From positions 5,084,001 through 5,148,000 of the forward strand of contig NZ_CP062159.1 of the NCBI RefSeq assembly GCF_014844035.1: a DNA stretch of 64,000 nucleotides, given 5' to 3'. A program made the position numbers and the translations under genes. The notes beneath the pieces are model-generated. The model saw only the letters and a program-made list of their open reading frames with translations, was not told the origin of the DNA and searched no databases. The DNA is from Flavobacterium sp. MDT1-60 (GTDB lineage Bacteria > Bacteroidota > Bacteroidia > Flavobacteriales > Flavobacteriaceae). This document shows positions 1 through 64,000 of this stretch, piece by piece (position 1 is the stretch's first letter; every line of letters starts with the position of its first letter).

Positions 1-220
1 TTATAAGGATTTTAAGTTTTTTTTCAATGTGCAAACCATAAATAACTTAGCACTTTCAAAATTTAGTGAGGATTAGAAACTTTAAAGTAAGAGTAATTTT
101 ATATTAAACAGATTTGCTTACTATTGAATTGTGAAGAACCCAATTTTTTTAATTAGAGGTTGGATTTAATTAATAAAAATCTTAATAATTATATTACTAT
201 TTTTGTAAAAACCATATATA

Positions 221-3200
221 ATGAAAAAGAGTTTTAAATACAATATCCTGATTAAGATAAATCTATACATAAAGAAAATAATTAATGAACTAGAAAAAGA
301 AAATAATAAAAGTCAAATAAATAAGTTTGAAGCCTTAACTCCTACTGACAATGCAACTGATAAAGAATTTTACTTTGTTGCCCTTAAAGAAGCCTTATTG
401 AATGATGATGTAAAAAATATTGCATTAACAGGAACATATGGTTCAGGAAAGAGCAGTATTATTAAAACATTTCAAAAAAATTATGATGAGTATGAATATT
501 TAAATATTTCTTTAGCATCCTTTAAAGATAAGATTGAGCCAAAAAATGATCAAAATGAAGAAAATTTAAACCGGTTAATTGAATTAAGTATACTTCAACA
601 GATTTTTTATAAAGAAAAGCATGATGAAATTCCTGATTCCAGGTTTAAAAGGATTAAGAATATCAGCAAAAAGAAAGTTTTACTTAATTCATTTCTATTT
701 TTAATTTGGTGTTTATCAATTGCATATCTGTTTAAACATCAACAAGTAGGTAAAGATTTTTCAGAGTTAAATACAATTTTACAAAGCCCTTATCTTAAAT
801 ATACATTCTTAATAATAAGCTTATTAGGATTGTATTTCATAGCTATTAAGCTTGTTAGAATATTTAATAATTCAAAACTTAACAAATTAAATATCCAAAG
901 TGCAGATATTGAAATTGGAGATAATAATGATAAATCAATATTAAATCATCACTTGGATGAGATACTTTACTTTTTTGAAGTTACTAAGTATGATACAGTT
1001 GTGATAGAAGATTTGGATAGATTTAATGATACAGAAATATTTACCAAGTTAAGAGAATTAAACAATTTGATAAATGGATCTAAACAAATTGGAAGAAAGA
1101 TAGTTTTCTTATATGCAATTAGAGATAACATGTTTCAAGATAAAGATAGAACCAAGTTTTTTGATTTTATTATTCCGGTAATACCAATAATTAATCCATC
1201 AAATTCAAATGAGATTATAAAAAACAAACTTTTAAAATTAAATTCTAAAAGCATTCCAAGTGAAGATTTTATAGATGATGTTTCTATCTTTATTGAAGAT
1301 ATGAGATTACTTATAAATATCTGTAATGAATACTCACTCTACAAAGATAATCTAGGTGAAAAATTAAATCAAAATAATCTGTTTGCTATAATTATTTACA
1401 AAAATTTATGCCCTGATGATTTTGCTGAATTGCATAATGGAAAGGGCAATATCTATAAATTGATTACAGATAAACCAAACTATATAAAAGATAAAATAGT
1501 AAATATTGACAAATCATTACTTGAATGTAGAACGCAAATAAAAAATATTGAAAATGAAAAAATTGCTGATATTGATGAATTAAAAGCCATCTATATACAA
1601 GAATTTAGAAAACAAAGGCCAGAAGCATTATCAATAAAATTGAATAACATAGATTATGATTTTACAAAGTTGTTTGATGAAGATGCTTTTGAATTATTAA
1701 GAACGCAGACAAAGTTAAAATACATATTTTTAAGCAACTATAATTATAATGCAAATTTATTTCAAAAGTCTGAAAATACTATTGACTTTTCATTTGAAAA
1801 AATTGAAAATGCAGTTAATGAAAAACATACTTATGATGAAAGGGAGCAACTAATCATTGATAAGGAAGAAAGCAAAATTAATAAGCTAAAACAGGAAATT
1901 GAAAAGTTAAATATTGAAAAAAGCGAAATCAAAACTTGGTCATTAAGACAGGTTCTTAATTCTATAGGTGTAGCAAGTATTTTTTCAACAATTGAAATAA
2001 AAAATAAAAAACTCATTTCTTATTTATTAGCAAATGGTTTTATTGATGAAAATTACTATGACTACATTTCATATTTTCATGAAGGTAGTATAACAAAACA
2101 AGATTGGGAATTTTTACAAAATGTAAAAAGTCAAATGAGTACTGAATTTGATTACAAATTAGTTAAACCCGATAATTTGATAAAGAAAATAACGGATAAA
2201 GAATTTGATAGAGAGATAATTTTAAATTTCAATTTATTAGATTATTTGTTAAAAAATAAATCAAATAATTCCAACAGGATTGAATCCATATTTAAGCTAT
2301 TATCAAATGGTAGTGAAAATACATTTAATTTCATAAAAGGATATATAGATAGTGGAGAAAATGAACAGGAGTTTATTAAACAAATCTGTAATAGTTGGAA
2401 AGGATTTTGGGGCTTTATAGAAGAAGAAAGTTTATTTACAGATGAAAAAAAGGATGAATACTTAAAATTGATATTAAAATATTCACACATTGAAGATATT
2501 AAAATGCAGAGTAAGAATTCTAAATTAGTTGAGTATTTAAATTCTAAAGATAATTTTTTAAGCTTTATAAATAATGAGCAACCACTAGATGAAATTGAAA
2601 AAATCATTATTGAACTCAATATAAAATTAGTTACTATTGAAAATCCAAGTATTAATGAAGAATTGTTTATGATCATATATAACAATAATTCATATTTAAT
2701 AAACAATAAAAACATCACAACAATTTTAAAACACTTTAAACAAGATATTTCTCAAATTGAAGTTGCAAACTACACTACAATTCAAAACTCTGATTGCAAA
2801 GAACTTAAGAGTTATATTGAAGAAAAAATTGATTTTTATTTAACTGAGGTATCATTAAAACTTCCTAATAATAATTTAGAAAGTGAAGATGATTATATTG
2901 ATTTACTTAACAATACTGATATTTCAACAAAAAAAATTATAGCATTAATTACTAAAATTAAAACATTAATAACTGATATTACTTCAATCAAAGTTGCTAG
3001 TGTTTCAAAAACTCTTTTGAGTGAATCTAAAATTAAACCTGAATGGAATAATTTGTATAAGTATTTTCAAGCTAATGACAAGAAACTGGATGATGCATTA
3101 GTAATTTTTTTAAACCATAAGGACAATTATGAAAAGCTTTCTAAAACTATGATAAGTGTTAGTAAAGGGGAAGATTATCCTATATTTAGGGAGCATATTT

Positions 3201-3883
3201 TACTTTGCAATGAGATAAGTGATGAATCCTATTCAAACATAATTAAAAGTGTATATTTTAGCAGAGACAAACTTGCATTTGAAAATTTATCTGCCTCTAA
3301 AGCAAAAGACCTTGTAAAATTTATTCTAACTCTTACAGTTGAAAATTATAATCTTTTAAGAGAACATTTTGAAAACCTCCACATTGAATTACTTTGTAAA
3401 AAACCAGAAACTTATATTACTGATTTTGAAAAATACGAGATAGATAATATGGATTTATTGTCATTACTAAATTCAAGTTCATTTTCAGTTAAACAAAAAA
3501 TAGAGATTATTTTAAAAGTTGATAATAGTTTAATATTTGAAAAAGTGGGCACTTCTGAGAAAGTTTGCGAAATACTTTCAGAAACTTCAAAATTAGAAAT
3601 TGAGTATGAATTCATTAAAAATCTATTTTCTAAATCAAAACATATTAGTAATAGGCTGAAAATCTTCAATATTTATTTCAAATATTTTTCAAAGTTAAAT
3701 ATTGATGAGTTGCTAAGTTTAATGCCAACACCATTTTCAACAATAACCAAGAAGGGTAAAAGACCAGAAATTGGAAAATCAGTCATTGAAATTGAATTTG
3801 CAAAAAACCTAAAGAATTTTGGCTATATATCTTCAATTAAGGAATCTGAAAACAATTTAAAAATTAATACTAAGCTAAAGTAA
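221..3883 (+). CDS. YobI-like membrane P-loop NTPase
   Basis: The 1220-residue protein has a Walker A motif (GTYGSGKSS, residues 71-79) preceded by the ALTPTD segment typical of YobI-type NTPases, and a Walker B motif VVIEDLDRF at about 259-267. Two hydrophobic segments at about 153-171 and 193-212 lie between Walker A and B, so the ATPase core is probably anchored at the inner membrane. The remaining 900 residues are Lys/Asn/Glu-rich and mostly helical, with a coiled-coil stretch near 535-575. YobI and KAP-type NTPases are suspected defence or stress ATPases, but the function here is unknown. The gene converges on the Hachiman operon with only 69 bases between stops. It has its own -7 box (TATTTTTG, 198-205) but no clear -33. 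A role in defence is inferred from location and family only. Confidence 0.75.
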   Translation: MKKSFKYNILIKINLYIKKIINELEKENNKSQINKFEALTPTDNATDKEFYFVALKEALLNDDVKNIALTGTYGSGKSSIIKTFQKNYDEYEYLNISLASFKDKIEPKNDQNEENLNRLIELSILQQIFYKEKHDEIPDSRFKRIKNISKKKVLLNSFLFLIWCLSIAYLFKHQQVGKDFSELNTILQSPYLKYTFLIISLLGLYFIAIKLVRIFNNSKLNKLNIQSADIEIGDNNDKSILNHHLDEILYFFEVTKYDTVVIEDLDRFNDTEIFTKLRELNNLINGSKQIGRKIVFLYAIRDNMFQDKDRTKFFDFIIPVIPIINPSNSNEIIKNKLLKLNSKSIPSEDFIDDVSIFIEDMRLLINICNEYSLYKDNLGEKLNQNNLFAIIIYKNLCPDDFAELHNGKGNIYKLITDKPNYIKDKIVNIDKSLLECRTQIKNIENEKIADIDELKAIYIQEFRKQRPEALSIKLNNIDYDFTKLFDEDAFELLRTQTKLKYIFLSNYNYNANLFQKSENTIDFSFEKIENAVNEKHTYDEREQLIIDKEESKINKLKQEIEKLNIEKSEIKTWSLRQVLNSIGVASIFSTIEIKNKKLISYLLANGFIDENYYDYISYFHEGSITKQDWEFLQNVKSQMSTEFDYKLVKPDNLIKKITDKEFDREIILNFNLLDYLLKNKSNNSNRIESIFKLLSNGSENTFNFIKGYIDSGENEQEFIKQICNSWKGFWGFIEEESLFTDEKKDEYLKLILKYSHIEDIKMQSKNSKLVEYLNSKDNFLSFINNEQPLDEIEKIIIELNIKLVTIENPSINEELFMIIYNNNSYLINNKNITTILKHFKQDISQIEVANYTTIQNSDCKELKSYIEEKIDFYLTEVSLKLPNNNLESEDDYIDLLNNTDISTKKIIALITKIKTLITDITSIKVASVSKTLLSESKIKPEWNNLYKYFQANDKKLDDALVIFLNHKDNYEKLSKTMISVSKGEDYPIFREHILLCNEISDESYSNIIKSVYFSRDKLAFENLSASKAKDLVKFILTLTVENYNLLREHFENLHIELLCKKPETYITDFEKYEIDNMDLLSLLNSSSFSVKQKIEIILKVDNSLIFEKVGTSEKVCEILSETSKLEIEYEFIKNLFSKSKHISNRLKIFNIYFKYFSKLNIDELLSLMPTPFSTITKKGKRPEIGKSVIEIEFAKNLKNFGYISSIKESENNLKINTKLK

Positions 3884-3952
3884 TTTAGTTCATTTTAACC
3901 TACTAAAATCCTTACTCAACACGATCTTTTACAATAATTTTATTTGCAGACA

Positions 3953-6154
3953 TTAATTATTGATTAGCTTATTTCTTTCATAATTAATAAATATGGGGTT
4001 TTCATAAATTTTGTCTTCTTTAATCCTCTTAATAACCTCATCTTGTGACAGATGAGGAGGTAATAGTTTTTCTAATTTTCTAATTGCAGAACTTGGAACA
4101 CCAAATTCAGCCAATATAGTTAAATTATCTGCTAAAAAATCATTTTCAATTAAACTTGAAAAATAACTGTAGTTACCAGAACGCAAACCTTTTTCATTGC
4201 AAACAAACTCTTGCAATGAGTTTATAACTGCTAACCATTTAGGGACTTTATACTCAAACCAGTGTTTAAGTGTTTGGAAACTCTGCATAATAGCATCATC
4301 TCTCACTTCTTCATCACTTTTCATCTGATTGATATTTAATTTTCTTAGGTAACTATAAGTATTTTCAACCAAATTCCAAATACTTTGATTATACCCATAA
4401 ATTTGAGTTACTGTTATTAATCCTCTTAAAGTCATTTGTCCTCCAGTTTCACTTTCTTTTCTTAGATTATTCCAAGCAAGTTCTAAAACATAACTCAATT
4501 GTTCTTTATTTGGATATCTATTCCATGCTATAATGTTATATTTTGAAATTATATCATTCCTCAATTGTTCAATAATACTTCTTTGGCCCGATACATGAAC
4601 ACCGTTATTTTTAATAACTTCTTTTTCTGAATATGGGATATCAACAATTGATTTGTATTGGTCACTATAAATATCTTTTACTTCATCTTGATCTAAATTT
4701 ATCAAAATTTCATCAGATATTGGATTTTGTTCAAAAAAGGGTATATCAATAATTATTTGTGTGTTTTTAGGAATAGGATTAAAATTATAGATATTTCCTT
4801 TGTAATGAATCATTAGTCTTCCTGCTCTGCCTTTTATGTTTGAGTAGTCAAAAAAATCAATTGCTGTATTTCTTCCTTTAGTTGAATCGTAAAAAATAAT
4901 ATTTTTAGCGCTTGTATTAACCCCTTCAATGATAGTTGTTGTACAAAATAAAAAATTTAAAAATTCATTATTAAAATAATCTATTATTGACGTTGTTATA
5001 TGTTTTTGCAAAGCTCCATCATGGATGCCAATTTTATTATTTAGCAACTTTATTAAACTCCAATTTTCCGAAATATTTTCTTTAATCCATTCAATTATAT
5101 CTAAAGTAACATCTGATTCTAACTCTCCATTTTCAATTAAATATTTACAAAATTTCATGGATAATGATCTTACTCTGTTTGGAGAGGAACAATATATTAT
5201 GGTTTGTTCATTCTTTTTTGAAATCAATAAATCAAATAGGGTTTTTTCCTTAAATTCTACAGCTTCTTTGTAGCCCTTTTTTAGATGATGGGTAGTTTTC
5301 TCAAAAATCTCCTTGTTAGGAGTGTAATAGTCAAAGACCTTTGTGTCAACTAAACTCGATTTAGTAACATAAAAAATTGCATTGTACTTTTCAACAAATC
5401 CATCTGAAATACCATCTATATTAGGTCCAAGTAAATAAAATTTAGAATTAAATTTTTTAATAATATAATGGAATGCATTATTTAGAGAATCAGCTCTTTC
5501 GTCATCTCTATTAGTACTTAGCTTATAAAATTCATCAATAATTAAAAAATCAATATTTGGAAAACTCTTATATTCATTAACTCTTTCAGCAGTAAATAAA
5601 AATAAATTTCCTTTATCAATGCTGGCTTCTTGAGAAGTTCTAACTATGATTTTATAGAATTCATCATATTTTAAAAGTTTTCTTCTTGTCTCATCTAAAA
5701 GAGCTAAAGTAGGCTGTATTATAATAATATTTTTAAATTTTCTCGAGGCAACAAATTCTTCAATAAGAAGACTTTTCCCAAAACTTGTAGGTGCACTAAC
5801 AATAACATTTTTTTCAGAATTCAATAAAGACAATAAATGCTTTTGATCTTCATGTAAAAATTTATCTACATTGTTAGAATAATGATATTCCTTTCTTATT
5901 AACGAATCTGTAGATTCTAGACTCAAATTCTCTTTTTTAAGATATGGATAAAATCCAACAGCTTCAACTAAATCGCTTAATATTAAATCTAATTTTTTAT
6001 CAAATTTATTCCTGTTGTTAAGAACATTGATTATTATTTTTTGAGCTTTTTGCTCATCTTCAACTATGAACTGAGAGCACAATTTATAAACCTCAAATGT
6101 TTCCTCTAGATTAAATGAGTCTTTTATTTCGATATTTTCAATAAGTTCTTCCAT
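3953..6154 (-). CDS. hamB: HamB, helicase subunit of Hachiman anti-phage system
   Basis: The 733-residue protein is a superfamily 2 helicase. Motif I is SAPTSFGKS (residues 120-128), the DExx box is IIDEFY (205-210), and TTTIIEGVN and the arginine-finger motif GRAGR follow in the second RecA domain, in the usual order. The N-terminal 110 residues and C-terminal 230 residues are helical and lack recognised motifs. The start ATG shares one base with the stop of the upstream DUF1837 gene, so the two are translationally coupled. A DUF1837 gene followed by such a helicase is the defining gene pair of Hachiman, in which HamB senses and moves on damaged or phage DNA and controls the HamA nuclease. 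The assignment rests on the pair; the helicase alone could only be called SF2. Confidence 0.88.
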   Translation of the reverse strand: MEELIENIEIKDSFNLEETFEVYKLCSQFIVEDEQKAQKIIINVLNNRNKFDKKLDLILSDLVEAVGFYPYLKKENLSLESTDSLIRKEYHYSNNVDKFLHEDQKHLLSLLNSEKNVIVSAPTSFGKSLLIEEFVASRKFKNIIIIQPTLALLDETRRKLLKYDEFYKIIVRTSQEASIDKGNLFLFTAERVNEYKSFPNIDFLIIDEFYKLSTNRDDERADSLNNAFHYIIKKFNSKFYLLGPNIDGISDGFVEKYNAIFYVTKSSLVDTKVFDYYTPNKEIFEKTTHHLKKGYKEAVEFKEKTLFDLLISKKNEQTIIYCSSPNRVRSLSMKFCKYLIENGELESDVTLDIIEWIKENISENWSLIKLLNNKIGIHDGALQKHITTSIIDYFNNEFLNFLFCTTTIIEGVNTSAKNIIFYDSTKGRNTAIDFFDYSNIKGRAGRLMIHYKGNIYNFNPIPKNTQIIIDIPFFEQNPISDEILINLDQDEVKDIYSDQYKSIVDIPYSEKEVIKNNGVHVSGQRSIIEQLRNDIISKYNIIAWNRYPNKEQLSYVLELAWNNLRKESETGGQMTLRGLITVTQIYGYNQSIWNLVENTYSYLRKLNINQMKSDEEVRDDAIMQSFQTLKHWFEYKVPKWLAVINSLQEFVCNEKGLRSGNYSYFSSLIENDFLADNLTILAEFGVPSSAIRKLEKLLPPHLSQDEVIKRIKEDKIYENPIFINYERNKLINN

Positions 6155-7092
6155 TATTCAGATAAAGCTTGAAGCAGAGATAATTTTTTATGCAGTCCTT
6201 TGACCAAATCAACTTTATTTTGTACTGGAAAAAGAATTAAAATTATATTTAATTTTGTTTTGAGTGGATGGTTATGATTATTATCAAAATATTCTTTTAA
6301 TTCTCTCATTTGATTGATATAAGCATCAATAAACTCTGCTGATGTTTCATCATCGTAATCAGAAAAAAGATTAGAATTAAAGGTACATAAAAGAGGTATA
6401 TTAATTGTGTCCAATTGATCAATCAGTTTTGTTGATTTAGACATTAAATCAATCCAATAATCTTTTTCAGGTATATTATCAAAGTGTTTAATTTTCTTTG
6501 AAATAATAAGGAATTCTGAATTCAAGTAATCACTTTTAAAATGCTCATCGATATCTTTAATTAAAGCTTTTATTCCTCTTTTACCATCTAAATATAATTT
6601 TGATTCCCCTAACCAAAGAGTTTTTGTTTCTTCTTGAATATGTACAGCATCAAAACCGTGCACAGTATGACCAAACGAATCTTTAAAATAAATTTTAGAA
6701 AGTAATGGGGTTGTTTTATGAAAATCTCTCAATAGTAGATGCAATATTAATTCCCCAAACTCACCCCGTCTTAAATACTTATCATTTACATCATCATCAA
6801 TACTACTATTTATATCACATAAATCTTTTATTTTTTGAAAAGAATCAATTTTGTAAATTGATTTTGCAGCTTCTGAAAGTTTAGATAAAATCTCTGTATT
6901 AGGAGTTTCTGTACCTTCATGATAACCAAATGCAAATTCATGTATAACATCTGTTAATTTCTCAATTAAAGATTTTATTCTATATTCTTTTATTCCTTTA
7001 TCATTTATATCAAATCCAACTAAAAAAGTACTAAGTTCCACCTCATTGATTTTATGAGATATGATTTTTTCAGAATTAAATGGTGTTGCCAT
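6154..7092 (-). CDS. hamA: HamA, DUF1837 effector nuclease of Hachiman
   Basis: The 312-residue protein matches DUF1837. The likely PD-(D/E)xK active site is visible as RRGEFGE (E111 or E114), GFDAVHI (D148) and LWLGESKLY (E163, K165), with the spacing expected of this nuclease fold. HamA is the DNA-degrading effector held inactive by HamB until infection. It is first in the operon, and hamB follows with a one-base overlap. The catalytic residues all appear present, so the system looks intact. A flavobacterial -7 box on the minus strand and an inverted repeat lie upstream. Length fits known HamA proteins. Confidence 0.88.
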   Translation of the reverse strand: MATPFNSEKIISHKINEVELSTFLVGFDINDKGIKEYRIKSLIEKLTDVIHEFAFGYHEGTETPNTEILSKLSEAAKSIYKIDSFQKIKDLCDINSSIDDDVNDKYLRRGEFGELILHLLLRDFHKTTPLLSKIYFKDSFGHTVHGFDAVHIQEETKTLWLGESKLYLDGKRGIKALIKDIDEHFKSDYLNSEFLIISKKIKHFDNIPEKDYWIDLMSKSTKLIDQLDTINIPLLCTFNSNLFSDYDDETSAEFIDAYINQMRELKEYFDNNHNHPLKTKLNIILILFPVQNKVDLVKGLHKKLSLLQALSE

Positions 7093-7159
7093 AATTGAAA
7101 ATAATTAAGCTTACAATAAAGTATTTTTTTAAAATTATTAAGAAATACCTCTTAATAAA

Positions 7160-7203
7160 CAAATGTATCAATTATTTAATATTGAATACAGGTATAAATA
7201 CCT
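7160..7203 (-). promoter_or_regulatory. Putative hamA promoter region with inverted repeat
   Basis: On the minus strand a -7 type box TACATTTG covers 7167-7160, about 70 bases before the hamA ATG. Just upstream, AGGTATAAATACCT (7190-7203) is a perfect 6-bp inverted repeat with a 2-base centre. No TTG lies at the ideal -33 position. The inverted repeat could bind a regulator, but this is inference from symmetry only. Confidence 0.35.
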
Positions 7204-7622
7204 ATTCTACTAACAAAAAAAAATAAAAAAAAATTAGATGCAACAACTTTACTCAAGCGTATTCCACCTCAAAAAGAGCACCGCCACTTTGTAGCAATTT
7301 AAATATCCCCCAACTTGTTTGTAGGGAAAATAAAAAATTGCCCGAATAATATATTATTGTACTATGCACACACTGCACTTTTATGGTCAGTATAGTAAGT
7401 ATAATCATGTCACATATGATTTTAGGTTTATTTCTATTCTATGCTTATTCTGCACTCAAGAGTACTAAGTTTACTTTGCTATTTATGTCAGGTTCCATTC
7501 AAGTGTCTTAATTCATCTAATTATCTCACTAAATACCCTCACTTATTCTGAGCAATGACATATTTATTGCTCTGATTTAAATGATGTTTTAAATCATGAA
7601 TTCTCAACTCAAAAATAAAAAC
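7204..7622. other. Intergenic spacer between hamA and the RadC-associated gene
   Basis: About 420 bases with no convincing open reading frame, tRNA remnant or terminator. The base composition is less AT-rich around 7255-7330 than in the flanking DNA, and it may hold the 5' leader of the next gene or a decayed fragment. I see nothing that can be named. Confidence 0.5.
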
Positions 7623-8027
7623 ATGGTAAGAATTGTAAACTATCAAAAAAGACAAACAGAGGAAGGCAAACCATTCTTTGTATTAGAAATCCAAAGTGGA
7701 ATTGAAATGGTATTAAGTACTAAAACTGGTCAATACTATGCCACAGCCAAAAGAGCAAATATTTCTTCAACATTTGATGAAGAAACCTGCAAAGCTTTAT
7801 TAGGTACTGATATGCCAGGGAATATTAGAAAAATGGATTCCGAGCCTTACGAATATACTGTAAGAGAAACAGGGGAAATCATAATGTTAACACATAGATA
7901 TGTGTATCAACCAGAGATAAATAATCCTATTCCCACTAGTTCCAAAGGAGAGTCATTTGAAAGTGACTTTGCTACTAAAATAGAAACATTTTCTAGAAAT
8001 GGTCATTTAGCTAGTATGTCAATCTGA
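7623..8027 (+). CDS. Small conserved partner of RadC in Bacteroidota islands, function unknown
   Basis: This 134-residue protein (start MVRIVNYQKRQTEEGK; an ATG at 7596 would add nine residues) belongs, from memory of similar sequences, to a family found just before RadC/JAB genes in flavobacterial mobile islands. It has no catalytic motif that I recognise. It is soluble, with an alternating strand pattern in the first 70 residues that suggests a small beta-rich domain. It precedes radC by 78 bases on the same strand. The function is unknown; its value is as a marker of an integrated element. Confidence 0.6.
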   Translation: MVRIVNYQKRQTEEGKPFFVLEIQSGIEMVLSTKTGQYYATAKRANISSTFDEETCKALLGTDMPGNIRKMDSEPYEYTVRETGEIIMLTHRYVYQPEINNPIPTSSKGESFESDFATKIETFSRNGHLASMSI

Positions 8028-8104
8028 TTAAACTAATTTAAAGTGTCCCTTTTTGTATTATACTATATATGCTCAGTTACAAAAAAGGACACTTTTCATT
8101 CATT

Positions 8105-8539
8105 ATGGAAGTAGCAGAAATAAAAGTTTCCTATTCAAATAATAATCTTGAAAGGATAAAAGTAACAAATAGCCAAATTTTGTATTATCTGGTTTTGAAG
8201 CAGTGGGATTTAGACCTAATAGAATTTCAAGAAGAAGTAAAAATTGTACTTCTTAATAGAGCTAATATAGTCCTAGGACTATATGAAATGTCCAAGGGAG
8301 GTACGTCAGGAACTGTTGTAGATATTAAAATAATTCTTGGTATAGCGTTAAAATGTAATGCCTCGAGTATTGTAATAGCTCATAATCATCCAAGTGGGAG
8401 TTTGGAACCTAGTGAGCCTGATAAATCAATTACAAAAAAACTTAAAGAAGCTTGCAAATTATTAGACTTAAACCTCCTAGACCATTTAATTATTACCAGA
8501 CAAGGGTATTATAGCTTTAGTGATAATCTACTATTATAA
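8105..8539 (+). CDS. radC: RadC/JAB domain protein
   Basis: The protein carries the JAMM signature HNHPSGSLEPSEPD with an upstream catalytic Glu region, marking it as a RadC-family MPN(+) domain protein of about 144 residues. This short form has only the JAB domain and lacks the helix-hairpin-helix N-terminus of full RadC. The start at 8105 (MEVAEIKVSY) is preferred over 8069, because the extra twelve residues overlap what looks like an untranslated leader. Short RadC proteins are typical of Bacteroidota islands and phages. Their role is uncertain; an island or DNA-metabolism function is inferred, and no classical DNA repair role has been proven. Confidence 0.85.
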   Translation: MEVAEIKVSYSNNNLERIKVTNSQILYYLVLKQWDLDLIEFQEEVKIVLLNRANIVLGLYEMSKGGTSGTVVDIKIILGIALKCNASSIVIAHNHPSGSLEPSEPDKSITKKLKEACKLLDLNLLDHLIITRQGYYSFSDNLLL

Positions 8540-8668
8540 ACTCCTAGGACATATGGAAATGTTGAGGTCTTACTATAAAGTAAAAGTGTATGCGTGTTAT
8601 TACTTGATTGTATTTAATATAAAATGCACTTTTTACTTTTATACAATACATATATAAATAGCCAAATT

Positions 8669-8914
8669 TTATACTGTAGGAGGTTCAAATTTAACGAGCT
8701 CTTCTAATGGTACTTCTAAAGCTTGGCTTATTCTGTACAAAGTATAAATGGTAGGATTAGTTCTCCCTGATTCAATTCTTGAAATATTGGTAGTGTCAAT
8801 ATCTCCTTCAATTTGACCTACTAAGTCAACTTGAGACAAACCTTTGCTTAATCTTAAGGTTTGAATTCTTTTACCAACATTTTTAAGTAAATCTGACTTT
8901 TCCACACTTGACAT
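8669..8914 (-). CDS. XRE-family helix-turn-helix repressor
   Basis: An 81-residue single-domain Cro/C1-type HTH protein. The helix-turn-helix is visible in RIQTLRLSKGLSQVDLVGQI, followed by TTNISRIESGRTNPTIYTL and a hydrophobic C-terminal helix, the usual pattern. The ATG at 8914 is chosen; a TTG three codons upstream lies inside a palindrome that looks like the operator. It is divergent from the gene at 8988, so it probably controls itself and that small gene set. Such repressors commonly guard island or toxin-antitoxin functions. Confidence 0.85.
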   Translation of the reverse strand: MSSVEKSDLLKNVGKRIQTLRLSKGLSQVDLVGQIEGDIDTTNISRIESGRTNPTIYTLYRISQALEVPLEELVKFEPPTV

Positions 8915-8930
8915 ATTTGACAAGTCAAAT
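8915..8930. promoter_or_regulatory. Palindromic operator next to the XRE repressor start
   Basis: ATTTGACAAGTCAAAT is a perfect 7-bp inverted repeat with a 2-base centre. It abuts the repressor ATG on one side and lies 57 bases from the divergent gene at 8988 on the other. Position and symmetry fit an autoregulatory operator for a dimeric XRE repressor. Confidence 0.6.
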
Positions 8931-8987
8931 CAAGTGGTTATATTTGTTTTAATTAATGCCATATATGGCAACTTTAAAAACTTACAT

Positions 8988-9626
8988 ATGGGAAGATGGG
9001 AATACAAACTTCAGCATCAAAAACATCAAGATTACTATGAGATAATGAAAGACCATTTGGGAATTGAGCCTGAATTTCGAGATCTGATTAGTTATAGAAT
9101 TATAGCAACATCAGAAAGTGAGGTTAAAAAGTGTTTTGAGTATTATAAAGAAGGATGGGCATTATTAGGCAAAGACACATCAAATTATTCCGAAGTTTAT
9201 GATGAGTTTTTTAATGTAGAAGAATCTAGATATGTCATGAGCACTGAAGAAATCTTAAAAGCAAATGATAATATCGTAGAGCATGCTAGAGACTCAAATT
9301 TAGTAGTAGATAATAGAAAACAAAATATTATTCATTTTGATATTGATGAAGAGGATACAAAACCAAAAACACTTAGATGTATTAAGTGTAATAAGCTGTT
9401 TAATACTATAAGTAATAACACATGTAATAGCTGTAAAAAGGAAGAAGATAATTTTAAATGGTTTAATCCTTTTTCATTTAATGGAGCTTTGTATCTAGGA
9501 ATTGCAGGAACAGTTATTTACATAATTTACAACAATGTATCAATTTCTTATAGTGGTTTTCTAATTTTAGGAGGATTGGCACTTTTTGCTTTTCTGTATT
9601 TTCAAGATAACTATAAAAAGAAATGA
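8988..9626 (+). CDS. Unknown zinc-ribbon membrane protein
   Basis: A 212-residue protein not matched to a named family. Residues 1-120 are polar and helical. A CxxC...CxxC zinc ribbon (CIKC and CNSC) sits at about 131-150, followed by two hydrophobic segments near 168-183 and 187-204. It therefore looks like a cytosolic domain attached through a ribbon to the inner membrane. The start at MGRWEYK (8988) is preferred over an in-frame GTG near 8934 inside the divergent control region. The stop overlaps the next ATG by four bases, so the two genes are probably coupled. Divergence from an XRE repressor suggests controlled expression. Confidence 0.55.
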   Translation: MGRWEYKLQHQKHQDYYEIMKDHLGIEPEFRDLISYRIIATSESEVKKCFEYYKEGWALLGKDTSNYSEVYDEFFNVEESRYVMSTEEILKANDNIVEHARDSNLVVDNRKQNIIHFDIDEEDTKPKTLRCIKCNKLFNTISNNTCNSCKKEEDNFKWFNPFSFNGALYLGIAGTVIYIIYNNVSISYSGFLILGGLALFAFLYFQDNYKKK

Positions 9627-10114
9627 GATATCAAACCTATATTCAAGAACTTCTAAGTTTGTCACCAATACTTCATATAGAATATGTTCAATTGTGGCTA
9701 ATAAAACATGAGAATGAATTTCATAATGCTATAAATGATAGTCATTGCAGAAAATGGGATAAGTGGATGAGTAATAATGAAAAACCATTTCCATGTGTAT
9801 GTAATATTAGACAACAAGATTGCATGTTTATTGAAGCTTATTATAAATTAAATAATGCTTATGATTTATATAAAAAACAGCAATATCTTATAATAGGTCT
9901 AGTTCCTCAATATCAATCAATAAAGAATAATAAAGCAAAGCTTAAGACATTTAATGCCAATCTTAATGCGCTAGGACTCAACTTGCCTTTTGACTCTGAA
10001 ATAGTAATTAGCCTAAGCCCTGAGCCTTACAAGAAAATAGTACTCCAACTTAATGAGAAAGAGTTTACGGATGTTATAGAATTTCAAGAACTTTTATCAA
10101 ACATAATAATCTAA
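9623..10114 (+). CDS. Unknown 163-residue protein coupled to the zinc-ribbon gene
   Basis: The ATG overlaps the stop of the preceding gene (ATGA), so it is co-translated with it. The protein is soluble and mostly helical, with a Cys-rich patch (SHC, FPCVC, QQDC) between about residues 41 and 67 that could bind a metal. I do not recognise the family. It could be the functional partner of the zinc-ribbon membrane protein. Confidence 0.5.
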   Translation: MRYQTYIQELLSLSPILHIEYVQLWLIKHENEFHNAINDSHCRKWDKWMSNNEKPFPCVCNIRQQDCMFIEAYYKLNNAYDLYKKQQYLIIGLVPQYQSIKNNKAKLKTFNANLNALGLNLPFDSEIVISLSPEPYKKIVLQLNEKEFTDVIEFQELLSNIII

Positions 10115-10135
10115 TAATTAATCAAAACAGAATCT

Positions 10136-10573
10136 ATGAAGAAAATAATTACTCTTTCAATCTTAAGCTTATTGCTTATTTCTTGTGCTTCAACAAAACA
10201 ATATAAAAAATTTACAGCAACAGATCAAATATCACAAGACAAAGCAAGAATATACCTAATCCGAACTGGTAATTTTGGAGGTTTTATAAAGTTTGATGTA
10301 TATCAAAACACCAAGGATAATCTAATTGGTGCAGTTGGTCCAAAAAGCTATTTATGCTTTGATTCTCCAATTGGAGAAAATAAAATTATAGTAAAAGCTG
10401 AATCTGAAAAAATCTACACCATAAATGCTGTAGCTGGAAAAACTTATTATTTGAGATTAGTTCCCAAAATGGGAGTAAATAAAGCAAGAGTAAACTTTGA
10501 GTTATTAAGCAATGAAGAAGGTATAAAGGAAGCTAGAAAATTAAAGTCTCCAAAAATGTATTACACTGAATAA
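10136..10573 (+). CDS. Lipoprotein with DUF2846-like domain
   Basis: The N-terminus MKKIITLSILSLLLISCAS is a lipoprotein signal with the lipobox Cys at residue 17. The mature part (ARIYLIR, then a strand-rich region with a GKTYYLRL motif) resembles DUF2846-type domains, small beta-sandwich proteins of the envelope. It is 145 residues and complete. It follows the previous gene by 21 bases on the same strand and may belong to the same transcript. It is the last gene before the tRNA-derived boundary repeat. Confidence 0.6.
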   Translation: MKKIITLSILSLLLISCASTKQYKKFTATDQISQDKARIYLIRTGNFGGFIKFDVYQNTKDNLIGAVGPKSYLCFDSPIGENKIIVKAESEKIYTINAVAGKTYYLRLVPKMGVNKARVNFELLSNEEGIKEARKLKSPKMYYTE

Positions 10574-10826
10574 CTAAAGTAATAACAGAGTAACGTTAAA
10601 TAAAATTCTTTACAAATTTAAACATGAAAATGAACTTATTTTAGAGTATGAAATATTATAGCAATAAATAGATTTGAGGTTTCAGATTATAAATTTATAC
10701 TAATCTTTAAGTGCTAGTGCCACAGGTAAATTGAAATAATAAGAGTGTTTTACGAATAAAAAGGTATACAAATAGGCATACATAAATTGTCAAACCTTGT
10801 AAAGTACTGATATCAAAGCCTAAAGT
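10574..10826. other. Non-coding right edge of the Hachiman island
   Basis: About 250 AT-rich bases without a gene lead into an exact copy of the initiator tRNA 3' end. The stretch just inside it (10760-10826) includes GGTATAC and GGCATAC, which could be arm-type recombinase sites. This is the layout of an integrated element's attR side, but no integrase gene is visible in the window. Confidence 0.35.
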
Positions 10827-10859
10827 GTCACAGGTTCGAGTCCTGTTCCCGCTACTAAG
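10827..10859 (+). repeat. Exact 33-bp copy of tRNA-fMet 3' end (att-like site, R1)
   Basis: These bases are identical to 49325-49357: the T-arm, 3' acceptor strand and first trailer bases of the initiator tRNA gene. No 5' half of the tRNA is present. An exact 3'-end copy at the edge of an island is the classic product of tyrosine-recombinase integration into a tRNA gene. Confidence 0.8.
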
Positions 10860-10865
10860 AGAAAA

Positions 10866-10896
10866 AGCTTCAGAGAAATCTGGAGCTTTTTTTGTT
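10866..10896 (+). terminator. tRNA-type rho-independent terminator copy
   Basis: Stem AAGCTTCAGA / TCTGGAGCTT with loop GAAA is followed by seven Ts. It is the same hairpin as behind the real tRNA-fMet at 49358, with one base change giving a G-T pair. It was copied together with the tRNA 3' end. Confidence 0.8.
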
Positions 10897-10903
10897 TAAT
10901 CTA

Positions 10904-10961
10904 GGTCGCGCTCATATCCGCCACGGCGGACACAGGTTCGAGTCCTGTTCCCGCTACTAAG
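10904..10961 (+). repeat. Half-tRNA repeat with inserted palindrome (R2)
   Basis: The copy begins in the tRNA-fMet anticodon stem and loop, keeps the CTCATA anticodon loop, then replaces the 3' anticodon strand with a perfect hairpin TCCGCC-AC-GGCGGA. It resumes exactly at CACAGG and continues through the T-arm, acceptor strand and trailer. It cannot fold as a working tRNA. It lies just upstream of a GIY-YIG nuclease gene, and a sister copy lies just downstream. Confidence 0.75.
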
Positions 10962-10965
10962 ACAA

Positions 10966-10996
10966 AAACACCACTTGAAAAAGTTGGTGTTTTTTG
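10966..10996 (+). terminator. Rho-independent terminator after R2
   Basis: AACACCA ... TTGGTGTT forms a stem with one bulge, followed by a run of six Ts. It is different in sequence from the tRNA-type hairpin. Confidence 0.65.
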
Positions 10997-11015
10997 TTTT
11001 ATAGCAATTTGTATT

Positions 11016-11270
11016 ATGGAAGAATTTGTCGTTTATGTTCTCTTTTCTGAAAAATTCAATAAAAATTACACGGGATATACTTCTAATTTAATTGAAAGAT
11101 TCAAGTCGCATAACTGTCTAGACAAAAAAGGACACACTTTAAAATTCAGACCTTGGAAAGTCATTCATGTTGAATTTTTCAATAATAAATCTGACGCTAT
11201 GAAAAGAGAGAAATATTTAAAAACCGGAGTAGGAAGAGAATCTATTCAAAATATTATCCGAAACTTATAA
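11016..11270 (+). CDS. GIY-YIG nuclease domain protein
   Basis: An 84-residue single-domain GIY-YIG protein. Visible parts are YVLFS (GIY position), YTGYT (YIG position, varied to YTG), the catalytic Arg in ERFKSH and the metal-binding Glu in MKREKYLKTG. Such stand-alone domains are common in Flavobacterium and are often mislabelled as UvrC-like. The gene is flanked by two half-tRNA-fMet repeats, R2 ending 54 bases before the start and R3 beginning 4 bases after the stop, so the unit looks like a cassette. A role in cutting the tRNA locus to spread itself, as homing endonucleases do, is inference. Confidence 0.85.
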   Translation: MEEFVVYVLFSEKFNKNYTGYTSNLIERFKSHNCLDKKGHTLKFRPWKVIHVEFFNNKSDAMKREKYLKTGVGRESIQNIIRNL

Positions 11271-11273
11271 ATA

Positions 11274-11326
11274 GTCGGGCTCATATCCGCCGAGGCGGAC
11301 ACAGGTTCGAGTCCTGTTCCCGCTAC
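11274..11326 (+). repeat. Half-tRNA repeat with inserted palindrome (R3)
   Basis: Same structure as the repeat at 10904. It has the tRNA-fMet anticodon 5' strand and loop, a perfect hairpin TCCGCC-GA-GGCGGA in place of the 3' anticodon strand, then the exact T-arm and acceptor 3' strand up to GCTAC. The palindrome loop is GA here and AC in R2, so the stem is kept while the loop varies. Confidence 0.75.
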
Positions 11327-11341
11327 AAAAAAAAAATTAGA

Positions 11342-11376
11342 AGCCTAATATATCAAGATTTATCAGGCTCTTTTTT
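11342..11376 (+). terminator. Rho-independent terminator after the GIY-YIG cassette
   Basis: AGCCT ... AGGCT with additional paired bases inside, followed by a run of Ts at 11371-11376. It ends any transcript of the cassette before the minus-strand RiPP operon. Confidence 0.6.
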
Positions 11377-11437
11377 GTGTTTCGGTAAATTTTGTATCAA
11401 TTCCTTAAAAAATTTAAACCCTGCATTTTCAAGGAAA

Positions 11438-11456
11438 TTTGGTTCGAGCCCTGTTA
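11438..11456 (+). repeat. Decayed tRNA T-arm remnant (R4)
   Basis: TTGGTTCGAGCCCTGTTA matches the tRNA-fMet T-arm with a few changes, in the same orientation as the other copies. It lies about 90 bases from the 3' end of the RiPP locus and may mark its original left boundary. Confidence 0.4.
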
Positions 11457-11547
11457 AGTTAGACTAATTCATAATAAAAGAGCAGGAACCTAAAGTCAAA
11501 TCCGAAACGGTCAAGTATATTCTATATATAATAACTTACTGATAATT

Positions 11548-13737
11548 TTAATTCCCTAATTCCAATTGATTCTTAACTAAATTAAAGTAAGCAGCCTTAT
11601 TATAAACCAATTTCGAATGATTTCCCTGCTCTACGATTTCACCATTTTTTAATACTATAATATTATCGGCATTCTTTACGGTACTTAAACGATGTGCAAT
11701 AATAATGACCGTTTTTCCTTTAAAAAATTCTTGCAAATTATCATGTATAATTTTTTCATTTTCCGCATCAAGTGCAGATGTTGCCTCATCAAAGAAAATA
11801 TATTGAGGATTTTTATAAATTGCCCGAGCAATTAAAATACGCTGTTTTTGACCACCGGAAATTCCATTTCCCGAAGCACCTATTTTAGTATTATATCCAA
11901 GCGGCAATCCTTCAATAAAATTTTCAATATTAGCAATTTCAACTGCCTTTTTCATTTTTTCTTTATCAATATTTTCTTCACCCGTTGCAATATTTCTTTC
12001 AATAGTATCTGAAAAAATAAATCCATCCTGCATGACAACACCACTATTTTCGCGCAAGCTTTTAGCAGAAATATCCCTAACATTTTCTGAATTAAATGAT
12101 AATCCTCCTTTTGTTGGTTCGTAAAATTTCAATAATAATTTTAATAAAGTAGTTTTTCCACTTCCGCTTGCGCCGACAATAGCTGTAATTTGACCTTCAG
12201 GAATGACAAAATCAATATCTTTTAGTACATATGGGGATTTAGGCCCCTCGTACTGAAAACTTAAATTTATTCCTCTAATTCCGGATCTAACTGGATTATT
12301 ATTATTTATTTTTAGTAAATTATCATCTCCCTCCTCTTTAGGATGATTTTGTACTTCATTTAATCTTTCTAAACTTAAACGTGCATCCTGAAAAGATCGA
12401 AAAAAACTAACGAGTTGATTTATTGGGCTATTCATTTGCCCAACAATGTAAGATACACTTAAAAGTTGTCCTAAAGTCATTTGCCCTTTTATAACAAAAG
12501 ACGCAGCTAAAAAAGTGACCAAAATATTTTTAAATTGATTTAAAAACTCAAAGCCTGACAACTGAAATTGGTTTAATTTTAAAATTCTGATATTTATTTT
12601 AAATAATTTCCTTTGAATTTCTTCCCATTCTTTTCGTTTGAAATCTTCAAACTGATTTAATTTCATTTCAGTTACTCCATTGATGATTTCCAAAATAGAT
12701 TCCTGATTTTGACTTCGTTGCTGAAAATGAAAATAATCCAGAATTTTTCTCTTTTTGAGCCAATAGAATGACCAGCTAATAGAAATTATTGTTAGCACTA
12801 AATAAACCGTTAAAATTACAGCGTCATAATACCATAAAACTCCAAAAAACACTAAAAATGTGATCATTGAAAAAAAAGTAACTAAACTTTGAGAGGTCAA
12901 AAAATTCTCAATACGTTCATTATCCTGTATGCGCTGATTAAAGTCGCCGGTCATTTTAGTATCAAAAAACTTTATTGGTAATTGCAATAATTTCTTTAAA
13001 AAATCAGATATAATGTTAATACTTATTTTTGTTCCTATATAAAGCATTAACCAATTACGAATTATTTCGATCGTTATGGATCCAAAAAATAAACCAAGTT
13101 GAGCTAATAAAATAAGTGATATCAGATTTAAGTTTTTCTTGCTTACACCATTATCAATAAGACTTTGAGTTAGAAAAGGAAAAACTAAAGTTAAGGCACT
13201 ACCTAAAAACAGCATTACGAAAAGCCAGATTACTTGCTTTTTGTATGGTTTTAAGTAATTTAAAATATATTTAATATCTAATTTTTCTTCTTTTGGGGGA
13301 TCTAATTTATAGAATTCCTCTGTTGGTTCAAGAAGCAAAGCAATACCACTATCTTCATCAGATAGCCAGGGTTTTGCAAATTTTTCTTCATTTAATACTA
13401 TAAGACCATGACCTGGATCAGCAATTTTGTAAGATTTTTTTCCTGTAAATCTATTGGTTTTTATTTTTTCCAAAACCACAAAATGATTTTGATTCCAATG
13501 AAGAATGCAAGGCAAAGGCATTTCATCGAGTTTCTCAATAGACAATTTGGCTGTAAGAGTTTCAAACCCTATTTTGGTTGCAGCCTCTCCAATTCCCAAC
13601 AAAGAAACTCCTTCACGGGTAATAAAAGAGTTATCCCTTAAATACTGTAAAGGGTATTTTTTTTTGTAAATACCTGCCACCATGGTCAAGCAGGCAGGAC
13701 CGCAATCCATTTGATCTTTTTGAGGAGTAAAAATCAT
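11548..13737 (-). CDS. C39 peptidase-containing ABC exporter (PCAT)
   Basis: A 729-residue peptidase-transporter fusion. The N-terminal C39 cysteine protease domain shows DCGPACL (Cys12), NHFVVL (His85) and DPGHG (Asp107), so its triad is complete. A six-helix ABC membrane domain spans about 165-440. The ATPase has Walker A GASGSGKTT, signature ISGGQKQR and Walker B YIFFDEATSALD. PCATs cut leader peptides after a Gly-Gly and export the core. It is the last gene of the left RiPP arm, and its start overlaps the preceding stop by four bases. It is the only exporter in the locus and both precursors end their leader in GG, so it may serve both. Confidence 0.93.
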   Translation of the reverse strand: MIFTPQKDQMDCGPACLTMVAGIYKKKYPLQYLRDNSFITREGVSLLGIGEAATKIGFETLTAKLSIEKLDEMPLPCILHWNQNHFVVLEKIKTNRFTGKKSYKIADPGHGLIVLNEEKFAKPWLSDEDSGIALLLEPTEEFYKLDPPKEEKLDIKYILNYLKPYKKQVIWLFVMLFLGSALTLVFPFLTQSLIDNGVSKKNLNLISLILLAQLGLFFGSITIEIIRNWLMLYIGTKISINIISDFLKKLLQLPIKFFDTKMTGDFNQRIQDNERIENFLTSQSLVTFFSMITFLVFFGVLWYYDAVILTVYLVLTIISISWSFYWLKKRKILDYFHFQQRSQNQESILEIINGVTEMKLNQFEDFKRKEWEEIQRKLFKINIRILKLNQFQLSGFEFLNQFKNILVTFLAASFVIKGQMTLGQLLSVSYIVGQMNSPINQLVSFFRSFQDARLSLERLNEVQNHPKEEGDDNLLKINNNNPVRSGIRGINLSFQYEGPKSPYVLKDIDFVIPEGQITAIVGASGSGKTTLLKLLLKFYEPTKGGLSFNSENVRDISAKSLRENSGVVMQDGFIFSDTIERNIATGEENIDKEKMKKAVEIANIENFIEGLPLGYNTKIGASGNGISGGQKQRILIARAIYKNPQYIFFDEATSALDAENEKIIHDNLQEFFKGKTVIIIAHRLSTVKNADNIIVLKNGEIVEQGNHSKLVYNKAAYFNLVKNQLELGN

Positions 13738-14726
13738 TTAAACTCTATTTTATTAACTTTTTGAATCTTCTCTACTAGATTTTTATCCTGAATTAAATCT
13801 ATAAAAGAGTTTAATAGTAACTTTACATTTTGTATTGATTCTTCCGTTTTTAGATATAGAAAGCTCTTGTTTAAAAGTGTTTGTAAAATATAAATTTTAA
13901 AAAAGATAAATTTATAATCCTTTGCAACAACAGTTTTTAGAAGAGGGACAATATTTAAAGAATTTTTGTCCATCAAGCAAACTAAAGCTAACCAATCTTT
14001 AATGTATTTATGTTCGCTGTTGGCATCTACCTGATTTAAAGAATTACAGAATGCATTAAAATCAAACAACTCTGAATTAGTTATAATTTGGTTTAATAAA
14101 AATTCCGAAAAAATCTGCACCAGCATTTCTTCCTTATATTCAATTTTAGTTTGATCTAATATCACCTTTCTCAAATTGTAAGATTTTTTTACCGGTTCTG
14201 TTTTTAAAAGAATATGTGTTATTATATCAACATTCAAATTATTATACTGTTCTGTTTGATTACTTTTTTGAAATATTCTAATTATATTATGAATCTGCTG
14301 AATCTTAGCGGCATAAATATCAGGATATTCTTTTTCAATGATTTCAATATTTTCAATAGCCAAAAGCAAAAAATCTAAAGCTTTTTTATTATCATTATCC
14401 TTATAAATTCTAAAAGCTAAATTTGGGTATATATATACGTTCAAATATAATTTAGCTCTTTCGCTTAAATCAGAATAATTTAACGTATCAAGGCCTTTTT
14501 TATAGTAAAAGTCAGCCTTTGACAATCTGTTTTGTTTGCATTCATTTAAGGCTTTTGCATAATAACTCCATATTAATTGAATATCCATCCTTTCTGTCAA
14601 TTCAAATTGATCAAAAACAAAAGAAGTAAACAAATCATCAAAATTTATACTACTAAACTGATTATCGATATAATAATCAGTTTCTAAAATATTTGATAAT
14701 GCTAAAGAGATGTCGTTTGTGGTCAT
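13734..14726 (-). CDS. Helical-repeat protein of the RiPP operon, function unknown
   Basis: A 330-residue soluble protein with repeated helical pairs (YYAKALNECKQNRLSKADFYYKKG style at about 55-85, and others around 100-130) that look like TPRs. It has no signal peptide. It lies between the radical SAM gene (one base apart) and the ABC exporter (4-base overlap), so it is tightly co-translated with both. By position it may present the peptide or leader to the maturase or exporter; no family was recognised. Confidence 0.6.
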   Translation of the reverse strand: MTTNDISLALSNILETDYYIDNQFSSINFDDLFTSFVFDQFELTERMDIQLIWSYYAKALNECKQNRLSKADFYYKKGLDTLNYSDLSERAKLYLNVYIYPNLAFRIYKDNDNKKALDFLLLAIENIEIIEKEYPDIYAAKIQQIHNIIRIFQKSNQTEQYNNLNVDIITHILLKTEPVKKSYNLRKVILDQTKIEYKEEMLVQIFSEFLLNQIITNSELFDFNAFCNSLNQVDANSEHKYIKDWLALVCLMDKNSLNIVPLLKTVVAKDYKFIFFKIYILQTLLNKSFLYLKTEESIQNVKLLLNSFIDLIQDKNLVEKIQKVNKIEFK

Positions 14727-14727
14727 T

Positions 14728-16083
14728 TTATACTGTTTCTAAAGTATTATTATCTTCCTGAATTAAAAAATTGGCAAGCATTAGCCTGTCTTCAATATTT
14801 AATTTCATACTAGGACATGGAGGCACTCCATCTTTCCACGACTTAGGACATCTCCCTCCGCACAATGGCAAAATTTTACAAGTGGTACACCAATAACCAT
14901 TATCCTTATCCTGAATTTCATCGTACCATTTAGTATAAGGTCTGTCATCGTATTCTTTAATCTCAGAAAAACTATTTTTTAAATCACCTATTTCGTATTC
15001 TTTGCCATACATTGGTACAAGAGGAATTTCGGTACAATTAAAAATCTTTCCATTAGGATCTATTAATTCATAATTTGGAGTAACTGCAGAGCATACAATA
15101 TCTCTTGTTTGTGGTATAGATTGAATTTCGAATCCTACCTCGTGAAGTTTTAATAAATAATCGATTTCATTAACTGCATATTCTTCTTTGTTATTAGTTA
15201 AATGTGCATCATTCCCCCAGCTGTAAACAGGAGCTGTGTAGAAAACAACTTTGTTTTGCAAATTATTTTCTGCCAGTAATTCTATTAACGGAATTACACC
15301 ATCTTTGTTGGTGTCATCTACGTTGCATCGTATTTTAATAAAACATCCATTAATTGGATAATCTTTTAAACTTGTAATTGCCAGAATATTATTAAATATT
15401 AAATCAAATGTATCTTCTTTTGTTTTTGTATCTCTTCTGGTATCATGAAACTCTTTTACACCATCGAGAGTAATTTCCATAGAAGTACAATTAAAATCAT
15501 TTGCTAATTCTTCATAAACATTACTTTTAAGCGAGAGTCCGTTTGTAACTATATGAGATCTGTAAATCGCATTGTTACTTGCTGCAATCTTTTTGGCAAA
15601 ATTATTTACGACTCTCATTTTATTTAGCGCCATAAGTGGTTCACCTCCAAACCAGCTTATACGAAATTCCGAAAAAGTTTTTTTACTAAATAAATGAGTT
15701 AATCTCTTTTCTATTAAATCGACAGTATCATCTTCTAATTTTTTCTTAGAATGAACTTGCCCACAATAAGAGCAACCTAATTGGCAATTTGCAGAGCTCA
15801 TTACGGTAACATGTAAATAACCATCTTCTGCTGTAGAATCTAATTTTGCCTTCTCACAAAACTCGCTTAATTCGTTTAAATTTTTAGGTACAATAATTTC
15901 AGCGATAATTAAATTATTAACTATATCTAAAGGAATTTTATCAAAGGCCTCTTCTTTTAAAAGGTCAATAATTTTTTTGTCGAGATTGTAAGCTTTTGAA
16001 GTTTTCGTTCCATAAATAACACAGATATCTGTATTAGGAATAGGATCTGTAATAATAGTATAATAGGATAATTTATATTTCAT
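14728..16083 (-). CDS. Radical SAM/SPASM peptide maturase
   Basis: A 451-residue radical SAM enzyme. The SAM cluster motif is CQLGCSYC (Cys100, Cys104, Cys107), followed by WFGGEPL. The C-terminal SPASM region has CSAVTP, FNCTEIP, WCTTCKILPLCGGRCP and a final CPS, giving enough cysteines for two auxiliary 4Fe-4S clusters. About 90 residues ahead of the barrel probably form the leader-binding (RRE-like) domain. Such enzymes install thioether, carbon-carbon or other crosslinks on ribosomal peptides. It follows the GG-leader precursor by 55 bases, making that peptide the likely substrate. Which bond is made cannot be told from sequence. Confidence 0.9.
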   Translation of the reverse strand: MKYKLSYYTIITDPIPNTDICVIYGTKTSKAYNLDKKIIDLLKEEAFDKIPLDIVNNLIIAEIIVPKNLNELSEFCEKAKLDSTAEDGYLHVTVMSSANCQLGCSYCGQVHSKKKLEDDTVDLIEKRLTHLFSKKTFSEFRISWFGGEPLMALNKMRVVNNFAKKIAASNNAIYRSHIVTNGLSLKSNVYEELANDFNCTSMEITLDGVKEFHDTRRDTKTKEDTFDLIFNNILAITSLKDYPINGCFIKIRCNVDDTNKDGVIPLIELLAENNLQNKVVFYTAPVYSWGNDAHLTNNKEEYAVNEIDYLLKLHEVGFEIQSIPQTRDIVCSAVTPNYELIDPNGKIFNCTEIPLVPMYGKEYEIGDLKNSFSEIKEYDDRPYTKWYDEIQDKDNGYWCTTCKILPLCGGRCPKSWKDGVPPCPSMKLNIEDRLMLANFLIQEDNNTLETV

Positions 16084-16138
16084 GATAATTTAGATTTTAA
16101 TTTTAGGGGATAGGCTTTCACCTATCCCCCAATTATAA

Positions 16139-16306
16139 TTAAGAAGTTACTCTTGGATTACAACCTGATCCATTACAAGCTGATCCATTACTTGGAGGAA
16201 CTGCACCACCAACAACTTTTCTCAAAGAATCGTTTAGTTCAATAATTTCGAAAGATGTAGTGTTTTTTAAACCTGAAAGTTTATTTTTTAAATTTGAATT
16301 TTTCAT
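16139..16306 (-). CDS. RiPP precursor peptide with GG leader, radical SAM type
   Basis: A 55-residue peptide starting at the ATG at 16306 (a TTG at 16324 would add six residues). The leader of 34 residues ends in SLRKVVGG, the double-glycine site of C39 peptidases. The 21-residue core contains ACNGSGCNP with two Cys four residues apart, plus three other Ser and one Thr and two adjacent Pro at its start. It lies directly upstream of the radical SAM maturase and is encoded on the same strand. The Cys-containing core suggests thioether or disulfide chemistry, but this is inference. No close relative is recalled. Confidence 0.8.
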   Translation of the reverse strand: MKNSNLKNKLSGLKNTTSFEIIELNDSLRKVVGGAVPPSNGSACNGSGCNPRVTS

Positions 16307-16455
16307 TTTATTAATGTTTTTCAATTGTTAGATAATTTAAAAGAACTTTTCTCTTAAATAGGTTAATTAATTTGCTTGCAAGCGAGGATATTTAAACTTC
16401 TTTTCTCTTTTCATTGGCCACTGAAAAAATACTTAGAGAATTAAATCAACTATTA

Positions 16456-18843
16456 TTATTTTCCGGCTCTGCTTTTCTCGTCTTGATTTCCTAGATCACG
16501 ACTATTTACAGAGATATTATTATTTCCAAAACTATATTTTACAGCTATTCTAAAATATCTCTCATCATAATAATTTTTAGAAAGTTGTTTAACACCGTCG
16601 GTTACGGATGCATATTGAGGTTTATTGCTTCTAAAAACATCATACGCGTTGGCTGAAATTTGTAGCTTCTTGTTAAGTGACAGTATTTTAAATCCAAAAT
16701 CTAAAGAAGAATAATCACTAATTGTATATATTCCAGACATAGTAGGATAATAATACATATAGCTTACCTCTGCAAAAATTGTTTTGTCCTTATTTAAGGT
16801 TATTGTATTGGTAGTTAAAAAATTAGCACCCGAGCCTGAAAATTTAGGCTGAACATAATTTGATTTTGAGTTGGTTTCACTATAGTACACGGTTAAATTT
16901 GCAAAACAGCTCCACCAGCTAAAAAGATTATAAGTTATCGATTCATCTAAACCTATATCGTTCTGATCAAAATAGTTAAGTCTAATAAATTTTTGAATTT
17001 TATTTCCGTCAATCTCTTCAAAAGTTGCCAACTGACCAAAGCCATTCTGTATTTTTGATATATATATACTGCTATTTAAGTAATTATTATAAGAATGAGA
17101 AATCTGAAAATTATTTGTAAAAGAGGGCTGTAGAAATGGATTTCCTTCAGCATACTGATTTGAATTATCGTACCATCGAAACGGGTTCATTTCCCAATAC
17201 GAAGGCCTTCCTACTCTTCTGCTATAACTTAAATTAAACACATTTTTATCATCAAATTGATAGGATACATAAGCACTTGGGAAAAATTTCGTGTAACTAT
17301 TTTTATTAACCTGATTTTGCATTTCAGCATTTCCATTAGTCTGTGTAGTTTCCATCCGAAGTCCAAATTTTGATTCCCATTTTTTGCCCATCTTTTTACC
17401 AGCGGAAAAATATAAAGCCTGAGTATTCTCTTTGTAATTAAATATATTACTTTGTGAAGCATCCAAAACTGCATCTCCAGATGTTAAATCATAAAATGAT
17501 GCATCACTATAATTATTTATAAAACTAATTTTACTCCCAAATGATAAATCTGCAAATTCATAAGGCAATTCAAAATCAATTTTTGCTGAATAATTACTAA
17601 TATCCTGATTACTAATATTATTTCCAACAAAAGAAGGATTCTGTAAAATATTGTTATTGTATGAATTAAATCGTTTGTCCTTATCTTCTTTAAAAGTAAA
17701 GTAATCTAAATCTATAGAGAATTTTTTCCCTAACGTGTCAATAATCGTTGTTGAATTAATATTTATTGATGTGTTGTTATTATGCTTAATATCATTACCA
17801 TTTGTATTAATTTCATACATATAATCATCTGAAATAGCATTCTTTATTGTTGCTTTATTGGAGTTCTTTTTAGATAATTTTCCAGAGCCTCCTAAAACTT
17901 GTAAACCTATATCAGTTTTTTTAGTAAGCTTATAATTCAAATTCAGAGAAGAATTTAAAAAAGTATAAGATGGTTTATTATTATTAATAGAATTCCACAG
18001 TTCTTCTGGATAATAGAAAGTTAAATTTTCATTATCTCGTGCACTTCCTTTTCTATAACTTGCATCAAATAATATGCTTAACTTATTTTTGTTATACGAA
18101 AAGTTACTTCCAAAACTACCGGCCGGATAGGTTTGTTGAGCATATGAGCTACGTAAAGACGCATTCCATCTATTTATTTGAACTTTTTTTAATTGAATGT
18201 TTAATATCCCACTATTACCTTCTGCATCATACTTTGCGGGTGGTGTAGAAATAACTTCGATACTTTTAATATTATCTGAAGGAATTGATTTTAAATAATT
18301 AATTAAATCATCTCCTGAAAGCTGTATTACTCTATCATTAATCATTACAGACATAGCACTTTTACCAATCATTTTTATCGAATTGTTTTGCACTTTTATT
18401 CCTGGGGTTACTTTTAAAGCATCAATTGCATCACCTCCTATTGCAGAAATAGAGTTCTCTACATTAAAAACCAATCGATCTACCTTTCGAACTATTATCT
18501 TTTTTTGAGTCTTTATTACTACTTCGGTTAGTTTTTCTTCTTTTGTGACTATTTTAATAAAACCCAAATCCATGTTTTTAATGACATTTATTTTTTGTTC
18601 CCATAAAATATTTCCCATCTGTTTTATTTGTAAAAGGTAGTCACCCGCTTCTGCAACTAATGTAAAATCGCCATTACTAGTAGTCATTTCACTTTTTATT
18701 GCAATCGAATCTTTATCTATCAGCAAAATCTCAACAAGTTCTACAGGATTATTTTTAGTATCGATTACTTTTCCTTTTACTGTTATTTGCGCAAACAATG
18801 AAGAGCTATAAAACAGGGCAGCAGCAAGTATTATTCTTATCAT
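16456..18843 (-). CDS. Outer-membrane beta-barrel protein with carboxypeptidase-regulatory-like domain
   Basis: A 795-residue outer membrane protein. It has a signal peptide MIRIILAAALFYSSSLFAQ, an N-terminal CarboxypepD-reg-like domain (TVKGKVIDTKNNPVELVEIL), a TonB plug-like region (about 110-220, with IKSIEVISTPPAKYDAEGNSG) and a long C-terminal barrel of alternating Tyr/Asn/Ser-rich strands ending in the aromatic-rich VKYSFGN region. This is the OMP_b-brl family related to TonB receptors. It is the first gene of the left RiPP arm, with its own promoter and putative operator. It may be the outer-membrane pore or receptor for the peptide product. No TonB box was identified. Confidence 0.85.
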   Translation of the reverse strand: MIRIILAAALFYSSSLFAQITVKGKVIDTKNNPVELVEILLIDKDSIAIKSEMTTSNGDFTLVAEAGDYLLQIKQMGNILWEQKINVIKNMDLGFIKIVTKEEKLTEVVIKTQKKIIVRKVDRLVFNVENSISAIGGDAIDALKVTPGIKVQNNSIKMIGKSAMSVMINDRVIQLSGDDLINYLKSIPSDNIKSIEVISTPPAKYDAEGNSGILNIQLKKVQINRWNASLRSSYAQQTYPAGSFGSNFSYNKNKLSILFDASYRKGSARDNENLTFYYPEELWNSINNNKPSYTFLNSSLNLNYKLTKKTDIGLQVLGGSGKLSKKNSNKATIKNAISDDYMYEINTNGNDIKHNNNTSININSTTIIDTLGKKFSIDLDYFTFKEDKDKRFNSYNNNILQNPSFVGNNISNQDISNYSAKIDFELPYEFADLSFGSKISFINNYSDASFYDLTSGDAVLDASQSNIFNYKENTQALYFSAGKKMGKKWESKFGLRMETTQTNGNAEMQNQVNKNSYTKFFPSAYVSYQFDDKNVFNLSYSRRVGRPSYWEMNPFRWYDNSNQYAEGNPFLQPSFTNNFQISHSYNNYLNSSIYISKIQNGFGQLATFEEIDGNKIQKFIRLNYFDQNDIGLDESITYNLFSWWSCFANLTVYYSETNSKSNYVQPKFSGSGANFLTTNTITLNKDKTIFAEVSYMYYYPTMSGIYTISDYSSLDFGFKILSLNKKLQISANAYDVFRSNKPQYASVTDGVKQLSKNYYDERYFRIAVKYSFGNNNISVNSRDLGNQDEKSRAGK

Positions 18844-18890
18844 TCTAAATATTAAAATTTATTCCCTTTTTATTTTTGATTTTCTGAAAC

Positions 18891-18921
18891 CAAAACTAGA
18901 CTAGTAAACTAAGTATAACAA
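18891..18921 (-). promoter_or_regulatory. Promoter of the left RiPP arm
   Basis: On the minus strand TTG (18921-18919) is separated by 20 bases from TAGTTTTG (18898-18891), fitting the Bacteroidota TTG / TAnnTTTG consensus. It lies about 48 bases before the outer-membrane protein start. The 22-bp operator-like site begins 10 bases upstream of the TTG. Confidence 0.65.
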
Positions 18922-18930
18922 AATATTGCT

Positions 18931-18952
18931 ATCGGGATTCCTGAATTCAGAC
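18931..18952. promoter_or_regulatory. Putative operator A of the RiPP AraC regulator
   Basis: This 22-base site matches the one at 20841 in 19 positions. Its core CGGGATTCCTGAATTCAG (18933-18950) is an imperfect version of the palindrome seen there, and a half-site CCTGAATCTTGGGAT follows at 18961. It lies between the outer-membrane protein gene and the AraC-type regulator gene, next to the minus-strand promoter. Confidence 0.65.
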
Positions 18953-19089
18953 TTGGTTTTCCTGAATCTTGGGATTTTAAAGAAGATAAACAACTGAAAA
19001 ACAATTAGTTGATTTTTTATAAGAAAAATCGCTGTTTTAAATTAAAAGTTTATTGCTTTTACTGTATTTTTGCTAAAAGCCGAATATCA

Positions 19090-20814
19090 ATGACCTATTT
19101 ACAATGGAATAAAATTCTTTTTTTACTCCTAACTTCATTTTCATTATTAGCACAATCTCAAAAAAAGAATCTCTCCCAATTTTCTTATGATGAATTACAT
19201 GATTTGTATTTTGCAAATCCGAACAATCAGGAATTACAATTACAATGTGCGAGAGCATATCTAACTAAAGCTAATAAAGAAAATATAACTATCAGAAAAG
19301 CAAAAGCAAATTATCAATTTGCACTTTTGTATTACGATAAAAATCCTAATAAGGCTATTGCATATTTAGACAGTGTAATAAAATATTCATTAAACACTAA
19401 TGATAAATATTTTCCGGCTTCTGCCTATTGTGAAAAGGCCGATTTGCTTAAAAGACAATTTAAATTTAAAGAGGCAATGGCTAATTATAATTTAGCTGAA
19501 AAAGTTGCACTTAAAACTAATACGGATTTCTATTATAATGTTTTAAACTTTATTGGTACTACAAAATCAGAAGATTTAGGAGAATATAATGAAGCTTTGG
19601 CTTTGTATAAAAAATGCTATAATTTTTATAAAACAAAAGACGTAAGATCTTCTCAATACTCTTATTATTATCAGGATATAATCTTTGGCATTGCTGATTG
19701 CTATAAATCACTTAAAAATACAGACTCAACTGCTTATTATAATAAATTAGGTTATAATGAATCAAAAAGTACAAAAAATACAAAATATCAATATCTTTTT
19801 ATTCTTAACGAAGGCGCCAATCAATTGCTAAAAAAGAACTACAAAGCTGCAAAAGATAGCATAAATAAAGCATTACCAGAAATAATTACTAGTAATGATA
19901 CCGGTAACATACTGGCCTCATACTATTATTTAGGAAAAACATACGATGGTTTGGGAGATAAAGAAACAGCTTCAAAAAACTTTATCAAAGTAGATTCAAT
20001 TTATAAAAAAAACAAAGAAATTAGTACTGAATTTATTGAAGGTTATCCTTATTTAATTAATTTTTACAAAAACAAAGGAGATAAAGAAAATCAGCTAAAA
20101 TATATAACTGTATATATGGAAATTGATAGCATTCTTGAGAAAAATTATAAAGAATTTAATGCAATAGTCAGAGAAGAATATGATACTCCACACTTGTTTT
20201 TAGAAAAAGAAGAGCTTATACGATCCTTGAAAAATGATAAACAAAAATCATATTGGGGTATATCTACTCTTTTATTAGTTTCTATTTCTATTGGCTGTTT
20301 TGGAATTTATCAACAGAAACAAAAAAACAAATACAGATTCAGATTCGAAAAACTTATAAATCAAAAAGAGATATCAAATAAGATTTCAATAAATAATACA
20401 CAAAATGAAGTTGAAATTGAAAACGTTAGTAAAACAGAAATTGGTATTGCTGACGAATTGGTCAAACAAATTTTAGAAAAACTAGATCGTTTCGAATATA
20501 AAAAAGAATATCTCCAGGCCAATATAAGTATACAAACACTTTCTGCTACATTTAAAACAAATAGTAAGTACATTTCAAAAATTATAAATACATATAAAGA
20601 CAAAACATTTATTCAGTACATTAATGATTTACGAATTGAACATGGTATTGAGGTCCTAAAAAAGAATCCAAAACTTCGAAAATATACTATTCACGCTCTT
20701 GCTAGTGAATTTGGGTTTAATAATGCTGAATCATTTTCGACAGTATTTTTCAAAAAAACAGGTATTAAACCTTCCTATTTTATCAAAGAACTAGAAAAAC
20801 TAGAAAATAAATAA
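19090..20814 (+). CDS. Membrane-spanning AraC regulator with periplasmic TPR sensor
   Basis: A 574-residue one-component regulator. The start at 19090 (MTYLQWNKILFLLLTSFSLLAQ) gives a proper signal segment; an in-frame TTG at 19009 is less likely. Several TPR helical pairs fill about residues 40-360 and would be periplasmic. A transmembrane helix (YWGISTLLLVSISIGCFGIY) near 390 leads to a cytoplasmic coiled part and a C-terminal AraC HTH pair (LSATFKTNSKYISKII and HALASEFGFNNAESFSTVF). This architecture is typical of Bacteroidota peptide or envelope sensors. It lies between the two RiPP arms, facing away from the left arm, with matched sites on either side. It probably controls both arms; the signal is unknown but could be the mature peptide. 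A -7 box TATTTTTG lies at 19065-19072. Confidence 0.88.
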   Translation: MTYLQWNKILFLLLTSFSLLAQSQKKNLSQFSYDELHDLYFANPNNQELQLQCARAYLTKANKENITIRKAKANYQFALLYYDKNPNKAIAYLDSVIKYSLNTNDKYFPASAYCEKADLLKRQFKFKEAMANYNLAEKVALKTNTDFYYNVLNFIGTTKSEDLGEYNEALALYKKCYNFYKTKDVRSSQYSYYYQDIIFGIADCYKSLKNTDSTAYYNKLGYNESKSTKNTKYQYLFILNEGANQLLKKNYKAAKDSINKALPEIITSNDTGNILASYYYLGKTYDGLGDKETASKNFIKVDSIYKKNKEISTEFIEGYPYLINFYKNKGDKENQLKYITVYMEIDSILEKNYKEFNAIVREEYDTPHLFLEKEELIRSLKNDKQKSYWGISTLLLVSISIGCFGIYQQKQKNKYRFRFEKLINQKEISNKISINNTQNEVEIENVSKTEIGIADELVKQILEKLDRFEYKKEYLQANISIQTLSATFKTNSKYISKIINTYKDKTFIQYINDLRIEHGIEVLKKNPKLRKYTIHALASEFGFNNAESFSTVFFKKTGIKPSYFIKELEKLENK

Positions 20815-20840
20815 AATCAATGTTTTACACTGTCTAAAAG

Positions 20841-20862
20841 ATCGGAATTCCCGAATTCCGAC
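20841..20862. promoter_or_regulatory. Putative operator B upstream of the lanthipeptide arm
   Basis: The core CGGAATTCCCGAATTCCG (20843-20860) is a perfect 8-bp inverted repeat with a 2-base centre. The whole 22 bases match site A at 18931 in 19 positions. It ends 21 bases before the -33 TTG of the right-arm promoter, a position expected for an activator. AAAACCAAGT follows and also occurs, in reverse complement, beside site A. Confidence 0.7.
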
Positions 20863-20883
20863 AAGTAAAACCAAGTGTTTTGA

Positions 20884-20912
20884 TTGAATAATTGAAAGAG
20901 GATATAAATTTG
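20884..20912 (+). promoter_or_regulatory. Promoter of the lanthipeptide arm
   Basis: TTG (20884-20886), 18 bases, then TAAATTTG (20905-20912), a close fit to the Bacteroidota promoter consensus. The precursor ATG is 35 bases downstream. Confidence 0.7.
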
Positions 20913-20947
20913 CGTTTCATATTAAACAAATAAATTTAAAAAAAACT

Positions 20948-21094
20948 ATGAAAAACAAAAAAAAACAGCCAAGCGAAAAATTTAATCTGGAAAAATTTGA
21001 AGTAGCAAAATTAAAGAACATGCGTATGATAGTTGGAGGTGATGACCCAGTTGATACGAATCATAAAGCTGGGGGTTCTACCGCACAATGCTAA
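20948..21094 (+). CDS. Class I lanthipeptide-like precursor peptide
   Basis: A 48-residue peptide gene too short for usual length cut-offs. The leader of 31 residues carries FNLEKFEVAKL, resembling Bacteroidota class I lanthipeptide leaders, and ends in MIVGG. The 17-residue core DDPVDTNHKAGGSTAQC has Thr and Ser residues for dehydration and a single C-terminal Cys, so at most one (methyl)lanthionine ring could form. It is the first gene of the operon with its own promoter, followed by a subtilase and a split LanB. Its leader end is similar to the other precursor (KVVGG). The call is strong from context, though the class rests on the neighbouring LanB. Confidence 0.82.
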   Translation: MKNKKKQPSEKFNLEKFEVAKLKNMRMIVGGDDPVDTNHKAGGSTAQC

Positions 21095-21179
21095 TAAGCA
21101 TTTAAAAAAATTAAACACCTCTATAAAAGATATAGCATAAATTAATCTTTTATAGGGGTAATTAAATATAATTCCTAAA

Positions 21180-22871
21180 ATGAAAACATTTTATCTTTTC
21201 TCTTTTCTAATTATCATTTTTATAGGATGTAAGTCCGCCAATCAACCAAATACCGTTTTGGAATCATCTCCTGTAACAGAAGCTAATGATGCATGGTATC
21301 AAAAGGATTTCCACCAAGATAATGTGCCTGGTATTTCTTTAGACAAGTGGTATTTTCAAAACAAAAAGAAAGCAAAAAATAAAAATATTATTGTTGCCGT
21401 AATTGACACGCAAATTGATTTAAATCATGAAGATTTACAAGGAATAATCTGGAAAAATCTAAAAGAGATTCCTGATAATGGTATCGATGATGACCATAAT
21501 GGCTATATAGATGATTGTAACGGCTGGAGTTTTACCGGAACAAAAAGCGGTGCCTATGTGGTATGGAACCAATATGAGTATGTTCGTATCGTACAAGAAT
21601 GGGGCAAATTATTTAAAGACAAAAATGAGTCTCAAATAGATCCTAAAGATTTATATAAATACAAAGAATATCAAAGAGCATTAAAAACATTCGAACAAAA
21701 AAATAAATACTACACCAATTGGCTGAAATCATTGAGACACGCTGTTTCAATTTATCCTGTAGTAAAAGACACTTTAAAATATTTTTTCCCAAAAGAAAAT
21801 TATACATATAAACAATTAGACAGTATGTATAAAAAATACAAGATTAATGATAAAAAATATCGTCAGATGCGGGATGACAATGATAAAGATCTTGGCGCAC
21901 TTATATATTATATGATGGTTTGTCTTGAAGTTGATGAAAAAACTTATGATGAGGTAAAAGACAGAGAAACTCAGCTTGATTCTGTTGTTAATAAAAATTT
22001 GAATGTAAATTACAATGAGCGACTTTCGATAGGTGATAACCCAAGCGTTCTTGAAACAGGATACGGCAATAATAAAGTTTGTAATACCGTAAAAGGTATT
22101 AGAACCATTCAAGATCATAATACAATGGTATCTGGTATTATTAGCGCAAACAGAAATAATAATAAAGGGATAAAAGGTATTACAGAGAATGTAAAAATTA
22201 TGCCTTTGAATATTTCTCCTTCGGGTGATGAAAATGACAAGGATATTGCCATGGCAATACGATATGCTGTTGATAATGGAGCGAAAATAATTAATATGTC
22301 TTTTGGAAAAGAGTTCTCAATGCATAAAGATTGGGTATCAGATGCGTTTAAATATGCTGAAGACCACAATGTTCTTCTTGTACATAGTGCCGGAAATAGC
22401 AGCCAAAATGTAGATGAAAACAAAAGTTTTCCTAATGACCTCAATTATGATGATTCTAAAGAAATATTTGACAACTTCATTAATGTGGGATCTACAACTC
22501 AAAAATTAGATAAAACATTTGTGTCTGATTTTTCTAATTACGGTAAACAAAACGTAGATTTATTTGCTCCTGGGGATGAAATTTACACCACAGGTGCGGG
22601 TAATATATACAAAACAGAATCCGGCACTTCTTTTTCGGCTCCAATGGTTGTAGGAACCGCTGCACTAATCTGGTCTTATTACCCTAAACTTACCGTAAAA
22701 GAGGTTAAACAAATTATTTTGGATTCAGGGACATCATATAATATGGAAGTTATTATTCCAGGAACGACCGATAAAAAAATTGCATTCTCTGAATTATCTA
22801 AATCAGGAAAAGTTTTAAATGTATATAATGCTATGCAACTCGCAGAGAAAGTAATTAAACTTAAAAAGTAA
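21180..22871 (+). CDS. Lipoprotein S8 subtilisin-like peptidase of the lanthipeptide operon
   Basis: A 563-residue subtilase with a lipoprotein signal (IFIGC, Cys17). The catalytic triad is present: Asp76 in AVIDTQID, His313 in QDHNTMVSGI, Ser484 in SGTSFSAPM, and the oxyanion Asn406 in HSAGNSS. The usual HGTHVAG around the His is replaced by DHNTMVSG. About 235 residues lie between Asp and His, far more than in subtilisin, forming an inserted Lys/Tyr-rich domain. Position between precursor and LanB suggests a LanP-type leader protease or an immunity-like protease facing the periplasm or the outside. Its stop shares a base with the next ATG. Confidence 0.87.
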   Translation: MKTFYLFSFLIIIFIGCKSANQPNTVLESSPVTEANDAWYQKDFHQDNVPGISLDKWYFQNKKKAKNKNIIVAVIDTQIDLNHEDLQGIIWKNLKEIPDNGIDDDHNGYIDDCNGWSFTGTKSGAYVVWNQYEYVRIVQEWGKLFKDKNESQIDPKDLYKYKEYQRALKTFEQKNKYYTNWLKSLRHAVSIYPVVKDTLKYFFPKENYTYKQLDSMYKKYKINDKKYRQMRDDNDKDLGALIYYMMVCLEVDEKTYDEVKDRETQLDSVVNKNLNVNYNERLSIGDNPSVLETGYGNNKVCNTVKGIRTIQDHNTMVSGIISANRNNNKGIKGITENVKIMPLNISPSGDENDKDIAMAIRYAVDNGAKIINMSFGKEFSMHKDWVSDAFKYAEDHNVLLVHSAGNSSQNVDENKSFPNDLNYDDSKEIFDNFINVGSTTQKLDKTFVSDFSNYGKQNVDLFAPGDEIYTTGAGNIYKTESGTSFSAPMVVGTAALIWSYYPKLTVKEVKQIILDSGTSYNMEVIIPGTTDKKIAFSELSKSGKVLNVYNAMQLAEKVIKLKK

Positions 22872-25078
22872 TGGTCAATTATAAAATTGAACCTTTTTCG
22901 CAATATATTTTAAGAACACCTTTATTTCCAATAACATTCTATAGCGATCTGACAGACAATTATTCTGAAGAAAAATTGTTGCATCAATTGCAAAATAAAT
23001 ACGTTCGGGAAGCTATTAGCTTAGCTTCTCCGGAATTACTTGCTGCTTTAGATAAATGGAAATTGGATCCGATAAAAATATCTGATAAAAAGAAACACAA
23101 CTTAGAACTCAGCTTCCTTAAATATTTAGCCCGAATGTCCGCACGTTGCACTCCTTTTGGCTTATTTAGTGGTTGTGGTGTGGGCAAAATAACTTCTCAA
23201 ACTCATATTGTACTTGAAGATCCGGAAATGTATTCTCGACATACTCAATTTGATATGCAATTTTGGGTCGCTTTGTTACAAGATTTTGCAAACAAAAAAG
23301 AGGTTATTCCTTATCTTAAATATTTTCCAAATAATTCAATTTACGCTTTGGGTGATTTTTATAGATATGTTGAATATAAATATGTAGAAACAAAAAGAGA
23401 GCATAATTTATCAGCAATTAGAAAGTCTGATTTATTGAATTTGATTTTAACGAAAAGTAAATCAGGATTAACTATTTATGAAATGTCCGTTATGTTGGCT
23501 GATGACGATTCAGAATTAGATGATGCTTTAGAATATATAACTCACCTTATTGATTTTCAGTTTTTAGTAAGTGAACTCGATGCTACCGTAACCGAAAAAA
23601 ATGAATGGGAAAGAGTTTTTACTATTCTAAATCAAATTCCAGGTTTAAGTTCAACATCTGCACTTTTACAAAAAATAAAAGAACAGCTTTCAGACTTAGA
23701 TTCTAACCTTACTCCTTCTCTAAAAAAACAGCAACTAATTCTAAAAGAGATTAATAAATTAGAAGTTAAGTATCATGATAAGTATCTTTTTCAAACCGAT
23801 TTGTACACATTTACAACTGAAAATGAATTAAATAATGTTATATCTAAAAAAGTGCTTCAGGCTATTCGTTTTTTAAATGGCATTCAAAAACCCAATAAAC
23901 TTGATAATCAGGTTCGTTTTATTAAGGCTTTTAATAAAAGATATGAATTTGAAGAAATGCCGCTAACCACCGTTCTCGATACAGAAACAGGGATTGGCTA
24001 TGTACAAAATCAGGAAATGAATGATACACACGAACTCTTGGATAAATTTTCTTTTAACAATAAATCTTTGAAAGAAAGCAAACCGAGGACGGAATTTGAT
24101 TTTATTTTAGAATATAAACTGAAAGAAGCGATCTTAAATGGCGAAACTGTATTGTCGTTTTTTGATGAAGATTTTCCTGAATTTGATGCTAACTGGAAAA
24201 ATACTCCTTCGACTTTTTCAGTTATAATAGAATGCATAAAAAAAGATGAAAAAGAAATTATTTCAATTGAGCCATCAGGCAATATAAGCGCAGCAAAACT
24301 GCTTGGCCGTTTTTGCAATGGAAATACATTAATTCACGGTTTAACTAATGAAATTATCGAAAAAGAAAATGAATATTATTCCGATAAAATTCTTGCAGAA
24401 ATAGTTCATATTCCAGAATCCAGAACCGGAAACATATTAAAAAGACCTGCGCTAAGAGATTATGAAATTACTTATTTATCAAATTCCGGAGTAGATAAAG
24501 ATTTTCAAATTGGTTTGGATGATTTAATGATTTCTATAAAAAACAATACAATTGTTTTACGTTCGAAAAAACTCAAAAAAGAGGTTATTCCTTGTTTGTC
24601 TAATGCGCATAATTACGCTCACAAATCATTGCCTATTTATCATTTTTTAGCTGATTTACAATCACAAAATTTAAAACCAATTTATAACTTTTCTTGGGGA
24701 GTTTTAGAAACTCAATATCAATATTTTCCAAGAGTTATATACAAAGATATTATACTTTCGAAAGCAAAATGGCATCTAACAAAAAATGAAATAGAACCTT
24801 TTTATCTTATCGATGCCTCTTCTCTATTTGTACTATTTACTGAATGGAGAATAAAGAAAAACATTCCTCGGTTTGCCAACTGGGTTCATTTTGACAATAC
24901 TCTTTTACTCGATTTTGAACAAGAAATTGGAGTGCGCGTATTTTTAAAATCAGTACATAAATTCAGTAACATTATTTTAGAAGAATTTTTATTTACAGAA
25001 GAATCAATTGTTAAAAATAAAAATGGAGATTACTTCTCAAATCAAATCATAATGTCATTTTACAAAAAACAAATATAG
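22871..25078 (+). CDS. Lantibiotic dehydratase, LanB N-terminal (glutamylation) subunit
   Basis: A 735-residue protein matching the N-terminal domain of LanB dehydratases, which glutamylate Ser/Thr of the precursor using glutamyl-tRNA. Visible hallmarks are the early YILRTPLFP segment, the KYLARMSARCTPFGLFSG motif at about 78-97 and the C-terminal region with FPRVIYKDIILSKAKW. Full LanB proteins of about 1000 residues also carry the elimination domain; here that part is encoded separately by the next gene, three bases on. A split LanB is known in thiopeptide and Bacteroidota lanthipeptide (pinensin-like) pathways. It overlaps the upstream subtilase by one base (TAATG). Confidence 0.9.
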   Translation: MVNYKIEPFSQYILRTPLFPITFYSDLTDNYSEEKLLHQLQNKYVREAISLASPELLAALDKWKLDPIKISDKKKHNLELSFLKYLARMSARCTPFGLFSGCGVGKITSQTHIVLEDPEMYSRHTQFDMQFWVALLQDFANKKEVIPYLKYFPNNSIYALGDFYRYVEYKYVETKREHNLSAIRKSDLLNLILTKSKSGLTIYEMSVMLADDDSELDDALEYITHLIDFQFLVSELDATVTEKNEWERVFTILNQIPGLSSTSALLQKIKEQLSDLDSNLTPSLKKQQLILKEINKLEVKYHDKYLFQTDLYTFTTENELNNVISKKVLQAIRFLNGIQKPNKLDNQVRFIKAFNKRYEFEEMPLTTVLDTETGIGYVQNQEMNDTHELLDKFSFNNKSLKESKPRTEFDFILEYKLKEAILNGETVLSFFDEDFPEFDANWKNTPSTFSVIIECIKKDEKEIISIEPSGNISAAKLLGRFCNGNTLIHGLTNEIIEKENEYYSDKILAEIVHIPESRTGNILKRPALRDYEITYLSNSGVDKDFQIGLDDLMISIKNNTIVLRSKKLKKEVIPCLSNAHNYAHKSLPIYHFLADLQSQNLKPIYNFSWGVLETQYQYFPRVIYKDIILSKAKWHLTKNEIEPFYLIDASSLFVLFTEWRIKKNIPRFANWVHFDNTLLLDFEQEIGVRVFLKSVHKFSNIILEEFLFTEESIVKNKNGDYFSNQIIMSFYKKQI

Positions 25079-25081
25079 AAT

Positions 25082-25939
25082 ATGGAAAGGAATTTTTTCA
25101 TAGGAAGTAAATGGCTTTATTATAAAATTTATACTGGAACTAAAACTGCAGACTTAATTTTAGTCGAAAAATTACAACCTATTATTGAGGAATTAAAAAG
25201 GAATAATAGTATTCAGAAATGGTTTTTTATAAGATATAATGATCCTGATCAGCACATTCGAATTCGTTTTTATTGTGACAATCCTGAAAATATATTTATT
25301 GTTATTTCAAAATTATTGCCTATTTTAAATTCCCTTCTTCACCAAAATATAATTTGGAAAGTTCAAACAGATACTTACCAAAGAGAATTAGAAAGGTATG
25401 GTAATAAAACGATGGAAGAGTCTGAAACCTTATTCTTTAACAATAGTGAAATGATGCTTAATTATTTATTTCTAAAACGAAGTTTTAAAAATAATGAAAT
25501 GGAATTTCTTTTTAGTTTTATTTTGATTGATAGTTTTTTAAATGCCTTTTCATTAGACAATATTCACAAATTAAAGCTAATGAATAATCTACAAACTTCA
25601 TTTAAAAAAGCTTTTAATACCGATAAAGCTTTTAAAAAAGAAATTGATAACCATTTTAGAGAATCATCTAAAGAAATACATTATTTTTTATGTGGAAAAG
25701 CTATAAAAGATTATCCAGAAGTTTACAAAATAATAAATGAAAATCTAAATCAAAACAGTAAAACCATTTTAACGATAAAAAACAAACTAGAAATTGAATT
25801 AGATGATTTTTTAAGTAGTCATATTCATATGATGCTTAACCGCCAATATACTTCTAAACAAAGGATGTACGAATTAATTATTTATGATCATTTATATAAA
25901 TATTATAAAACTTTAAATTATGAACGTTCTATCAACTAA
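25082..25939 (+). CDS. LanB C-terminal elimination domain (thiopeptide-type bacteriocin biosynthesis protein)
   Basis: A 285-residue protein of the SpaB_C type. The opening WLYYKIYTGTKTADLIL and the WFFIRYNDPDQHIRIRF motif (about 48-64) are typical, as is a later DTYQRELERYG segment. In split dehydratases this subunit removes glutamate to leave dehydro-residues. It completes the right arm of the RiPP locus. No LanC cyclase gene follows; the next plus-strand features are a decayed tRNA repeat and a terminator. Confidence 0.9.
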   Translation: MERNFFIGSKWLYYKIYTGTKTADLILVEKLQPIIEELKRNNSIQKWFFIRYNDPDQHIRIRFYCDNPENIFIVISKLLPILNSLLHQNIIWKVQTDTYQRELERYGNKTMEESETLFFNNSEMMLNYLFLKRSFKNNEMEFLFSFILIDSFLNAFSLDNIHKLKLMNNLQTSFKKAFNTDKAFKKEIDNHFRESSKEIHYFLCGKAIKDYPEVYKIINENLNQNSKTILTIKNKLEIELDDFLSSHIHMMLNRQYTSKQRMYELIIYDHLYKYYKTLNYERSIN

Positions 25940-26052
25940 ATTATATTCGATGTACTACTTAGCTTGAATATAGTAAAAAATAAAAAACTTAAAATCCAAT
26001 TAGATATCTATAAAGTAGATTCATTAATTGATAATTGAATTATATTTATTAT

Positions 26053-26136
26053 TCTCAAATCATCTATAAAATGGTTCGAGAATTGTCCCGTTAGGGCTAC
26101 AAAGTAAAAGCTTCAGAGAAATCTGGAGCTTTTTTG
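26053..26136 (+). repeat. Decayed tRNA tail and terminator repeat at right end of RiPP locus (R5)
   Basis: The segment holds TCAAATCATCTATAAAATGG, a degenerate T-arm (GGTTCGAGAATTGTCCC), GGGCTAC and an intact tRNA-type hairpin at 26108-26131 (stem AAGCTTCAGA / TCTGGAGCTT) with a T run. It shares its left part with the copies at 30165 and 54144. It ends any transcript from the lanthipeptide arm and marks the right border of the RiPP block. Confidence 0.65.
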
Positions 26137-26185
26137 TTTTATACTCCCTTTTCCACAAGTCTTATTATTTTGACTTAGATTGCGG

Positions 26186-26242
26186 GTGAGAAGTCAGGAG
26201 ACATTCGCCAGCCTTCCAATAAGAACTGTTCGAGGAGCTGAG
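26186..26242. repeat. Dispersed intergenic repeat, first copy
   Basis: AGAAGTCAGGAGACA followed by TTCGAGGAGCTGA about 20 bases later resembles 61330-61400 (GAAGTCGGGAGACA and TTCAAGGAGCCAGA). The shared spacing suggests a decayed dispersed repeat typical of flavobacterial spacers. It is non-coding and its function is unknown. Confidence 0.45.
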
Positions 26243-26307
26243 TAGTCTAATTGTGTACCGTCACAGTCACTTTAAAACATTTTTTATTTAGAGATAGTTT
26301 TTTTATT

Positions 26308-27231
26308 TTATTTTCTCCATTCTTCGAGCGATAATAATTTTTTACTTTTAGGATTGAAAAATTTTATCTCAAAAGTTTCTTGATAAATGTAATAATTGAA
26401 TTCTTCCTTATTTTGATTTGTAACTCTAACCCAGTAATAATTCTTATCATTAATTTGTGGAGATTCTATAATACTTGTTCCAGCCCATTCTTGATTTTCT
26501 GGAAGTTCCTTCATTAAATTGAAAATTTTGGTTCTATTTTCATTATCAGAATCTGCTGTTTCAAAATTTGGGTTTTGAGTAGGGTAATAGATTTCATCTA
26601 GAAGTTTTCCATCATTTTTATAGAGTTTATCGAACCTATTTAATGCCAATTTGTAATAAGCGTAATGCTTTATTGTTTTGTCTTCTTTTATTTCTTTATA
26701 TATTTTTAATGCTTCGGTTTTATTTCCAACACATTCATAATAATTTCCCAGAGCATAATCATAAATATAGTAACCTATTCCTACACTATCAATAAATGAT
26801 TTTGCTTTTTTATAATCTTTTAATTTGATGTAATTTGCTGCATAAGCGGCTGCGACATCACCGGATTTATATTGTTTATTATTTAATTCTTTAATTGATT
26901 CGTTGTATTTGCCAAGTTTATAATACAATTCAGCTTTAAGACTGTGAAAACCTTCGTTGACATTAGACTTAATTTGAGACTTATATTTGTCTTTTTCTTT
27001 CTTATTGAGAGCAATTAAATTGTCTATCTGTAAAAGCACTTTTCTAGGATCTTTTTCTCCAGCAATATAGAGCTGTACTAAAATATTTTGAAATTTCTGA
27101 TATTCCCTATCGACCTTTTCCATTTCTTTATGTAATTCCATATGTTCTTTTTCTCCATCTGCGTAAGGAGCTTTCTTATCATTACAAGACAGAATTGTAA
27201 TGGTTATTAAGATCAAAAAGAATTGCTTCAT
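26308..27231 (-). CDS. TPR-containing lipoprotein
   Basis: A 307-residue protein starting MKQFFLILITITILSCNDKK (ATG at 27231), with the lipobox Cys at residue 16. TPR-like helical pairs run from about 75 to 200 (AELYYKLGKYNESIKELN, AAYAANYIKLKDYKKAKSF, ALGNYYECVGNKTEALKIY). A small beta-rich C-terminal part (YYWVRVTNQNKEEFNYYIY) follows. The family is not recognised. It stands alone between two decayed tRNA repeats, so it may be cargo of an old insertion. Confidence 0.7.
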   Translation of the reverse strand: MKQFFLILITITILSCNDKKAPYADGEKEHMELHKEMEKVDREYQKFQNILVQLYIAGEKDPRKVLLQIDNLIALNKKEKDKYKSQIKSNVNEGFHSLKAELYYKLGKYNESIKELNNKQYKSGDVAAAYAANYIKLKDYKKAKSFIDSVGIGYYIYDYALGNYYECVGNKTEALKIYKEIKEDKTIKHYAYYKLALNRFDKLYKNDGKLLDEIYYPTQNPNFETADSDNENRTKIFNLMKELPENQEWAGTSIIESPQINDKNYYWVRVTNQNKEEFNYYIYQETFEIKFFNPKSKKLLSLEEWRK

Positions 27232-27374
27232 ATTTTTTAGATAAATGGCAAACAAAATATAATATATCGATGACTTTTATTTGGCTAATATAGCTAATTA
27301 CTAAGAATTGAAATAATTAGGGTATTGTGATATTAAATTTTAGATGATATTGCAAAAATCGCGTAATAATCTCA

Positions 27375-27446
27375 ATAATCTGGTTAGATATTTAAATACT
27401 TCCCGCTACTAAGACAAAGCTTCAGAGAAATCTGGAGCTTTTTTAT
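27375..27446 (+). repeat. Decayed tRNA tail and terminator repeat (R6)
   Basis: It keeps 16 bases of the acceptor end and trailer (TTCCCGCTACTAAGAC, 27400-27415) and the complete hairpin at 27417-27440 with a T run. The left part GGTTAGATATTTAAATACTTCC matches the copy at 54144 and not the tRNA T-arm, so the two copies share a later history. Confidence 0.65.
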
Positions 27447-27511
27447 TTTGAGCTAAATAAAACCTAAAAAGTAAGGGACTTTTATGACGTTACAATTTTT
27501 AAGAAACAAAA

Positions 27512-27560
27512 AAATTGCGCAAAATCAGAGAGGTTTGCCAGCTTTTCATGAGTAACACTT
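27512..27560. repeat. Dispersed intergenic repeat of the 'gcgcaaa...tcagag' type
   Basis: AAAAATTGCGCAAAATCAGAG and the following TTTGCCAGCTTTTC are similar to 28645-28695 and, more closely to each other's layout, 61556-61600 (GCAAAGTCTGAGACATTTGC). These three spacers appear to hold decayed members of one non-coding family. Confidence 0.4.
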
Positions 27561-27653
27561 CGCAAAGCGGAAGGAAACATAATAAAATCTCATATGACAC
27601 AAAATCTTTCTCAAAGGATATTTTTCTATCTTCCCAAAATAAAATTTTGCAAA

Positions 27654-28418
27654 ATGAATCAACTGTCATCAATTAGAAAATATTTTTTATACACTGCTAT
27701 TCTGCTGACAAGCTATTTTCTAGTTTCTTTCTATCAAAAAAACACAGAGCAAACAGCTTCTGATAAAATCAAAAAAGTGCTGATTTTTTCTAAAACTAAT
27801 GGCTTCAGGCATGAAAGTATCACTGCCGGAATCGCAGCTATAAAAAAATTAGGACAGGAAAATCATTTTCTGGTCGATGCTACTGAAGATTCTCTTGTTA
27901 TTAATTCAAAAAACTTAAAACAATACCAAGTTGTCATATTTTTAAGTGCTTCTGGTCATGTTTTAGGCGAAAATCAGAAATTGGCTTTGCAAAAATTTAT
28001 ACAAAAAGGAAATGGTTTTGTAGGTATTCACTCGGCTACAAACTGCGAACCAGACTGGTCCTGGTACACACAAATGATCGGTGGTGTTTTTGACGGGCAT
28101 CCGGAACCGCAAAATGCTAAACTACTAATCGTTAATCCTGAACATCCTTCTACAAAACATCTTCCGGAAATTTGGGAAAGAAAAGATGAATGGTACAATT
28201 TTAAATATTTAAATCCAGATGTAAATGTGCTGATAAAAATTGACGAATCTTCCTATAAAGGCGGTAAACATGGTAACAATCATCCTTTGGCATGGTATCA
28301 TGAGTATGATGGCGGCCGAGCGTTTTACACTGCTTTAGGACATAGCTCTGAAAGCTACAGCGATTCTCTTTTTGTGCAGCATTTGCTTGGAGGTATTACT
28401 TATGCAATGGGCAAATAA
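27654..28418 (+). CDS. ThuA domain protein
   Basis: A 254-residue protein starting MNQLSSIRKYFLYTAILL (ATG 27654; an earlier ATG at 27594 gives no sensible signal). A membrane or signal segment spans about 10-26. The rest is a ThuA-type fold, a glutamine-amidotransferase-like flavodoxin fold: VLIFSKTNGFRHESI at the start, GFVGIHSATNCEPDW, GGVFDGHPEPQ, NHPLAWYHEYDGGRAFYTALGH near the end. ThuA-like proteins are linked to sugar (trehalose) use in other bacteria, but secreted Bacteroidota forms have no proven role. It stands alone. Confidence 0.85.
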   Translation: MNQLSSIRKYFLYTAILLTSYFLVSFYQKNTEQTASDKIKKVLIFSKTNGFRHESITAGIAAIKKLGQENHFLVDATEDSLVINSKNLKQYQVVIFLSASGHVLGENQKLALQKFIQKGNGFVGIHSATNCEPDWSWYTQMIGGVFDGHPEPQNAKLLIVNPEHPSTKHLPEIWERKDEWYNFKYLNPDVNVLIKIDESSYKGGKHGNNHPLAWYHEYDGGRAFYTALGHSSESYSDSLFVQHLLGGITYAMGK

Positions 28419-28987
28419 AATCCAAGCATATTTATTGTAATTGAATAAACCCCTCGCTCTTCAAAGTGTTCTCACTACCGCTGCTGCAATGTCTCTGACT
28501 TTTGCGTCACTTCAAAAAATATAATTGAAAAACAGAAATCTCTCAAAGTCTTCGACTTTAATATAAATTATAGAGATTTTTGATAAGTAATCATAAAAAT
28601 CCGGAGACTTTTATCAGGTTTTGATTTCCATAAGAGCTAAAAAAACTGGGTAAAGTCAGAGATATTTACGCAGATTTTCGTACAAACATTCGAAGAACAA
28701 AAGAACATCACCTACTTACGCTTCCCTCAATTATTTTCCGATTACTACTCTTTTTCAATACATTAGAAATAGTAAATCACTAAGCATTACCTTTGAATTA
28801 CTATCTTAATAATAAAATAACATGTTTTCCTGACAACTGCATTTATGTTAGTAAATGTTTTTATAAATTTGCAATCCTGTATTGAAACCCATTATTTCTA
28901 ATTTAAAATTATGACTTTCACATAAATAGGACTTTTCCTTACGTCTTCATTCGTAAATAAATAATACCATAACTACAATTAAATCCA
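28419..28987. other. Long spacer with nested hairpin and dispersed repeat
   Basis: This 569-base spacer has no open reading frame of note. It contains a nested inverted repeat: AAATCTCT (28536-28543) pairs with AGAGATTT (28572-28579), and inside it AAAGTC-TTC-GACTTT (28545-28559) is a perfect hairpin. A second repeat-like segment at 28645-28700 resembles those at 27512 and 61556. No strong T run follows the hairpin. Confidence 0.45.
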
Positions 28988-30082
28988 ATGCTTAAAAAAA
29001 ACAAATCCCAAATTCTAGTTTTTATTTTTTTAATTTTATTTTTTTCCATTAATTCATTTGCGCAAAAAAATCTTTATGCCGGAATTGAAATCGGACGCAG
29101 AGCTATAAAAGTTTCAGTTCTTGATGTAAATAACATCAGAAAAGCTGATTACGATATTTTGTATTTCGCAACTGAGAGATTTAGTTTTGCCGATCATATT
29201 ACTGCTAACGGCGAGCTTACTCAGGAAGATATTGATAAAGCTGGTGTTACAGTTGCTGATCAGTTGAAAAAAATAAGAGCCGAATTTAAACTGCTTGAAG
29301 AAAACATATTTATAGTTGCCGCTCCGGTTTTCGCATCTGCACGTAACATTGACGTTTTAAAAAATAAAATCACTTCTTTAACCAGGAAAAATCTTGACAT
29401 ACTTAATGTTAATGAAGAACCTAAAACGTTGGTTAAGGGCGCTATTCCACCAGTAGATTATGCTAATGCTTTCCTGCTTGATATCGGTGCTCAAACCACC
29501 AAAGGAGGATACATTGACGAACTTAAAGATGACAAATTAGAGTTTATACCTCTTGAACTTGATTTCGGCACAATGACACTTACCGATGCTGTACAAAAAA
29601 CGGTTGCCAAACAAAATCAAGCTAATGATATGTCAGTATATCAGGAAAAATCTTTTGACTTTAACTCCGTTCTGCGCAAGAAGATCAAAGATTTGCTTGA
29701 CAAAAACCCTCTTTTATTGAAAAAAGATAAAATATATTTATCAGGTGGAGCTGTCTGGGCATTTGCAACCCTATATTATAATGAAAACATTAAAGAACAC
29801 TATGTTTCTTTAAATATGGAAGACGTTCTTAATTACGATGCAATCCTAAAAAACAATTTCACCAAGTTTACTACTCTTTCTAAAACTAATAAAGAAGCAG
29901 CCAGGGTTTTAAGTACTTATGATCAGAAATATCTTATTTCTGCAAATAACATACTTGTGAGCTGCCTGGAAAGTATTCCGAATTTAGAGACAAAAAAAAT
30001 ATACTTTGTAAAAGATGGACAAACAATCTGGCTTATTTCACACATTGCAGATCGTTCTAAAAAAGTTAATACTAATTTTTAA
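28988..30082 (+). CDS. Exported actin-like (ASKHA fold) protein
   Basis: The 364-residue protein opens with a clear signal peptide (about 1-25, ending NSFAQ). The mature part shows ASKHA nucleotide-binding landmarks: phosphate-1 AGIEIGRRAIKVSVLDV, phosphate-2 ANAFLLDIGAQTTKGGYID and an adenosine-like IYLSGGAVWAFATLYY. It is closest in look to Ppx/GppA exopolyphosphatases, which are cytosolic. An exported form is unusual because the periplasm holds little ATP; polyphosphate or a non-nucleotide ligand could be bound instead. The gene stands alone in a 1.5-kb stretch without neighbours on its strand. Confidence 0.65.
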   Translation: MLKKNKSQILVFIFLILFFSINSFAQKNLYAGIEIGRRAIKVSVLDVNNIRKADYDILYFATERFSFADHITANGELTQEDIDKAGVTVADQLKKIRAEFKLLEENIFIVAAPVFASARNIDVLKNKITSLTRKNLDILNVNEEPKTLVKGAIPPVDYANAFLLDIGAQTTKGGYIDELKDDKLEFIPLELDFGTMTLTDAVQKTVAKQNQANDMSVYQEKSFDFNSVLRKKIKDLLDKNPLLLKKDKIYLSGGAVWAFATLYYNENIKEHYVSLNMEDVLNYDAILKNNFTKFTTLSKTNKEAARVLSTYDQKYLISANNILVSCLESIPNLETKKIYFVKDGQTIWLISHIADRSKKVNTNF

Positions 30083-30164
30083 AGTATAGTTTTTACCATT
30101 CTTACAATGACATCTGGATTTGCTTTTATAGAACTCTTACAACTAAACATTCTGTATTAACTTC

Positions 30165-30246
30165 TTCAAATCATCTATAAAATAGCTCTAAAATTATTCC
30201 TATAGAGAATCAGACAAAGCTTCAGAGAAATCTGGAGCTTTTTTAT
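30165..30246 (+). repeat. Strongly decayed tRNA tail and terminator repeat (R7)
   Basis: The left half TCAAATCATCTATAAAAT is identical to the copy at 26053, the T-arm part is no longer readable, and the hairpin at 30217-30240 with its T run is intact. It may now serve as the terminator of the exported ASKHA gene. Confidence 0.6.
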
Positions 30247-30436
30247 ATTATAAATCTAGCTAAACGCTTTAAAACAATTGGAATAACGTAAGTGTAACAA
30301 GAAGCAAATAAAATTACAACAGTCTATATCTTTCTTCATTGAAATTTATTGAGTTATTTTTTGTACTTTAAAACTTCTAAATTTTAAAGACTTTATCGTC
30401 ATAATTAATTTTGTATAAATAAATCTCCTAACTCAA

Positions 30437-31027
30437 ATGCTGGAACAATTTAAAAAATATATCATTGATAATACGGGCACCTCAGAAAATGAGTATAAAG
30501 AATTGGAACATTTAGTGTATTCGCTTAAAGCAAAAAAAGGAACTATTTTACTAAAGGAAAATCAAATTTGCAACAGGGCATTTTTTGTTTGCAAAGGAAT
30601 GTTGCGCTCCTATACGGTAGATGAAATGGGGAAAAATCATATTATTCAGTTTGCTTCTGAAAATTGGTGGATTGCAGACCGAAGTAGTTTTTATTTTGAT
30701 GAACCTTCAGAATTATTTATTGATGTAATTGAAGATGCTGAGATCGTTTATATCCATAAGGAGTTTATTAAAAATGCTGAAAAACTTTCTAAAAACTTTG
30801 CCTCTTTCAATAGTCTCGCATTGCAAAAAAACATTAGACAGATGCAGAAAAGAATAAACTATTTATTAGCAGCCACAGCCGAAAAAAAATATTTAGACTT
30901 TATAGAAACCCATCGCGAAATTACGTCTAGATTGCCACTCCAAATGATCGCTTCTTATCTTGGTATTACTCCTGAAAGTTTAAGCAGGGTACGTAAAGAA
31001 CTTGCCAGAAAAAACTTCAAACAGTAA
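30437..31027 (+). CDS. Crp/Fnr-family transcription regulator
   Basis: A 196-residue regulator with an N-terminal cyclic-nucleotide-binding fold (KGTILLKENQICNRAFFVCKGMLRSYT) and a C-terminal HTH (LPLQMIASYLGITPESLSRVRKEL). The binding fold lacks the RS and E pair of cAMP-binding Crp, so the ligand is unknown. It precedes the acetyltransferase, pirin and isochorismatase-like genes on the same strand and probably controls them, a common flavobacterial arrangement. A -7 box TAATTTTG at 30406-30413 lies upstream. Confidence 0.88.
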   Translation: MLEQFKKYIIDNTGTSENEYKELEHLVYSLKAKKGTILLKENQICNRAFFVCKGMLRSYTVDEMGKNHIIQFASENWWIADRSSFYFDEPSELFIDVIEDAEIVYIHKEFIKNAEKLSKNFASFNSLALQKNIRQMQKRINYLLAATAEKKYLDFIETHREITSRLPLQMIASYLGITPESLSRVRKELARKNFKQ

Positions 31028-31213
31028 ATTAGTTACAACCATTATTTCTGTTTCAAAATAGATTTTGAAACCTTAATGCTGCTACTGCATTCTTTCATCC
31101 GTACAAATTGATTTTTGTCAATTCATTCATTTTCCCCTTTCTGTATTTCTTAACATAGGTCAAGTGCTTCGTGTTTTATCCTTGCTAATTTTACAATACT
31201 AAAAAATTACGCC

Positions 31214-31522
31214 ATGGATTACACAGTTATAAACAATGAAAAAGACAACCGTTTTGAGATTCATCTGGACGAAAAGATAGCGTTTGAACAATACAAATTG
31301 TTTGATGGCGGCATTTCCTATATCCATACCGAAGTTCCTTCTGAATTAGGAGGAAAAGGAATAGCAGCCTACATAGCCAAATATGTTCTGGATTATGCAG
31401 AAGAACATCATCTTAAAGTAAAACCTTATTGTCCTTACATAAAATCGTACATCGACAGGCATCCCAGGTATCAGGCTAATTCATTATTTCACAATCAAGA
31501 ATCACAACAAAATGAAAACTAA
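31214..31522 (+). CDS. Small GCN5-related N-acetyltransferase (YjdJ type)
   Basis: A 102-residue minimal acetyltransferase fold. The motif PSELGGKGIAAYIAKYVLDYAEEH carries the acetyl-CoA phosphate-binding turn, and VKPYCPYIKSYIDRHP is the typical C-terminal signature of the Acetyltransf_CG family. The substrate is unknown. The gene overlaps the pirin gene start by eleven bases. Confidence 0.85.
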   Translation: MDYTVINNEKDNRFEIHLDEKIAFEQYKLFDGGISYIHTEVPSELGGKGIAAYIAKYVLDYAEEHHLKVKPYCPYIKSYIDRHPRYQANSLFHNQESQQNEN

Positions 31523-32387
31523 AAAAATAGAACACGTATTATCACCACCTGCACCACATATGGTAGGCGATGGTTTTAGGGTACATAATTTTATTCCGTA
31601 TGGAAAAGGAATGAGCATGGAACGAATGAGTCCGTTTATCATGATGGATTATAATTCTAAATTTTATTTCTCCCCAACTACTAAATCAAGAGGCGTTGGT
31701 GTACATCCGCATAGAGGTTTTGAAACGGTTACAATTGCTTATAAAGGAAAAGTAGCACACCATGACAGTTCCGGAAATAGCGGTGTAATTGGCGAAGGAG
31801 ATGTACAATGGATGACTACCGCATCCGGAATTCTACATAAAGAATACCACGAAGAGCAGTTTAGTAAAGAAGGCGGCGATTTTCAAATGGTACAACTTTG
31901 GGTTAATCTTCCGGCAAAAGATAAAATGACAAAACCAAAATATCAGGGAATTACGAACAATGAAATCAATAAATACAAACTAACTGATAACGGTGGAATT
32001 ATAGAAGTCATTGCAGGTGAATATAATGGAACTTCAGGAACAGCGACAACCTTTACTCCTGTTAATTTGTTTAATGCTAAGCTAAACAAAGATGCATCGG
32101 CAAGTTTTAATTTTCCGGCGAATCACAATTCTGCTCTTCTTGTTATTGAGGGAAGTATCAGGGTGAATGATAGTAAAAATGTTCCGACTGATCATTTTTT
32201 ACTATTTGCAAATGAAGGCGAGGAATTCACCATTAAAGCACTTCAAGATACGATAGTACTCATTTTAAGCGGAGAACCTATCAATGAGCCAATAGTTGCT
32301 CACGGCCCTTTTGTTATGAATACGCAGGAAGAAATTATTCAGGCCATTAACGATGTTAACATGGACAAGTTTGGACATTTAGCATAA
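31512..32387 (+). CDS. Pirin-family protein
   Basis: A 291-residue bicupin. The N-terminal metal site is visible as VHPHRGFETVT and GILHKEYHE, which supply the three His and one Glu of pirins. A C-terminal cupin follows. Pirins act as quercetin dioxygenase-like enzymes or redox regulators; the role here is not known. It overlaps the acetyltransferase gene and is followed 39 bases on by the isochorismatase-like gene, so these three form an operon. Confidence 0.9.
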   Translation: MKTKKIEHVLSPPAPHMVGDGFRVHNFIPYGKGMSMERMSPFIMMDYNSKFYFSPTTKSRGVGVHPHRGFETVTIAYKGKVAHHDSSGNSGVIGEGDVQWMTTASGILHKEYHEEQFSKEGGDFQMVQLWVNLPAKDKMTKPKYQGITNNEINKYKLTDNGGIIEVIAGEYNGTSGTATTFTPVNLFNAKLNKDASASFNFPANHNSALLVIEGSIRVNDSKNVPTDHFLLFANEGEEFTIKALQDTIVLILSGEPINEPIVAHGPFVMNTQEEIIQAINDVNMDKFGHLA

Positions 32388-32426
32388 ATAATAGGAAACT
32401 TAGTAACAACAAATAAATTTAAAAAA

Positions 32427-33065
32427 ATGTCAGTAGTAACCAGAATTAATTCAGATGATGTAGCCATCTTGCTTATCGATCATCAAAGTGGTTTATTTCA
32501 AACCGTAAAAGATATTGATGTTACGTCCTTACGTAACAATGTGACCACATTAGCTAAAATCGCAGCAATCGAGAATATTCCTGTAATAACAACTGCTTCG
32601 GAGCCAAATGGTCCAAACGGTCCTTTAATGCCTGAAATTCATAAATATGCTCCACATGCAGTTTATGTACCCAGAAATGGAGAAATCAACTCCTGGGATA
32701 CCCCGGCATTTGTTGAAGCTGTAAAAAAAACAGGGAAGAAAAAATTGATCATTGGCGGAGTATTAACCAGCGTTTGTGTGGCTTTTCCATCTATATCAGC
32801 TGTATCAGAGGGTTACGAAGTCTTTGCTGTTATTGATGCCTCCGGAGATATGAGTACTTTGTCTTCACAAGCAACCCTTGCAAGATTATCACTTGCGGGT
32901 GTAATACCAATAAGCACAACAGCGGTTTGCAGCGAAATTCAAAAAACATGGAATCGTCCTGATGCTTTACAATTTGCAGAGGCGTATTCTACCGTAATGC
33001 CAAATTATCAGGCAGTAATTGAAAGTTTCCAAAAAGCGGAAAGTGTCGGAACTTCTAAAAAGTAA
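32427..33065 (+). CDS. Isochorismatase-like cysteine hydrolase (YcaC type)
   Basis: A 212-residue protein of the isochorismatase-like superfamily. It has the catalytic Asp in VAILLIDHQSG, and the nucleophile Cys in GGVLTSVCVAFPS with the preceding cis-peptide turn. It resembles YcaC, whose substrate is uncertain. It is the last gene of the Crp-acetyltransferase-pirin group. Confidence 0.9.
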   Translation: MSVVTRINSDDVAILLIDHQSGLFQTVKDIDVTSLRNNVTTLAKIAAIENIPVITTASEPNGPNGPLMPEIHKYAPHAVYVPRNGEINSWDTPAFVEAVKKTGKKKLIIGGVLTSVCVAFPSISAVSEGYEVFAVIDASGDMSTLSSQATLARLSLAGVIPISTTAVCSEIQKTWNRPDALQFAEAYSTVMPNYQAVIESFQKAESVGTSKK

Positions 33066-33145
33066 AAACATTATTAATAAGATAAAAACTTAAGAATCAT
33101 AGTAATTTATAGTTTGGGGGAGTTTTTTTCATTTTTTAGGAGCTT

Positions 33146-33174
33146 AAACAGTATCATGTTTCATGATGCTGTTT
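33146..33174 (+). terminator. Hairpin after the pirin operon
   Basis: AAACAGTATCATG / CATGATGCTGTTT around a TTT loop gives a stem of about 13 pairs with one mismatch. The following T run is short (GTTTCGG), so termination is plausible but not certain. Confidence 0.45.
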
Positions 33175-33360
33175 CGGCGTTATAAATCTGATCAATCGAA
33201 AACTTGAAACGATAGACCCAGCCATCAAAAATTACAAACAAAAAATGTTTCTTTATTTAAAAGAAGCTTAACGTAAATTAAGATCATACTTACAGACATT
33301 CTAATTTTTCAACAGATTCTCAATGATTTTGAATCTGCTAAAATTTATTTTTAAAGAAAA

Positions 33361-34263
33361 TTAGGCTGTATAAAGCATACTTGCAGCGCCTAATAAAGCC
33401 GAAACTTCATTATCAGTAGAAACAGAAACCGTAATTTCAAGACCCGATTCCTTGATTTTTTTATTGAAACTCTTCAGAAAAAATTCGCTTGCGTTGGCAA
33501 TTTTTCCGCCAATAATAAAACTATCAGCGTCAAATTTTTCTAACCACGGAATTACAACTGTGGCTAAATCTTCGCCCATTTTTTCAAATATTTCTATAGC
33601 AGCTTCATCTTCGGCAACAGCCAGATTAAAAAGTTCTAATCCATTGTTAAGATTTTTCCCAGTTAGGTTTTTATAAGCCGACAAAAGACCTCTCGCAGAA
33701 ACATAGTCTTCAGCAATACCACCTTTATAAGGAATATTGTAAATTTCGCCATCTGCAGGAACCAATTCCCCAGAAACAATTGAAACACCTTTATCTATAA
33801 AACAGGCTCCAAGTCCGGTTCCAAGTGTCACGGCCATTACTTTTTTCGAAAGATTTGCCGAATCTTTAAAGACCTCTCCTTTTCCAAAACAAACAGCATC
33901 ATTTTCAAAAAGAATGGGAAATTCACTGGAAAGATTAAGACCGCCCTGAAATAAATAACGAACATTTAAACCATAAAAATGTTCATATTTTGACTGGTCT
34001 TTTATCCAACAGAGTCCGTTCGTATAATCAAACGGGCCCGGCATACATACCGCAAGTCCTTTTATCTCATCTACTTTCGAATTTTCGACTGAAATACGAA
34101 TCGCTTTTTCCCAAATTGACATGACCTCATTCACAGGCAAATTAGAATCAAATGATTCTTTATGTAACGAAAAATCAATCACTTTCATATTAACAATATC
34201 TATAATCGCTGCGGTAATATGTGTTCCTCCTATGTCAATTCCTACGGCATATTCTTTATTCAT
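33361..34263 (-). CDS. ROK-family sugar kinase
   Basis: A 300-residue ROK protein starting MNKEYAVGIDIGGTHITAAIID (ATG 34263). It has the ATP phosphate-1 motif GIDIGGTH, FENDAVCFGKGE and VTLGTGLGACFIDKG. The ROK zinc motif with CxCGxxGC is absent, as in some fructo- and glucokinases. It lies last in the mannosidase operon and likely phosphorylates mannose or glucose released by the upstream enzymes. Substrate specificity is inferred from context. Confidence 0.85.
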   Translation of the reverse strand: MNKEYAVGIDIGGTHITAAIIDIVNMKVIDFSLHKESFDSNLPVNEVMSIWEKAIRISVENSKVDEIKGLAVCMPGPFDYTNGLCWIKDQSKYEHFYGLNVRYLFQGGLNLSSEFPILFENDAVCFGKGEVFKDSANLSKKVMAVTLGTGLGACFIDKGVSIVSGELVPADGEIYNIPYKGGIAEDYVSARGLLSAYKNLTGKNLNNGLELFNLAVAEDEAAIEIFEKMGEDLATVVIPWLEKFDADSFIIGGKIANASEFFLKSFNKKIKESGLEITVSVSTDNEVSALLGAASMLYTA

Positions 34264-34342
34264 CTTATTTTCTTGAATTGAACCATTAAACAACTAAGTA
34301 TCAATACCTAATTTTTTAATAGTGTATTTTATATTTTTAATT

Positions 34343-35803
34343 TTAGATATTCTTATCTTTTAAAATCTGAGGATATTTGATACTCGTATGAACAATCATT
34401 TCTCCAAAAAGCGTATTCGCCCAGGCAAACCATTTCCGGGTAAACTTAGCCACATCATCTTTATGAAATGATTCGTGCATAAAACCAGTATCTGCATTTG
34501 TTTTGATTAAATTGCTAATACAGGCTTTAATCTCCTTTTCGTCTACACTTGTAATGGCTCGCAAAACAATACTCATTGGCCAAATTGTATCAGCTCCGGT
34601 ATGCGGTCCGCCAACGCCTTCGCCTGCTTTTCCTTTATAGAAAAAAGGATTGTTTTCTGAAAGCACTACTTTACGGGTATTCAAATAAAGAGGACTATCC
34701 GGTTCAATTGCTCCTAAATAAGGCAAAGACAATAATGAAGGAACATTGGCATCATCCATCATATGAAAACTGCCGTATCCATTTACTTCAAAAGCGATGA
34801 TTTTACCAAATTTTGGATGATCAATAATTGCGTTTTCTTCTAAACCTTTCTGCACCTGTTCTCTTAATTCTTTGGCTTTAGCCACTAAATTTTTGTCTAA
34901 CAGAGCCGGCAAAGAGAAGATTTCGATTAAATAACCTAAAACTTCAATCGCAAACATATTACTCGGAATCAAATAGCCAAATAAAGTACTGTCGTCACTT
35001 GGTCTGAAAGTCGAAACGATTAATCCGCAAGGTTTTACCGGATACCCGTAACCACCTAAAGGTACTCCGTCTGTTGCCCAGGCAGTTTCGCGCTGAAAAG
35101 TATAAGGCCCTTTATCATGCCAGCGTTGTTGTTCTTTGAAAGTCTGCAATACCAAAAGCATCGCTTCTTTCCACTTACTGTCAAATAAACTCAAATCACC
35201 AGTTGCTGCCCAATAGCCATGCGCCAATCGAATAGGATAACACAAACTGTCGATTTCCCATTTGCGTTCGTGAATGCCCGGTTGCATTTTGGTCATATCA
35301 TTTTTCCACTCGCTTATTTTGGTAAAATCTTTATAAAAAGCATTTGCATAAGGATCCAGCAAAATACATTTGGTTTGGCGGTTAATTACCCCTTTTACCA
35401 ATTCTGCCAGTTTTTTATCTTCTTTTACAAACGGAATATACGGCCAGATTTGGGCTGTACTATCGCGCAACCACATCGCATCAATATCTCCAGTGATTAC
35501 ATAAGTATCTGGTTTTCCATCTATAATTTCAAAATCTACTGTAGTATCCAGCGTATTTGGGAAACAGTTTTCAAATAACCACGCCAGTTCCGGATTTGCA
35601 ATTTGTTTTTTGATTCTAACAATTGCAGCTTCTATCGCCGGACTTGTAAATTTTCGTTCTGCTAATGGAGGTCTTTTGCTGATGAAATCTTTAAGGGCAA
35701 AATTGAAAGTGTCCGATTGCATTCCAAAAACATCTGTTTGGAGTGCCAATAATCCTGCTGAAAAAATTCCGGTATTTTTTATAAATTTTCTACGTGATTG
35801 CAT
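34343..35803 (-). CDS. GH125 exo-alpha-1,6-mannosidase
   Basis: A 486-residue protein starting MQSRRKFIKNTGIFSAGLLAL (ATG 35803), a Tat-like RR signal. Motifs of family GH125 (Mug157-like) are visible: DIDAMWLRDSTAQIWPY, DPYANAFYKDF, WEIDSLCYPIRLAHGYWAATG, DDANVPSLLSLPYLG and GPHTGADTIWPMS. GH125 removes terminal alpha-1,6-mannose from high-mannose N-glycans and yeast mannan. It follows the GH92 gene by four bases, so it is co-transcribed with it. Confidence 0.92.
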   Translation of the reverse strand: MQSRRKFIKNTGIFSAGLLALQTDVFGMQSDTFNFALKDFISKRPPLAERKFTSPAIEAAIVRIKKQIANPELAWLFENCFPNTLDTTVDFEIIDGKPDTYVITGDIDAMWLRDSTAQIWPYIPFVKEDKKLAELVKGVINRQTKCILLDPYANAFYKDFTKISEWKNDMTKMQPGIHERKWEIDSLCYPIRLAHGYWAATGDLSLFDSKWKEAMLLVLQTFKEQQRWHDKGPYTFQRETAWATDGVPLGGYGYPVKPCGLIVSTFRPSDDSTLFGYLIPSNMFAIEVLGYLIEIFSLPALLDKNLVAKAKELREQVQKGLEENAIIDHPKFGKIIAFEVNGYGSFHMMDDANVPSLLSLPYLGAIEPDSPLYLNTRKVVLSENNPFFYKGKAGEGVGGPHTGADTIWPMSIVLRAITSVDEKEIKACISNLIKTNADTGFMHESFHKDDVAKFTRKWFAWANTLFGEMIVHTSIKYPQILKDKNI

Positions 35804-35807
35804 AATA

Positions 35808-38093
35808 TTATTTTGAAGTTGAATAAGAATATGGAAAGGCACTTGCTGATGTTCCTCTTTGTAAATTTGGCTCACTTGTCATATCAAAATTTAGTTCGCC
35901 ACCTTTTAACACCTCAAAATGATTGATGAAATTTTTAGTATAAGCCGAACTATTCCATTTTAAATCCTGAACATATTTATTGGTTTCTGAATTTTTTGGA
36001 GCATTTATAATGAGTTGTTTTCCGTTTTCTAATTGTAAAGTCAATTTCTTAAATAATGGCGCACCCAAAACATATTCGTCCGTCGCCGGGCATACCGGAT
36101 AAAATCCCATCGCAGAGAAAATATACCAGGCTGAGGTCTGTCCGTTATCTTCATCACCGCAATAGCCATCCGGAGTTGGTTTGTACAAACGGTTCATTAC
36201 TTCTCTTGACCAGTATTGTGTTTTCCAGGGCTCACCTGCATAATTATACAAATAAATCATGTGCTGAATAGGCTGATTTCCATGCGCATATTGCCCCATA
36301 TTCATGATTTGCATTTCGCGGATTTCATGAATAACGGATCCGTAATAACTATCATCAAAAACCGGAGGTGTTGAAAAAACCGCATCTAGTTTCGCTGTAA
36401 ATTTTTTCTGTCCGCCCATTAAATCAATTAAGCCCTGAACGTCATGAAATACACTCCAGCTGTAATGCCATGCATTTCCTTCTGTAAAAGCATCTCCCCA
36501 TTTAAACGGATTGAAATTTTTTGGAAAACTTCCGTCTTTATTTCTTCCACTCATTAAACCAATTTCAGGATTATAAAGATTTTTATAATTCATCATTCTT
36601 TTCTCAAATACACTGATTTCCTTTTTAGGACGATTTAAGGCTTTTGCTAATTTCCAAATTGCAAAATCATCATAAGCATATTCAAGTGTTCTGGCAGCAT
36701 TTTCATTAATTTTCACATCATAAGGAACATAACCTAAGGTATTATAATAAGAAACGCCCGTTCTTCCTACGGCATCCATCGGGCCTTCATTATTAGCTCC
36801 ATGAACTAAAGCTTCGTATAAAGTATTGATGTCATATCCGCGTAAACCTTTCATATAAGCATCAGAAACCACAGAAGCTGAATTATTCCCGACCATTACA
36901 TTTCGAAAACCCGGACTTGACCATTCCGGTAAAAATCCACCTTCTTTGTAATCATTAATTAAACCTTCCTGCATTTCTTTATTGACAGAAGGATAAACCA
37001 AATTCAGCAATGGATAAAGGGCGCGAAAAGTATCCCAAAAACCAGTTCCGGCGTACATATAACCCGGCAAAATATTTCCATTATAAGGGCTGTAATGCAC
37101 TGTTTCTCCTTTTGCATTTACTTCATATTGTTTTTGAGGAAAACAAGTGGCGCGGTACAGGCAGGAATAGAACGTTTTTAATTGGTCTACATTTTCACTT
37201 TCTGCAGCTATTTTATTTAGTACTTTATTCCATTCTTTTTTAGACGCTGCTACCGTTTCATTAAAGGAGGCATTTCCTAATTCTGATTTTAGATTCAGTT
37301 CAGCTTGTTCCGGACTAATAAACGATGAAGCCACTTTTACATTTATGATTTCTCCTTTTTTAGTTTTAAAACCAACCACAGCTCCTGCATGATCATCTTG
37401 TAATTCTAATTTGTCTTTTTCTAAACCTTTATCATTCCAGGTAGAATTTGATGCAAATGGCTTATCAAAAACCAAAACAAAGTAGTTTTTGAAGTTGGTT
37501 GGAACACCTCCACTGTTGCGAGTTGTATAACCGATAATTTTATTCTCGGAAGGGATAATTTTAATATAAGAGCCTTTATCAAAAGCATCAATTACAATGG
37601 ATGACTGTTCGTTTTCAGGAAATTTAATTTGAAAATGTGCTGCTCTTTCTGTTGCTGTAATTTCTGTGGTAACATCATAATCAGCCAAATAAACGCTGTA
37701 ATAATAGGGTTTTGAAACCTCAGCCTTATGACTAAACCAGCTTGCCCTGTCCGCTTCCGCGAAAGCCAATTTGCCTGTTACCGGCATAATCGAAAACTGG
37801 CCGTAATCGTTCATCCATGGCGATGGCTGATGTGTTTGTTTAAAACCTCTAATTTTTTCGGCGGTATAGGTATAAGCCCATCCATCTCCCATTTTACCGG
37901 TTTGCGGTGTCCAGAAATTCATTCCCCAAGGCCTGCAAATTGCCGGATACGTATTTCCGTTCGAAAGACTGTGCAAAGATTGCGTTCCCATCAAAGGATT
38001 GACATATTCAACCGGATCAAGGATTTTATCCTGCGCATTTGCAACGAGACAAAATTGTGTTACTACTAAAAAAATTAAATGCTTTATTTTCAT
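35808..38093 (-). CDS. GH92 alpha-mannosidase
   Basis: A 761-residue GH92 enzyme with signal peptide MKIKHLIFLVVTQFCLVANAQ. The GH92 landmarks are VNPLMGT, GTGFWDTFRALYPLL, YAHGNQPIQHMIYLYNYAG and GDEDNGQTSAWYIFSAMGFYPVCP, including the catalytic acid/base region in the last. GH92 enzymes are calcium-dependent exo-alpha-mannosidases, mostly alpha-1,2. This copy differs at the N-terminus from its neighbour (SLHSLSNGNTYPAICRPWG rather than GHGHVFVG), suggesting a different linkage preference. Operon with GH92 at 38191 and GH125 downstream. Confidence 0.93.
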   Translation of the reverse strand: MKIKHLIFLVVTQFCLVANAQDKILDPVEYVNPLMGTQSLHSLSNGNTYPAICRPWGMNFWTPQTGKMGDGWAYTYTAEKIRGFKQTHQPSPWMNDYGQFSIMPVTGKLAFAEADRASWFSHKAEVSKPYYYSVYLADYDVTTEITATERAAHFQIKFPENEQSSIVIDAFDKGSYIKIIPSENKIIGYTTRNSGGVPTNFKNYFVLVFDKPFASNSTWNDKGLEKDKLELQDDHAGAVVGFKTKKGEIINVKVASSFISPEQAELNLKSELGNASFNETVAASKKEWNKVLNKIAAESENVDQLKTFYSCLYRATCFPQKQYEVNAKGETVHYSPYNGNILPGYMYAGTGFWDTFRALYPLLNLVYPSVNKEMQEGLINDYKEGGFLPEWSSPGFRNVMVGNNSASVVSDAYMKGLRGYDINTLYEALVHGANNEGPMDAVGRTGVSYYNTLGYVPYDVKINENAARTLEYAYDDFAIWKLAKALNRPKKEISVFEKRMMNYKNLYNPEIGLMSGRNKDGSFPKNFNPFKWGDAFTEGNAWHYSWSVFHDVQGLIDLMGGQKKFTAKLDAVFSTPPVFDDSYYGSVIHEIREMQIMNMGQYAHGNQPIQHMIYLYNYAGEPWKTQYWSREVMNRLYKPTPDGYCGDEDNGQTSAWYIFSAMGFYPVCPATDEYVLGAPLFKKLTLQLENGKQLIINAPKNSETNKYVQDLKWNSSAYTKNFINHFEVLKGGELNFDMTSEPNLQRGTSASAFPYSYSTSK

Positions 38094-38190
38094 AATTATA
38101 GGCTTTAAGCTTTAAACTGTGACTTATTTATAACTACAAGTTTTTAACCGTGCAGAAAACTGTAAACTGCGACTGTAAACTGAAAACTTC

Positions 38191-40464
38191 CTAAAGAGGT
38201 CTATCTTCTTTTTTTACTCCAAAAGTTTCTGAAGGCTTACTTCCCATATACAATTTTAATTCACCACCTTTTACAATCATATCCTGTGTGATATACGATT
38301 TTGTGTATGTTTTTCCATTGTATTCTGCTTTCTGGATGTACATATTGGAAGCACTGTTGTCTATTGCTTTTAAGGTAAATGAAATTCCTTTTTTTTGATG
38401 AATTACTGCTTCGTTTACCAACGGACTTCCAAAAACATAAATTCCATTTGCGGGATTAACCGAATAAAATCCCATTGAAGATAAAACATACCAGGCAGAC
38501 ATTTGGCCCAGATCTTCATTACCACACAATCCGTCTGGTTTTGTCGAATAGAATTTATCATTAATTTCCCTAATTAATTTGGCTGTTTTCCAAGGTTCTC
38601 CGGCATAGGCATATAAATACGGAATATGATGATTCGGTTCGTTTCCTTGTGCATATTGCCCAATCAAACCACTGATATCCGGTGAAACTTCTTCTCCTTC
38701 TACTTTATCTGTTATTAGAAAAAGTGAATCTAATTTGGATAAAAATTTACTTTCGCTTCCAAATAAATCAATTAGGCCATAAGGATCCTGCGGAACCAGC
38801 CAGGTATATTGCCAGGCATTTCCTTCTACATAATCGTCTTTACGATGCGCAGATGAAAGCGGATTAAAGGGTGTCCTCCAATTTCCATCAGTTAATTTAC
38901 CACGCATAAAAGTAGTTTCTTTATCGAAATAAAGTTTATACAAATTGGCTCTTTTTGTGAAATAGGTATAATCATCCGTTTTGTTTAAAGCCTTTGCCAT
39001 TTGAGCTACACAGTAATCATCAATCGCATATTCTAAAGCATTTCCAACAGTTTCCAGCATTTTATCAGCAGGAATATATTCTAATTTTTGTACATAATCC
39101 ATTCCGTCACGCGTTTGCATAGCCGTTTTTTTGATGGCTTCATATGCTAAGGCAACATCATAATCTCTGTACCCTTTTAAATAGGCATCCACAATTACTG
39201 CAATGGAATGATTTCCATTCATCGTATTGGTTTCATTCCCCATTAAATGCCAAACCGGCAATCTTCCCTGCTGTTGATAAATAGCCAAAAATGATTTTAC
39301 AATATCATTAATTTTATCGGGCTGTGTGATCGTATATAGTGGATGCAAACCTCTGTAAGTATCCCAAAGTGAAAAAGTAGTGTAATTGGTGAAGTTTGCT
39401 TTTTCATACACTTTTTTATCCGTTCCTCTGTAATCTCCGTTTGCATCATTAAAAATAGAAGGTGCAAAGGCAGTATGATATAAAGCAGTATAAAAAACTT
39501 TCATTGTTTTATCATCCGCTTTGATCTGGATTTTGCTTAATTCTTTATTCCATTTTGAAGTTGCTTCTTTTACTGTTTTATCAAAATCCCAATTTGGAAT
39601 CTCTGCTTTTATATTAGCAGCAGCATTTTCATAACTTACAGGCGAAATTCCAACTTTTACTAAAACCTGTTTGTTTTTTAAAGTAGTAAAACCCACAACA
39701 GCTTTCATTTTTAAACCTTCTCCTTCATTTCCCTGAACGGCTGTTTTATCATCATAAAGTGCCAAACCTGAAATTGGTTCAGAAAATTCCATTGCAAAAT
39801 AAACACGCTGATCTGTCGCCCATCCTTCTGAAAAACGATATCCGACAAGTGTCGTTTCATTTATTTTTTTGATGAATGTTTTTACCGGTTTGTCCCAGCC
39901 TACACCATCCGCGAGGTCTACTAAAACATGAGAATCTGTAGCAGAATTGAAAGTGTATTTATGAAAACCAACTCTTTCGCTGGCTGTTAATTCGGCTTTA
40001 ATTTTATATTTATCCAATAAAACGCTGTAATAACCTGGTTTGCTTACTTCGTTTTCATGCGAAAAATAAGAACCATAACCGTTTACCATGTCCTCTTTTG
40101 TGCCTTTAAAAAGAGGCACTTTTCCAGAAACCGGCAGCAAAAGAATATCATTTAAATCGCCAATTCCGGTGCCGCTCAAATGTGTATGTGTAAATCCTAA
40201 AATAGTATTGCTGGCATAATTGTAACCACTGCACCAATCCCAGCCTTCAAAAATATTTACAGGCCCTAACTGAACTGCTCCAAAAGGAACATTGGCACCC
40301 ACAAAAACATGTCCATGACCTGCTGAACCTATAAATGGATTTACATATTGGGTGTAATCTGGATTAGTTGTTTTCTGTTTTTTTTCTTGTGACAATATAG
40401 GTAGGCTGAAGAACATGCTCAAAGCGAAGATGCTGCTTACTATATTATTAATCTTTTTTATCAT
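38191..40464 (-). CDS. GH92 alpha-mannosidase
   Basis: A 757-residue GH92 enzyme with signal peptide (about 1-25, MIKKINNIVSSIFALSMFF). It has YVNPFIGSAGHGHVFVGAN, FTHTHLSGTGIGDL, LWDTYRGLHPLYTI, YAQGNEPNHHIPYLYAYAG and GNEDLGQMSAWYVLSSMGFYSVNP. The HTHLSG and GNEPNHH motifs are typical of the alpha-1,2-active GH92 type. It comes first of the glycosidase genes, 97 bases upstream of the second GH92. A terminator separates it from susD. Confidence 0.93.
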   Translation of the reverse strand: MIKKINNIVSSIFALSMFFSLPILSQEKKQKTTNPDYTQYVNPFIGSAGHGHVFVGANVPFGAVQLGPVNIFEGWDWCSGYNYASNTILGFTHTHLSGTGIGDLNDILLLPVSGKVPLFKGTKEDMVNGYGSYFSHENEVSKPGYYSVLLDKYKIKAELTASERVGFHKYTFNSATDSHVLVDLADGVGWDKPVKTFIKKINETTLVGYRFSEGWATDQRVYFAMEFSEPISGLALYDDKTAVQGNEGEGLKMKAVVGFTTLKNKQVLVKVGISPVSYENAAANIKAEIPNWDFDKTVKEATSKWNKELSKIQIKADDKTMKVFYTALYHTAFAPSIFNDANGDYRGTDKKVYEKANFTNYTTFSLWDTYRGLHPLYTITQPDKINDIVKSFLAIYQQQGRLPVWHLMGNETNTMNGNHSIAVIVDAYLKGYRDYDVALAYEAIKKTAMQTRDGMDYVQKLEYIPADKMLETVGNALEYAIDDYCVAQMAKALNKTDDYTYFTKRANLYKLYFDKETTFMRGKLTDGNWRTPFNPLSSAHRKDDYVEGNAWQYTWLVPQDPYGLIDLFGSESKFLSKLDSLFLITDKVEGEEVSPDISGLIGQYAQGNEPNHHIPYLYAYAGEPWKTAKLIREINDKFYSTKPDGLCGNEDLGQMSAWYVLSSMGFYSVNPANGIYVFGSPLVNEAVIHQKKGISFTLKAIDNSASNMYIQKAEYNGKTYTKSYITQDMIVKGGELKLYMGSKPSETFGVKKEDRPL

Positions 40465-40808
40465 TTTTTTACTTTTTATTTGACTTATAATGGAACTCTG
40501 ATGACAAGGATTAAACGGATTTACACAGCTATTTTTAACTTGAAGGCAGATACATTGCTGTATAATGCCTTTACCGAAAAATCTTTGAACCTATGCCTCT
40601 TTGAATCTTTGAATCAGGTCTTTAATCTAAAATTGTAAATTATCATTAAATAAAAACAGTATCATTTCTGTATATTCTTTTGAAATAATTGCTTTTTTTT
40701 CAGCAAGGCAAATTAGCATGTACGAAAAAAAAGATTTAAATCTGACAGAATGTAGTTGTTATAAAAACTCCTCTAATTTAATTAAAAATCCCAATTGAAA
40801 TTAAAAAT
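40465..40808. other. Spacer between the glycosidase genes and the susD terminator
   Basis: About 340 AT-rich bases without a gene. It includes CTTTGAATCTTTGAATC, a short tandem repeat, and presumably the promoter of the GH92 gene at 38191, which lies just beyond a strong terminator. No copy of the LacI operator was found in it. Confidence 0.4.
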
Positions 40809-40841
40809 AAGCCGGGTGGTACAGGTATTCCTACCCGGCTT
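40809..40841 (-). terminator. Terminator after susD
   Basis: AAGCCGGGT pairs with ACCCGGCTT over a 15-base loop. On the minus strand it is followed by TATTTTTAATTT. It divides the susCD transcript from the glycosidase genes. Confidence 0.8.
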
Positions 40842-40868
40842 AATTCAACTAACTAACCAAAACTTAAA

Positions 40869-42386
40869 CTATTGTTTGTCCCACCAAATTCTGGTTGTCA
40901 TTAAATCCAACCCCTGGCGCGATATTGCTTCTTTATAGTTAGCCGAATTTGTAATCAATTCTGACTGATCATAAATTAATCTTCTTGGAATTGTTCCTTT
41001 AGTTTCTCCTGTAGGATCATTAACCGGAACTAAAACCGGATATCCTGTTCTTCTGTATTCAGAAAAAGCTTCAAATCCATTGAATAGTAAAACAATCCAT
41101 TTTTGAGTTATAATCTGCTCGATTTTTTCTGCTTCTGTTCCCGCAGTTTTAAAAGGATGAGCAGTAATATACGTATTGTATTCAGCTACTGAAACCGCTG
41201 GTACTTTATCACCAAAAATAGTTAGTATTCCCATGGCTGCCCTTACTCCGTCTTCGTAATACTTTTGAGCCGTTCCTCCAACATTCCAACCTTTTACAGC
41301 CGCTTCTGCCAATAAAAATTGCACCTCAGCATACGACATGATTAAAGTTGGTGCATCTAAACGCAATACGGTAGAAGTATTAGGATCTGAAAACTTCTTT
41401 TTGTCTCCACCCGGAAATTCTTTTGCATCATTCGCCAGACCTTGTTGATTTGCCGGCGTGTTATCACCTGTTGCTTCTAGTTTAGCATAGATTCTTAAAC
41501 GCGGATCATTATTGTTTTTTAATAAATCGATAAACGTTTTGCTGAATTTAGTATTAGCGTCACCTCCGTTCAGGTCATTTCTAACCCATGAAGAAGTAAT
41601 TGGATTTGTTTTCACTCCTTGCGGACCTGCATCATGTTTTAAAACAAGACTGTCATCATTTGATGTAAAGACACCTTTGGCAAAAGCTTTCTCAACATAT
41701 TGTTTTGCCTTTGCAGGATTTACTTTAGACAAACGCATCGCAACTCTCAACATTAATGAGTTGGCCAGTTTTTTCCATTTGCCAACATTACTTTGGTAAT
41801 ATAAATCGGCGTTGCCCACAAATGCTTTATTAGCATCTAAAGCATCTCCCGCTTCATCTAACTCTTTCAGAAGGTCATTGTAAATTGCCTCTTGCGTGTC
41901 ATATTTTGGAGCAAAAATATTTCCGTTATATCCTTTTCCAGCTTCAAAATATGGAATTTCACCATAAGTATCGGTTAGTTTTTGAAACAAGAAAACCTTC
42001 ATGATTCTACAAGCCTGAATGGCATTTGTATTTTCAGGAGTATTTTCTATAACAGACATCAACTGAAAAATCTGGTTCAGTCCTTTACCATAGGATTCAC
42101 CAAAAAGTGATCCTGAATATTCAGAAGAGTAAGTATATTTTGAACCCGGCCCGCCTAATGAAGAAAAATGCTGTACTATTTGTGCTGCATATATATTATT
42201 TCCTCTTGTATTAGAATAATCTTGTCCATCAACATAAATCTCAGCAAGAGTAAACATTGACTTTACCGCAGGGTCAGTTAAAGCATTTGGATTCTTATTC
42301 ATTTCTTCGAATCCCTTATCACATGAAGCTAATGCAAATGCACTAACGATTGTGATACCAAATATTTTTATAAATCTATTTTTCAT
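40869..42386 (-). CDS. susD: SusD/RagB-like outer-membrane glycan-binding lipoprotein
   Basis: A 505-residue protein starting MKNRFIKIFGITIVSAFALASCDKG (ATG 42386), with lipobox Cys at residue 22. The SusD_2 family pattern (NKNPNALTDPAVKSMFTLAEIY at the start, QACRIMKVFLFQKLTDTYGEIPY, YAEVQFLLAEAAVKGW) is clear. SusD caps the SusC porin and holds the glycan for import. It follows susC by 16 bases. The expected ligand is alpha-mannan or high-mannose N-glycan, from the GH92 and GH125 neighbours. Confidence 0.94.
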   Translation of the reverse strand: MKNRFIKIFGITIVSAFALASCDKGFEEMNKNPNALTDPAVKSMFTLAEIYVDGQDYSNTRGNNIYAAQIVQHFSSLGGPGSKYTYSSEYSGSLFGESYGKGLNQIFQLMSVIENTPENTNAIQACRIMKVFLFQKLTDTYGEIPYFEAGKGYNGNIFAPKYDTQEAIYNDLLKELDEAGDALDANKAFVGNADLYYQSNVGKWKKLANSLMLRVAMRLSKVNPAKAKQYVEKAFAKGVFTSNDDSLVLKHDAGPQGVKTNPITSSWVRNDLNGGDANTKFSKTFIDLLKNNNDPRLRIYAKLEATGDNTPANQQGLANDAKEFPGGDKKKFSDPNTSTVLRLDAPTLIMSYAEVQFLLAEAAVKGWNVGGTAQKYYEDGVRAAMGILTIFGDKVPAVSVAEYNTYITAHPFKTAGTEAEKIEQIITQKWIVLLFNGFEAFSEYRRTGYPVLVPVNDPTGETKGTIPRRLIYDQSELITNSANYKEAISRQGLDLMTTRIWWDKQ

Positions 42387-42402
42387 CTTTAAATTTTTGT
42401 AA

Positions 42403-45400
42403 TTAGAATTTGACATTCAGGCTAAAACCGTAATTTCTTGTCAAAGGCATAGAAGCTCTTTCAAGACCTTGTGCATTACTATTTGAATAGTTTGACTCTG
42501 GATCGATGTTAGGCACTTTATCATAAATAGTCCATAAGTTATGAGCCGAAAATGCTAAACTGACCGATTGAAATGGTGTTTTTGAAAGATATGTTTTTGG
42601 GAAATTATAGCTAAAAGAAACCGCTCTTAACTTTACAAAATCGGCATCATATACAAAATTTGAGGTAACATCACTATAGCTTCTCCAATAGTCATACGCA
42701 GAAACTGTTGCATTTACAGCATTTCCGTTAATATCTGTACCTGATACTGCAACTCCTCCTTCACGTCCAGGAAGTGTAGTTTCAGACAATCCGTAACGTG
42801 TTCCTAATTGATTTGTTGCAGAATAGATTTCTCCGCCAAATTTCGCATCAACAAAAACTGAAAGTGTAAAGTTTTTATATGAAAAATCATTTGAAAGTCC
42901 CATTGAAGTTGGTGCTACACCTTGTCCGGCAATAATTAAATCACCTCTCATGAATTTACCGTTTGTATCGATTACAATGTTGCCGCTGGCATCTCTTAAG
43001 TAATCGTAAGCTTTGATAACCCCAAAAGGCTGTCCTTTTTCTAATACTACAGATGCTCTCGAATCTCTGTTTCCTTCTAAAGACTTGGTTGTAATTTTAT
43101 CAGAAAGATTGAGTACTTCACTGTCATTGTAAGCAAAATTATACCCAACATTCCAAGAAAAACCTGGTGTTTTTATTGCTTTTACATTTATTGCAAATTC
43201 AACTCCTTTGTTCAGGATTTCTCCCACGTTGATTTTAGTAGTTCTATAACCTGAAGCCTGAGAAATATCAGCATCCGTAATATCGTTTGTTGTTGTTTTG
43301 CTGTAGAAAGTCAAATCTGTACTTACTCTGTTATTGAAGAATGTATTTTCAAAACCAAATTCGATTGTACTAACATTATACGGTTTTAAAGTTCTGTTTG
43401 GTACTGTTTCTCCATTAACACCCAAAATTGGCTGTCCCTGAGAATCTGTCTGACCATCTGGCGCTGTGTAAGTTAACGCTAAGGCATACGCATCTGGCAA
43501 AGCTCCCCCTACATTCCCCCAACCGGCTCTCAACTTACCATAAGACATCCATTCCGGTAAATCGATTACTTCAGAATAAATAAAACTCGTACTTACAGAT
43601 GGGTAAAAGGTACTGTTGTTTGCTGGGTCTAAAGTAGAAAACCAATCTTCACGACCTGTTAAACTTACATAAAGAAAATCTTTATATCCTAAATCGGCTG
43701 AGTAAAAAAGAGAGTTTACTTCACTTTCAGAAAATAATTTTTCGGTTTTGTCCGGCTGTGTATTCGCGTAAAAATATTTGAATGGAACAATGAAATTATT
43801 TCCTTTCATTTTGATACCGCTATATCTGTTATGCTGACGGTTTGCTCCGACGAAAGCATCTAGTGAAAGATTTTTAACAATATCTCCTTTGTATCCTAAA
43901 TATCCTGAAGCATTATATTCTGAACGGCCTTCGACTCTGTTCTCATATGATCCGCCTGGATTGTAGTTGATTCCTGTAGGTTCAATTTCAGTATATTCAT
44001 AATTAATATCATCGATACCAATAACACCTTTAGCATAAATTTTCTCTGTAATATTATAATTTACTTTTGCAGAACCAATAAAACGCTTTCTAAGGTCATT
44101 ATTTAAAGGCTCCTGAGTAGCAAAGTATGGATTTGTCTGATACGTATTTGAACCAAAATAATCGGCTTCGCCACCGTTTTCATCGTATGCGTTACGGATC
44201 CATCTAATATCTGTACCCGGAGTCATGAAAGTAGTTGGGAAAGAAGCATTTCTTGGAGAATCATTTAAATAAGGTCTGTTATGACTTTTTTCCGTAATGT
44301 ACTGAGCATTAGTCTCTATGCTTACTTTTTTGTTTGGAGCAGAATTCAGGCTCAAAGAAACGTTATTTCTTCCAAAATTTGTTTCGGGCATAATTGACTC
44401 ATCTTTCGTGTTTCCAAAAGACAATCTGAAATTGGTTGTTTCATTGCCTCCTGAAATAGCAAGAGTATTGCTAAAAGAATATCCAGTTCGATAGAAATTC
44501 TCCACATTATTTTTTCCGTAAGCCTGATATGGTTTAGTAGTCCCGTCAATGGCAAGAGAAGGGGTACCATCATATTTATCTCCCCACGCAAAATAGTACG
44601 AATCTCTAAGTTCCTGCAAGTTGCTAAATCTTGTAGCAACACCATTTACAGGCGCTCCTGCTCCGTATTGATCTTGCCAACGCAAAAGACTTACAGGCGT
44701 ATTGAAAGTTGAATTGGTATTGAAATCTACTCCAATTCCTGTTCCGTTTTTACCTTTTTTAGTCGTAATCAAAATAACACCGTTTGATCCTCTGTATCCA
44801 TAAAGAGCAGAAGCGGCACTACCTTTTAATACTGACATCGATGCTATATCATCCGGATTAAAAGAGGACATACCATCGCCTTTATCAGCACCCCCCCACA
44901 TATTAGCATTTCCTTGTTGGCTATTGTCTATAGGGATGCCATCTACTACATATAGAGGCTGGTTAAGCCCTGAAGCCGACGTTGCTCCACGAATTACCAC
45001 ACGACTTGAGCCAGAAGGTCCTGTTACCGGTGCAGAAACATTCACACCTGCAATTTTCCCCTGAAGTGCATTCCCTAAATTGATTTCCTTGTTTTTTGTC
45101 AGGTCCTCTCCTTTAAGTTCTCCCACTGCATAACCTAAGCTTTTCTTTTGTTTTTTAACTCCAAATGAAGTTACAACAACATCTTTTAATTCCTGTACAT
45201 CCTCTTTTAATACAACTGAAATTCTATTTTCATTCTCCTGAAGAACCACTGACTTAGTCACAAATCCTATATAGGACACATTCAATGTTATACTTCCTTC
45301 CGGCACATTCATCTTAAATCTACCTTCAGCATCTGTGGTTGCGCCAAAAGGTTTTCCTTGTACTTCAACTGTTGCGCCAATAATTCCTTTATTTTCTGCA

Positions 45401-45492
45401 TCAGCCACTATACCTGTTATTAGTCGATTTTGTGCTGCAGCTCCAAGGCTACACAGCAAGACCAATCCTAATACTGCTAATATTCGTTTCAT
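42403..45492 (-). CDS. susC: SusC/RagA TonB-linked outer-membrane transporter
   Basis: A 1029-residue TonB-dependent transporter. It has a signal peptide (about 1-20, ending GAAAQ), a carboxypeptidase-D-like domain (ITGIVADAENKGIIGATVEV), the TonB-box-like ELKDVVVTSFGVKKQKKSLGYA segment, a plug with PLYVVDGIPI and ALYGYRGSNGVILITTKKGK and a long C-terminal barrel ending in Phe. It is paired with susD and preceded by a LacI operator at 45682, which indicates substrate-controlled expression. Confidence 0.96.
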   Translation of the reverse strand: MKRILAVLGLVLLCSLGAAAQNRLITGIVADAENKGIIGATVEVQGKPFGATTDAEGRFKMNVPEGSITLNVSYIGFVTKSVVLQENENRISVVLKEDVQELKDVVVTSFGVKKQKKSLGYAVGELKGEDLTKNKEINLGNALQGKIAGVNVSAPVTGPSGSSRVVIRGATSASGLNQPLYVVDGIPIDNSQQGNANMWGGADKGDGMSSFNPDDIASMSVLKGSAASALYGYRGSNGVILITTKKGKNGTGIGVDFNTNSTFNTPVSLLRWQDQYGAGAPVNGVATRFSNLQELRDSYYFAWGDKYDGTPSLAIDGTTKPYQAYGKNNVENFYRTGYSFSNTLAISGGNETTNFRLSFGNTKDESIMPETNFGRNNVSLSLNSAPNKKVSIETNAQYITEKSHNRPYLNDSPRNASFPTTFMTPGTDIRWIRNAYDENGGEADYFGSNTYQTNPYFATQEPLNNDLRKRFIGSAKVNYNITEKIYAKGVIGIDDINYEYTEIEPTGINYNPGGSYENRVEGRSEYNASGYLGYKGDIVKNLSLDAFVGANRQHNRYSGIKMKGNNFIVPFKYFYANTQPDKTEKLFSESEVNSLFYSADLGYKDFLYVSLTGREDWFSTLDPANNSTFYPSVSTSFIYSEVIDLPEWMSYGKLRAGWGNVGGALPDAYALALTYTAPDGQTDSQGQPILGVNGETVPNRTLKPYNVSTIEFGFENTFFNNRVSTDLTFYSKTTTNDITDADISQASGYRTTKINVGEILNKGVEFAINVKAIKTPGFSWNVGYNFAYNDSEVLNLSDKITTKSLEGNRDSRASVVLEKGQPFGVIKAYDYLRDASGNIVIDTNGKFMRGDLIIAGQGVAPTSMGLSNDFSYKNFTLSVFVDAKFGGEIYSATNQLGTRYGLSETTLPGREGGVAVSGTDINGNAVNATVSAYDYWRSYSDVTSNFVYDADFVKLRAVSFSYNFPKTYLSKTPFQSVSLAFSAHNLWTIYDKVPNIDPESNYSNSNAQGLERASMPLTRNYGFSLNVKF

Positions 45493-45681
45493 AAGCTTTT
45501 TGTTTGGTTTTTGTTTGTTTTAACGTGATTGTTTATAATTAGTAAAATTCGAACTCAATTTAATATGCTATTTAAAGCCTCTTACCTTTAAAATTATAGC
45601 TGTTAAATATTTCTGTATTTTAAGAAATCGTTATAGTAAACAGATTAAAAAAAACAATCTATAAGATTGATATTAATCGGG

Positions 45682-45701
45682 TTACTAAAACGATTTAGTA
45701 A
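45682..45701. promoter_or_regulatory. LacI-type operator upstream of susC
   Basis: TTACTAAAACGATTTAGTAA has perfect 8-bp half-sites around a central ACGA, the form expected for a LacI dimer. It lies 190 bases upstream of the susC start and downstream of the lacI terminator. A near-identical copy (one mismatch) lies upstream of lacI at 46824. Confidence 0.75.
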
Positions 45702-45708
45702 AATGATT

Positions 45709-45729
45709 AAAAAAAAGCGAAACGCTTTT
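45709..45729 (-). terminator. Terminator of the lacI gene
   Basis: On the minus strand AAAAGCG-TTT-CGCTTTT is followed by a run of Ts, 27 bases after the lacI stop. It separates lacI from susC. Confidence 0.75.
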
Positions 45730-45755
45730 CTTTCTTTTTTTAATGTTGGTATTAA

Positions 45756-46766
45756 TCATACTGATTCTCTAATAATCAAATTTCCTTTCTTCAGACATTT
45801 TTCAACTTCAAATGTTTCCATATCATTCATCTGACTTGTCAATAACTGGATCGATTTAATCGCAATATCTTCGATTGGTTGTGCAATTACACTGATTGTA
45901 GGCGTATGCAACTTAAAACTATCATGATCATCAAAACTTATAACTGATATATCATCAGGAATTCTAATTCCCATTGACCTAAAGGCCTGAAGCCCGGCCA
46001 ATCCCATATAATTTGCTAAAAACAATACAGCGTCTATCTTAGGGTTTTTATTGAAAAAACTCACAAGTTCTTCAATTCTTGTTTCTTCATCGCTATGGTA
46101 ATTAACATGAAGAACAAGCGATTCGTTGTACATGCCAGCCTCTTTTAAGGCGTCTCTGTATCCATCTTCTCTTAAGGTCATCTGAATCATTTCAGACGTA
46201 ATATTAACGACAGCAATATTTTTACAACCTTTATCAATCAGAAATTTTGTGGCCGAATGAGAGCCTTCATAATTATCCATTACAACATGACTAACGCTCT
46301 GTCTGGGGAAATACCTATCGATCAATACGACAGGTTTCTTTAATTTTAAAAGAAGATCAATTTTGTCTTCAAGTTTTTGTGTAGGTGTAATAATAAAACC
46401 ATCTACGTTTGCCTGCAAAAGACTATGTATCAATTCTTCAGAACGTTCATCATCATCTCCTGTACTACAATAAAAAACCCTGTAATCTATGTTTTTAGCT
46501 TCATCTTCAATGACTCTTGCCAGATCAGCAAAAAACTGATTCGAAATATCCTCCACAATAAGTCCAATAGATCTTGTTTTCCCGGTTCTTAAACTGGTGG
46601 CAATCATACTGGGCCTGTAGTGAAGTTTAGCAGCAATATCCTGTACCTTTTTAATGACAGCAGCACTGATTCCCATTTTCTCTCCTTTTCCGTTAATGAC
46701 AAAAGACACAGTAGATATTGAGACTTCAGCCTTTATAGCAATATCCTTTATAGTAATCTTTTTCAT
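45756..46766 (-). CDS. LacI-family repressor of the mannan locus
   Basis: A 336-residue LacI regulator. The N-terminal HTH is ITIKDIAIKAEVSISTVSFVINGK with the hinge KLHYRPSMIATSLRTGKT, followed by a periplasmic-binding-protein-like sugar domain (IGLIVEDISNQFFADLARVIEDEAK through SVISFDDHDSFKLHTPTISVI). It is transcribed in the same direction as susC and carries matching operators upstream of itself and of susC, so it probably represses both until a mannose-containing ligand binds. Confidence 0.93.
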   Translation of the reverse strand: MKKITIKDIAIKAEVSISTVSFVINGKGEKMGISAAVIKKVQDIAAKLHYRPSMIATSLRTGKTRSIGLIVEDISNQFFADLARVIEDEAKNIDYRVFYCSTGDDDERSEELIHSLLQANVDGFIITPTQKLEDKIDLLLKLKKPVVLIDRYFPRQSVSHVVMDNYEGSHSATKFLIDKGCKNIAVVNITSEMIQMTLREDGYRDALKEAGMYNESLVLHVNYHSDEETRIEELVSFFNKNPKIDAVLFLANYMGLAGLQAFRSMGIRIPDDISVISFDDHDSFKLHTPTISVIAQPIEDIAIKSIQLLTSQMNDMETFEVEKCLKKGNLIIRESV

Positions 46767-46823
46767 CGAGAGAAATTAGTTTTATTATGCCTTAAATGTA
46801 TACAAATATATATTAAAATAGAA

Positions 46824-46843
46824 TTACTAAAACGATTTTGTAA
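46824..46843. promoter_or_regulatory. LacI-type operator upstream of lacI
   Basis: TTACTAAAACGATTTTGTAA matches the susC operator in 19 of 20 bases. It lies 57 bases upstream of the lacI ATG, which suggests autoregulation. A further half-site AAATCGTTTT lies at about 46857. The rest of the spacer up to 47086 is AT-rich and shows nothing else. Confidence 0.7.
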
Positions 46844-47086
46844 ATATTTTTTAAATAAATCGTTTTTTTAGAGTTAATATAAAACACTATTCTTAGTTTT
46901 ACTTAGTCTTTCATGTTAATTACAGATTATTTAATCTTAAAAAATATTTATTTTATTAATATAAGTATTTTCAAAATTGATGTTTTTTAATACTACCTAA
47001 TATTATAACATTTATCCCAAATACAAAATAAATGATATATTAGCTAAAGAATTCATAACACTTAAGTTTTTTATAGTAAAACCTTT

Positions 47087-48613
47087 ATGACCAAAAAAAC
47101 CATAATTCTAATCGCGTTTATCCTCCTAAAATTCGTTCTACAAATTGTATTATTAAGTCCGGAATATGATTTGCAGCGTGATGAATATCTGCATCTCGAC
47201 CAGGCACATCATTTGGCGTGGGGATATTTATCAGTTCCACCGGTTACTTCCTGGTTTTCCTATTTGATATTTTTACTTGGTAATTCTGTTTTCTGGGTTA
47301 AATTCTTTCCTGCACTTTTTGGTGTGTTTACTTTAGTAATAGTCTGGAAAATCATCGAAACGCTTAAAGGCAATTTATATGCTTTAATTCTGGGTGCGAC
47401 CTGTATCGTGTTTTCATGTTTATTGCGACTAAATACGTTATACCAACCAAATTCATTAGATGTTTTATGCTGGACCACTTTTTACTATGTTGTTATTCAA
47501 TACATAATCACAGAAGAAAAAAAATGGTTCTATATTGGAGCAGTTGTATTTGCTTTTGGTTTTCTAAACAAATACAACATTCTATTTTTACTTATTGGTC
47601 TCTTGCCCGCTCTTTTACTTTCTAATCAAAGAAAGATTTTAGCAGAGAAAAAGTTTTATTTCGCATTGATTTTGGGATTACTATTGATTCTTCCGAATTT
47701 GTTATGGCAATACAACAATCAATTTCCGATTGTGCATCATATGAAAGAATTGGCCGAAACACAACTGGTTAACGTTGATCGTGTTGATTTTTTAAAAGAA
47801 CAGTTGTTATTTTTTATTGGTTCATTTCTCGTTATTCTTTCAGGATTATACGCTTTGTTGCTTTACAAGCCCTTTGCTAATTATAAGTTCTTTTTTGCTT
47901 CCATAATTTTTACATTAATCGTATTTATTTATTTCAAAGCAAAAGCATATTATGCGATCGGTTTATATCCTATTTATATAGCCTTTGGCGCTGTTTTTCT
48001 TTCTGATATTTTAAATTCAGGCTGGAAAAAATATTTAAAACCAATTTTTATTCTGATTCCGTTATTGTTATTTATCCCGATGTACAATTTGGTTTTCCCA
48101 AATAAGAGCCCTGAATCTATAGTGCAACATCCCGAAAAATATAAAAAAATGGGAATGCTTCGTTGGGAAGACGGAAAAGATCATGCGTTACCGCAAGATT
48201 TTGCCGATATGCTTGGATGGAAGGAACTTGCCCGTAAAACAGATTCGATTTATACTTTACTTCCAAATCCGGAGAAAACATTAATACTTTGTGATAATTA
48301 CGGACAGGCAGGCGCGATTAATTATTATTCTAAAAAAGGTATCAAGGCAGTTTCATTTAATGCCGATTATGTAAATTGGTTTAATCTCAATGTGAAATAC
48401 AAAAATGTGATCCGAGTTATAGAATACGAGGAAGCTGAAGCTGAATTTAAAGAAACAAGCCAGCATTTTCAATCTTCAGCCTATGTGGGTCAAATAACCA
48501 ATAAATATGCACGAGAATATAAGACCTCCATTTTCACTTTCATAAATGCCAAAGTTGATATTAATGCAATAATAGCACAAGAAATCAAAGAAGTAACAGA
48601 TTATAGCAAGTAA
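47087..48613 (+). CDS. Membrane glycosyltransferase, GT39/ArnT-like
   Basis: A 508-residue polytopic protein with roughly ten hydrophobic helices in the first 350 residues and a soluble C-terminal domain. The first periplasmic loop holds DLQRDEYLHLDQAHHLAWGY, where Asp-Glu is the usual catalytic/metal site of GT39-type (PMT/ArnT) enzymes that use polyprenyl-phosphate sugars. It would transfer a sugar to a lipid or protein on the periplasmic side; the acceptor is unknown. The DUF4269 gene follows by one base. Confidence 0.85.
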   Translation: MTKKTIILIAFILLKFVLQIVLLSPEYDLQRDEYLHLDQAHHLAWGYLSVPPVTSWFSYLIFLLGNSVFWVKFFPALFGVFTLVIVWKIIETLKGNLYALILGATCIVFSCLLRLNTLYQPNSLDVLCWTTFYYVVIQYIITEEKKWFYIGAVVFAFGFLNKYNILFLLIGLLPALLLSNQRKILAEKKFYFALILGLLLILPNLLWQYNNQFPIVHHMKELAETQLVNVDRVDFLKEQLLFFIGSFLVILSGLYALLLYKPFANYKFFFASIIFTLIVFIYFKAKAYYAIGLYPIYIAFGAVFLSDILNSGWKKYLKPIFILIPLLLFIPMYNLVFPNKSPESIVQHPEKYKKMGMLRWEDGKDHALPQDFADMLGWKELARKTDSIYTLLPNPEKTLILCDNYGQAGAINYYSKKGIKAVSFNADYVNWFNLNVKYKNVIRVIEYEEAEAEFKETSQHFQSSAYVGQITNKYAREYKTSIFTFINAKVDINAIIAQEIKEVTDYSK

Positions 48614-48614
48614 G

Positions 48615-49151
48615 ATGGTTGACTTTAGCAATATTGAATATTTAAAAACCGGCAATCAAAAACAGATTTTGGCTTTTAAGATCTTAACCCAAAATCATGT
48701 TTTATTGAATATTGCTGAATTTGAGCCTCTTTTAGTCGGCACTATTCCGCTAAATATTGACCTTGAAAACAGCGACCTTGATATTATTTGTTATTGGAAA
48801 AACAAAACCGATTTTAAAACTAAAATTCAATCTGTTTTTGGGAAAGAAAAAGAATTCAAAATTCGGGAAACGAAAATTGATAATCAGGAAACTGTTGTAG
48901 CAAATTTTAAAATTGATCCTTTTGAAATTGAAATCTTCGGGCAAAACATTCCGACAAAAAATCAAAATGGATATAAACATATGATTATCGAATACCAAAT
49001 CCTGGCATCAAAAGATGAAAACTTCCGATTAGAAATCATCAAACTCAAACAAAAAGGTTTCAAAACCGAGCCTGCATTTGGTCTTTTATTGGGTTTAAAA
49101 AACGATCCTTATCAAGAATTGCTGAATTATAAAATTAATTCCATTACCTAA
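48615..49151 (+). CDS. DUF4269 protein, nucleotidyltransferase-like
   Basis: A 178-residue protein of DUF4269. The segment LLVGTIPLNIDLENSDLDIICYW is a Pol-beta-type nucleotidyltransferase pattern with the DLDI acidic pair, and PFEIEIFGQNIPTKNQNGYKHM is a typical later motif. The function is unknown. It follows the glycosyltransferase gene with one base between them and is likely co-transcribed. Confidence 0.85.
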   Translation: MVDFSNIEYLKTGNQKQILAFKILTQNHVLLNIAEFEPLLVGTIPLNIDLENSDLDIICYWKNKTDFKTKIQSVFGKEKEFKIRETKIDNQETVVANFKIDPFEIEIFGQNIPTKNQNGYKHMIIEYQILASKDENFRLEIIKLKQKGFKTEPAFGLLLGLKNDPYQELLNYKINSIT

Positions 49152-49235
49152 ATCGCGCAATCCAATTCCACAAACAACTGTTTGTTAACAAGTTATTAAA
49201 CTTTGTCGCAGTTAAAAAAATATTTCTATAATTTC

Positions 49236-49266
49236 TTGCCATAACCGTATTTACTGCTTATCTTTG
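49236..49266 (+). promoter_or_regulatory. Promoter of the initiator tRNA gene
   Basis: TTG (49236-49238), 20 bases, TATCTTTG (49259-49266), matching the Bacteroidota housekeeping promoter. The tRNA begins 13 bases downstream. Confidence 0.8.
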
Positions 49267-49278
49267 CACCCGAAACAT

Positions 49279-49351
49279 CGCGGGATAGAGCAGTAGGCAG
49301 CTCGTCGGGCTCATAACCCGAAGGTCACAGGTTCGAGTCCTGTTCCCGCTA
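49279..49351 (+). tRNA. Initiator tRNA-Met (CAT)
   Basis: A full cloverleaf: acceptor strands CGCGGGA and TCCCGCT, D-arm GAGCAG...AGCTC, anticodon loop CTCATAA, T-arm ACAGG/CCTGT with loop TTCGAGT. It is the initiator type, because position 1 (C) cannot pair with position 72 (T) and the anticodon stem has three consecutive G-C pairs (GGG/CCC). CCA is not encoded. Its 3' half and terminator are the source of the repeat family spread through this window. Confidence 0.95.
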
Positions 49352-49357
49352 CTAAGT

Positions 49358-49387
49358 AAGCTTCAGAGAAATCTGAAGCTTTTTTTG
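49358..49387 (+). terminator. Terminator of the initiator tRNA gene
   Basis: A perfect 10-bp stem AAGCTTCAGA / TCTGAAGCTT with loop GAAA and a run of Ts. All dispersed copies carry TCTGGAGCTT instead, so they derive from another fMet copy or from each other. Confidence 0.9.
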
Positions 49388-49400
49388 TTTTAATCGAATT

Positions 49401-49454
49401 GGTCGGGCTTATATCGGCCACGACAGACACAGGTTCGAGTCCTGTTCCCGCTAC
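49401..49454 (+). repeat. Half-tRNA repeat behind the real tRNA (R8)
   Basis: Same architecture as R2 and R3. The anticodon 5' strand is followed by a decayed palindrome (TCGGCC-AC-GACAGA) and then an exact T-arm and acceptor strand to GCTAC. It is only 50 bases behind the intact tRNA, as if an insertion there had been removed or never carried cargo. Confidence 0.75.
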
Positions 49455-49521
49455 GGGATAAATTTTATTTCAATATTTTAAAAATTTAAAGCAGATTTTA
49501 ACTTTAGTAACCAACCATGAA

Positions 49522-49885
49522 ATGCCTTCGTCGTCTGCATGGGTGGAGAAAGACATGTATATTGGTTTTGAGTTTAGAGAAAAACGAACTGAAACAGAGG
49601 AAATTTACGATTCGTTTTTTTACATCCATTTAAAATCTGAAGACTTGGGTATAAGATATGAACTTGTAGAATGGAAAGATGTAGAAAGTGGGTTTTTAGG
49701 TTTATCAAAAAAAAATAGTGGAGCGCAGTACTTTTTATGTCTCTTTCTATACAGCTTATAACTCGAATGCGTCGGATACACGAACGGAATTTGAAATGGC
49801 ATCAGAACACCTGCAGCAAAAGGCTCAATATTTATGGAAAGAATGGATAAATAAACTACATTATTATAAGGTCAGTACGAAATAG
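49522..49885 (+). pseudogene. Frameshifted gene remnant of unknown family
   Basis: Two reading frames join to a protein-like sequence. The first runs from MPSSSAWVEKDMYIGFEF through ELVEWKDVESGFLGLSK; the second continues STFYVSFYTAYNSNASD to QYLWKEWINKLHYYKVSTK. The shift is at a run of nine A (49707-49715); with eight A the two would form one frame of about 121 codons. The open frame extends a little upstream without a good start, so the 5' end may also be lost next to the tRNA repeat. I do not recognise the family. Confidence 0.65.
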
Positions 49886-50089
49886 GTTTCATGAAGATAT
49901 AAACGAGTTGTGCATCACTAGTATATGAAAATCTTCAATAAAATTAAATGAAGCTAAAAACAAAACCAGTAACTTTGATGAAATTACTATTCGCTATATA
50001 ATACTCTTTATTGGCACAAAAAAGAACGTTGTAAACAAAGAAAGACGAATTTTGAGGCAAATTAATACAGTTAAGGTAAATTTTAAATA

Positions 50090-50126
50090 TAAGAGGCTGT
50101 TTCCGGGTAGGGAAACAACCTCTTTT
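50090..50126 (+). terminator. Rho-independent terminator
   Basis: AAGAGGCTGTTTCC and GGAAACAACCTCTT pair with one mismatch around a 6-base loop, followed by TTTT. About 200 bases after the frameshifted remnant, it probably ended its original transcript. Confidence 0.7.
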
Positions 50127-50211
50127 ATTGTTTTATATAAGCATTCAAAGAAATAAACGGACATGCCGAACACCGTTTTACAAAGTAGGCAGATTTAATT
50201 AAATAAAAGAA

Positions 50212-50964
50212 ATGGACAATCAACTTAAATCAGTAGTAATGCTGTTCGCAGCAATGCTATTGGTTTCTTGCAACAATGGAACAAAAACAGAAAAATCAAA
50301 TTCATCTTCCATTATAAAAGAAGATGAAAAACCTGTAATTTCTCATGTAATGACCAAGGAAGAACAAACCAGGCTTACCCCTGATTCTATCTTACAGGAA
50401 TTTATAGCAGGAAACAAACGTTTTCAAAGCGGTACCACTACAGTTCGCGACCATAGTAAACAAGCCAGAAAATCAGCACCGGGACAGTTTCCAAAAGCAG
50501 TTGTATTAAGTTGTGTAGATAGTCGTGTACCAGTCGAAGATGTATTTGACCAGGGTTTAGGTGATATTTTTGTGGGACGAGTAGCAGGAAATTTTGTAAA
50601 CGAAGATTTATTAGGCAGTATGGAATTTGCTTGTAAGGTGTCAGGTGCAAAATTGGTTTTAGTAATGGGACATCAGCACTGCGGAGCTATAAAAGGTGCA
50701 ATTGATGATGTAAAACTTGGCAATATTACAGCCATGCTTTCAAAAATAAAACCTGCTGTAGCAATGAGCCAGGATTTTACAGGTAAAAAACTTTCTAAAA
50801 ATGATGACTTTGTAAAATACGTTTCCGAAAATAATGTGCGATATGCTATTGATCAAATCCGTGAAAAGAGTCCTATTCTTAAAGAAATGGAAGACAAAGG
50901 AGAAATAAAAATTGTAGGTGTATTTTATAATTTGACAGACGGAACACTTGAATTTTTGAAATAA
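50212..50964 (+). CDS. Beta-carbonic anhydrase lipoprotein
   Basis: A 250-residue beta-class carbonic anhydrase. The zinc ligands are Cys101 (with Asp103 and Arg105 in CVDSRVP), His154 and Cys157 (GHQHCGA). A lipoprotein signal with Cys20 (MLLVSC) places it in the periplasm or on the surface; classical beta enzymes are cytosolic. It interconverts carbon dioxide and bicarbonate. The DUF2490 gene overlaps its stop by one base (TAATG), so the two are co-translated. Confidence 0.93.
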   Translation: MDNQLKSVVMLFAAMLLVSCNNGTKTEKSNSSSIIKEDEKPVISHVMTKEEQTRLTPDSILQEFIAGNKRFQSGTTTVRDHSKQARKSAPGQFPKAVVLSCVDSRVPVEDVFDQGLGDIFVGRVAGNFVNEDLLGSMEFACKVSGAKLVLVMGHQHCGAIKGAIDDVKLGNITAMLSKIKPAVAMSQDFTGKKLSKNDDFVKYVSENNVRYAIDQIREKSPILKEMEDKGEIKIVGVFYNLTDGTLEFLK

Positions 50965-51749
50965 TGAGCATGAAAAATTATTTATTGGCACTCACTTTTT
51001 TGCTTGGCGGTTTACAATCAGTAATCGGGCAAAATAATCGTATTAACACAAACAACAGTATTGGATGGTATAACTTTTTTGGAACATTTAAAATCTCAGA
51101 AAAATTTGGAATACATACCGAATACCAATGGCGTAGAAATGAAATCATTACCGAGTGGCAGCAAAGTTTATTAAGAGTTGGGATAAACTATAACTTAAAT
51201 TCAAGAGTATTATTCCGGGTTGGTTATGGTTGGATAGAAACATATCCTTACGGCGAAATACCTATAAACGGGATGGGCAGAAACTTCACAGAACATAGAA
51301 TTTTTGAAATGGTACAGCTGAATCATAAAGAAGGAATCATTGATTTTTCACATAGATTTATGTTAGAACAAAGATTTGTAGGCCGGTACAGTTCAATAAA
51401 TGAGACAACAGAAGACGAATTTCCGTTATTAAACCGAATTCGATATATGATAAGAGTTCAGGTACCTTTAAAAGGAAATGAGATAAAAGACAAAACACCA
51501 TATTTGGCTTTCTATGACGAAATTTTTATTGGATTTGGAAAAAATGTAAATATGAACGTTTTTGATCAAAACAGAATTGGAATTTTATTAGGCTACAGGT
51601 TTAATAAAAATATAAGAATTGAAGGAGGTTACCTAAATCAAACCGTACAGTTGGGAAGACAAATAGACGGACAAAATGTTTTTCAAAACAATAATGGAGT
51701 AATATTGAATACCAATTTAAATTTTGACCTGACTAAAACAAATAAATAA
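50964..51749 (+). CDS. DUF2490 outer-membrane beta-barrel protein
   Basis: A 261-residue protein with signal peptide (about 1-22, ending VIGQ). Repeated beta strands with DUF2490 landmarks (SIGWYNFFGTFKISEKFGIHTEYQWRR, RVGYGWIETYPYG, EHRIFEMVQL, HRFMLEQRF) point to a small barrel. The function is unknown. Co-translation with an exported carbonic anhydrase suggests a partner in the outer membrane. Confidence 0.85.
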   Translation: MSMKNYLLALTFLLGGLQSVIGQNNRINTNNSIGWYNFFGTFKISEKFGIHTEYQWRRNEIITEWQQSLLRVGINYNLNSRVLFRVGYGWIETYPYGEIPINGMGRNFTEHRIFEMVQLNHKEGIIDFSHRFMLEQRFVGRYSSINETTEDEFPLLNRIRYMIRVQVPLKGNEIKDKTPYLAFYDEIFIGFGKNVNMNVFDQNRIGILLGYRFNKNIRIEGGYLNQTVQLGRQIDGQNVFQNNNGVILNTNLNFDLTKTNK

Positions 51750-51813
51750 AACTAACACAAATAGTAGAGATTTTGATGTTCGAATCTTTTCAGTTCACAA
51801 GAAAATAAAAAAG

Positions 51814-51891
51814 CCTGCACAGTATTCGTTTTGCAGGTTTTTTTATGATGTAATATTAGCCAAACAGATTTCGTCGTTTGGCTGTTTTTTT
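51814..51891 (+). terminator. Two consecutive terminators
   Basis: CCTGCA / TGCAGG (51814-51837) followed by a T run, then AGCCAAAC / GTTTGGCT (51858-51883) followed by TTTTTTT. They end the carbonic anhydrase operon. Confidence 0.75.
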
Positions 51892-51963
51892 CAGCCAATT
51901 TCGTCATTTTTTTCTCGTTATGGCATAGACAGTTTGTTTTCCCTTTTTTGTTTCCATAACTAT

Positions 51964-52386
51964 TTAAGAGTTCTTTTGTTTTAAAATATCGAGATAATGA
52001 ACATTTGTCATTATGCCGAGAATATTACCAAAAGGGTCAACTACGGAAGCTGTTACAAATGTTCCTTTACCCTGGCTATGGTCTGTAATGGGTTGATACT
52101 GGGTTGCTCCCATTGCAATTAATCTGTCAAGTGTAGCTTTTAAATCGTCAACGTGCCAATGGGCAATAGCTCCGGATGGTTTTATTGAATAACCTTCTGG
52201 TGCATAGCTACTATCAATTATTCCTAATTCTTGTTGGTAGTCGCCAATACGAAATTCGGTGTATCCTGGCACATTAAAGTAGGGTTCAATACCTAAAAAT
52301 TCACTGTACCATTTTTTAGCACCTTCATGGTCTGTTGCATAAAAGTTAACTGTTGCTAAACCTCTTAAAACTTGTTTCTTTTCCAT
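51964..52386 (-). CDS. VOC-family (glyoxalase/bleomycin resistance) protein
   Basis: A 140-residue VOC protein of two beta-alpha-beta-beta-beta units (ATVNFYATDHEGAKKWYSEFLGI and HWHVDDLKATLDRLIAMGA, ending VVDPFGNILGIMTN). The reaction is unknown. Next to it are 46 codons of a YafY/WYL regulator, a pair commonly seen together in flavobacteria. Confidence 0.85.
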   Translation of the reverse strand: MEKKQVLRGLATVNFYATDHEGAKKWYSEFLGIEPYFNVPGYTEFRIGDYQQELGIIDSSYAPEGYSIKPSGAIAHWHVDDLKATLDRLIAMGATQYQPITDHSQGKGTFVTASVVDPFGNILGIMTNVHYLDILKQKNS

Positions 52387-52446
52387 TTCGATATTTTTTT
52401 AATTATTTATACAACAAAGGTAAAATGGTGTTATGACATCCCTATG

Positions 52447-52587
52447 TCAGGGGTCGATTTTTTTTTCAGAAAGCGCAAAATATTCTTTCAAGGTCAGTTT
52501 ATGTGGTTCAAATTTTTCGTTTTTTGTTTGCAGTTGTATCCAAATTGAAGTCAGCCGTGAAAGTCTTTTTGTATCGTTGTCATTCAT
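52447..52587 (-). pseudogene. Truncated WYL/YafY-type regulator remnant
   Basis: Forty-six codons begin MNDNDTKRLSRLTSIWIQLQ, the hallmark N-terminus of flavobacterial YafY/WYL regulators, which normally run to more than 230 residues. The frame then changes to an unrelated tail (HKLTLKEYFALSEKKIDP) and stops, so the HTH and WYL domains are lost. It lies just upstream of the VOC gene on the same strand. Confidence 0.6.
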
Positions 52588-52633
52588 ATTCAAATATCAG
52601 AAAAATTTTGTTGAGTTATTGGTTTATTAGATG

Positions 52634-52660
52634 CGCCCGCAGAGAAATCTGGAGCTTTTT
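52634..52660 (+). repeat. tRNA-type terminator remnant (R9)
   Basis: CAGAGAAATCTGGAGCTT with a T run is exactly the loop and right stem arm of the tRNA-type terminator, preceded by CGCCCG. The left stem arm is lost. Confidence 0.6.
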
Positions 52661-52691
52661 TATGTTCAATTTATACATGAATTATAGCATT

Positions 52692-53876
52692 TTATACTTT
52701 ACTTTCTGCAATCAGCTCCCAAATCCTTGCGTTGAAATTATCCTTGTTGATTCCTGTCAATTTCTCCAATACAACAAAATAATTTTCACTGCCTCCTTTT
52801 TTATTCTTTCCACTGCATAAAAATTCAATAACAGCAGAAAATCCTTTTTCTTTTTCAATTTTTTCAACCAGTAAAGCATTAACTACATAATCAGCCATTA
52901 GATGCTTTTGCTGACTTTCTCCAAAATTTACCTGAGGTGTGTATAATGCTAAAGTCAGCCAATCAGTCTTTGGATTTGAGGCCACTTTTTCTTTGAATGT
53001 TTTCAGAATCTCCTGCCATGATATACCCCAGCTTCCACCATAAAGGTAAGCACATCCTTCATCGACCGGCTTGTTTATTAAGTCCCTGGAATATGCAAAA
53101 CGCGCTCTTTCATGCCACAAATCATGAGGATCAAAACTATTAAAATTTTCATCGCCATTACCGCTTACCAATATTAAAGTGTTGTTTTCATTTGCACTAA
53201 AATTAGTAGTGCTTTTGCCGTTATAATCTATTTTATAATCAACTCCTATATTTTGCAAAACATCCGGAAAATCCCTGCAACCGTACCATTCAATTTGTGC
53301 ATTGGCAGTCTTTAGCTTTTTATCGAGAAGAGTTACTCTCTTTACATAATCAGAAGCTACTTTGCTATTTAAGGTATTTTTGAAATGAAAAGTACAATTT
53401 CCAATTTTTTTACTTTTCCACGAAACTGTATTTCGTTTTAACGGAGATGAAAAGTAAAATTTATTACCCTTTTGTTTCGCTAAAACTTCAAAACTGGCTG
53501 CTAAAACCGGAGTTTTTTCATTTATTCCCATATAAGAGAATTCAACTAAAAAATTATTAGTGTCTAATTGTACTATATTAGTTAAATATGCTTTATAAAA
53601 AGCATCCTCCTTGGTTTTAGTATTTCTCTCTATTTTTTTTATTTCATCGAGCAACAAGGAAGTTTCTAATAAGTCATCTTTTTCAACAAAAATATTTTCC
53701 TTGTTAGATTTTTCTTTTAGAGACAAAAAATCATTCAAAGATTTAACAAGCTTATTAGACACAATACTATCTTTAGGCAAATTTAAATTTGCTGACAAAG
53801 TCAATGATTTTGTTTGTCCAAAATTAGAGGTAGAAATCGATAAAAGCAGGCTCAGAAGAAATGTTTTTAATGTCAT
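52692..53876 (-). CDS. Secreted protein with degenerate metallopeptidase-like motif
   Basis: A 394-residue protein with signal peptide (about 1-20, MTLKTFLLSLLLSISTSNFG). A HDLWHE motif in FDPHDLWHERARFAYS, followed about 20 residues on by DEGCAYLYGGSW, resembles the HExxH ... E layout of gluzincin-like peptidases but with the catalytic Glu replaced. The rest is helical and strand mixed. It may be a non-catalytic binding protein or a divergent peptidase. The family is not recognised. Confidence 0.5.
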   Translation of the reverse strand: MTLKTFLLSLLLSISTSNFGQTKSLTLSANLNLPKDSIVSNKLVKSLNDFLSLKEKSNKENIFVEKDDLLETSLLLDEIKKIERNTKTKEDAFYKAYLTNIVQLDTNNFLVEFSYMGINEKTPVLAASFEVLAKQKGNKFYFSSPLKRNTVSWKSKKIGNCTFHFKNTLNSKVASDYVKRVTLLDKKLKTANAQIEWYGCRDFPDVLQNIGVDYKIDYNGKSTTNFSANENNTLILVSGNGDENFNSFDPHDLWHERARFAYSRDLINKPVDEGCAYLYGGSWGISWQEILKTFKEKVASNPKTDWLTLALYTPQVNFGESQQKHLMADYVVNALLVEKIEKEKGFSAVIEFLCSGKNKKGGSENYFVVLEKLTGINKDNFNARIWELIAESKV

Positions 53877-54143
53877 TGTTGTGGTTGTTATGTATTTTTA
53901 AATAAACAGCGAGAATATTATTTTACTGTGCTAATCTAAACAACTTAATAATAAAAACATTACGGATTACCTCATTTTAAATATAACTCCTAATAAGCAC
54001 CTATAAAAATCTAGAATATATCAAAAGTAAATTACAAACTGAAAAAATTGAATACTTGAGATAAACATAATGGAAAGTATTGAAGGAAGCTAAATGAAAT
54101 TTAATTTAATAGTATCAAAAAAATCAGGAAACAATTTTATAAA

Positions 54144-54222
54144 AATCATCCATAAAATGATTAGATATTTCAATACTTCCCTCTACAATAACTAAGCTTC
54201 AGAGAAATCTGGAGCTTTTTTT
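54144..54222 (+). repeat. Decayed tRNA tail and terminator repeat (R10)
   Basis: AAAATCATCCATAAAATG resembles the left part of R5 and R7; TTAGATATTTCAATACTTCC resembles R6; CTCTAC is left of the acceptor end. The hairpin at 54194-54217 is complete with a T run. The rest of the spacer, 53877-54143, is AT-rich and shows nothing else. Confidence 0.6.
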
Positions 54223-54292
54223 GTTTTTAGTAAACCTTACTATTGATTAGACAGAGTCTTTCTGAAAAAGCAGCAGGTTATTCTGTCAGCAA

Positions 54293-54805
54293 CTATTTCA
54301 TTTCTACAATCATTTCTACCTCGATTGCCATATTCTGCGGAAGTGTAAATACGCCTACAGAAGTACGGGCATGCCTGCCTTCTTCGCCAAATATTTCAAT
54401 TAGTAAATCCGAAAAACCATTCATTACTTTAGATTGCTCCGTAAAGGAGTCGGTAGTATTTACATAACCGTTCACTTTGACTATCCGTTTTATTTTGTCC
54501 AGACTTCCAAAAGCCTGCTTAAGTACCGCCAGCTGATTTATAGCCGTTAACCTGGCAGCCTGATACCCTTCTTCCATACTTAAGTCCTGCCCTATTTTGC
54601 CGGTACTATATTTTCCATCTGTTTTAAGCGGTCCTCTCCCTGAAAGAAAAACCAAATTTCCAACTCTTACAAAATCCACATAACTACCTAAAGCTTCGGG
54701 TATTTTTGGCAATTGAATTCCTAACTGATTTAATTTTTGCTCCGGGGTCTGCGCAGACAAATTAAAACTCAATAGTACTAATGCAAACATTACTATATTT
54801 TTCAT
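54293..54805 (-). CDS. Exported RidA (YjgF) family protein
   Basis: A 170-residue protein with signal peptide (about 1-18, MKNIVMFALVLLSFNLSAQ) and a RidA domain. The conserved Arg and Glu that bind the substrate carboxylate are in HARTSVGVFTLPQNMAIEVEMIV. Cytosolic RidA removes reactive enamines; an exported form is unusual but seen in Bacteroidota and would not meet that substrate. It lies downstream of a secreted alpha/beta hydrolase on the same strand, separated by a terminator. Confidence 0.85.
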   Translation of the reverse strand: MKNIVMFALVLLSFNLSAQTPEQKLNQLGIQLPKIPEALGSYVDFVRVGNLVFLSGRGPLKTDGKYSTGKIGQDLSMEEGYQAARLTAINQLAVLKQAFGSLDKIKRIVKVNGYVNTTDSFTEQSKVMNGFSDLLIEIFGEEGRHARTSVGVFTLPQNMAIEVEMIVEMK

Positions 54806-54832
54806 TGTTCCTTCTTATAATTTTAAAAAAAA

Positions 54833-54859
54833 GAAAGCCATCTCTAAAAGACAGCTTTC
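54833..54859 (-). terminator. Terminator of the alpha/beta hydrolase gene
   Basis: GAAAGC pairs with GCTTTC over a 15-base loop. The minus strand continues with a long run of T (CTTTTTTTT). Confidence 0.6.
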
Positions 54860-54871
54860 CTGATTTTTTAT

Positions 54872-55789
54872 TTATTTTATGAATTTAATTAACTCGGCAT
54901 TGAATTTTGGAAGCTCTTCTATAAATAAAGCATGACCGCTTTTCTCGAATGGAATCAAAGTTGAATTGGCAATTGATTTGTGCATTTGCTCAGCTAATTC
55001 ATAAGAACAAATTTTGTCCTGTGTACCATGAAGAATAAGAGTTGGTATTTTGATTTTTTTCAAATCTTCTCTCAAATCAGTATCACGAAGTGCTTTCATA
55101 GATTCAGCCATTGCATATGGTGATGCTTGCGCCTGAATAGTACCAAGCCATGCACCTTGCCCTGCTGAAACACTTGTTTCATTGGCCGGAAAAATTTTTC
55201 CAAAATTCTCAAACAACTGTGGTCTGTTAGTATTATTAAGTGCAATAAGTCCATTTACATCTTCTTTTGTCCAGAAACCGTAATTAAAGTCTGCTCTTTT
55301 AGTCCATAATGGAGCCGCTGCGCCAAACAAAGCCAATTTTGAAACATGCGCTGCATTGTATTTGGCCACATAATGAATCACTGTTGCACCTCCCATAGAG
55401 AATCCGCCAATAGTGGCTCCTTCAATTTTAAGCTTGTCCAGGATCACTTTGATATCATCTGCATACACATCATAATTATAAGCCCCACCCGGTTTGTCTG
55501 ATAATCCAAAACCTCTTAAGGTGATTCCGATAACACGGTATCCTTTTTGGATAAGTTCTGCATATTGGTATTCATACATTGCGTCGCTCAATGGCCATCC
55601 GTGAATCAATACTACCGGTTTTCCTTCTCCTAAATCTGTTACATGCAGTTTTACATTTTTTTCTACTTCAATATATTCTTCTCTTCCTAAGCTTGCCGGT
55701 TTTCTTTGGCTTTGAGAAAATACAGTTGATAGTGCTAATAAGAAAATTACTGCACTTGTTGTTACGATTGTTTTTAAATTGGTTTTCAT
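54872..55789 (-). CDS. Secreted alpha/beta hydrolase (haloperoxidase-like)
   Basis: A 305-residue protein with signal peptide (about 1-25, AVIFLLALSTVFS). The fold is clear: oxyanion HGWPLSDAMYEYQ, nucleophile Ser in GGFSMGGATV, acid Asp in LILHGTQDKIC and His in EKSGHALFIEELP. It resembles cofactor-free haloperoxidases and esterases; the substrate is unknown. Confidence 0.9.
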   Translation of the reverse strand: MKTNLKTIVTTSAVIFLLALSTVFSQSQRKPASLGREEYIEVEKNVKLHVTDLGEGKPVVLIHGWPLSDAMYEYQYAELIQKGYRVIGITLRGFGLSDKPGGAYNYDVYADDIKVILDKLKIEGATIGGFSMGGATVIHYVAKYNAAHVSKLALFGAAAPLWTKRADFNYGFWTKEDVNGLIALNNTNRPQLFENFGKIFPANETSVSAGQGAWLGTIQAQASPYAMAESMKALRDTDLREDLKKIKIPTLILHGTQDKICSYELAEQMHKSIANSTLIPFEKSGHALFIEELPKFNAELIKFIK

Positions 55790-56069
55790 CTTTTTACGTT
55801 TTAATTGTTATTTAAGTTTTAATTTTATTTCTGTCATTTCTTATTGACAGGACAAAATTGCTACATTTACAATTATAAATCAAATTAATAATTTTTATAT
55901 ATTATTAAAAATATTAATAACTATGTTTTTTTAAACAATAAAGTTGATGATAACATGCATCTAATTCCATTCTAATTCTGCAACAATTCCAAAAATCTAA
56001 ATAATAAATTTATCTTTCTTAAATTTGCTTCAATAACTGTAATGTTTTAATTTCTAACTCCTAACAAAA

Positions 56070-56663
56070 ATGGATTTTCAGAATAATGAATTTTCAAAAA
56101 TAGAATCGTTAAAATCAACGAAAATAACTTTTGTAGTAAAAGCTTTAGGAGCAATTATTTTTGTGAGTATAATTTTAGCAATAATTAATTTAGAGATAGT
56201 CGTTATTGAATCGGGAAGGCTATCTGTTGAATTTAAAATTTCTTCTGTCGTACTATCCGTAATTCTTTTATCTTTTTTGGTATATGCCGTATTAAAGGGT
56301 AAAATTATTATCCGGAAAAATAAAATAACGAAAGTAATAGTTGATCAAAATGGTTTGCACCATTATAAAGATGAAACAATTATTGAATCCCTAACTTTTG
56401 AGTCTTTATATCCAAATCCTGATCTCAAAAATTATGATGTAGTTTTATCTGAGGGAGAAGATGTTGGTTTTGATATTTGTGTATATTATTTCGACAAATC
56501 CAGAAACACAATAATTTATAAAGCCATTATATTCAATACCCCATTTTCAATACGCAACAGAAAAGAATTAGAAAGACATTTCATAAAGGGCGTTATAAAG
56601 TTCAGATCCGATTTGAAAGTTTCACCAAAGGTTTTACATTTATTAAATATAAAGAATTCATAA
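56070..56663 (+). CDS. Hypothetical membrane protein
   Basis: A 197-residue protein with two hydrophobic helices at about 25-45 and 58-78 (VKALGAIIFVSIILAIINL and VVLSVILLSFLVYAVL), then a soluble C-terminal part with strands. No family is recognised. It stands alone between divergent genes. Confidence 0.6.
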   Translation: MDFQNNEFSKIESLKSTKITFVVKALGAIIFVSIILAIINLEIVVIESGRLSVEFKISSVVLSVILLSFLVYAVLKGKIIIRKNKITKVIVDQNGLHHYKDETIIESLTFESLYPNPDLKNYDVVLSEGEDVGFDICVYYFDKSRNTIIYKAIIFNTPFSIRNRKELERHFIKGVIKFRSDLKVSPKVLHLLNIKNS

Positions 56664-56890
56664 AATTCAAAATTGTCTCGTCCTTAATTTACCTTACAGG
56701 ATTTAACATTAATTCTATTTTTTACTTTGCGTTCAATTTGGGCAGTCAACGAAAAGTAAAATTCATTATGTTAATGGTAAAATCTATCAAAACCCAATGT
56801 TTTTAAAATTCTTTTTAGACACTAAACCCGCCAGACAGAATTTAGTAAAAAAGTGCTTTTGTATTAAAACAAAATATTTCAAGTAAATAA

Positions 56891-56920
56891 AAAAGTCCCA
56901 TCGTTAAAATGGGACTTTTA
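56891..56920 (-). terminator. Terminator of the T9SS cargo gene
   Basis: AAAAGTCCCAT / ATGGGACTTTT pair over a 7-base loop. On the minus strand the stem is followed by a T-rich run. Confidence 0.8.
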
Positions 56921-56942
56921 AAAGTAAATCTAACTAAACAAT

Positions 56943-59900
56943 TTAAAAGATAGCTTTTTTGATAAGCGTTTTTCCATTTTGTAAAGTTACTTTAACCACT
57001 AACATTTGGTTATTCAAAGCTAATGTTGGGGTAGAGAATTCGTTTGTGTTAACTTGTTCTTTCTCATAAATTAATTTTCCGTTTAAATCATAAACAAAAA
57101 CTTTATCTATAACCTCTTCAAAAGAGTTGACATTTATTTGATTATTTTTTGCAGAAACTATTACTTCATTTCCTAATCCAATCGAATCGGAAGTATTCTT
57201 TTTTGCAGTTTTATTTGTGTTAACAGATCCATAATGAATAATAAAACGATTGTCATAAGTCCCCAGAAATGAAATAAAATTGTACGGACCCTCTTTTAGA
57301 TTATGAAAAACTTTAAGTTTTTTATCCTCAAGATAAATAGATTGTTCTGTAAATAAACCATCAGCACTATCCAGCGTTATTGTGAAATATCCTCCTAAAA
57401 GAGAACGATAACCTAGTGGTACTACATCTTCATTATCGAATGGCAGCGTGCGCCCCTGGATAGTCAATTTTTCATTTTGATTGACACTATAAAAACTGGT
57501 ATAAGAATTTCCACTCCAATCACGGGCATCAAAACGATTGTCATAATTATTGGTTGCTCCGTCAGCATAGCCAATAAGGATTTGTTCAAAACCACCTAAT
57601 GGGTTTGTTAAATTCAGCCAAAAACGGTGCTTTTCTGTTGAAGCCGTTTTAGCTGTTTTACCTGGTTTCAAAAATTGCGTATTTTCTCCTTCTAAACGCA
57701 TGTAATTATCAAAAACAATTGTTCCTGAAGCAATGCCCTCTGTCATAAAAGATTGAACGGCAGCAATTTTACCTGTAGGTTTTGTGCTGTTTATCCCTCC
57801 TGAGGTTTCTCCTGCCGCTGCTGCCGCAACACCACCTAAAGCATTGTAACATGCATAATCATCTAATAAATATTTTAAGAATTTAGGCGATGTATTATTT
57901 TTCCAAAAATACACAGTACCTCCTAAGACATTACTATTTGCATCTAAAAAGGCATCAGCGTCTAATGCAGACGGATAAGGATTACCAATTAAGTTCTTAC
58001 TACCATTATTCTCAACTGTAAACTCAAAGTGTCCGTTGTTGGGAACACCTGTAAACTGAACTGGTTGTGAATAAGGAAAACTTACTGTTTCACCATTTGG
58101 CCATTTTCCGCTTTTTGGAGCACCAATAATATAACCTTTTGCTCCCGTCATTGAAGCTGAACCTTGCTCAGCCACCCAATTATTATTATAAAAACTGAAA
58201 TATCTGTTAGACAAAGTATTGGGTGATACTATATTTAGTTTTTGTTCTGCAACCGGAGAAGACCAGTAGGAATAATCAGCGGTTTTCATTGGAGCCGAAA
58301 TACGTTTGTAAATGATATTTCCAGTGTTTACTGCATCATTGATTTGAACTAAACTTGCGTTGTTTTCAAAAGTTAAAGATCCATTTTCTTTTACAGAAAG
58401 ACCATTCTCTAATTTTAGAGTTATGCCACCAGGTACTGTAACTTTTGCAGTTGCATTAATTTGGCAGGAACAAGCACTAATATCTGCCGGTAATGTGTAA
58501 TTTACATTATCAAAAATTATATTTTTGTTACTGTCAGGCAAACCATTTGACCATTCACCATTATATACTGTTGTTGATGCAGAAATCTTTATAACGTTCG
58601 AGTTTGAACTGGCAACAGAATTATACATTGCTCTTAATCTTATATAGTATTGAGTTCCTGTTAAACCAGTTATCTCTTCTGAATTGTACCCTCCAACTTC
58701 TTTGTCCTGAAAATCTGGAAGTATGTTAATAAATTCTTCATCAGTAGCTATATCATATCTATAGGAACTTGCATTAGCATTAGCGTCCCAATTAAGCATA
58801 AACGATGTTTGATTACAAGTTAGTTCCGGTACCTCACTTAATATTGGAGTTTGTATTATATTTGGAATATAATGTATTACAAAACGATCATCAAATGTTC
58901 CTTTTAAAGTACTGAATTCGTATCCTCCATTTTTTAAATTAAAATAGGTATTTGTTTTTTTATCTTCCAGATAAATCGCCTTATTCAGGAATTGCCCATC
59001 CAATTTACTAATATCTAAAGAAAAAACACCATCTATTGTTGAACTATAACCTAATTGAATAGTATCAGTATCTTCTAAAGGCAAGGCACGGCCCTGGATT
59101 ACTAAATTTGTAGTTTGGGTTTTGCTGTAAAAATTAATAAAAGAATTTCCATTAAACCCATCTCCATCAAAACGATTGTCATATTCATTTGTTGCGCCCG
59201 GTACATATCCGATTAAGATTTGTTTAAACGCACCTGTTTTATTGGTAAGGTTCAGCCAAAAACGATGCTTTTCAATGGCTGTTTTATTGTTTTTTGTCTG
59301 TTTAAAAAACTGTCCATTGTTTCCCGTAACTCTCATTGAATTGTTAAAAGTAATTGTTCCGGTTGCTATAGAGGCAATCATGAAAGATTGTCCTGCTGCT
59401 ATCTTACCGGTCGGTTCACTATTATTGATTCCGGGATTAATGGCTGGTCTGGTTGCTACACCACCTACGCCATTATATGCAGCATAATCATCTGAAGAAT
59501 ATTTGTTATTAGTAATGACGGTGTTGTGTGTCCATAAGTAAAGTGTACCACTTAAAATAGTACTGTTTTCTGCCATGAATTGATCAGCATCAAGAGCAGA
59601 AGGATATGGATTACCAACTAAACGATACTTATCTGCAGGGACTGTTTCTCCGTTAATATTACCGTTGTTTGGAACTCCAATAAACTTAACTTGTTGCGAG
59701 TATGGAAAACTTACAACTTCGTAATTTGGTGCCGGCCATGTTCCATCCTTTGGTGTACGAATAATATAACCAATACCCGGCTGCATCGCAATAGTACCAT
59801 TATAATGTATTACCCACCCAGTTGGTCCATAGCTAAAATATTTGTCTGCCAGCGTATTTGGTGACAGGTTAAAAAGTGTCTGATTAGAAACAGGAGATGA

Positions 59901-61181
59901 CCAATACGTATAATCAAAGTTTTTCATTGGAGCTGTTGTACGTTTATACGTAACGATCCCTGAATTCGGAACATCATTAATTTGTACTAAACTCGCATTG
60001 TTCTCAAAAGTTAGGTTTCCTGCCGGATTTATCGTTAATCCATTTTCGATTCTTAGGTCAATCCCTGATTGAACAACTACATTTGCTCCGGCATTGACCT
60101 GGCATGAACAAGCGTTTGTATTAGTTGCGATAGTAAAATCACTATTAAAAATAACATTTTTAGAACTATCTGGAAGTCCGTTAGACCAGCTTCCACTATT
60201 ATAAGTAGTTGACTGCATAGGATTAACTTTTCCAGTGCCGGAATTTAAACTTGTACCGCAATCACTGATAGCCCGAACACGCACATAATAAACAGTGCCG
60301 GGAGCCAACCCTGTAACGGTTTCAGATGTTACATTCGTTAATTCCTTATCCTGGTAGCCTGCTAAGAAATTGGTAAAACCCTCATCGGTGGCTACATCTA
60401 ATTTATACCCTGTAGCAATTGCGACTGCTGACCATTCCTGAAGATAAGATCCTTGATTACAGCCTAAAGTTATATTAGTGGCTAAAATTGGTGCAGGAGT
60501 TATTGCTGGTTGCCCATTAATACCAACAATATTTGTGGGACTGGAATTACAACCATTTTGATTGACAGTAAAACTATAACTACCCGGATTCAAATTTGGT
60601 ATCACTACAGAAGTACCTGTTCCCGAAATAGCACCCGGGTTTATAATCCAGGTTCCGGTAGCCGGCAAATTATTTAATGTGATGCTACCTTTATTTACTA
60701 AACAAGAAGGTTGCGTTACAGTTTGAACATTTGGTTTTGCAGGTGCCGGATTTACTGTAACAATAACGGGAGTAAGATTTAGAGGAATTGAAATATTTGT
60801 ATTACTTACTACGGAAGTTAATCTATATTCCCCTGCCCCGGAAACGAATATAGAATTACTGGTACTAAAGCCCGTAATTGTATTTGGCGTTACCACGCCA
60901 GTTGCTGCGTTTGTGTATGTATATCTAATTGTATACGAAGGATACTGGGTTCCTGTTATTTGAACTTTTAAAGTAACAGTTTTTCCAGAACAAATAGTGT
61001 TTGCAGTTGCGTTAAATAATCTTGCTTGCGCAATAACGGTTGAAGATCCAACTAAAAAAGAAAAGAAAAGAAAAAGCAATTTGAGATTCACCCCTTTTTC
61101 TGTGTGCCGAATTTTAGAATTTGGAAAATTCCAATAATCGAATTTTAAAAAAAAGATGGTATTGAGTAATTTTTGTTTCAT
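56943..61181 (-). CDS. Large surface protein secreted by the type IX system, with tandem duplication
   Basis: A 1412-residue protein starting at ATG 61181 (a GTG at 61190 would add three residues). A long N-terminal region ends in a signal segment (LLFLFFSFLVGSSTVIAQ). An Ig-like and fibronectin-like part follows. Two copies of about 440 residues share YWSSPV, YPSALDAD, KHRFWLNLTN, YDNRFD and VIHY landmarks. Copy 1 starts near nucleotide 60210 and copy 2 near 58565. The C-terminus (KVFVYDLNGKLIYEKEQ ... KTLIKKAIF) is a type A T9SS sorting domain, which attaches the protein to the cell surface or releases it. A role in adhesion or gliding is possible; substrate and partner are unknown. Confidence 0.85.
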   Translation of the reverse strand: MKQKLLNTIFFLKFDYWNFPNSKIRHTEKGVNLKLLFLFFSFLVGSSTVIAQARLFNATANTICSGKTVTLKVQITGTQYPSYTIRYTYTNAATGVVTPNTITGFSTSNSIFVSGAGEYRLTSVVSNTNISIPLNLTPVIVTVNPAPAKPNVQTVTQPSCLVNKGSITLNNLPATGTWIINPGAISGTGTSVVIPNLNPGSYSFTVNQNGCNSSPTNIVGINGQPAITPAPILATNITLGCNQGSYLQEWSAVAIATGYKLDVATDEGFTNFLAGYQDKELTNVTSETVTGLAPGTVYYVRVRAISDCGTSLNSGTGKVNPMQSTTYNSGSWSNGLPDSSKNVIFNSDFTIATNTNACSCQVNAGANVVVQSGIDLRIENGLTINPAGNLTFENNASLVQINDVPNSGIVTYKRTTAPMKNFDYTYWSSPVSNQTLFNLSPNTLADKYFSYGPTGWVIHYNGTIAMQPGIGYIIRTPKDGTWPAPNYEVVSFPYSQQVKFIGVPNNGNINGETVPADKYRLVGNPYPSALDADQFMAENSTILSGTLYLWTHNTVITNNKYSSDDYAAYNGVGGVATRPAINPGINNSEPTGKIAAGQSFMIASIATGTITFNNSMRVTGNNGQFFKQTKNNKTAIEKHRFWLNLTNKTGAFKQILIGYVPGATNEYDNRFDGDGFNGNSFINFYSKTQTTNLVIQGRALPLEDTDTIQLGYSSTIDGVFSLDISKLDGQFLNKAIYLEDKKTNTYFNLKNGGYEFSTLKGTFDDRFVIHYIPNIIQTPILSEVPELTCNQTSFMLNWDANANASSYRYDIATDEEFINILPDFQDKEVGGYNSEEITGLTGTQYYIRLRAMYNSVASSNSNVIKISASTTVYNGEWSNGLPDSNKNIIFDNVNYTLPADISACSCQINATAKVTVPGGITLKLENGLSVKENGSLTFENNASLVQINDAVNTGNIIYKRISAPMKTADYSYWSSPVAEQKLNIVSPNTLSNRYFSFYNNNWVAEQGSASMTGAKGYIIGAPKSGKWPNGETVSFPYSQPVQFTGVPNNGHFEFTVENNGSKNLIGNPYPSALDADAFLDANSNVLGGTVYFWKNNTSPKFLKYLLDDYACYNALGGVAAAAAGETSGGINSTKPTGKIAAVQSFMTEGIASGTIVFDNYMRLEGENTQFLKPGKTAKTASTEKHRFWLNLTNPLGGFEQILIGYADGATNNYDNRFDARDWSGNSYTSFYSVNQNEKLTIQGRTLPFDNEDVVPLGYRSLLGGYFTITLDSADGLFTEQSIYLEDKKLKVFHNLKEGPYNFISFLGTYDNRFIIHYGSVNTNKTAKKNTSDSIGLGNEVIVSAKNNQINVNSFEEVIDKVFVYDLNGKLIYEKEQVNTNEFSTPTLALNNQMLVVKVTLQNGKTLIKKAIF

Positions 61182-61592
61182 TTGTTTCACTTTAAATTAA
61201 TAAATATTGTGTTATTAGTATTTAATATTTTGGGGCTTATTGTTGCGGATACAGAAATAATTGTCGCGTAATTTGGCATTGCCATACAAGAGTCATCTTA
61301 TTGATGCTTCTAATGATTCATTGCTAGAGATGTGAAGTCGGGAGACAAACTCATCGCCGATTTCAAATTTATTCTATTGCACTCTTCAAGGAGCCAGAAA
61401 ATCAGCAGCTTTTGTGCAATAAACTAATGTCTTTTTTTGTCATTCCGAATGGAGATTCTCTGTAAGAAGATCTACTTTATATCATCATCAATTCTTAATC
61501 TCAAATGCAAAAGTCTGGCGCTTTTTGTGAAATTTCCATTCACAAAAACATTAAAAAAATTGGCAAAGTCTGAGACATTTGCGCAATTTTCG
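61182..61592. other. Spacer with decayed dispersed repeats
   Basis: A non-coding 410-base stretch. GAAGTCGGGAGACA (about 61333) and TTCAAGGAGCCAGA resemble 26186-26242, and GCAAAGTCTGAGACATTTGC (about 61564) resembles 27512 and 28645. No terminator or promoter is clear. Confidence 0.45.
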
Positions 61593-62066
61593 TTAGGAAT
61601 ACTTTGGAAACTGGGCACCATCATTAACAAGTGGTTGATTTGACAGCCTTAATAAAAACAAAAACAACAATAGATGGACAATATTAATTCCAAATATAAA
61701 TTCTCCACTTTCTGCAAAATTATTAAATTGAATTGATGCATTAAATATTTGAAATTTTAATTGAAATTTAATACCATCAATATAAATTAAATAAAAAGTA
61801 AAATCAGTTCCTGTTAAAAATTTATAATTAAATCCTCCGAAAGTCAACATACAAATCTGAAAGAAACTTATTAATCTTAATAATGTTAATGAAATAATAA
61901 AATATTTTTTGGTGTAATAGCCATATATGCTGATAATTCCAATTAAACTTAGAAATAAAAACAAAAATGTTTTTATTTCTAAGTTTTTACTAAATAAATT
62001 CAATATTGAAAGTATAAAAAGTACTAAAAATGTAAATAGTAAATAAATAAATCCCCAGTTTTTCAT
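61593..62066 (-). CDS. Small polytopic membrane protein next to RHS gene, possible immunity protein
   Basis: A 157-residue protein with four hydrophobic helices (about 5-22, 32-50, 56-75 and 130-145). It follows the RHS gene by five bases on the same strand. RHS and other polymorphic toxins are usually followed by a small immunity gene, so this may protect against the C-terminal domain of the RHS protein. No family is recognised, so the role is inferred from location and size. Confidence 0.6.
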   Translation of the reverse strand: MKNWGFIYLLFTFLVLFILSILNLFSKNLEIKTFLFLFLSLIGIISIYGYYTKKYFIISLTLLRLISFFQICMLTFGGFNYKFLTGTDFTFYLIYIDGIKFQLKFQIFNASIQFNNFAESGEFIFGINIVHLLLFLFLLRLSNQPLVNDGAQFPKYS

Positions 62067-62071
62067 AAACT

Positions 62072-64000
62072 TTAGTTTTGTGTTTTGTAATAATCTGGAT
62101 CGAAGTTACCTTCAGAATCTTTGTTAAACCAATCATTAGCTACTCCTTCAAAATAAGATTGTACCAGATTACCAAAATCTGCCAAACCGTTTCCTGCTTG
62201 ATTAAGGTTTACCTGAAGATAAACTCCAAATTTCTCAACCTTAGCAAAGAAATCATCTTTTGATAATTCTTCTTTCCTTTTTGTAATAGAATTTATTTCA
62301 TTTTCAGATGTCAAAACATTTGTTTTATAATCATATTGCCCCGTTTTAACATTATATGCCCCGTTAGCATTAAATATGGTTCCTTTTTCATCAAAAAACT
62401 TTTGGTTATAAGCACTAGCATCAACTGAAACATCTCCTAAAGATACTTCATATTCTGCATTATCGCCATTTATACAAATTCCATAGCTCACTTTTACTCT
62501 CATTTTAGCACTGGCATTAATTATTATATCCTTAGTTTCAATTTTTTTAGAAAAATCTTTTTCAACTATGACTCCCATTTCTAAAAGAGGCACATCTTCT
62601 TTTGAGTATTGTGGTTTTCGTGATTGAATGTCAACAGTCTGCATAATTATCCCATCATTAAGCATTCTTACTTCTAATCCCTCTAACTCAACCCCATCCA
62701 TAATTCTATTTTCACTAAATGCATAAGGAGAATTCCAAGGATATTTACTTGTAAGCGGGTCAACAGCAAAGAACCTACCAATTCTAGGGTCATGCATCCT
62801 AAAAGTATAATTCAACGAATTCCCATCACCACCTTTAATTTCATCATCTTTCTCCTGTCCTTGGAACCCATAACGGTAATCACCCGAACTATGTCTTGTA
62901 GGAACTAACTGTCCAAAAGGATAGTAATCACTATAACTAAGAACTTCAGCATTAAAGATTCCTGTTGTGGTAGCTGGTATTTTTTTATCCGATACCACCG
63001 CCAGTACATTACCTAAATGGTTCGATAACTCGTAACGCTTATCTCCAATCGAAGATAAGAAACTCTTTTGAACCATCGGTAATGTTGGTGCAAAAAGTCC
63101 GTTGGTTGGGTCCAGATAATTCGCTATTGCATCATTAGGGTTATCCGTATTTAGTGTATAAGGCGTACCAGTTGTTGTGGCATTAATACTCCCTTTACCT
63201 CCTTCGTAAGTTTCCCAGGTCGCATAACCGTCACCGTCGTCGTCAACATCAAGATAGTTTGGTATAGTATCGATTGTCGCTTTAGGATTCTGTACTGACG
63301 CTATTGCGTTAGTATTTAAAGTAGCTCCTGTAGCAGGATTTTTATCTCCATCAGGGTTTGCTCCTTCATATAGGGTATAAATACCATCACCATCGTCATC
63401 TTTATCGTCCTGATTGGCTACACCATCGCCATCAGTATCTATAAAACTAAGATCATTGTTTACTTCATATAAATCAAATATACCATCTCCATCCGTATCA
63501 GGAAGACAAGGTGCCAGAGTACGCGTTACATTATTGTTTATCGCTATTCCTAAACTCGATACCGGAGGATTACTAGTGTTAGAAGCATCGGCTGCATCAT
63601 CAAAAGTAAACCCGTTTTGCAACGTATTGATTCCATAATTAAAATAACACATATCAAAGCCCAGAGCTCTGGCGTTACCAACACCTCCTAATTTATTAAG
63701 GTTTTCGGCCGGTATGCTGGCTGGGCTAATTGTTCTTGGTGTGATCCAATTAGTCCTGTTTTCAACAATTTGCGTAAAACCGTTTACATCCAATTGGGTA
63801 GGAGTGCTGCCAAATGTAGTATTCAGTTTTATTGCTATACTATTGGCTGGTGTTGTCAATAGGTTTGCCTGTAAAGTTACATCATAACTTTTGACTGTTG
63901 CAGTAACAGGACTGTCTGATGTAATTTTAGTATATTGATTAACTGTAAACTTTGGCGTTATAGAATTATTGTTTTTAACCAGGTTAACCTGAACCTGATT
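62072..64000 (-). CDS. RHS-repeat protein with variable C-terminal domain, 5' part outside the window
   Basis: The frame stays open to the right edge, giving at least 642 residues; the start is beyond the window. Three calcium-binding thrombospondin-3-like units ([28 protein letters not shown] and DVDDDGDGY) precede the RHS core: [51 protein letters not shown] and [18 protein letters not shown]. After this core about 200 residues differ from any family I know, in the position where RHS toxins carry their effector domain. The protein would be secreted and cell-surface linked. Whether the tail is toxic is not shown. Confidence 0.85.

Follow-up and report, generated by a model that had tools for sequence, protein, structure and literature searches.

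The window, a stretch of 64,000 nucleotides from Flavobacterium sp. MDT1-60, carries ten genes between positions 11548 and 25939, arranged as two divergent arms with a regulator gene between them. An earlier sequence-only reading had proposed this gene set, order and orientation, and all ten genes were found as described. The left arm (minus strand), here called the cassette, encodes a C39 peptidase-ABC exporter (11548..13737; PF03412, PF00664, PF00005), a helical-repeat protein of 330 aa (13734..14726), a radical SAM/SPASM peptide maturase (14728..16083; PF04055, with the SPASM model TIGR04085 above its cutoff), a small precursor with a GG leader (precursor A, 16139..16306, core AVPPSNGSACNGSGCNPRVTS) and an outer-membrane beta-barrel protein of the OMP_b-brl_3 family (16456..18843; PF14905, E = 1.6e-93). 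The maturase joins radical SAM and SPASM domains, and its neighbours include a GG precursor and a C39 exporter, which together is the configuration of a radical SAM/SPASM RiPP cluster. Among the 25 best-scoring NCBIfam models no maturase model reached its cutoff, the nearest being TIGR04463 (191.9 bits, cutoff 525). For precursor A, the homologue in a related locus, L141, points to ATG 16306 (55 aa) rather than TTG 16324 as the most likely start; the peptide contains Ser/Thr and Cys, and lacks an FNLE box. The 330-aa protein matched no family above cutoff, and its homologues in loci L099, L100 and L141 are 66%, 66% and 22% identical; its structural model is of low confidence (mean pLDDT 63), and gave no Foldseek match at E ≤ 0.001, with TPR proteins among the weak ones.

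The regulator and the right arm lie on the plus strand. The regulator (19090..20814; PF13424, PF12833) combines a TPR domain with an AraC-type DNA-binding domain, and most likely starts at ATG 19090 (574 aa), again by comparison with L141. No histidine kinase or response regulator domain scored above cutoff among the ten proteins, and the TPR-AraC protein occupies that place. Downstream are precursor B (20948..21094, 48 aa, core DDPVDTNHKAGGSTAQC), which is proposed below to be a LanB-modified signal peptide, an S8 subtilase that by eye has a lipoprotein N-terminus (21180..22871; PF00082), and a split LanB, consisting of a glutamylation-domain protein (LanB N, 22871..25078; PF04738, E = 7.9e-126) and an elimination-domain protein (LanB C, 25082..25939; PF14028, TIGR03891). 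The leader of precursor B is conserved among relatives, and carries an FNLE box as well as the GG motif it has in common with precursor A; its core has one Cys plus Ser/Thr. In some relatives the S8 position is taken by an S9 or S15 peptidase.

The structural model of the regulator is confident (mean pLDDT 88), and shows a TPR array, a long helix and a C-terminal HTH. In a hydropathy scan a single segment stood out, at roughly residues 388–408, which the long helix spans, and the N-terminus, a helix in the model, resembles a signal peptide by eye. Because of this N-terminus and the hydrophobic segment, the TPR domain is predicted to be extracytoplasmic, giving a likely topology of periplasmic TPR sensor, transmembrane segment and cytoplasmic AraC HTH. 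RapF and RapH were among the best matches of the regulator profile against the PDB (2.8e-7 and 1.5e-5). By Foldseek the best matches were LGN/Pins, with Rap lower, which counts against a peptide receptor, TPR domains being able to bind many things.

Both active sites of the split LanB appear to be intact. In LanB N, residues R15, R88, R92, T94, D128 and R480 are invariant in 72/72 aligned sequences and D310 is present in 99%, while in LanB C, R51, E102 and H249 are invariant in 74/74 and R105 is present in 99%; we take these positions to be the counterparts of the NisB catalytic residues. The glutamylation and elimination sites expected of a LanB dehydratase are therefore both represented, with positions 99–100% conserved. 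No match to LanC (PF05147) was detected at E ≤ 0.001 in the genome, which is a single contig. Since no LanC was found, this is a split-LanB dehydratase arm and not a demonstrated lanthipeptide arm, and the lanthipeptide label given to it by the sequence-only reading was dropped. Within the genus (n = 73), AraC occurred without LanC in 56 cases, LanC without AraC in 12, both in one and neither in four (Fisher p = 1.2e-9). A strict mutual exclusion of LanC and TPR-AraC is nearly true within the genus, fails beyond it (LanC in 4 of 18 neighbourhoods), and was rejected. In L220, one of the four TPR-AraC/LanB neighbourhoods outside the genus with a LanC, two LanB loci adjoin.

Related loci were compared using 60 neighbourhoods taken for about 96 places in other genomes (hand count), a choice that omits fragments, some places at contig edges and the majority of LanBs near 1,000 aa in length. 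Fourteen more neighbourhoods (L122–L135) represent radical SAM matches with no adjoining LanB match. From a further set of 31 loci 12 were added (18 were already included by contig, and one is a 3-kb fragment), and 20 additional places came from a later search. The comparison shows that the two arms are unequal, one being a constant control unit and the other an exchangeable cassette. TPR-AraC, precursor, peptidase and split LanB recur across the loci compared, and the divergent arm may be a radical SAM RiPP cassette, an HlyD/C39 cassette with bacteriocin-like peptide pairs, or another. Of 56 loci with the TPR-AraC/LanB arm, the present one included, 15 have a radical SAM arm beside it; in the other 41 no radical SAM gene was seen within the stretch read, some stretches stopping at a contig end. 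Conversely, the outer-membrane protein, radical SAM and C39 genes occur without LanB in 11 of the 14 neighbourhoods L122–L135. Exchange is evident in both directions. Flavobacterium sp. Root420 retains 18868–26141 at 96.7% DNA identity and carries a different cassette (radical SAM 44%), and L099 and L100 retain 11547–18903 at 80%, adjoining a different control arm (LanB 39% identical). There the cassette is preceded by the operator of that other control arm (centre ATTTATAAAT), at the same 43-bp spacing. A test of exporter distances, cassette against constant genes, did not discriminate (ABC with LanB N, r = 0.27; S8 with LanB N, 0.19; AraC with LanB N, 0.17). In L072 there are two genes for TPR-AraC proteins, and behind each of them lies a separate precursor. 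The sequence-only reading had overlooked the inequality of the arms.

A degenerate 24-bp palindrome precedes both arms, at 18930..18953 (TATCGGGATTCCTGAATTCAGACT) on the cassette side and 20840..20863 (GATCGGAATTCCCGAATTCCGACA) before the precursor B operon, with leave-one-locus-out matrix scores of 24.5 and 31.5, respectively. Promoters were recognised by a −7 element for which TAnnTTTG was assumed as the consensus: TAGTTTTG (18891..18898, minus strand) for the cassette, 43 bp from the operator centre, and TAAATTTG (20905..20912, plus strand) for precursor B, at 53 bp. The pattern, which was derived from these two sites, has no other exact match in the 5.56-Mb genome, and three more at two mismatches. 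Among the 48 type-1 loci, the present one included, the palindrome lies upstream of the LanB-arm precursor in 41/48 and of the divergent arm in 38/46. Its centre is 52–54 bp from the −7 element on the precursor side (38/42) and 43–44 bp on the cassette side (34/38), ten bases less. These loci hold 17 additional intergenic sites, several immediately 5′ of extra bacteriocin-like precursors, and just one site within a gene. The background is 2 matches per 4.75 Mb of random Markov sequence, and 28 control loci (542,546 bases) gave none, one of these controls (L134) nevertheless carrying a TPR-AraC gene. In distant loci an automatic search found three sites, none of them operator-like. By eye, and without statistics, operator-like palindromes were noticed in L206, L209 and L223. 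Co-regulation of both arms through a common operator is strongly supported by these sequence patterns, and the proposed inducer gene and the effector genes would stand under one operator, as in pheromone-regulated bacteriocin systems. The suggestion in the sequence-only reading that two peptides could be made under one control is borne out to this extent, the predicted operator and its fixed promoter spacing being found in both arms.

In sequence comparisons, the core of the LanB peptide co-varies with the TPR sensor of the regulator, and not with its DNA-binding domain or with LanB. The correlation between core and TPR, given LanB and HTH, was moderate (r = 0.363, p = 0.001; Mantel test, an imperfect instrument on related sequences, 41 pairs), and held when near-duplicates were removed (r = 0.277, p = 0.006, n = 23), while core against HTH gave −0.05 (p = 0.74) and core against LanB −0.03 (p = 0.62). 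The set comprised type-1 rows other than L075 and six loci in which the precursor was unparsed or not found (L067, L068, L069, L096, L142, L166). Along the regulator the correlation peaks at residues 121–220 (0.46) and is lower in the HTH (0.21), although the HTH-encoding end is the closest to the peptide gene. The type-1 cores have a hydrophilic, acidic character (n = 41; median GRAVY −1.28, charge −2), whereas the cores of two-peptide cassettes have a GRAVY of +0.41 (n = 27).

The reading we favour, with a probability of about 0.65, is that precursor B gives rise to a LanB-modified autoinducer, which is sensed by the membrane-bound TPR-AraC protein and drives its own expression and that of the cassette. 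On this reading TPR-AraC, precursor B, S8 peptidase and split LanB, which make up the constant part, would be a peptide-signalling control module. Given the intact active sites, LanB N and LanB C may dehydrate Ser/Thr residues of the precursor B core, with no cyclase acting afterwards. The peptide would be exported, a step for which the GG leader of precursor B makes the cassette C39 exporter a possible route, and the S8 lipoprotein could trim or degrade it outside the cytoplasm. What speaks against this route is that only 26 of the 56 TPR-AraC/LanB loci show a C39 exporter within the stretch read; four further places in the genome itself match C39. Binding of the mature peptide by the periplasmic TPR domain is suggested by the co-variation of core and TPR. 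The cytoplasmic AraC domain would bind the palindromes and activate both the precursor B operon, in positive feedback, and the divergent cassette. The cassette would be a plug-in effector, in this case a radical SAM RiPP that brings along an exporter and an outer-membrane protein, and the promoter would be the point at which control modules trade cassettes.

Precursor B could instead encode an effector that is expressed together with the cassette, namely a bacteriocin with dehydrated residues or thioethers, while TPR-AraC senses something else, for example envelope stress or a different compound. LanB systems usually make effectors, the core at this locus has one Cys plus Ser/Thr, and Cys is present in 33/41 type-1 cores. 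We nevertheless consider this unlikely, as the core follows the sensor domain rather than LanB, the cores are acidic and hydrophilic, and Cys is absent in 8/41 type-1 cores and in all seven type-2 cores scored. Besides the missing LanC, the arm contains no exporter gene, and family scans recognised no immunity gene in it.

Effectors are known to induce themselves, as nisin does, and both peptides of the locus have GG leaders, so that the inducer might be the cassette's own peptide, with the LanB arm making a second product. This is improbable, because regulators that are 97% identical stand beside different cassettes, and one cassette adjoins two different regulators, so that the sensor is not tied to the peptide of the cassette. 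We give as little credence to the LanB arm tailoring cassette peptides into a single product with both chemistries, even with Ser/Thr and Cys in precursor A and a common operator: there is a separate precursor in the LanB arm, which alone of the two bears the FNLE box, and each arm occurs apart from the other in the loci counted above. The same evidence speaks against the earlier proposal that one protein set could act on both peptides. That two independent RiPP clusters adjoin by chance, which the sequence-only reading would have accepted had the arms always been apart and shown no shared expression, is very improbable: each arm does occur alone elsewhere, but they recur together in 15 of 56 loci, with near-constant promoter spacing and an operator whose pattern matches exactly at these two sites alone in the genome.

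In Gram-positive bacteria, the control of bacteriocins by peptide pheromones is well documented (nisin, plantaricin, pneumococcal blp). Those loci likewise have a GG-leader peptide beside its sensor, exchangeable bacteriocin genes, a C39 exporter, and an operator common to several promoters including that of the peptide itself. They differ in using a histidine kinase and response regulator, where the proposed system has a one-component membrane TPR-AraC protein, a split LanB devoted to the signal peptide, and a Gram-negative Bacteroidota host. In the RRNPP receptors (Rap, Rgg, PlcR, NprR), which are cytoplasmic, a TPR domain likewise binds a peptide encoded adjacently, as proposed here; in the present case the sensor is predicted to be periplasmic and membrane-tethered, and DNA binding falls to an AraC-type domain at the C-terminus.

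Clusters for class I lanthipeptides, among them the pinensin family of Bacteroidetes as outlined in PMC7268733, also have PF04738/PF14028 LanB proteins with conserved catalytic positions, an FNLD-like box and an S8 peptidase, while here the genome lacks a detectable LanC, some relatives' cores are Cys-free, and the arm has no exporter. The survey in that paper took LanC as its anchor and excluded cores lacking Cys, so that loci with no LanC nearby would escape it. The available text of PMC10352776 describes nine radical SAM/SPASM RiPP gene clusters in Bacteroidales, two of them with TPR genes, that resemble the cassette in having radical SAM, GG precursor, C39-type exporter and outer-membrane protein genes; that text describes no paired LanB control arm, and states that LanB was not found in Bacteroidales. 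A literature search, mostly short of full texts, returned no description of a bacteriocin-controlling peptide pheromone in Bacteroidota.

On balance, and somewhat less firmly than for the signalling reading itself, we think that these loci represent a new class of communication system in Bacteroidota, with a LanB-dehydrated, non-lanthionine pheromone, a one-component transmembrane TPR-AraC receptor that senses it directly, many peptide–receptor specificities, and, under the command of the receptor, an exchangeable port where antagonistic cassettes replace one another from strain to strain, the promoter being the point of exchange. The control unit is probably a self-made, chemically modified peptide signal together with the membrane receptor for it, and appears to switch on the neighbouring cassette. 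If the signalling part is true, it would be a new pre-release mode of communication for these bacteria, in which receptor, ligand and operator are each directly testable, and it would account for the occurrence of split-LanB genes without LanC. The 24-bp operator and the constant arm would then also provide a handle on unknown effector cassettes that are missed by LanC-based lanthipeptide mining.

All ten genes that the sequence-only reading had proposed are present, arranged in two divergent arms. The left arm, a cassette for a ribosomally made peptide, is transcribed leftwards and encodes an outer-membrane barrel, a GG precursor (precursor A), a radical SAM/SPASM protein (rSAM), a helical protein and a C39-ABC exporter. 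The right arm, or control arm, is transcribed rightwards and encodes a TPR-AraC regulator, a 48-aa GG precursor (precursor B), an S8 peptidase, LanB N and LanB C. The genome is a single contig of 5.56 Mb. By LanB (97%), Flavobacterium sp. Root420 is its closest relative with a name, in a comparison that possibly left out records of genomes very similar to its own. The parts seen of the open-licence literature (subscription papers lay outside its scope) hold no recognised description of this two-arm arrangement. For RiPP clusters of Bacteroidales, TPR genes and possible signalling have been noted, and LanB was not found in them (PMC10352776).

Matches to the rSAM protein at E ≤ 0.001 occur in 36 of 398 Flavobacterium genomes, many of them remote, and matches to LanB in 75 of 398. 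Neighbourhoods were mapped for 73 loci with LanB N, the window included. TPR-AraC is present without LanC in 56 of the 73, LanC without TPR-AraC in 12, both in one (L079, two adjoining LanB loci) and neither in four, among which are L151, where the regulator ORF matched the AraC part only, and L169, a short contig. On these counts, above all the 56, the right arm is a constant unit of TPR-AraC, precursor, peptidase, LanB N and LanB C. The left arm is variable: among the 56 loci, 15 carry rSAM and 15 an HlyD adaptor, and inspection by eye shows GG peptides of the NLVELNAQEVQEVDGG type, mostly paired, in 13 of the latter; at the rest, other genes diverge from the control arm or the stretch ended at a contig end. 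One such divergent region (L070, 11202–16063) encodes two proteins, one of 551 aa that has a Por_Secre_tail domain and one of 1068 aa that matches an RHS repeat, and no C39 exporter was found in that stretch.

A second arrangement (type 2, nine loci) has the order LanB N, LanB C, TPR-AraC, lacks S8 and places the precursor 3′ of the regulator. At three loci (L101, L102 and L103) a type-2 control arm adjoins another cassette, which encodes SbnA-like enzymes of 2,3-diaminopropionate synthesis together with a daptide-like intramembrane metalloprotease (families scanned in L101 only). Across the order, LanB N matches were found in 58 of 395 genomes; TPR-AraC lies near LanB in 18 of the 20 neighbourhoods taken from that search (L225 among the 20 is itself a Flavobacterium locus), and LanC is also present in four of the 18. 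The peptidase slot is filled by an S15 X-Pro peptidase in L206 and L209; within Flavobacterium, L071 and L094 have an S9 prolyl oligopeptidase there. That the slot accepts unrelated peptidases would fit action on an exported peptide, either its maturation or its removal.

At the level of DNA sequence, both arms share an operator at near-constant spacing from the promoter. A 24-bp degenerate palindrome, approximately TCGAAATTC-NN-GAATTTCGA, precedes precursor B, and a matrix trained on the precursor-B sites, excluding the locus under test, also detects it ahead of the divergent arm. At a score of 18, it precedes the precursor in 41 of the 48 loci with a window-like control arm (type 1) and the divergent arm in 38 of 46, two loci starting too near the regulator for testing; the misses include L065, L066 and L068, where the palindrome is present with a centre longer by one base. 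Further sites at this score number 17 between genes and one within a gene, and extra palindromes precede further precursors at seven loci (L063, L071, L076, L080, L088, L090 and L145). Random Markov sequence gave two matches in 4.75 Mb. In the controls, 14 loci from the rSAM search and 14 LanC-type or other LanB loci, 28 in all, there were none in 542,546 bases. One control locus, L134, has TPR-AraC and no type-1 operator, so the regulator alone does not imply the operator. There (815–4644, minus strand), TPR-AraC, a small peptide and S8 lie beside an OMP/rSAM/C39 cassette, and no LanB was found in the 37 kb covered (L134 and L174); it is possibly a LanB-less version of the control arm. The distance from the palindrome centre to TAnnTTTG, which we take to be the Bacteroidetes −7 element, is 52–54 in 38 of 42 cases on the precursor side; for the cassette it is 43–44 in 34 of 38 cases, a difference of ten bases, or about one helical turn. 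In the window's genome, the pattern drawn from both sites matches exactly at those two places only, one of which also matches on the opposite strand with one mismatch; three additional places appear when two mismatches are allowed. TPR-AraC would be the protein that binds the palindrome.

Sequence comparison also establishes exchange of cassettes between control arms. The window and Root420 are 96.7% identical over 18868–26141, which covers the control arm and its divergent promoter; left of 18868 the cassettes differ, the precursor is not the same, and protein identities are 44% for rSAM, 72% for the exporter and 25% for the helical protein (179 aligned residues). Root420 has two cassette operons with a palindrome ahead of each, the second encoding a further precursor and an outer-membrane protein 50% identical to that of the window. 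Conversely, the window cassette (11547–18903) recurs at 80% identity in L099 (G004) and L100 (G385), beside a LanB only 39% identical. Homology of these two loci to the window ends just beyond the −7 element, past which lies, at the same 43-bp distance, an operator centred on ATTTATAAAT; palindromes with this centre precede the precursor in eight of the nine type-2 loci (the exception is L110). The operator therefore follows the regulator, not the cassette.

The surroundings contain other features. A HamA gene (PF08878) adjoins a DEAD/DEAH helicase gene (3953–7092, minus strand), a pair that, we presume, resembles the Hachiman anti-phage system, and the large protein encoded beside it (221–3883) contains a YobI-like ATPase domain. 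A 20-bp tRNA 3′-end sequence has five exact plus-strand copies (10833, 10935, 11304, 49330 and 49432); that at 49330 is part of tRNA-Met (49279–49352), the sole tRNA found in the window, and that at 11304 stops roughly 225 bp short of the exporter gene. The three copies around 11 kb may be what is left of attachment sites for an island with the Hachiman-like genes. A dispersed 29-bp repeat has four exact plus-strand copies (10864, 26107, 27416 and 30216), with similar copies in L141; inspected by eye, it consists of an inverted repeat and, after it, a T run, and it is possibly a repeated terminator.

Dehydration by LanB N and LanB C is likely. Residues R15, R88, R92, T94, D128 and R480 of LanB N are invariant in 72 of 72 aligned sequences (D310 in 99%), as are R51, E102 and H249 of LanB C in 74 of 74 (R105 in 99%); we assume these positions to be equivalent to NisB residues. 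A search of the window's genome for LanC found none. The type-1 cores (the part of the precursor after the GG leader) are short, acidic and hydrophilic, with a median length of 24, and Cys is absent from 8 of 41 of them and from all seven scored type-2 cores.

Core and sensor co-vary. In 41 pairs of regulator and peptide, the core varies with the TPR domain once LanB and HTH are controlled for (r = 0.363, p = 0.001), and with the same kind of control it follows neither HTH (−0.05, p = 0.74) nor LanB (−0.03, p = 0.62). The correlation with TPR persists after removal of near-duplicates (r = 0.277, p = 0.006, n = 23), and likewise when only the main clade is considered (r = 0.393, p = 0.001, n = 16). 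Linkage alone would give a rise towards the HTH end, because the peptide gene adjoins the part of the regulator gene that encodes it; the slope observed is the opposite, the correlation given LanB being 0.42–0.46 for windows that lie in residues 1–260 of the regulator and 0.19–0.23 in the last windows. Taken with L072, where two regulator-peptide pairs occur at one locus, and with the operator that precedes the operon of the peptide itself, this co-variation is most simply read as that of an autoinducer, the precursor B peptide, and its receptor, TPR-AraC. The peptide would be dehydrated, exported and sensed, and the product of the rSAM cassette may be antagonistic or otherwise secreted.
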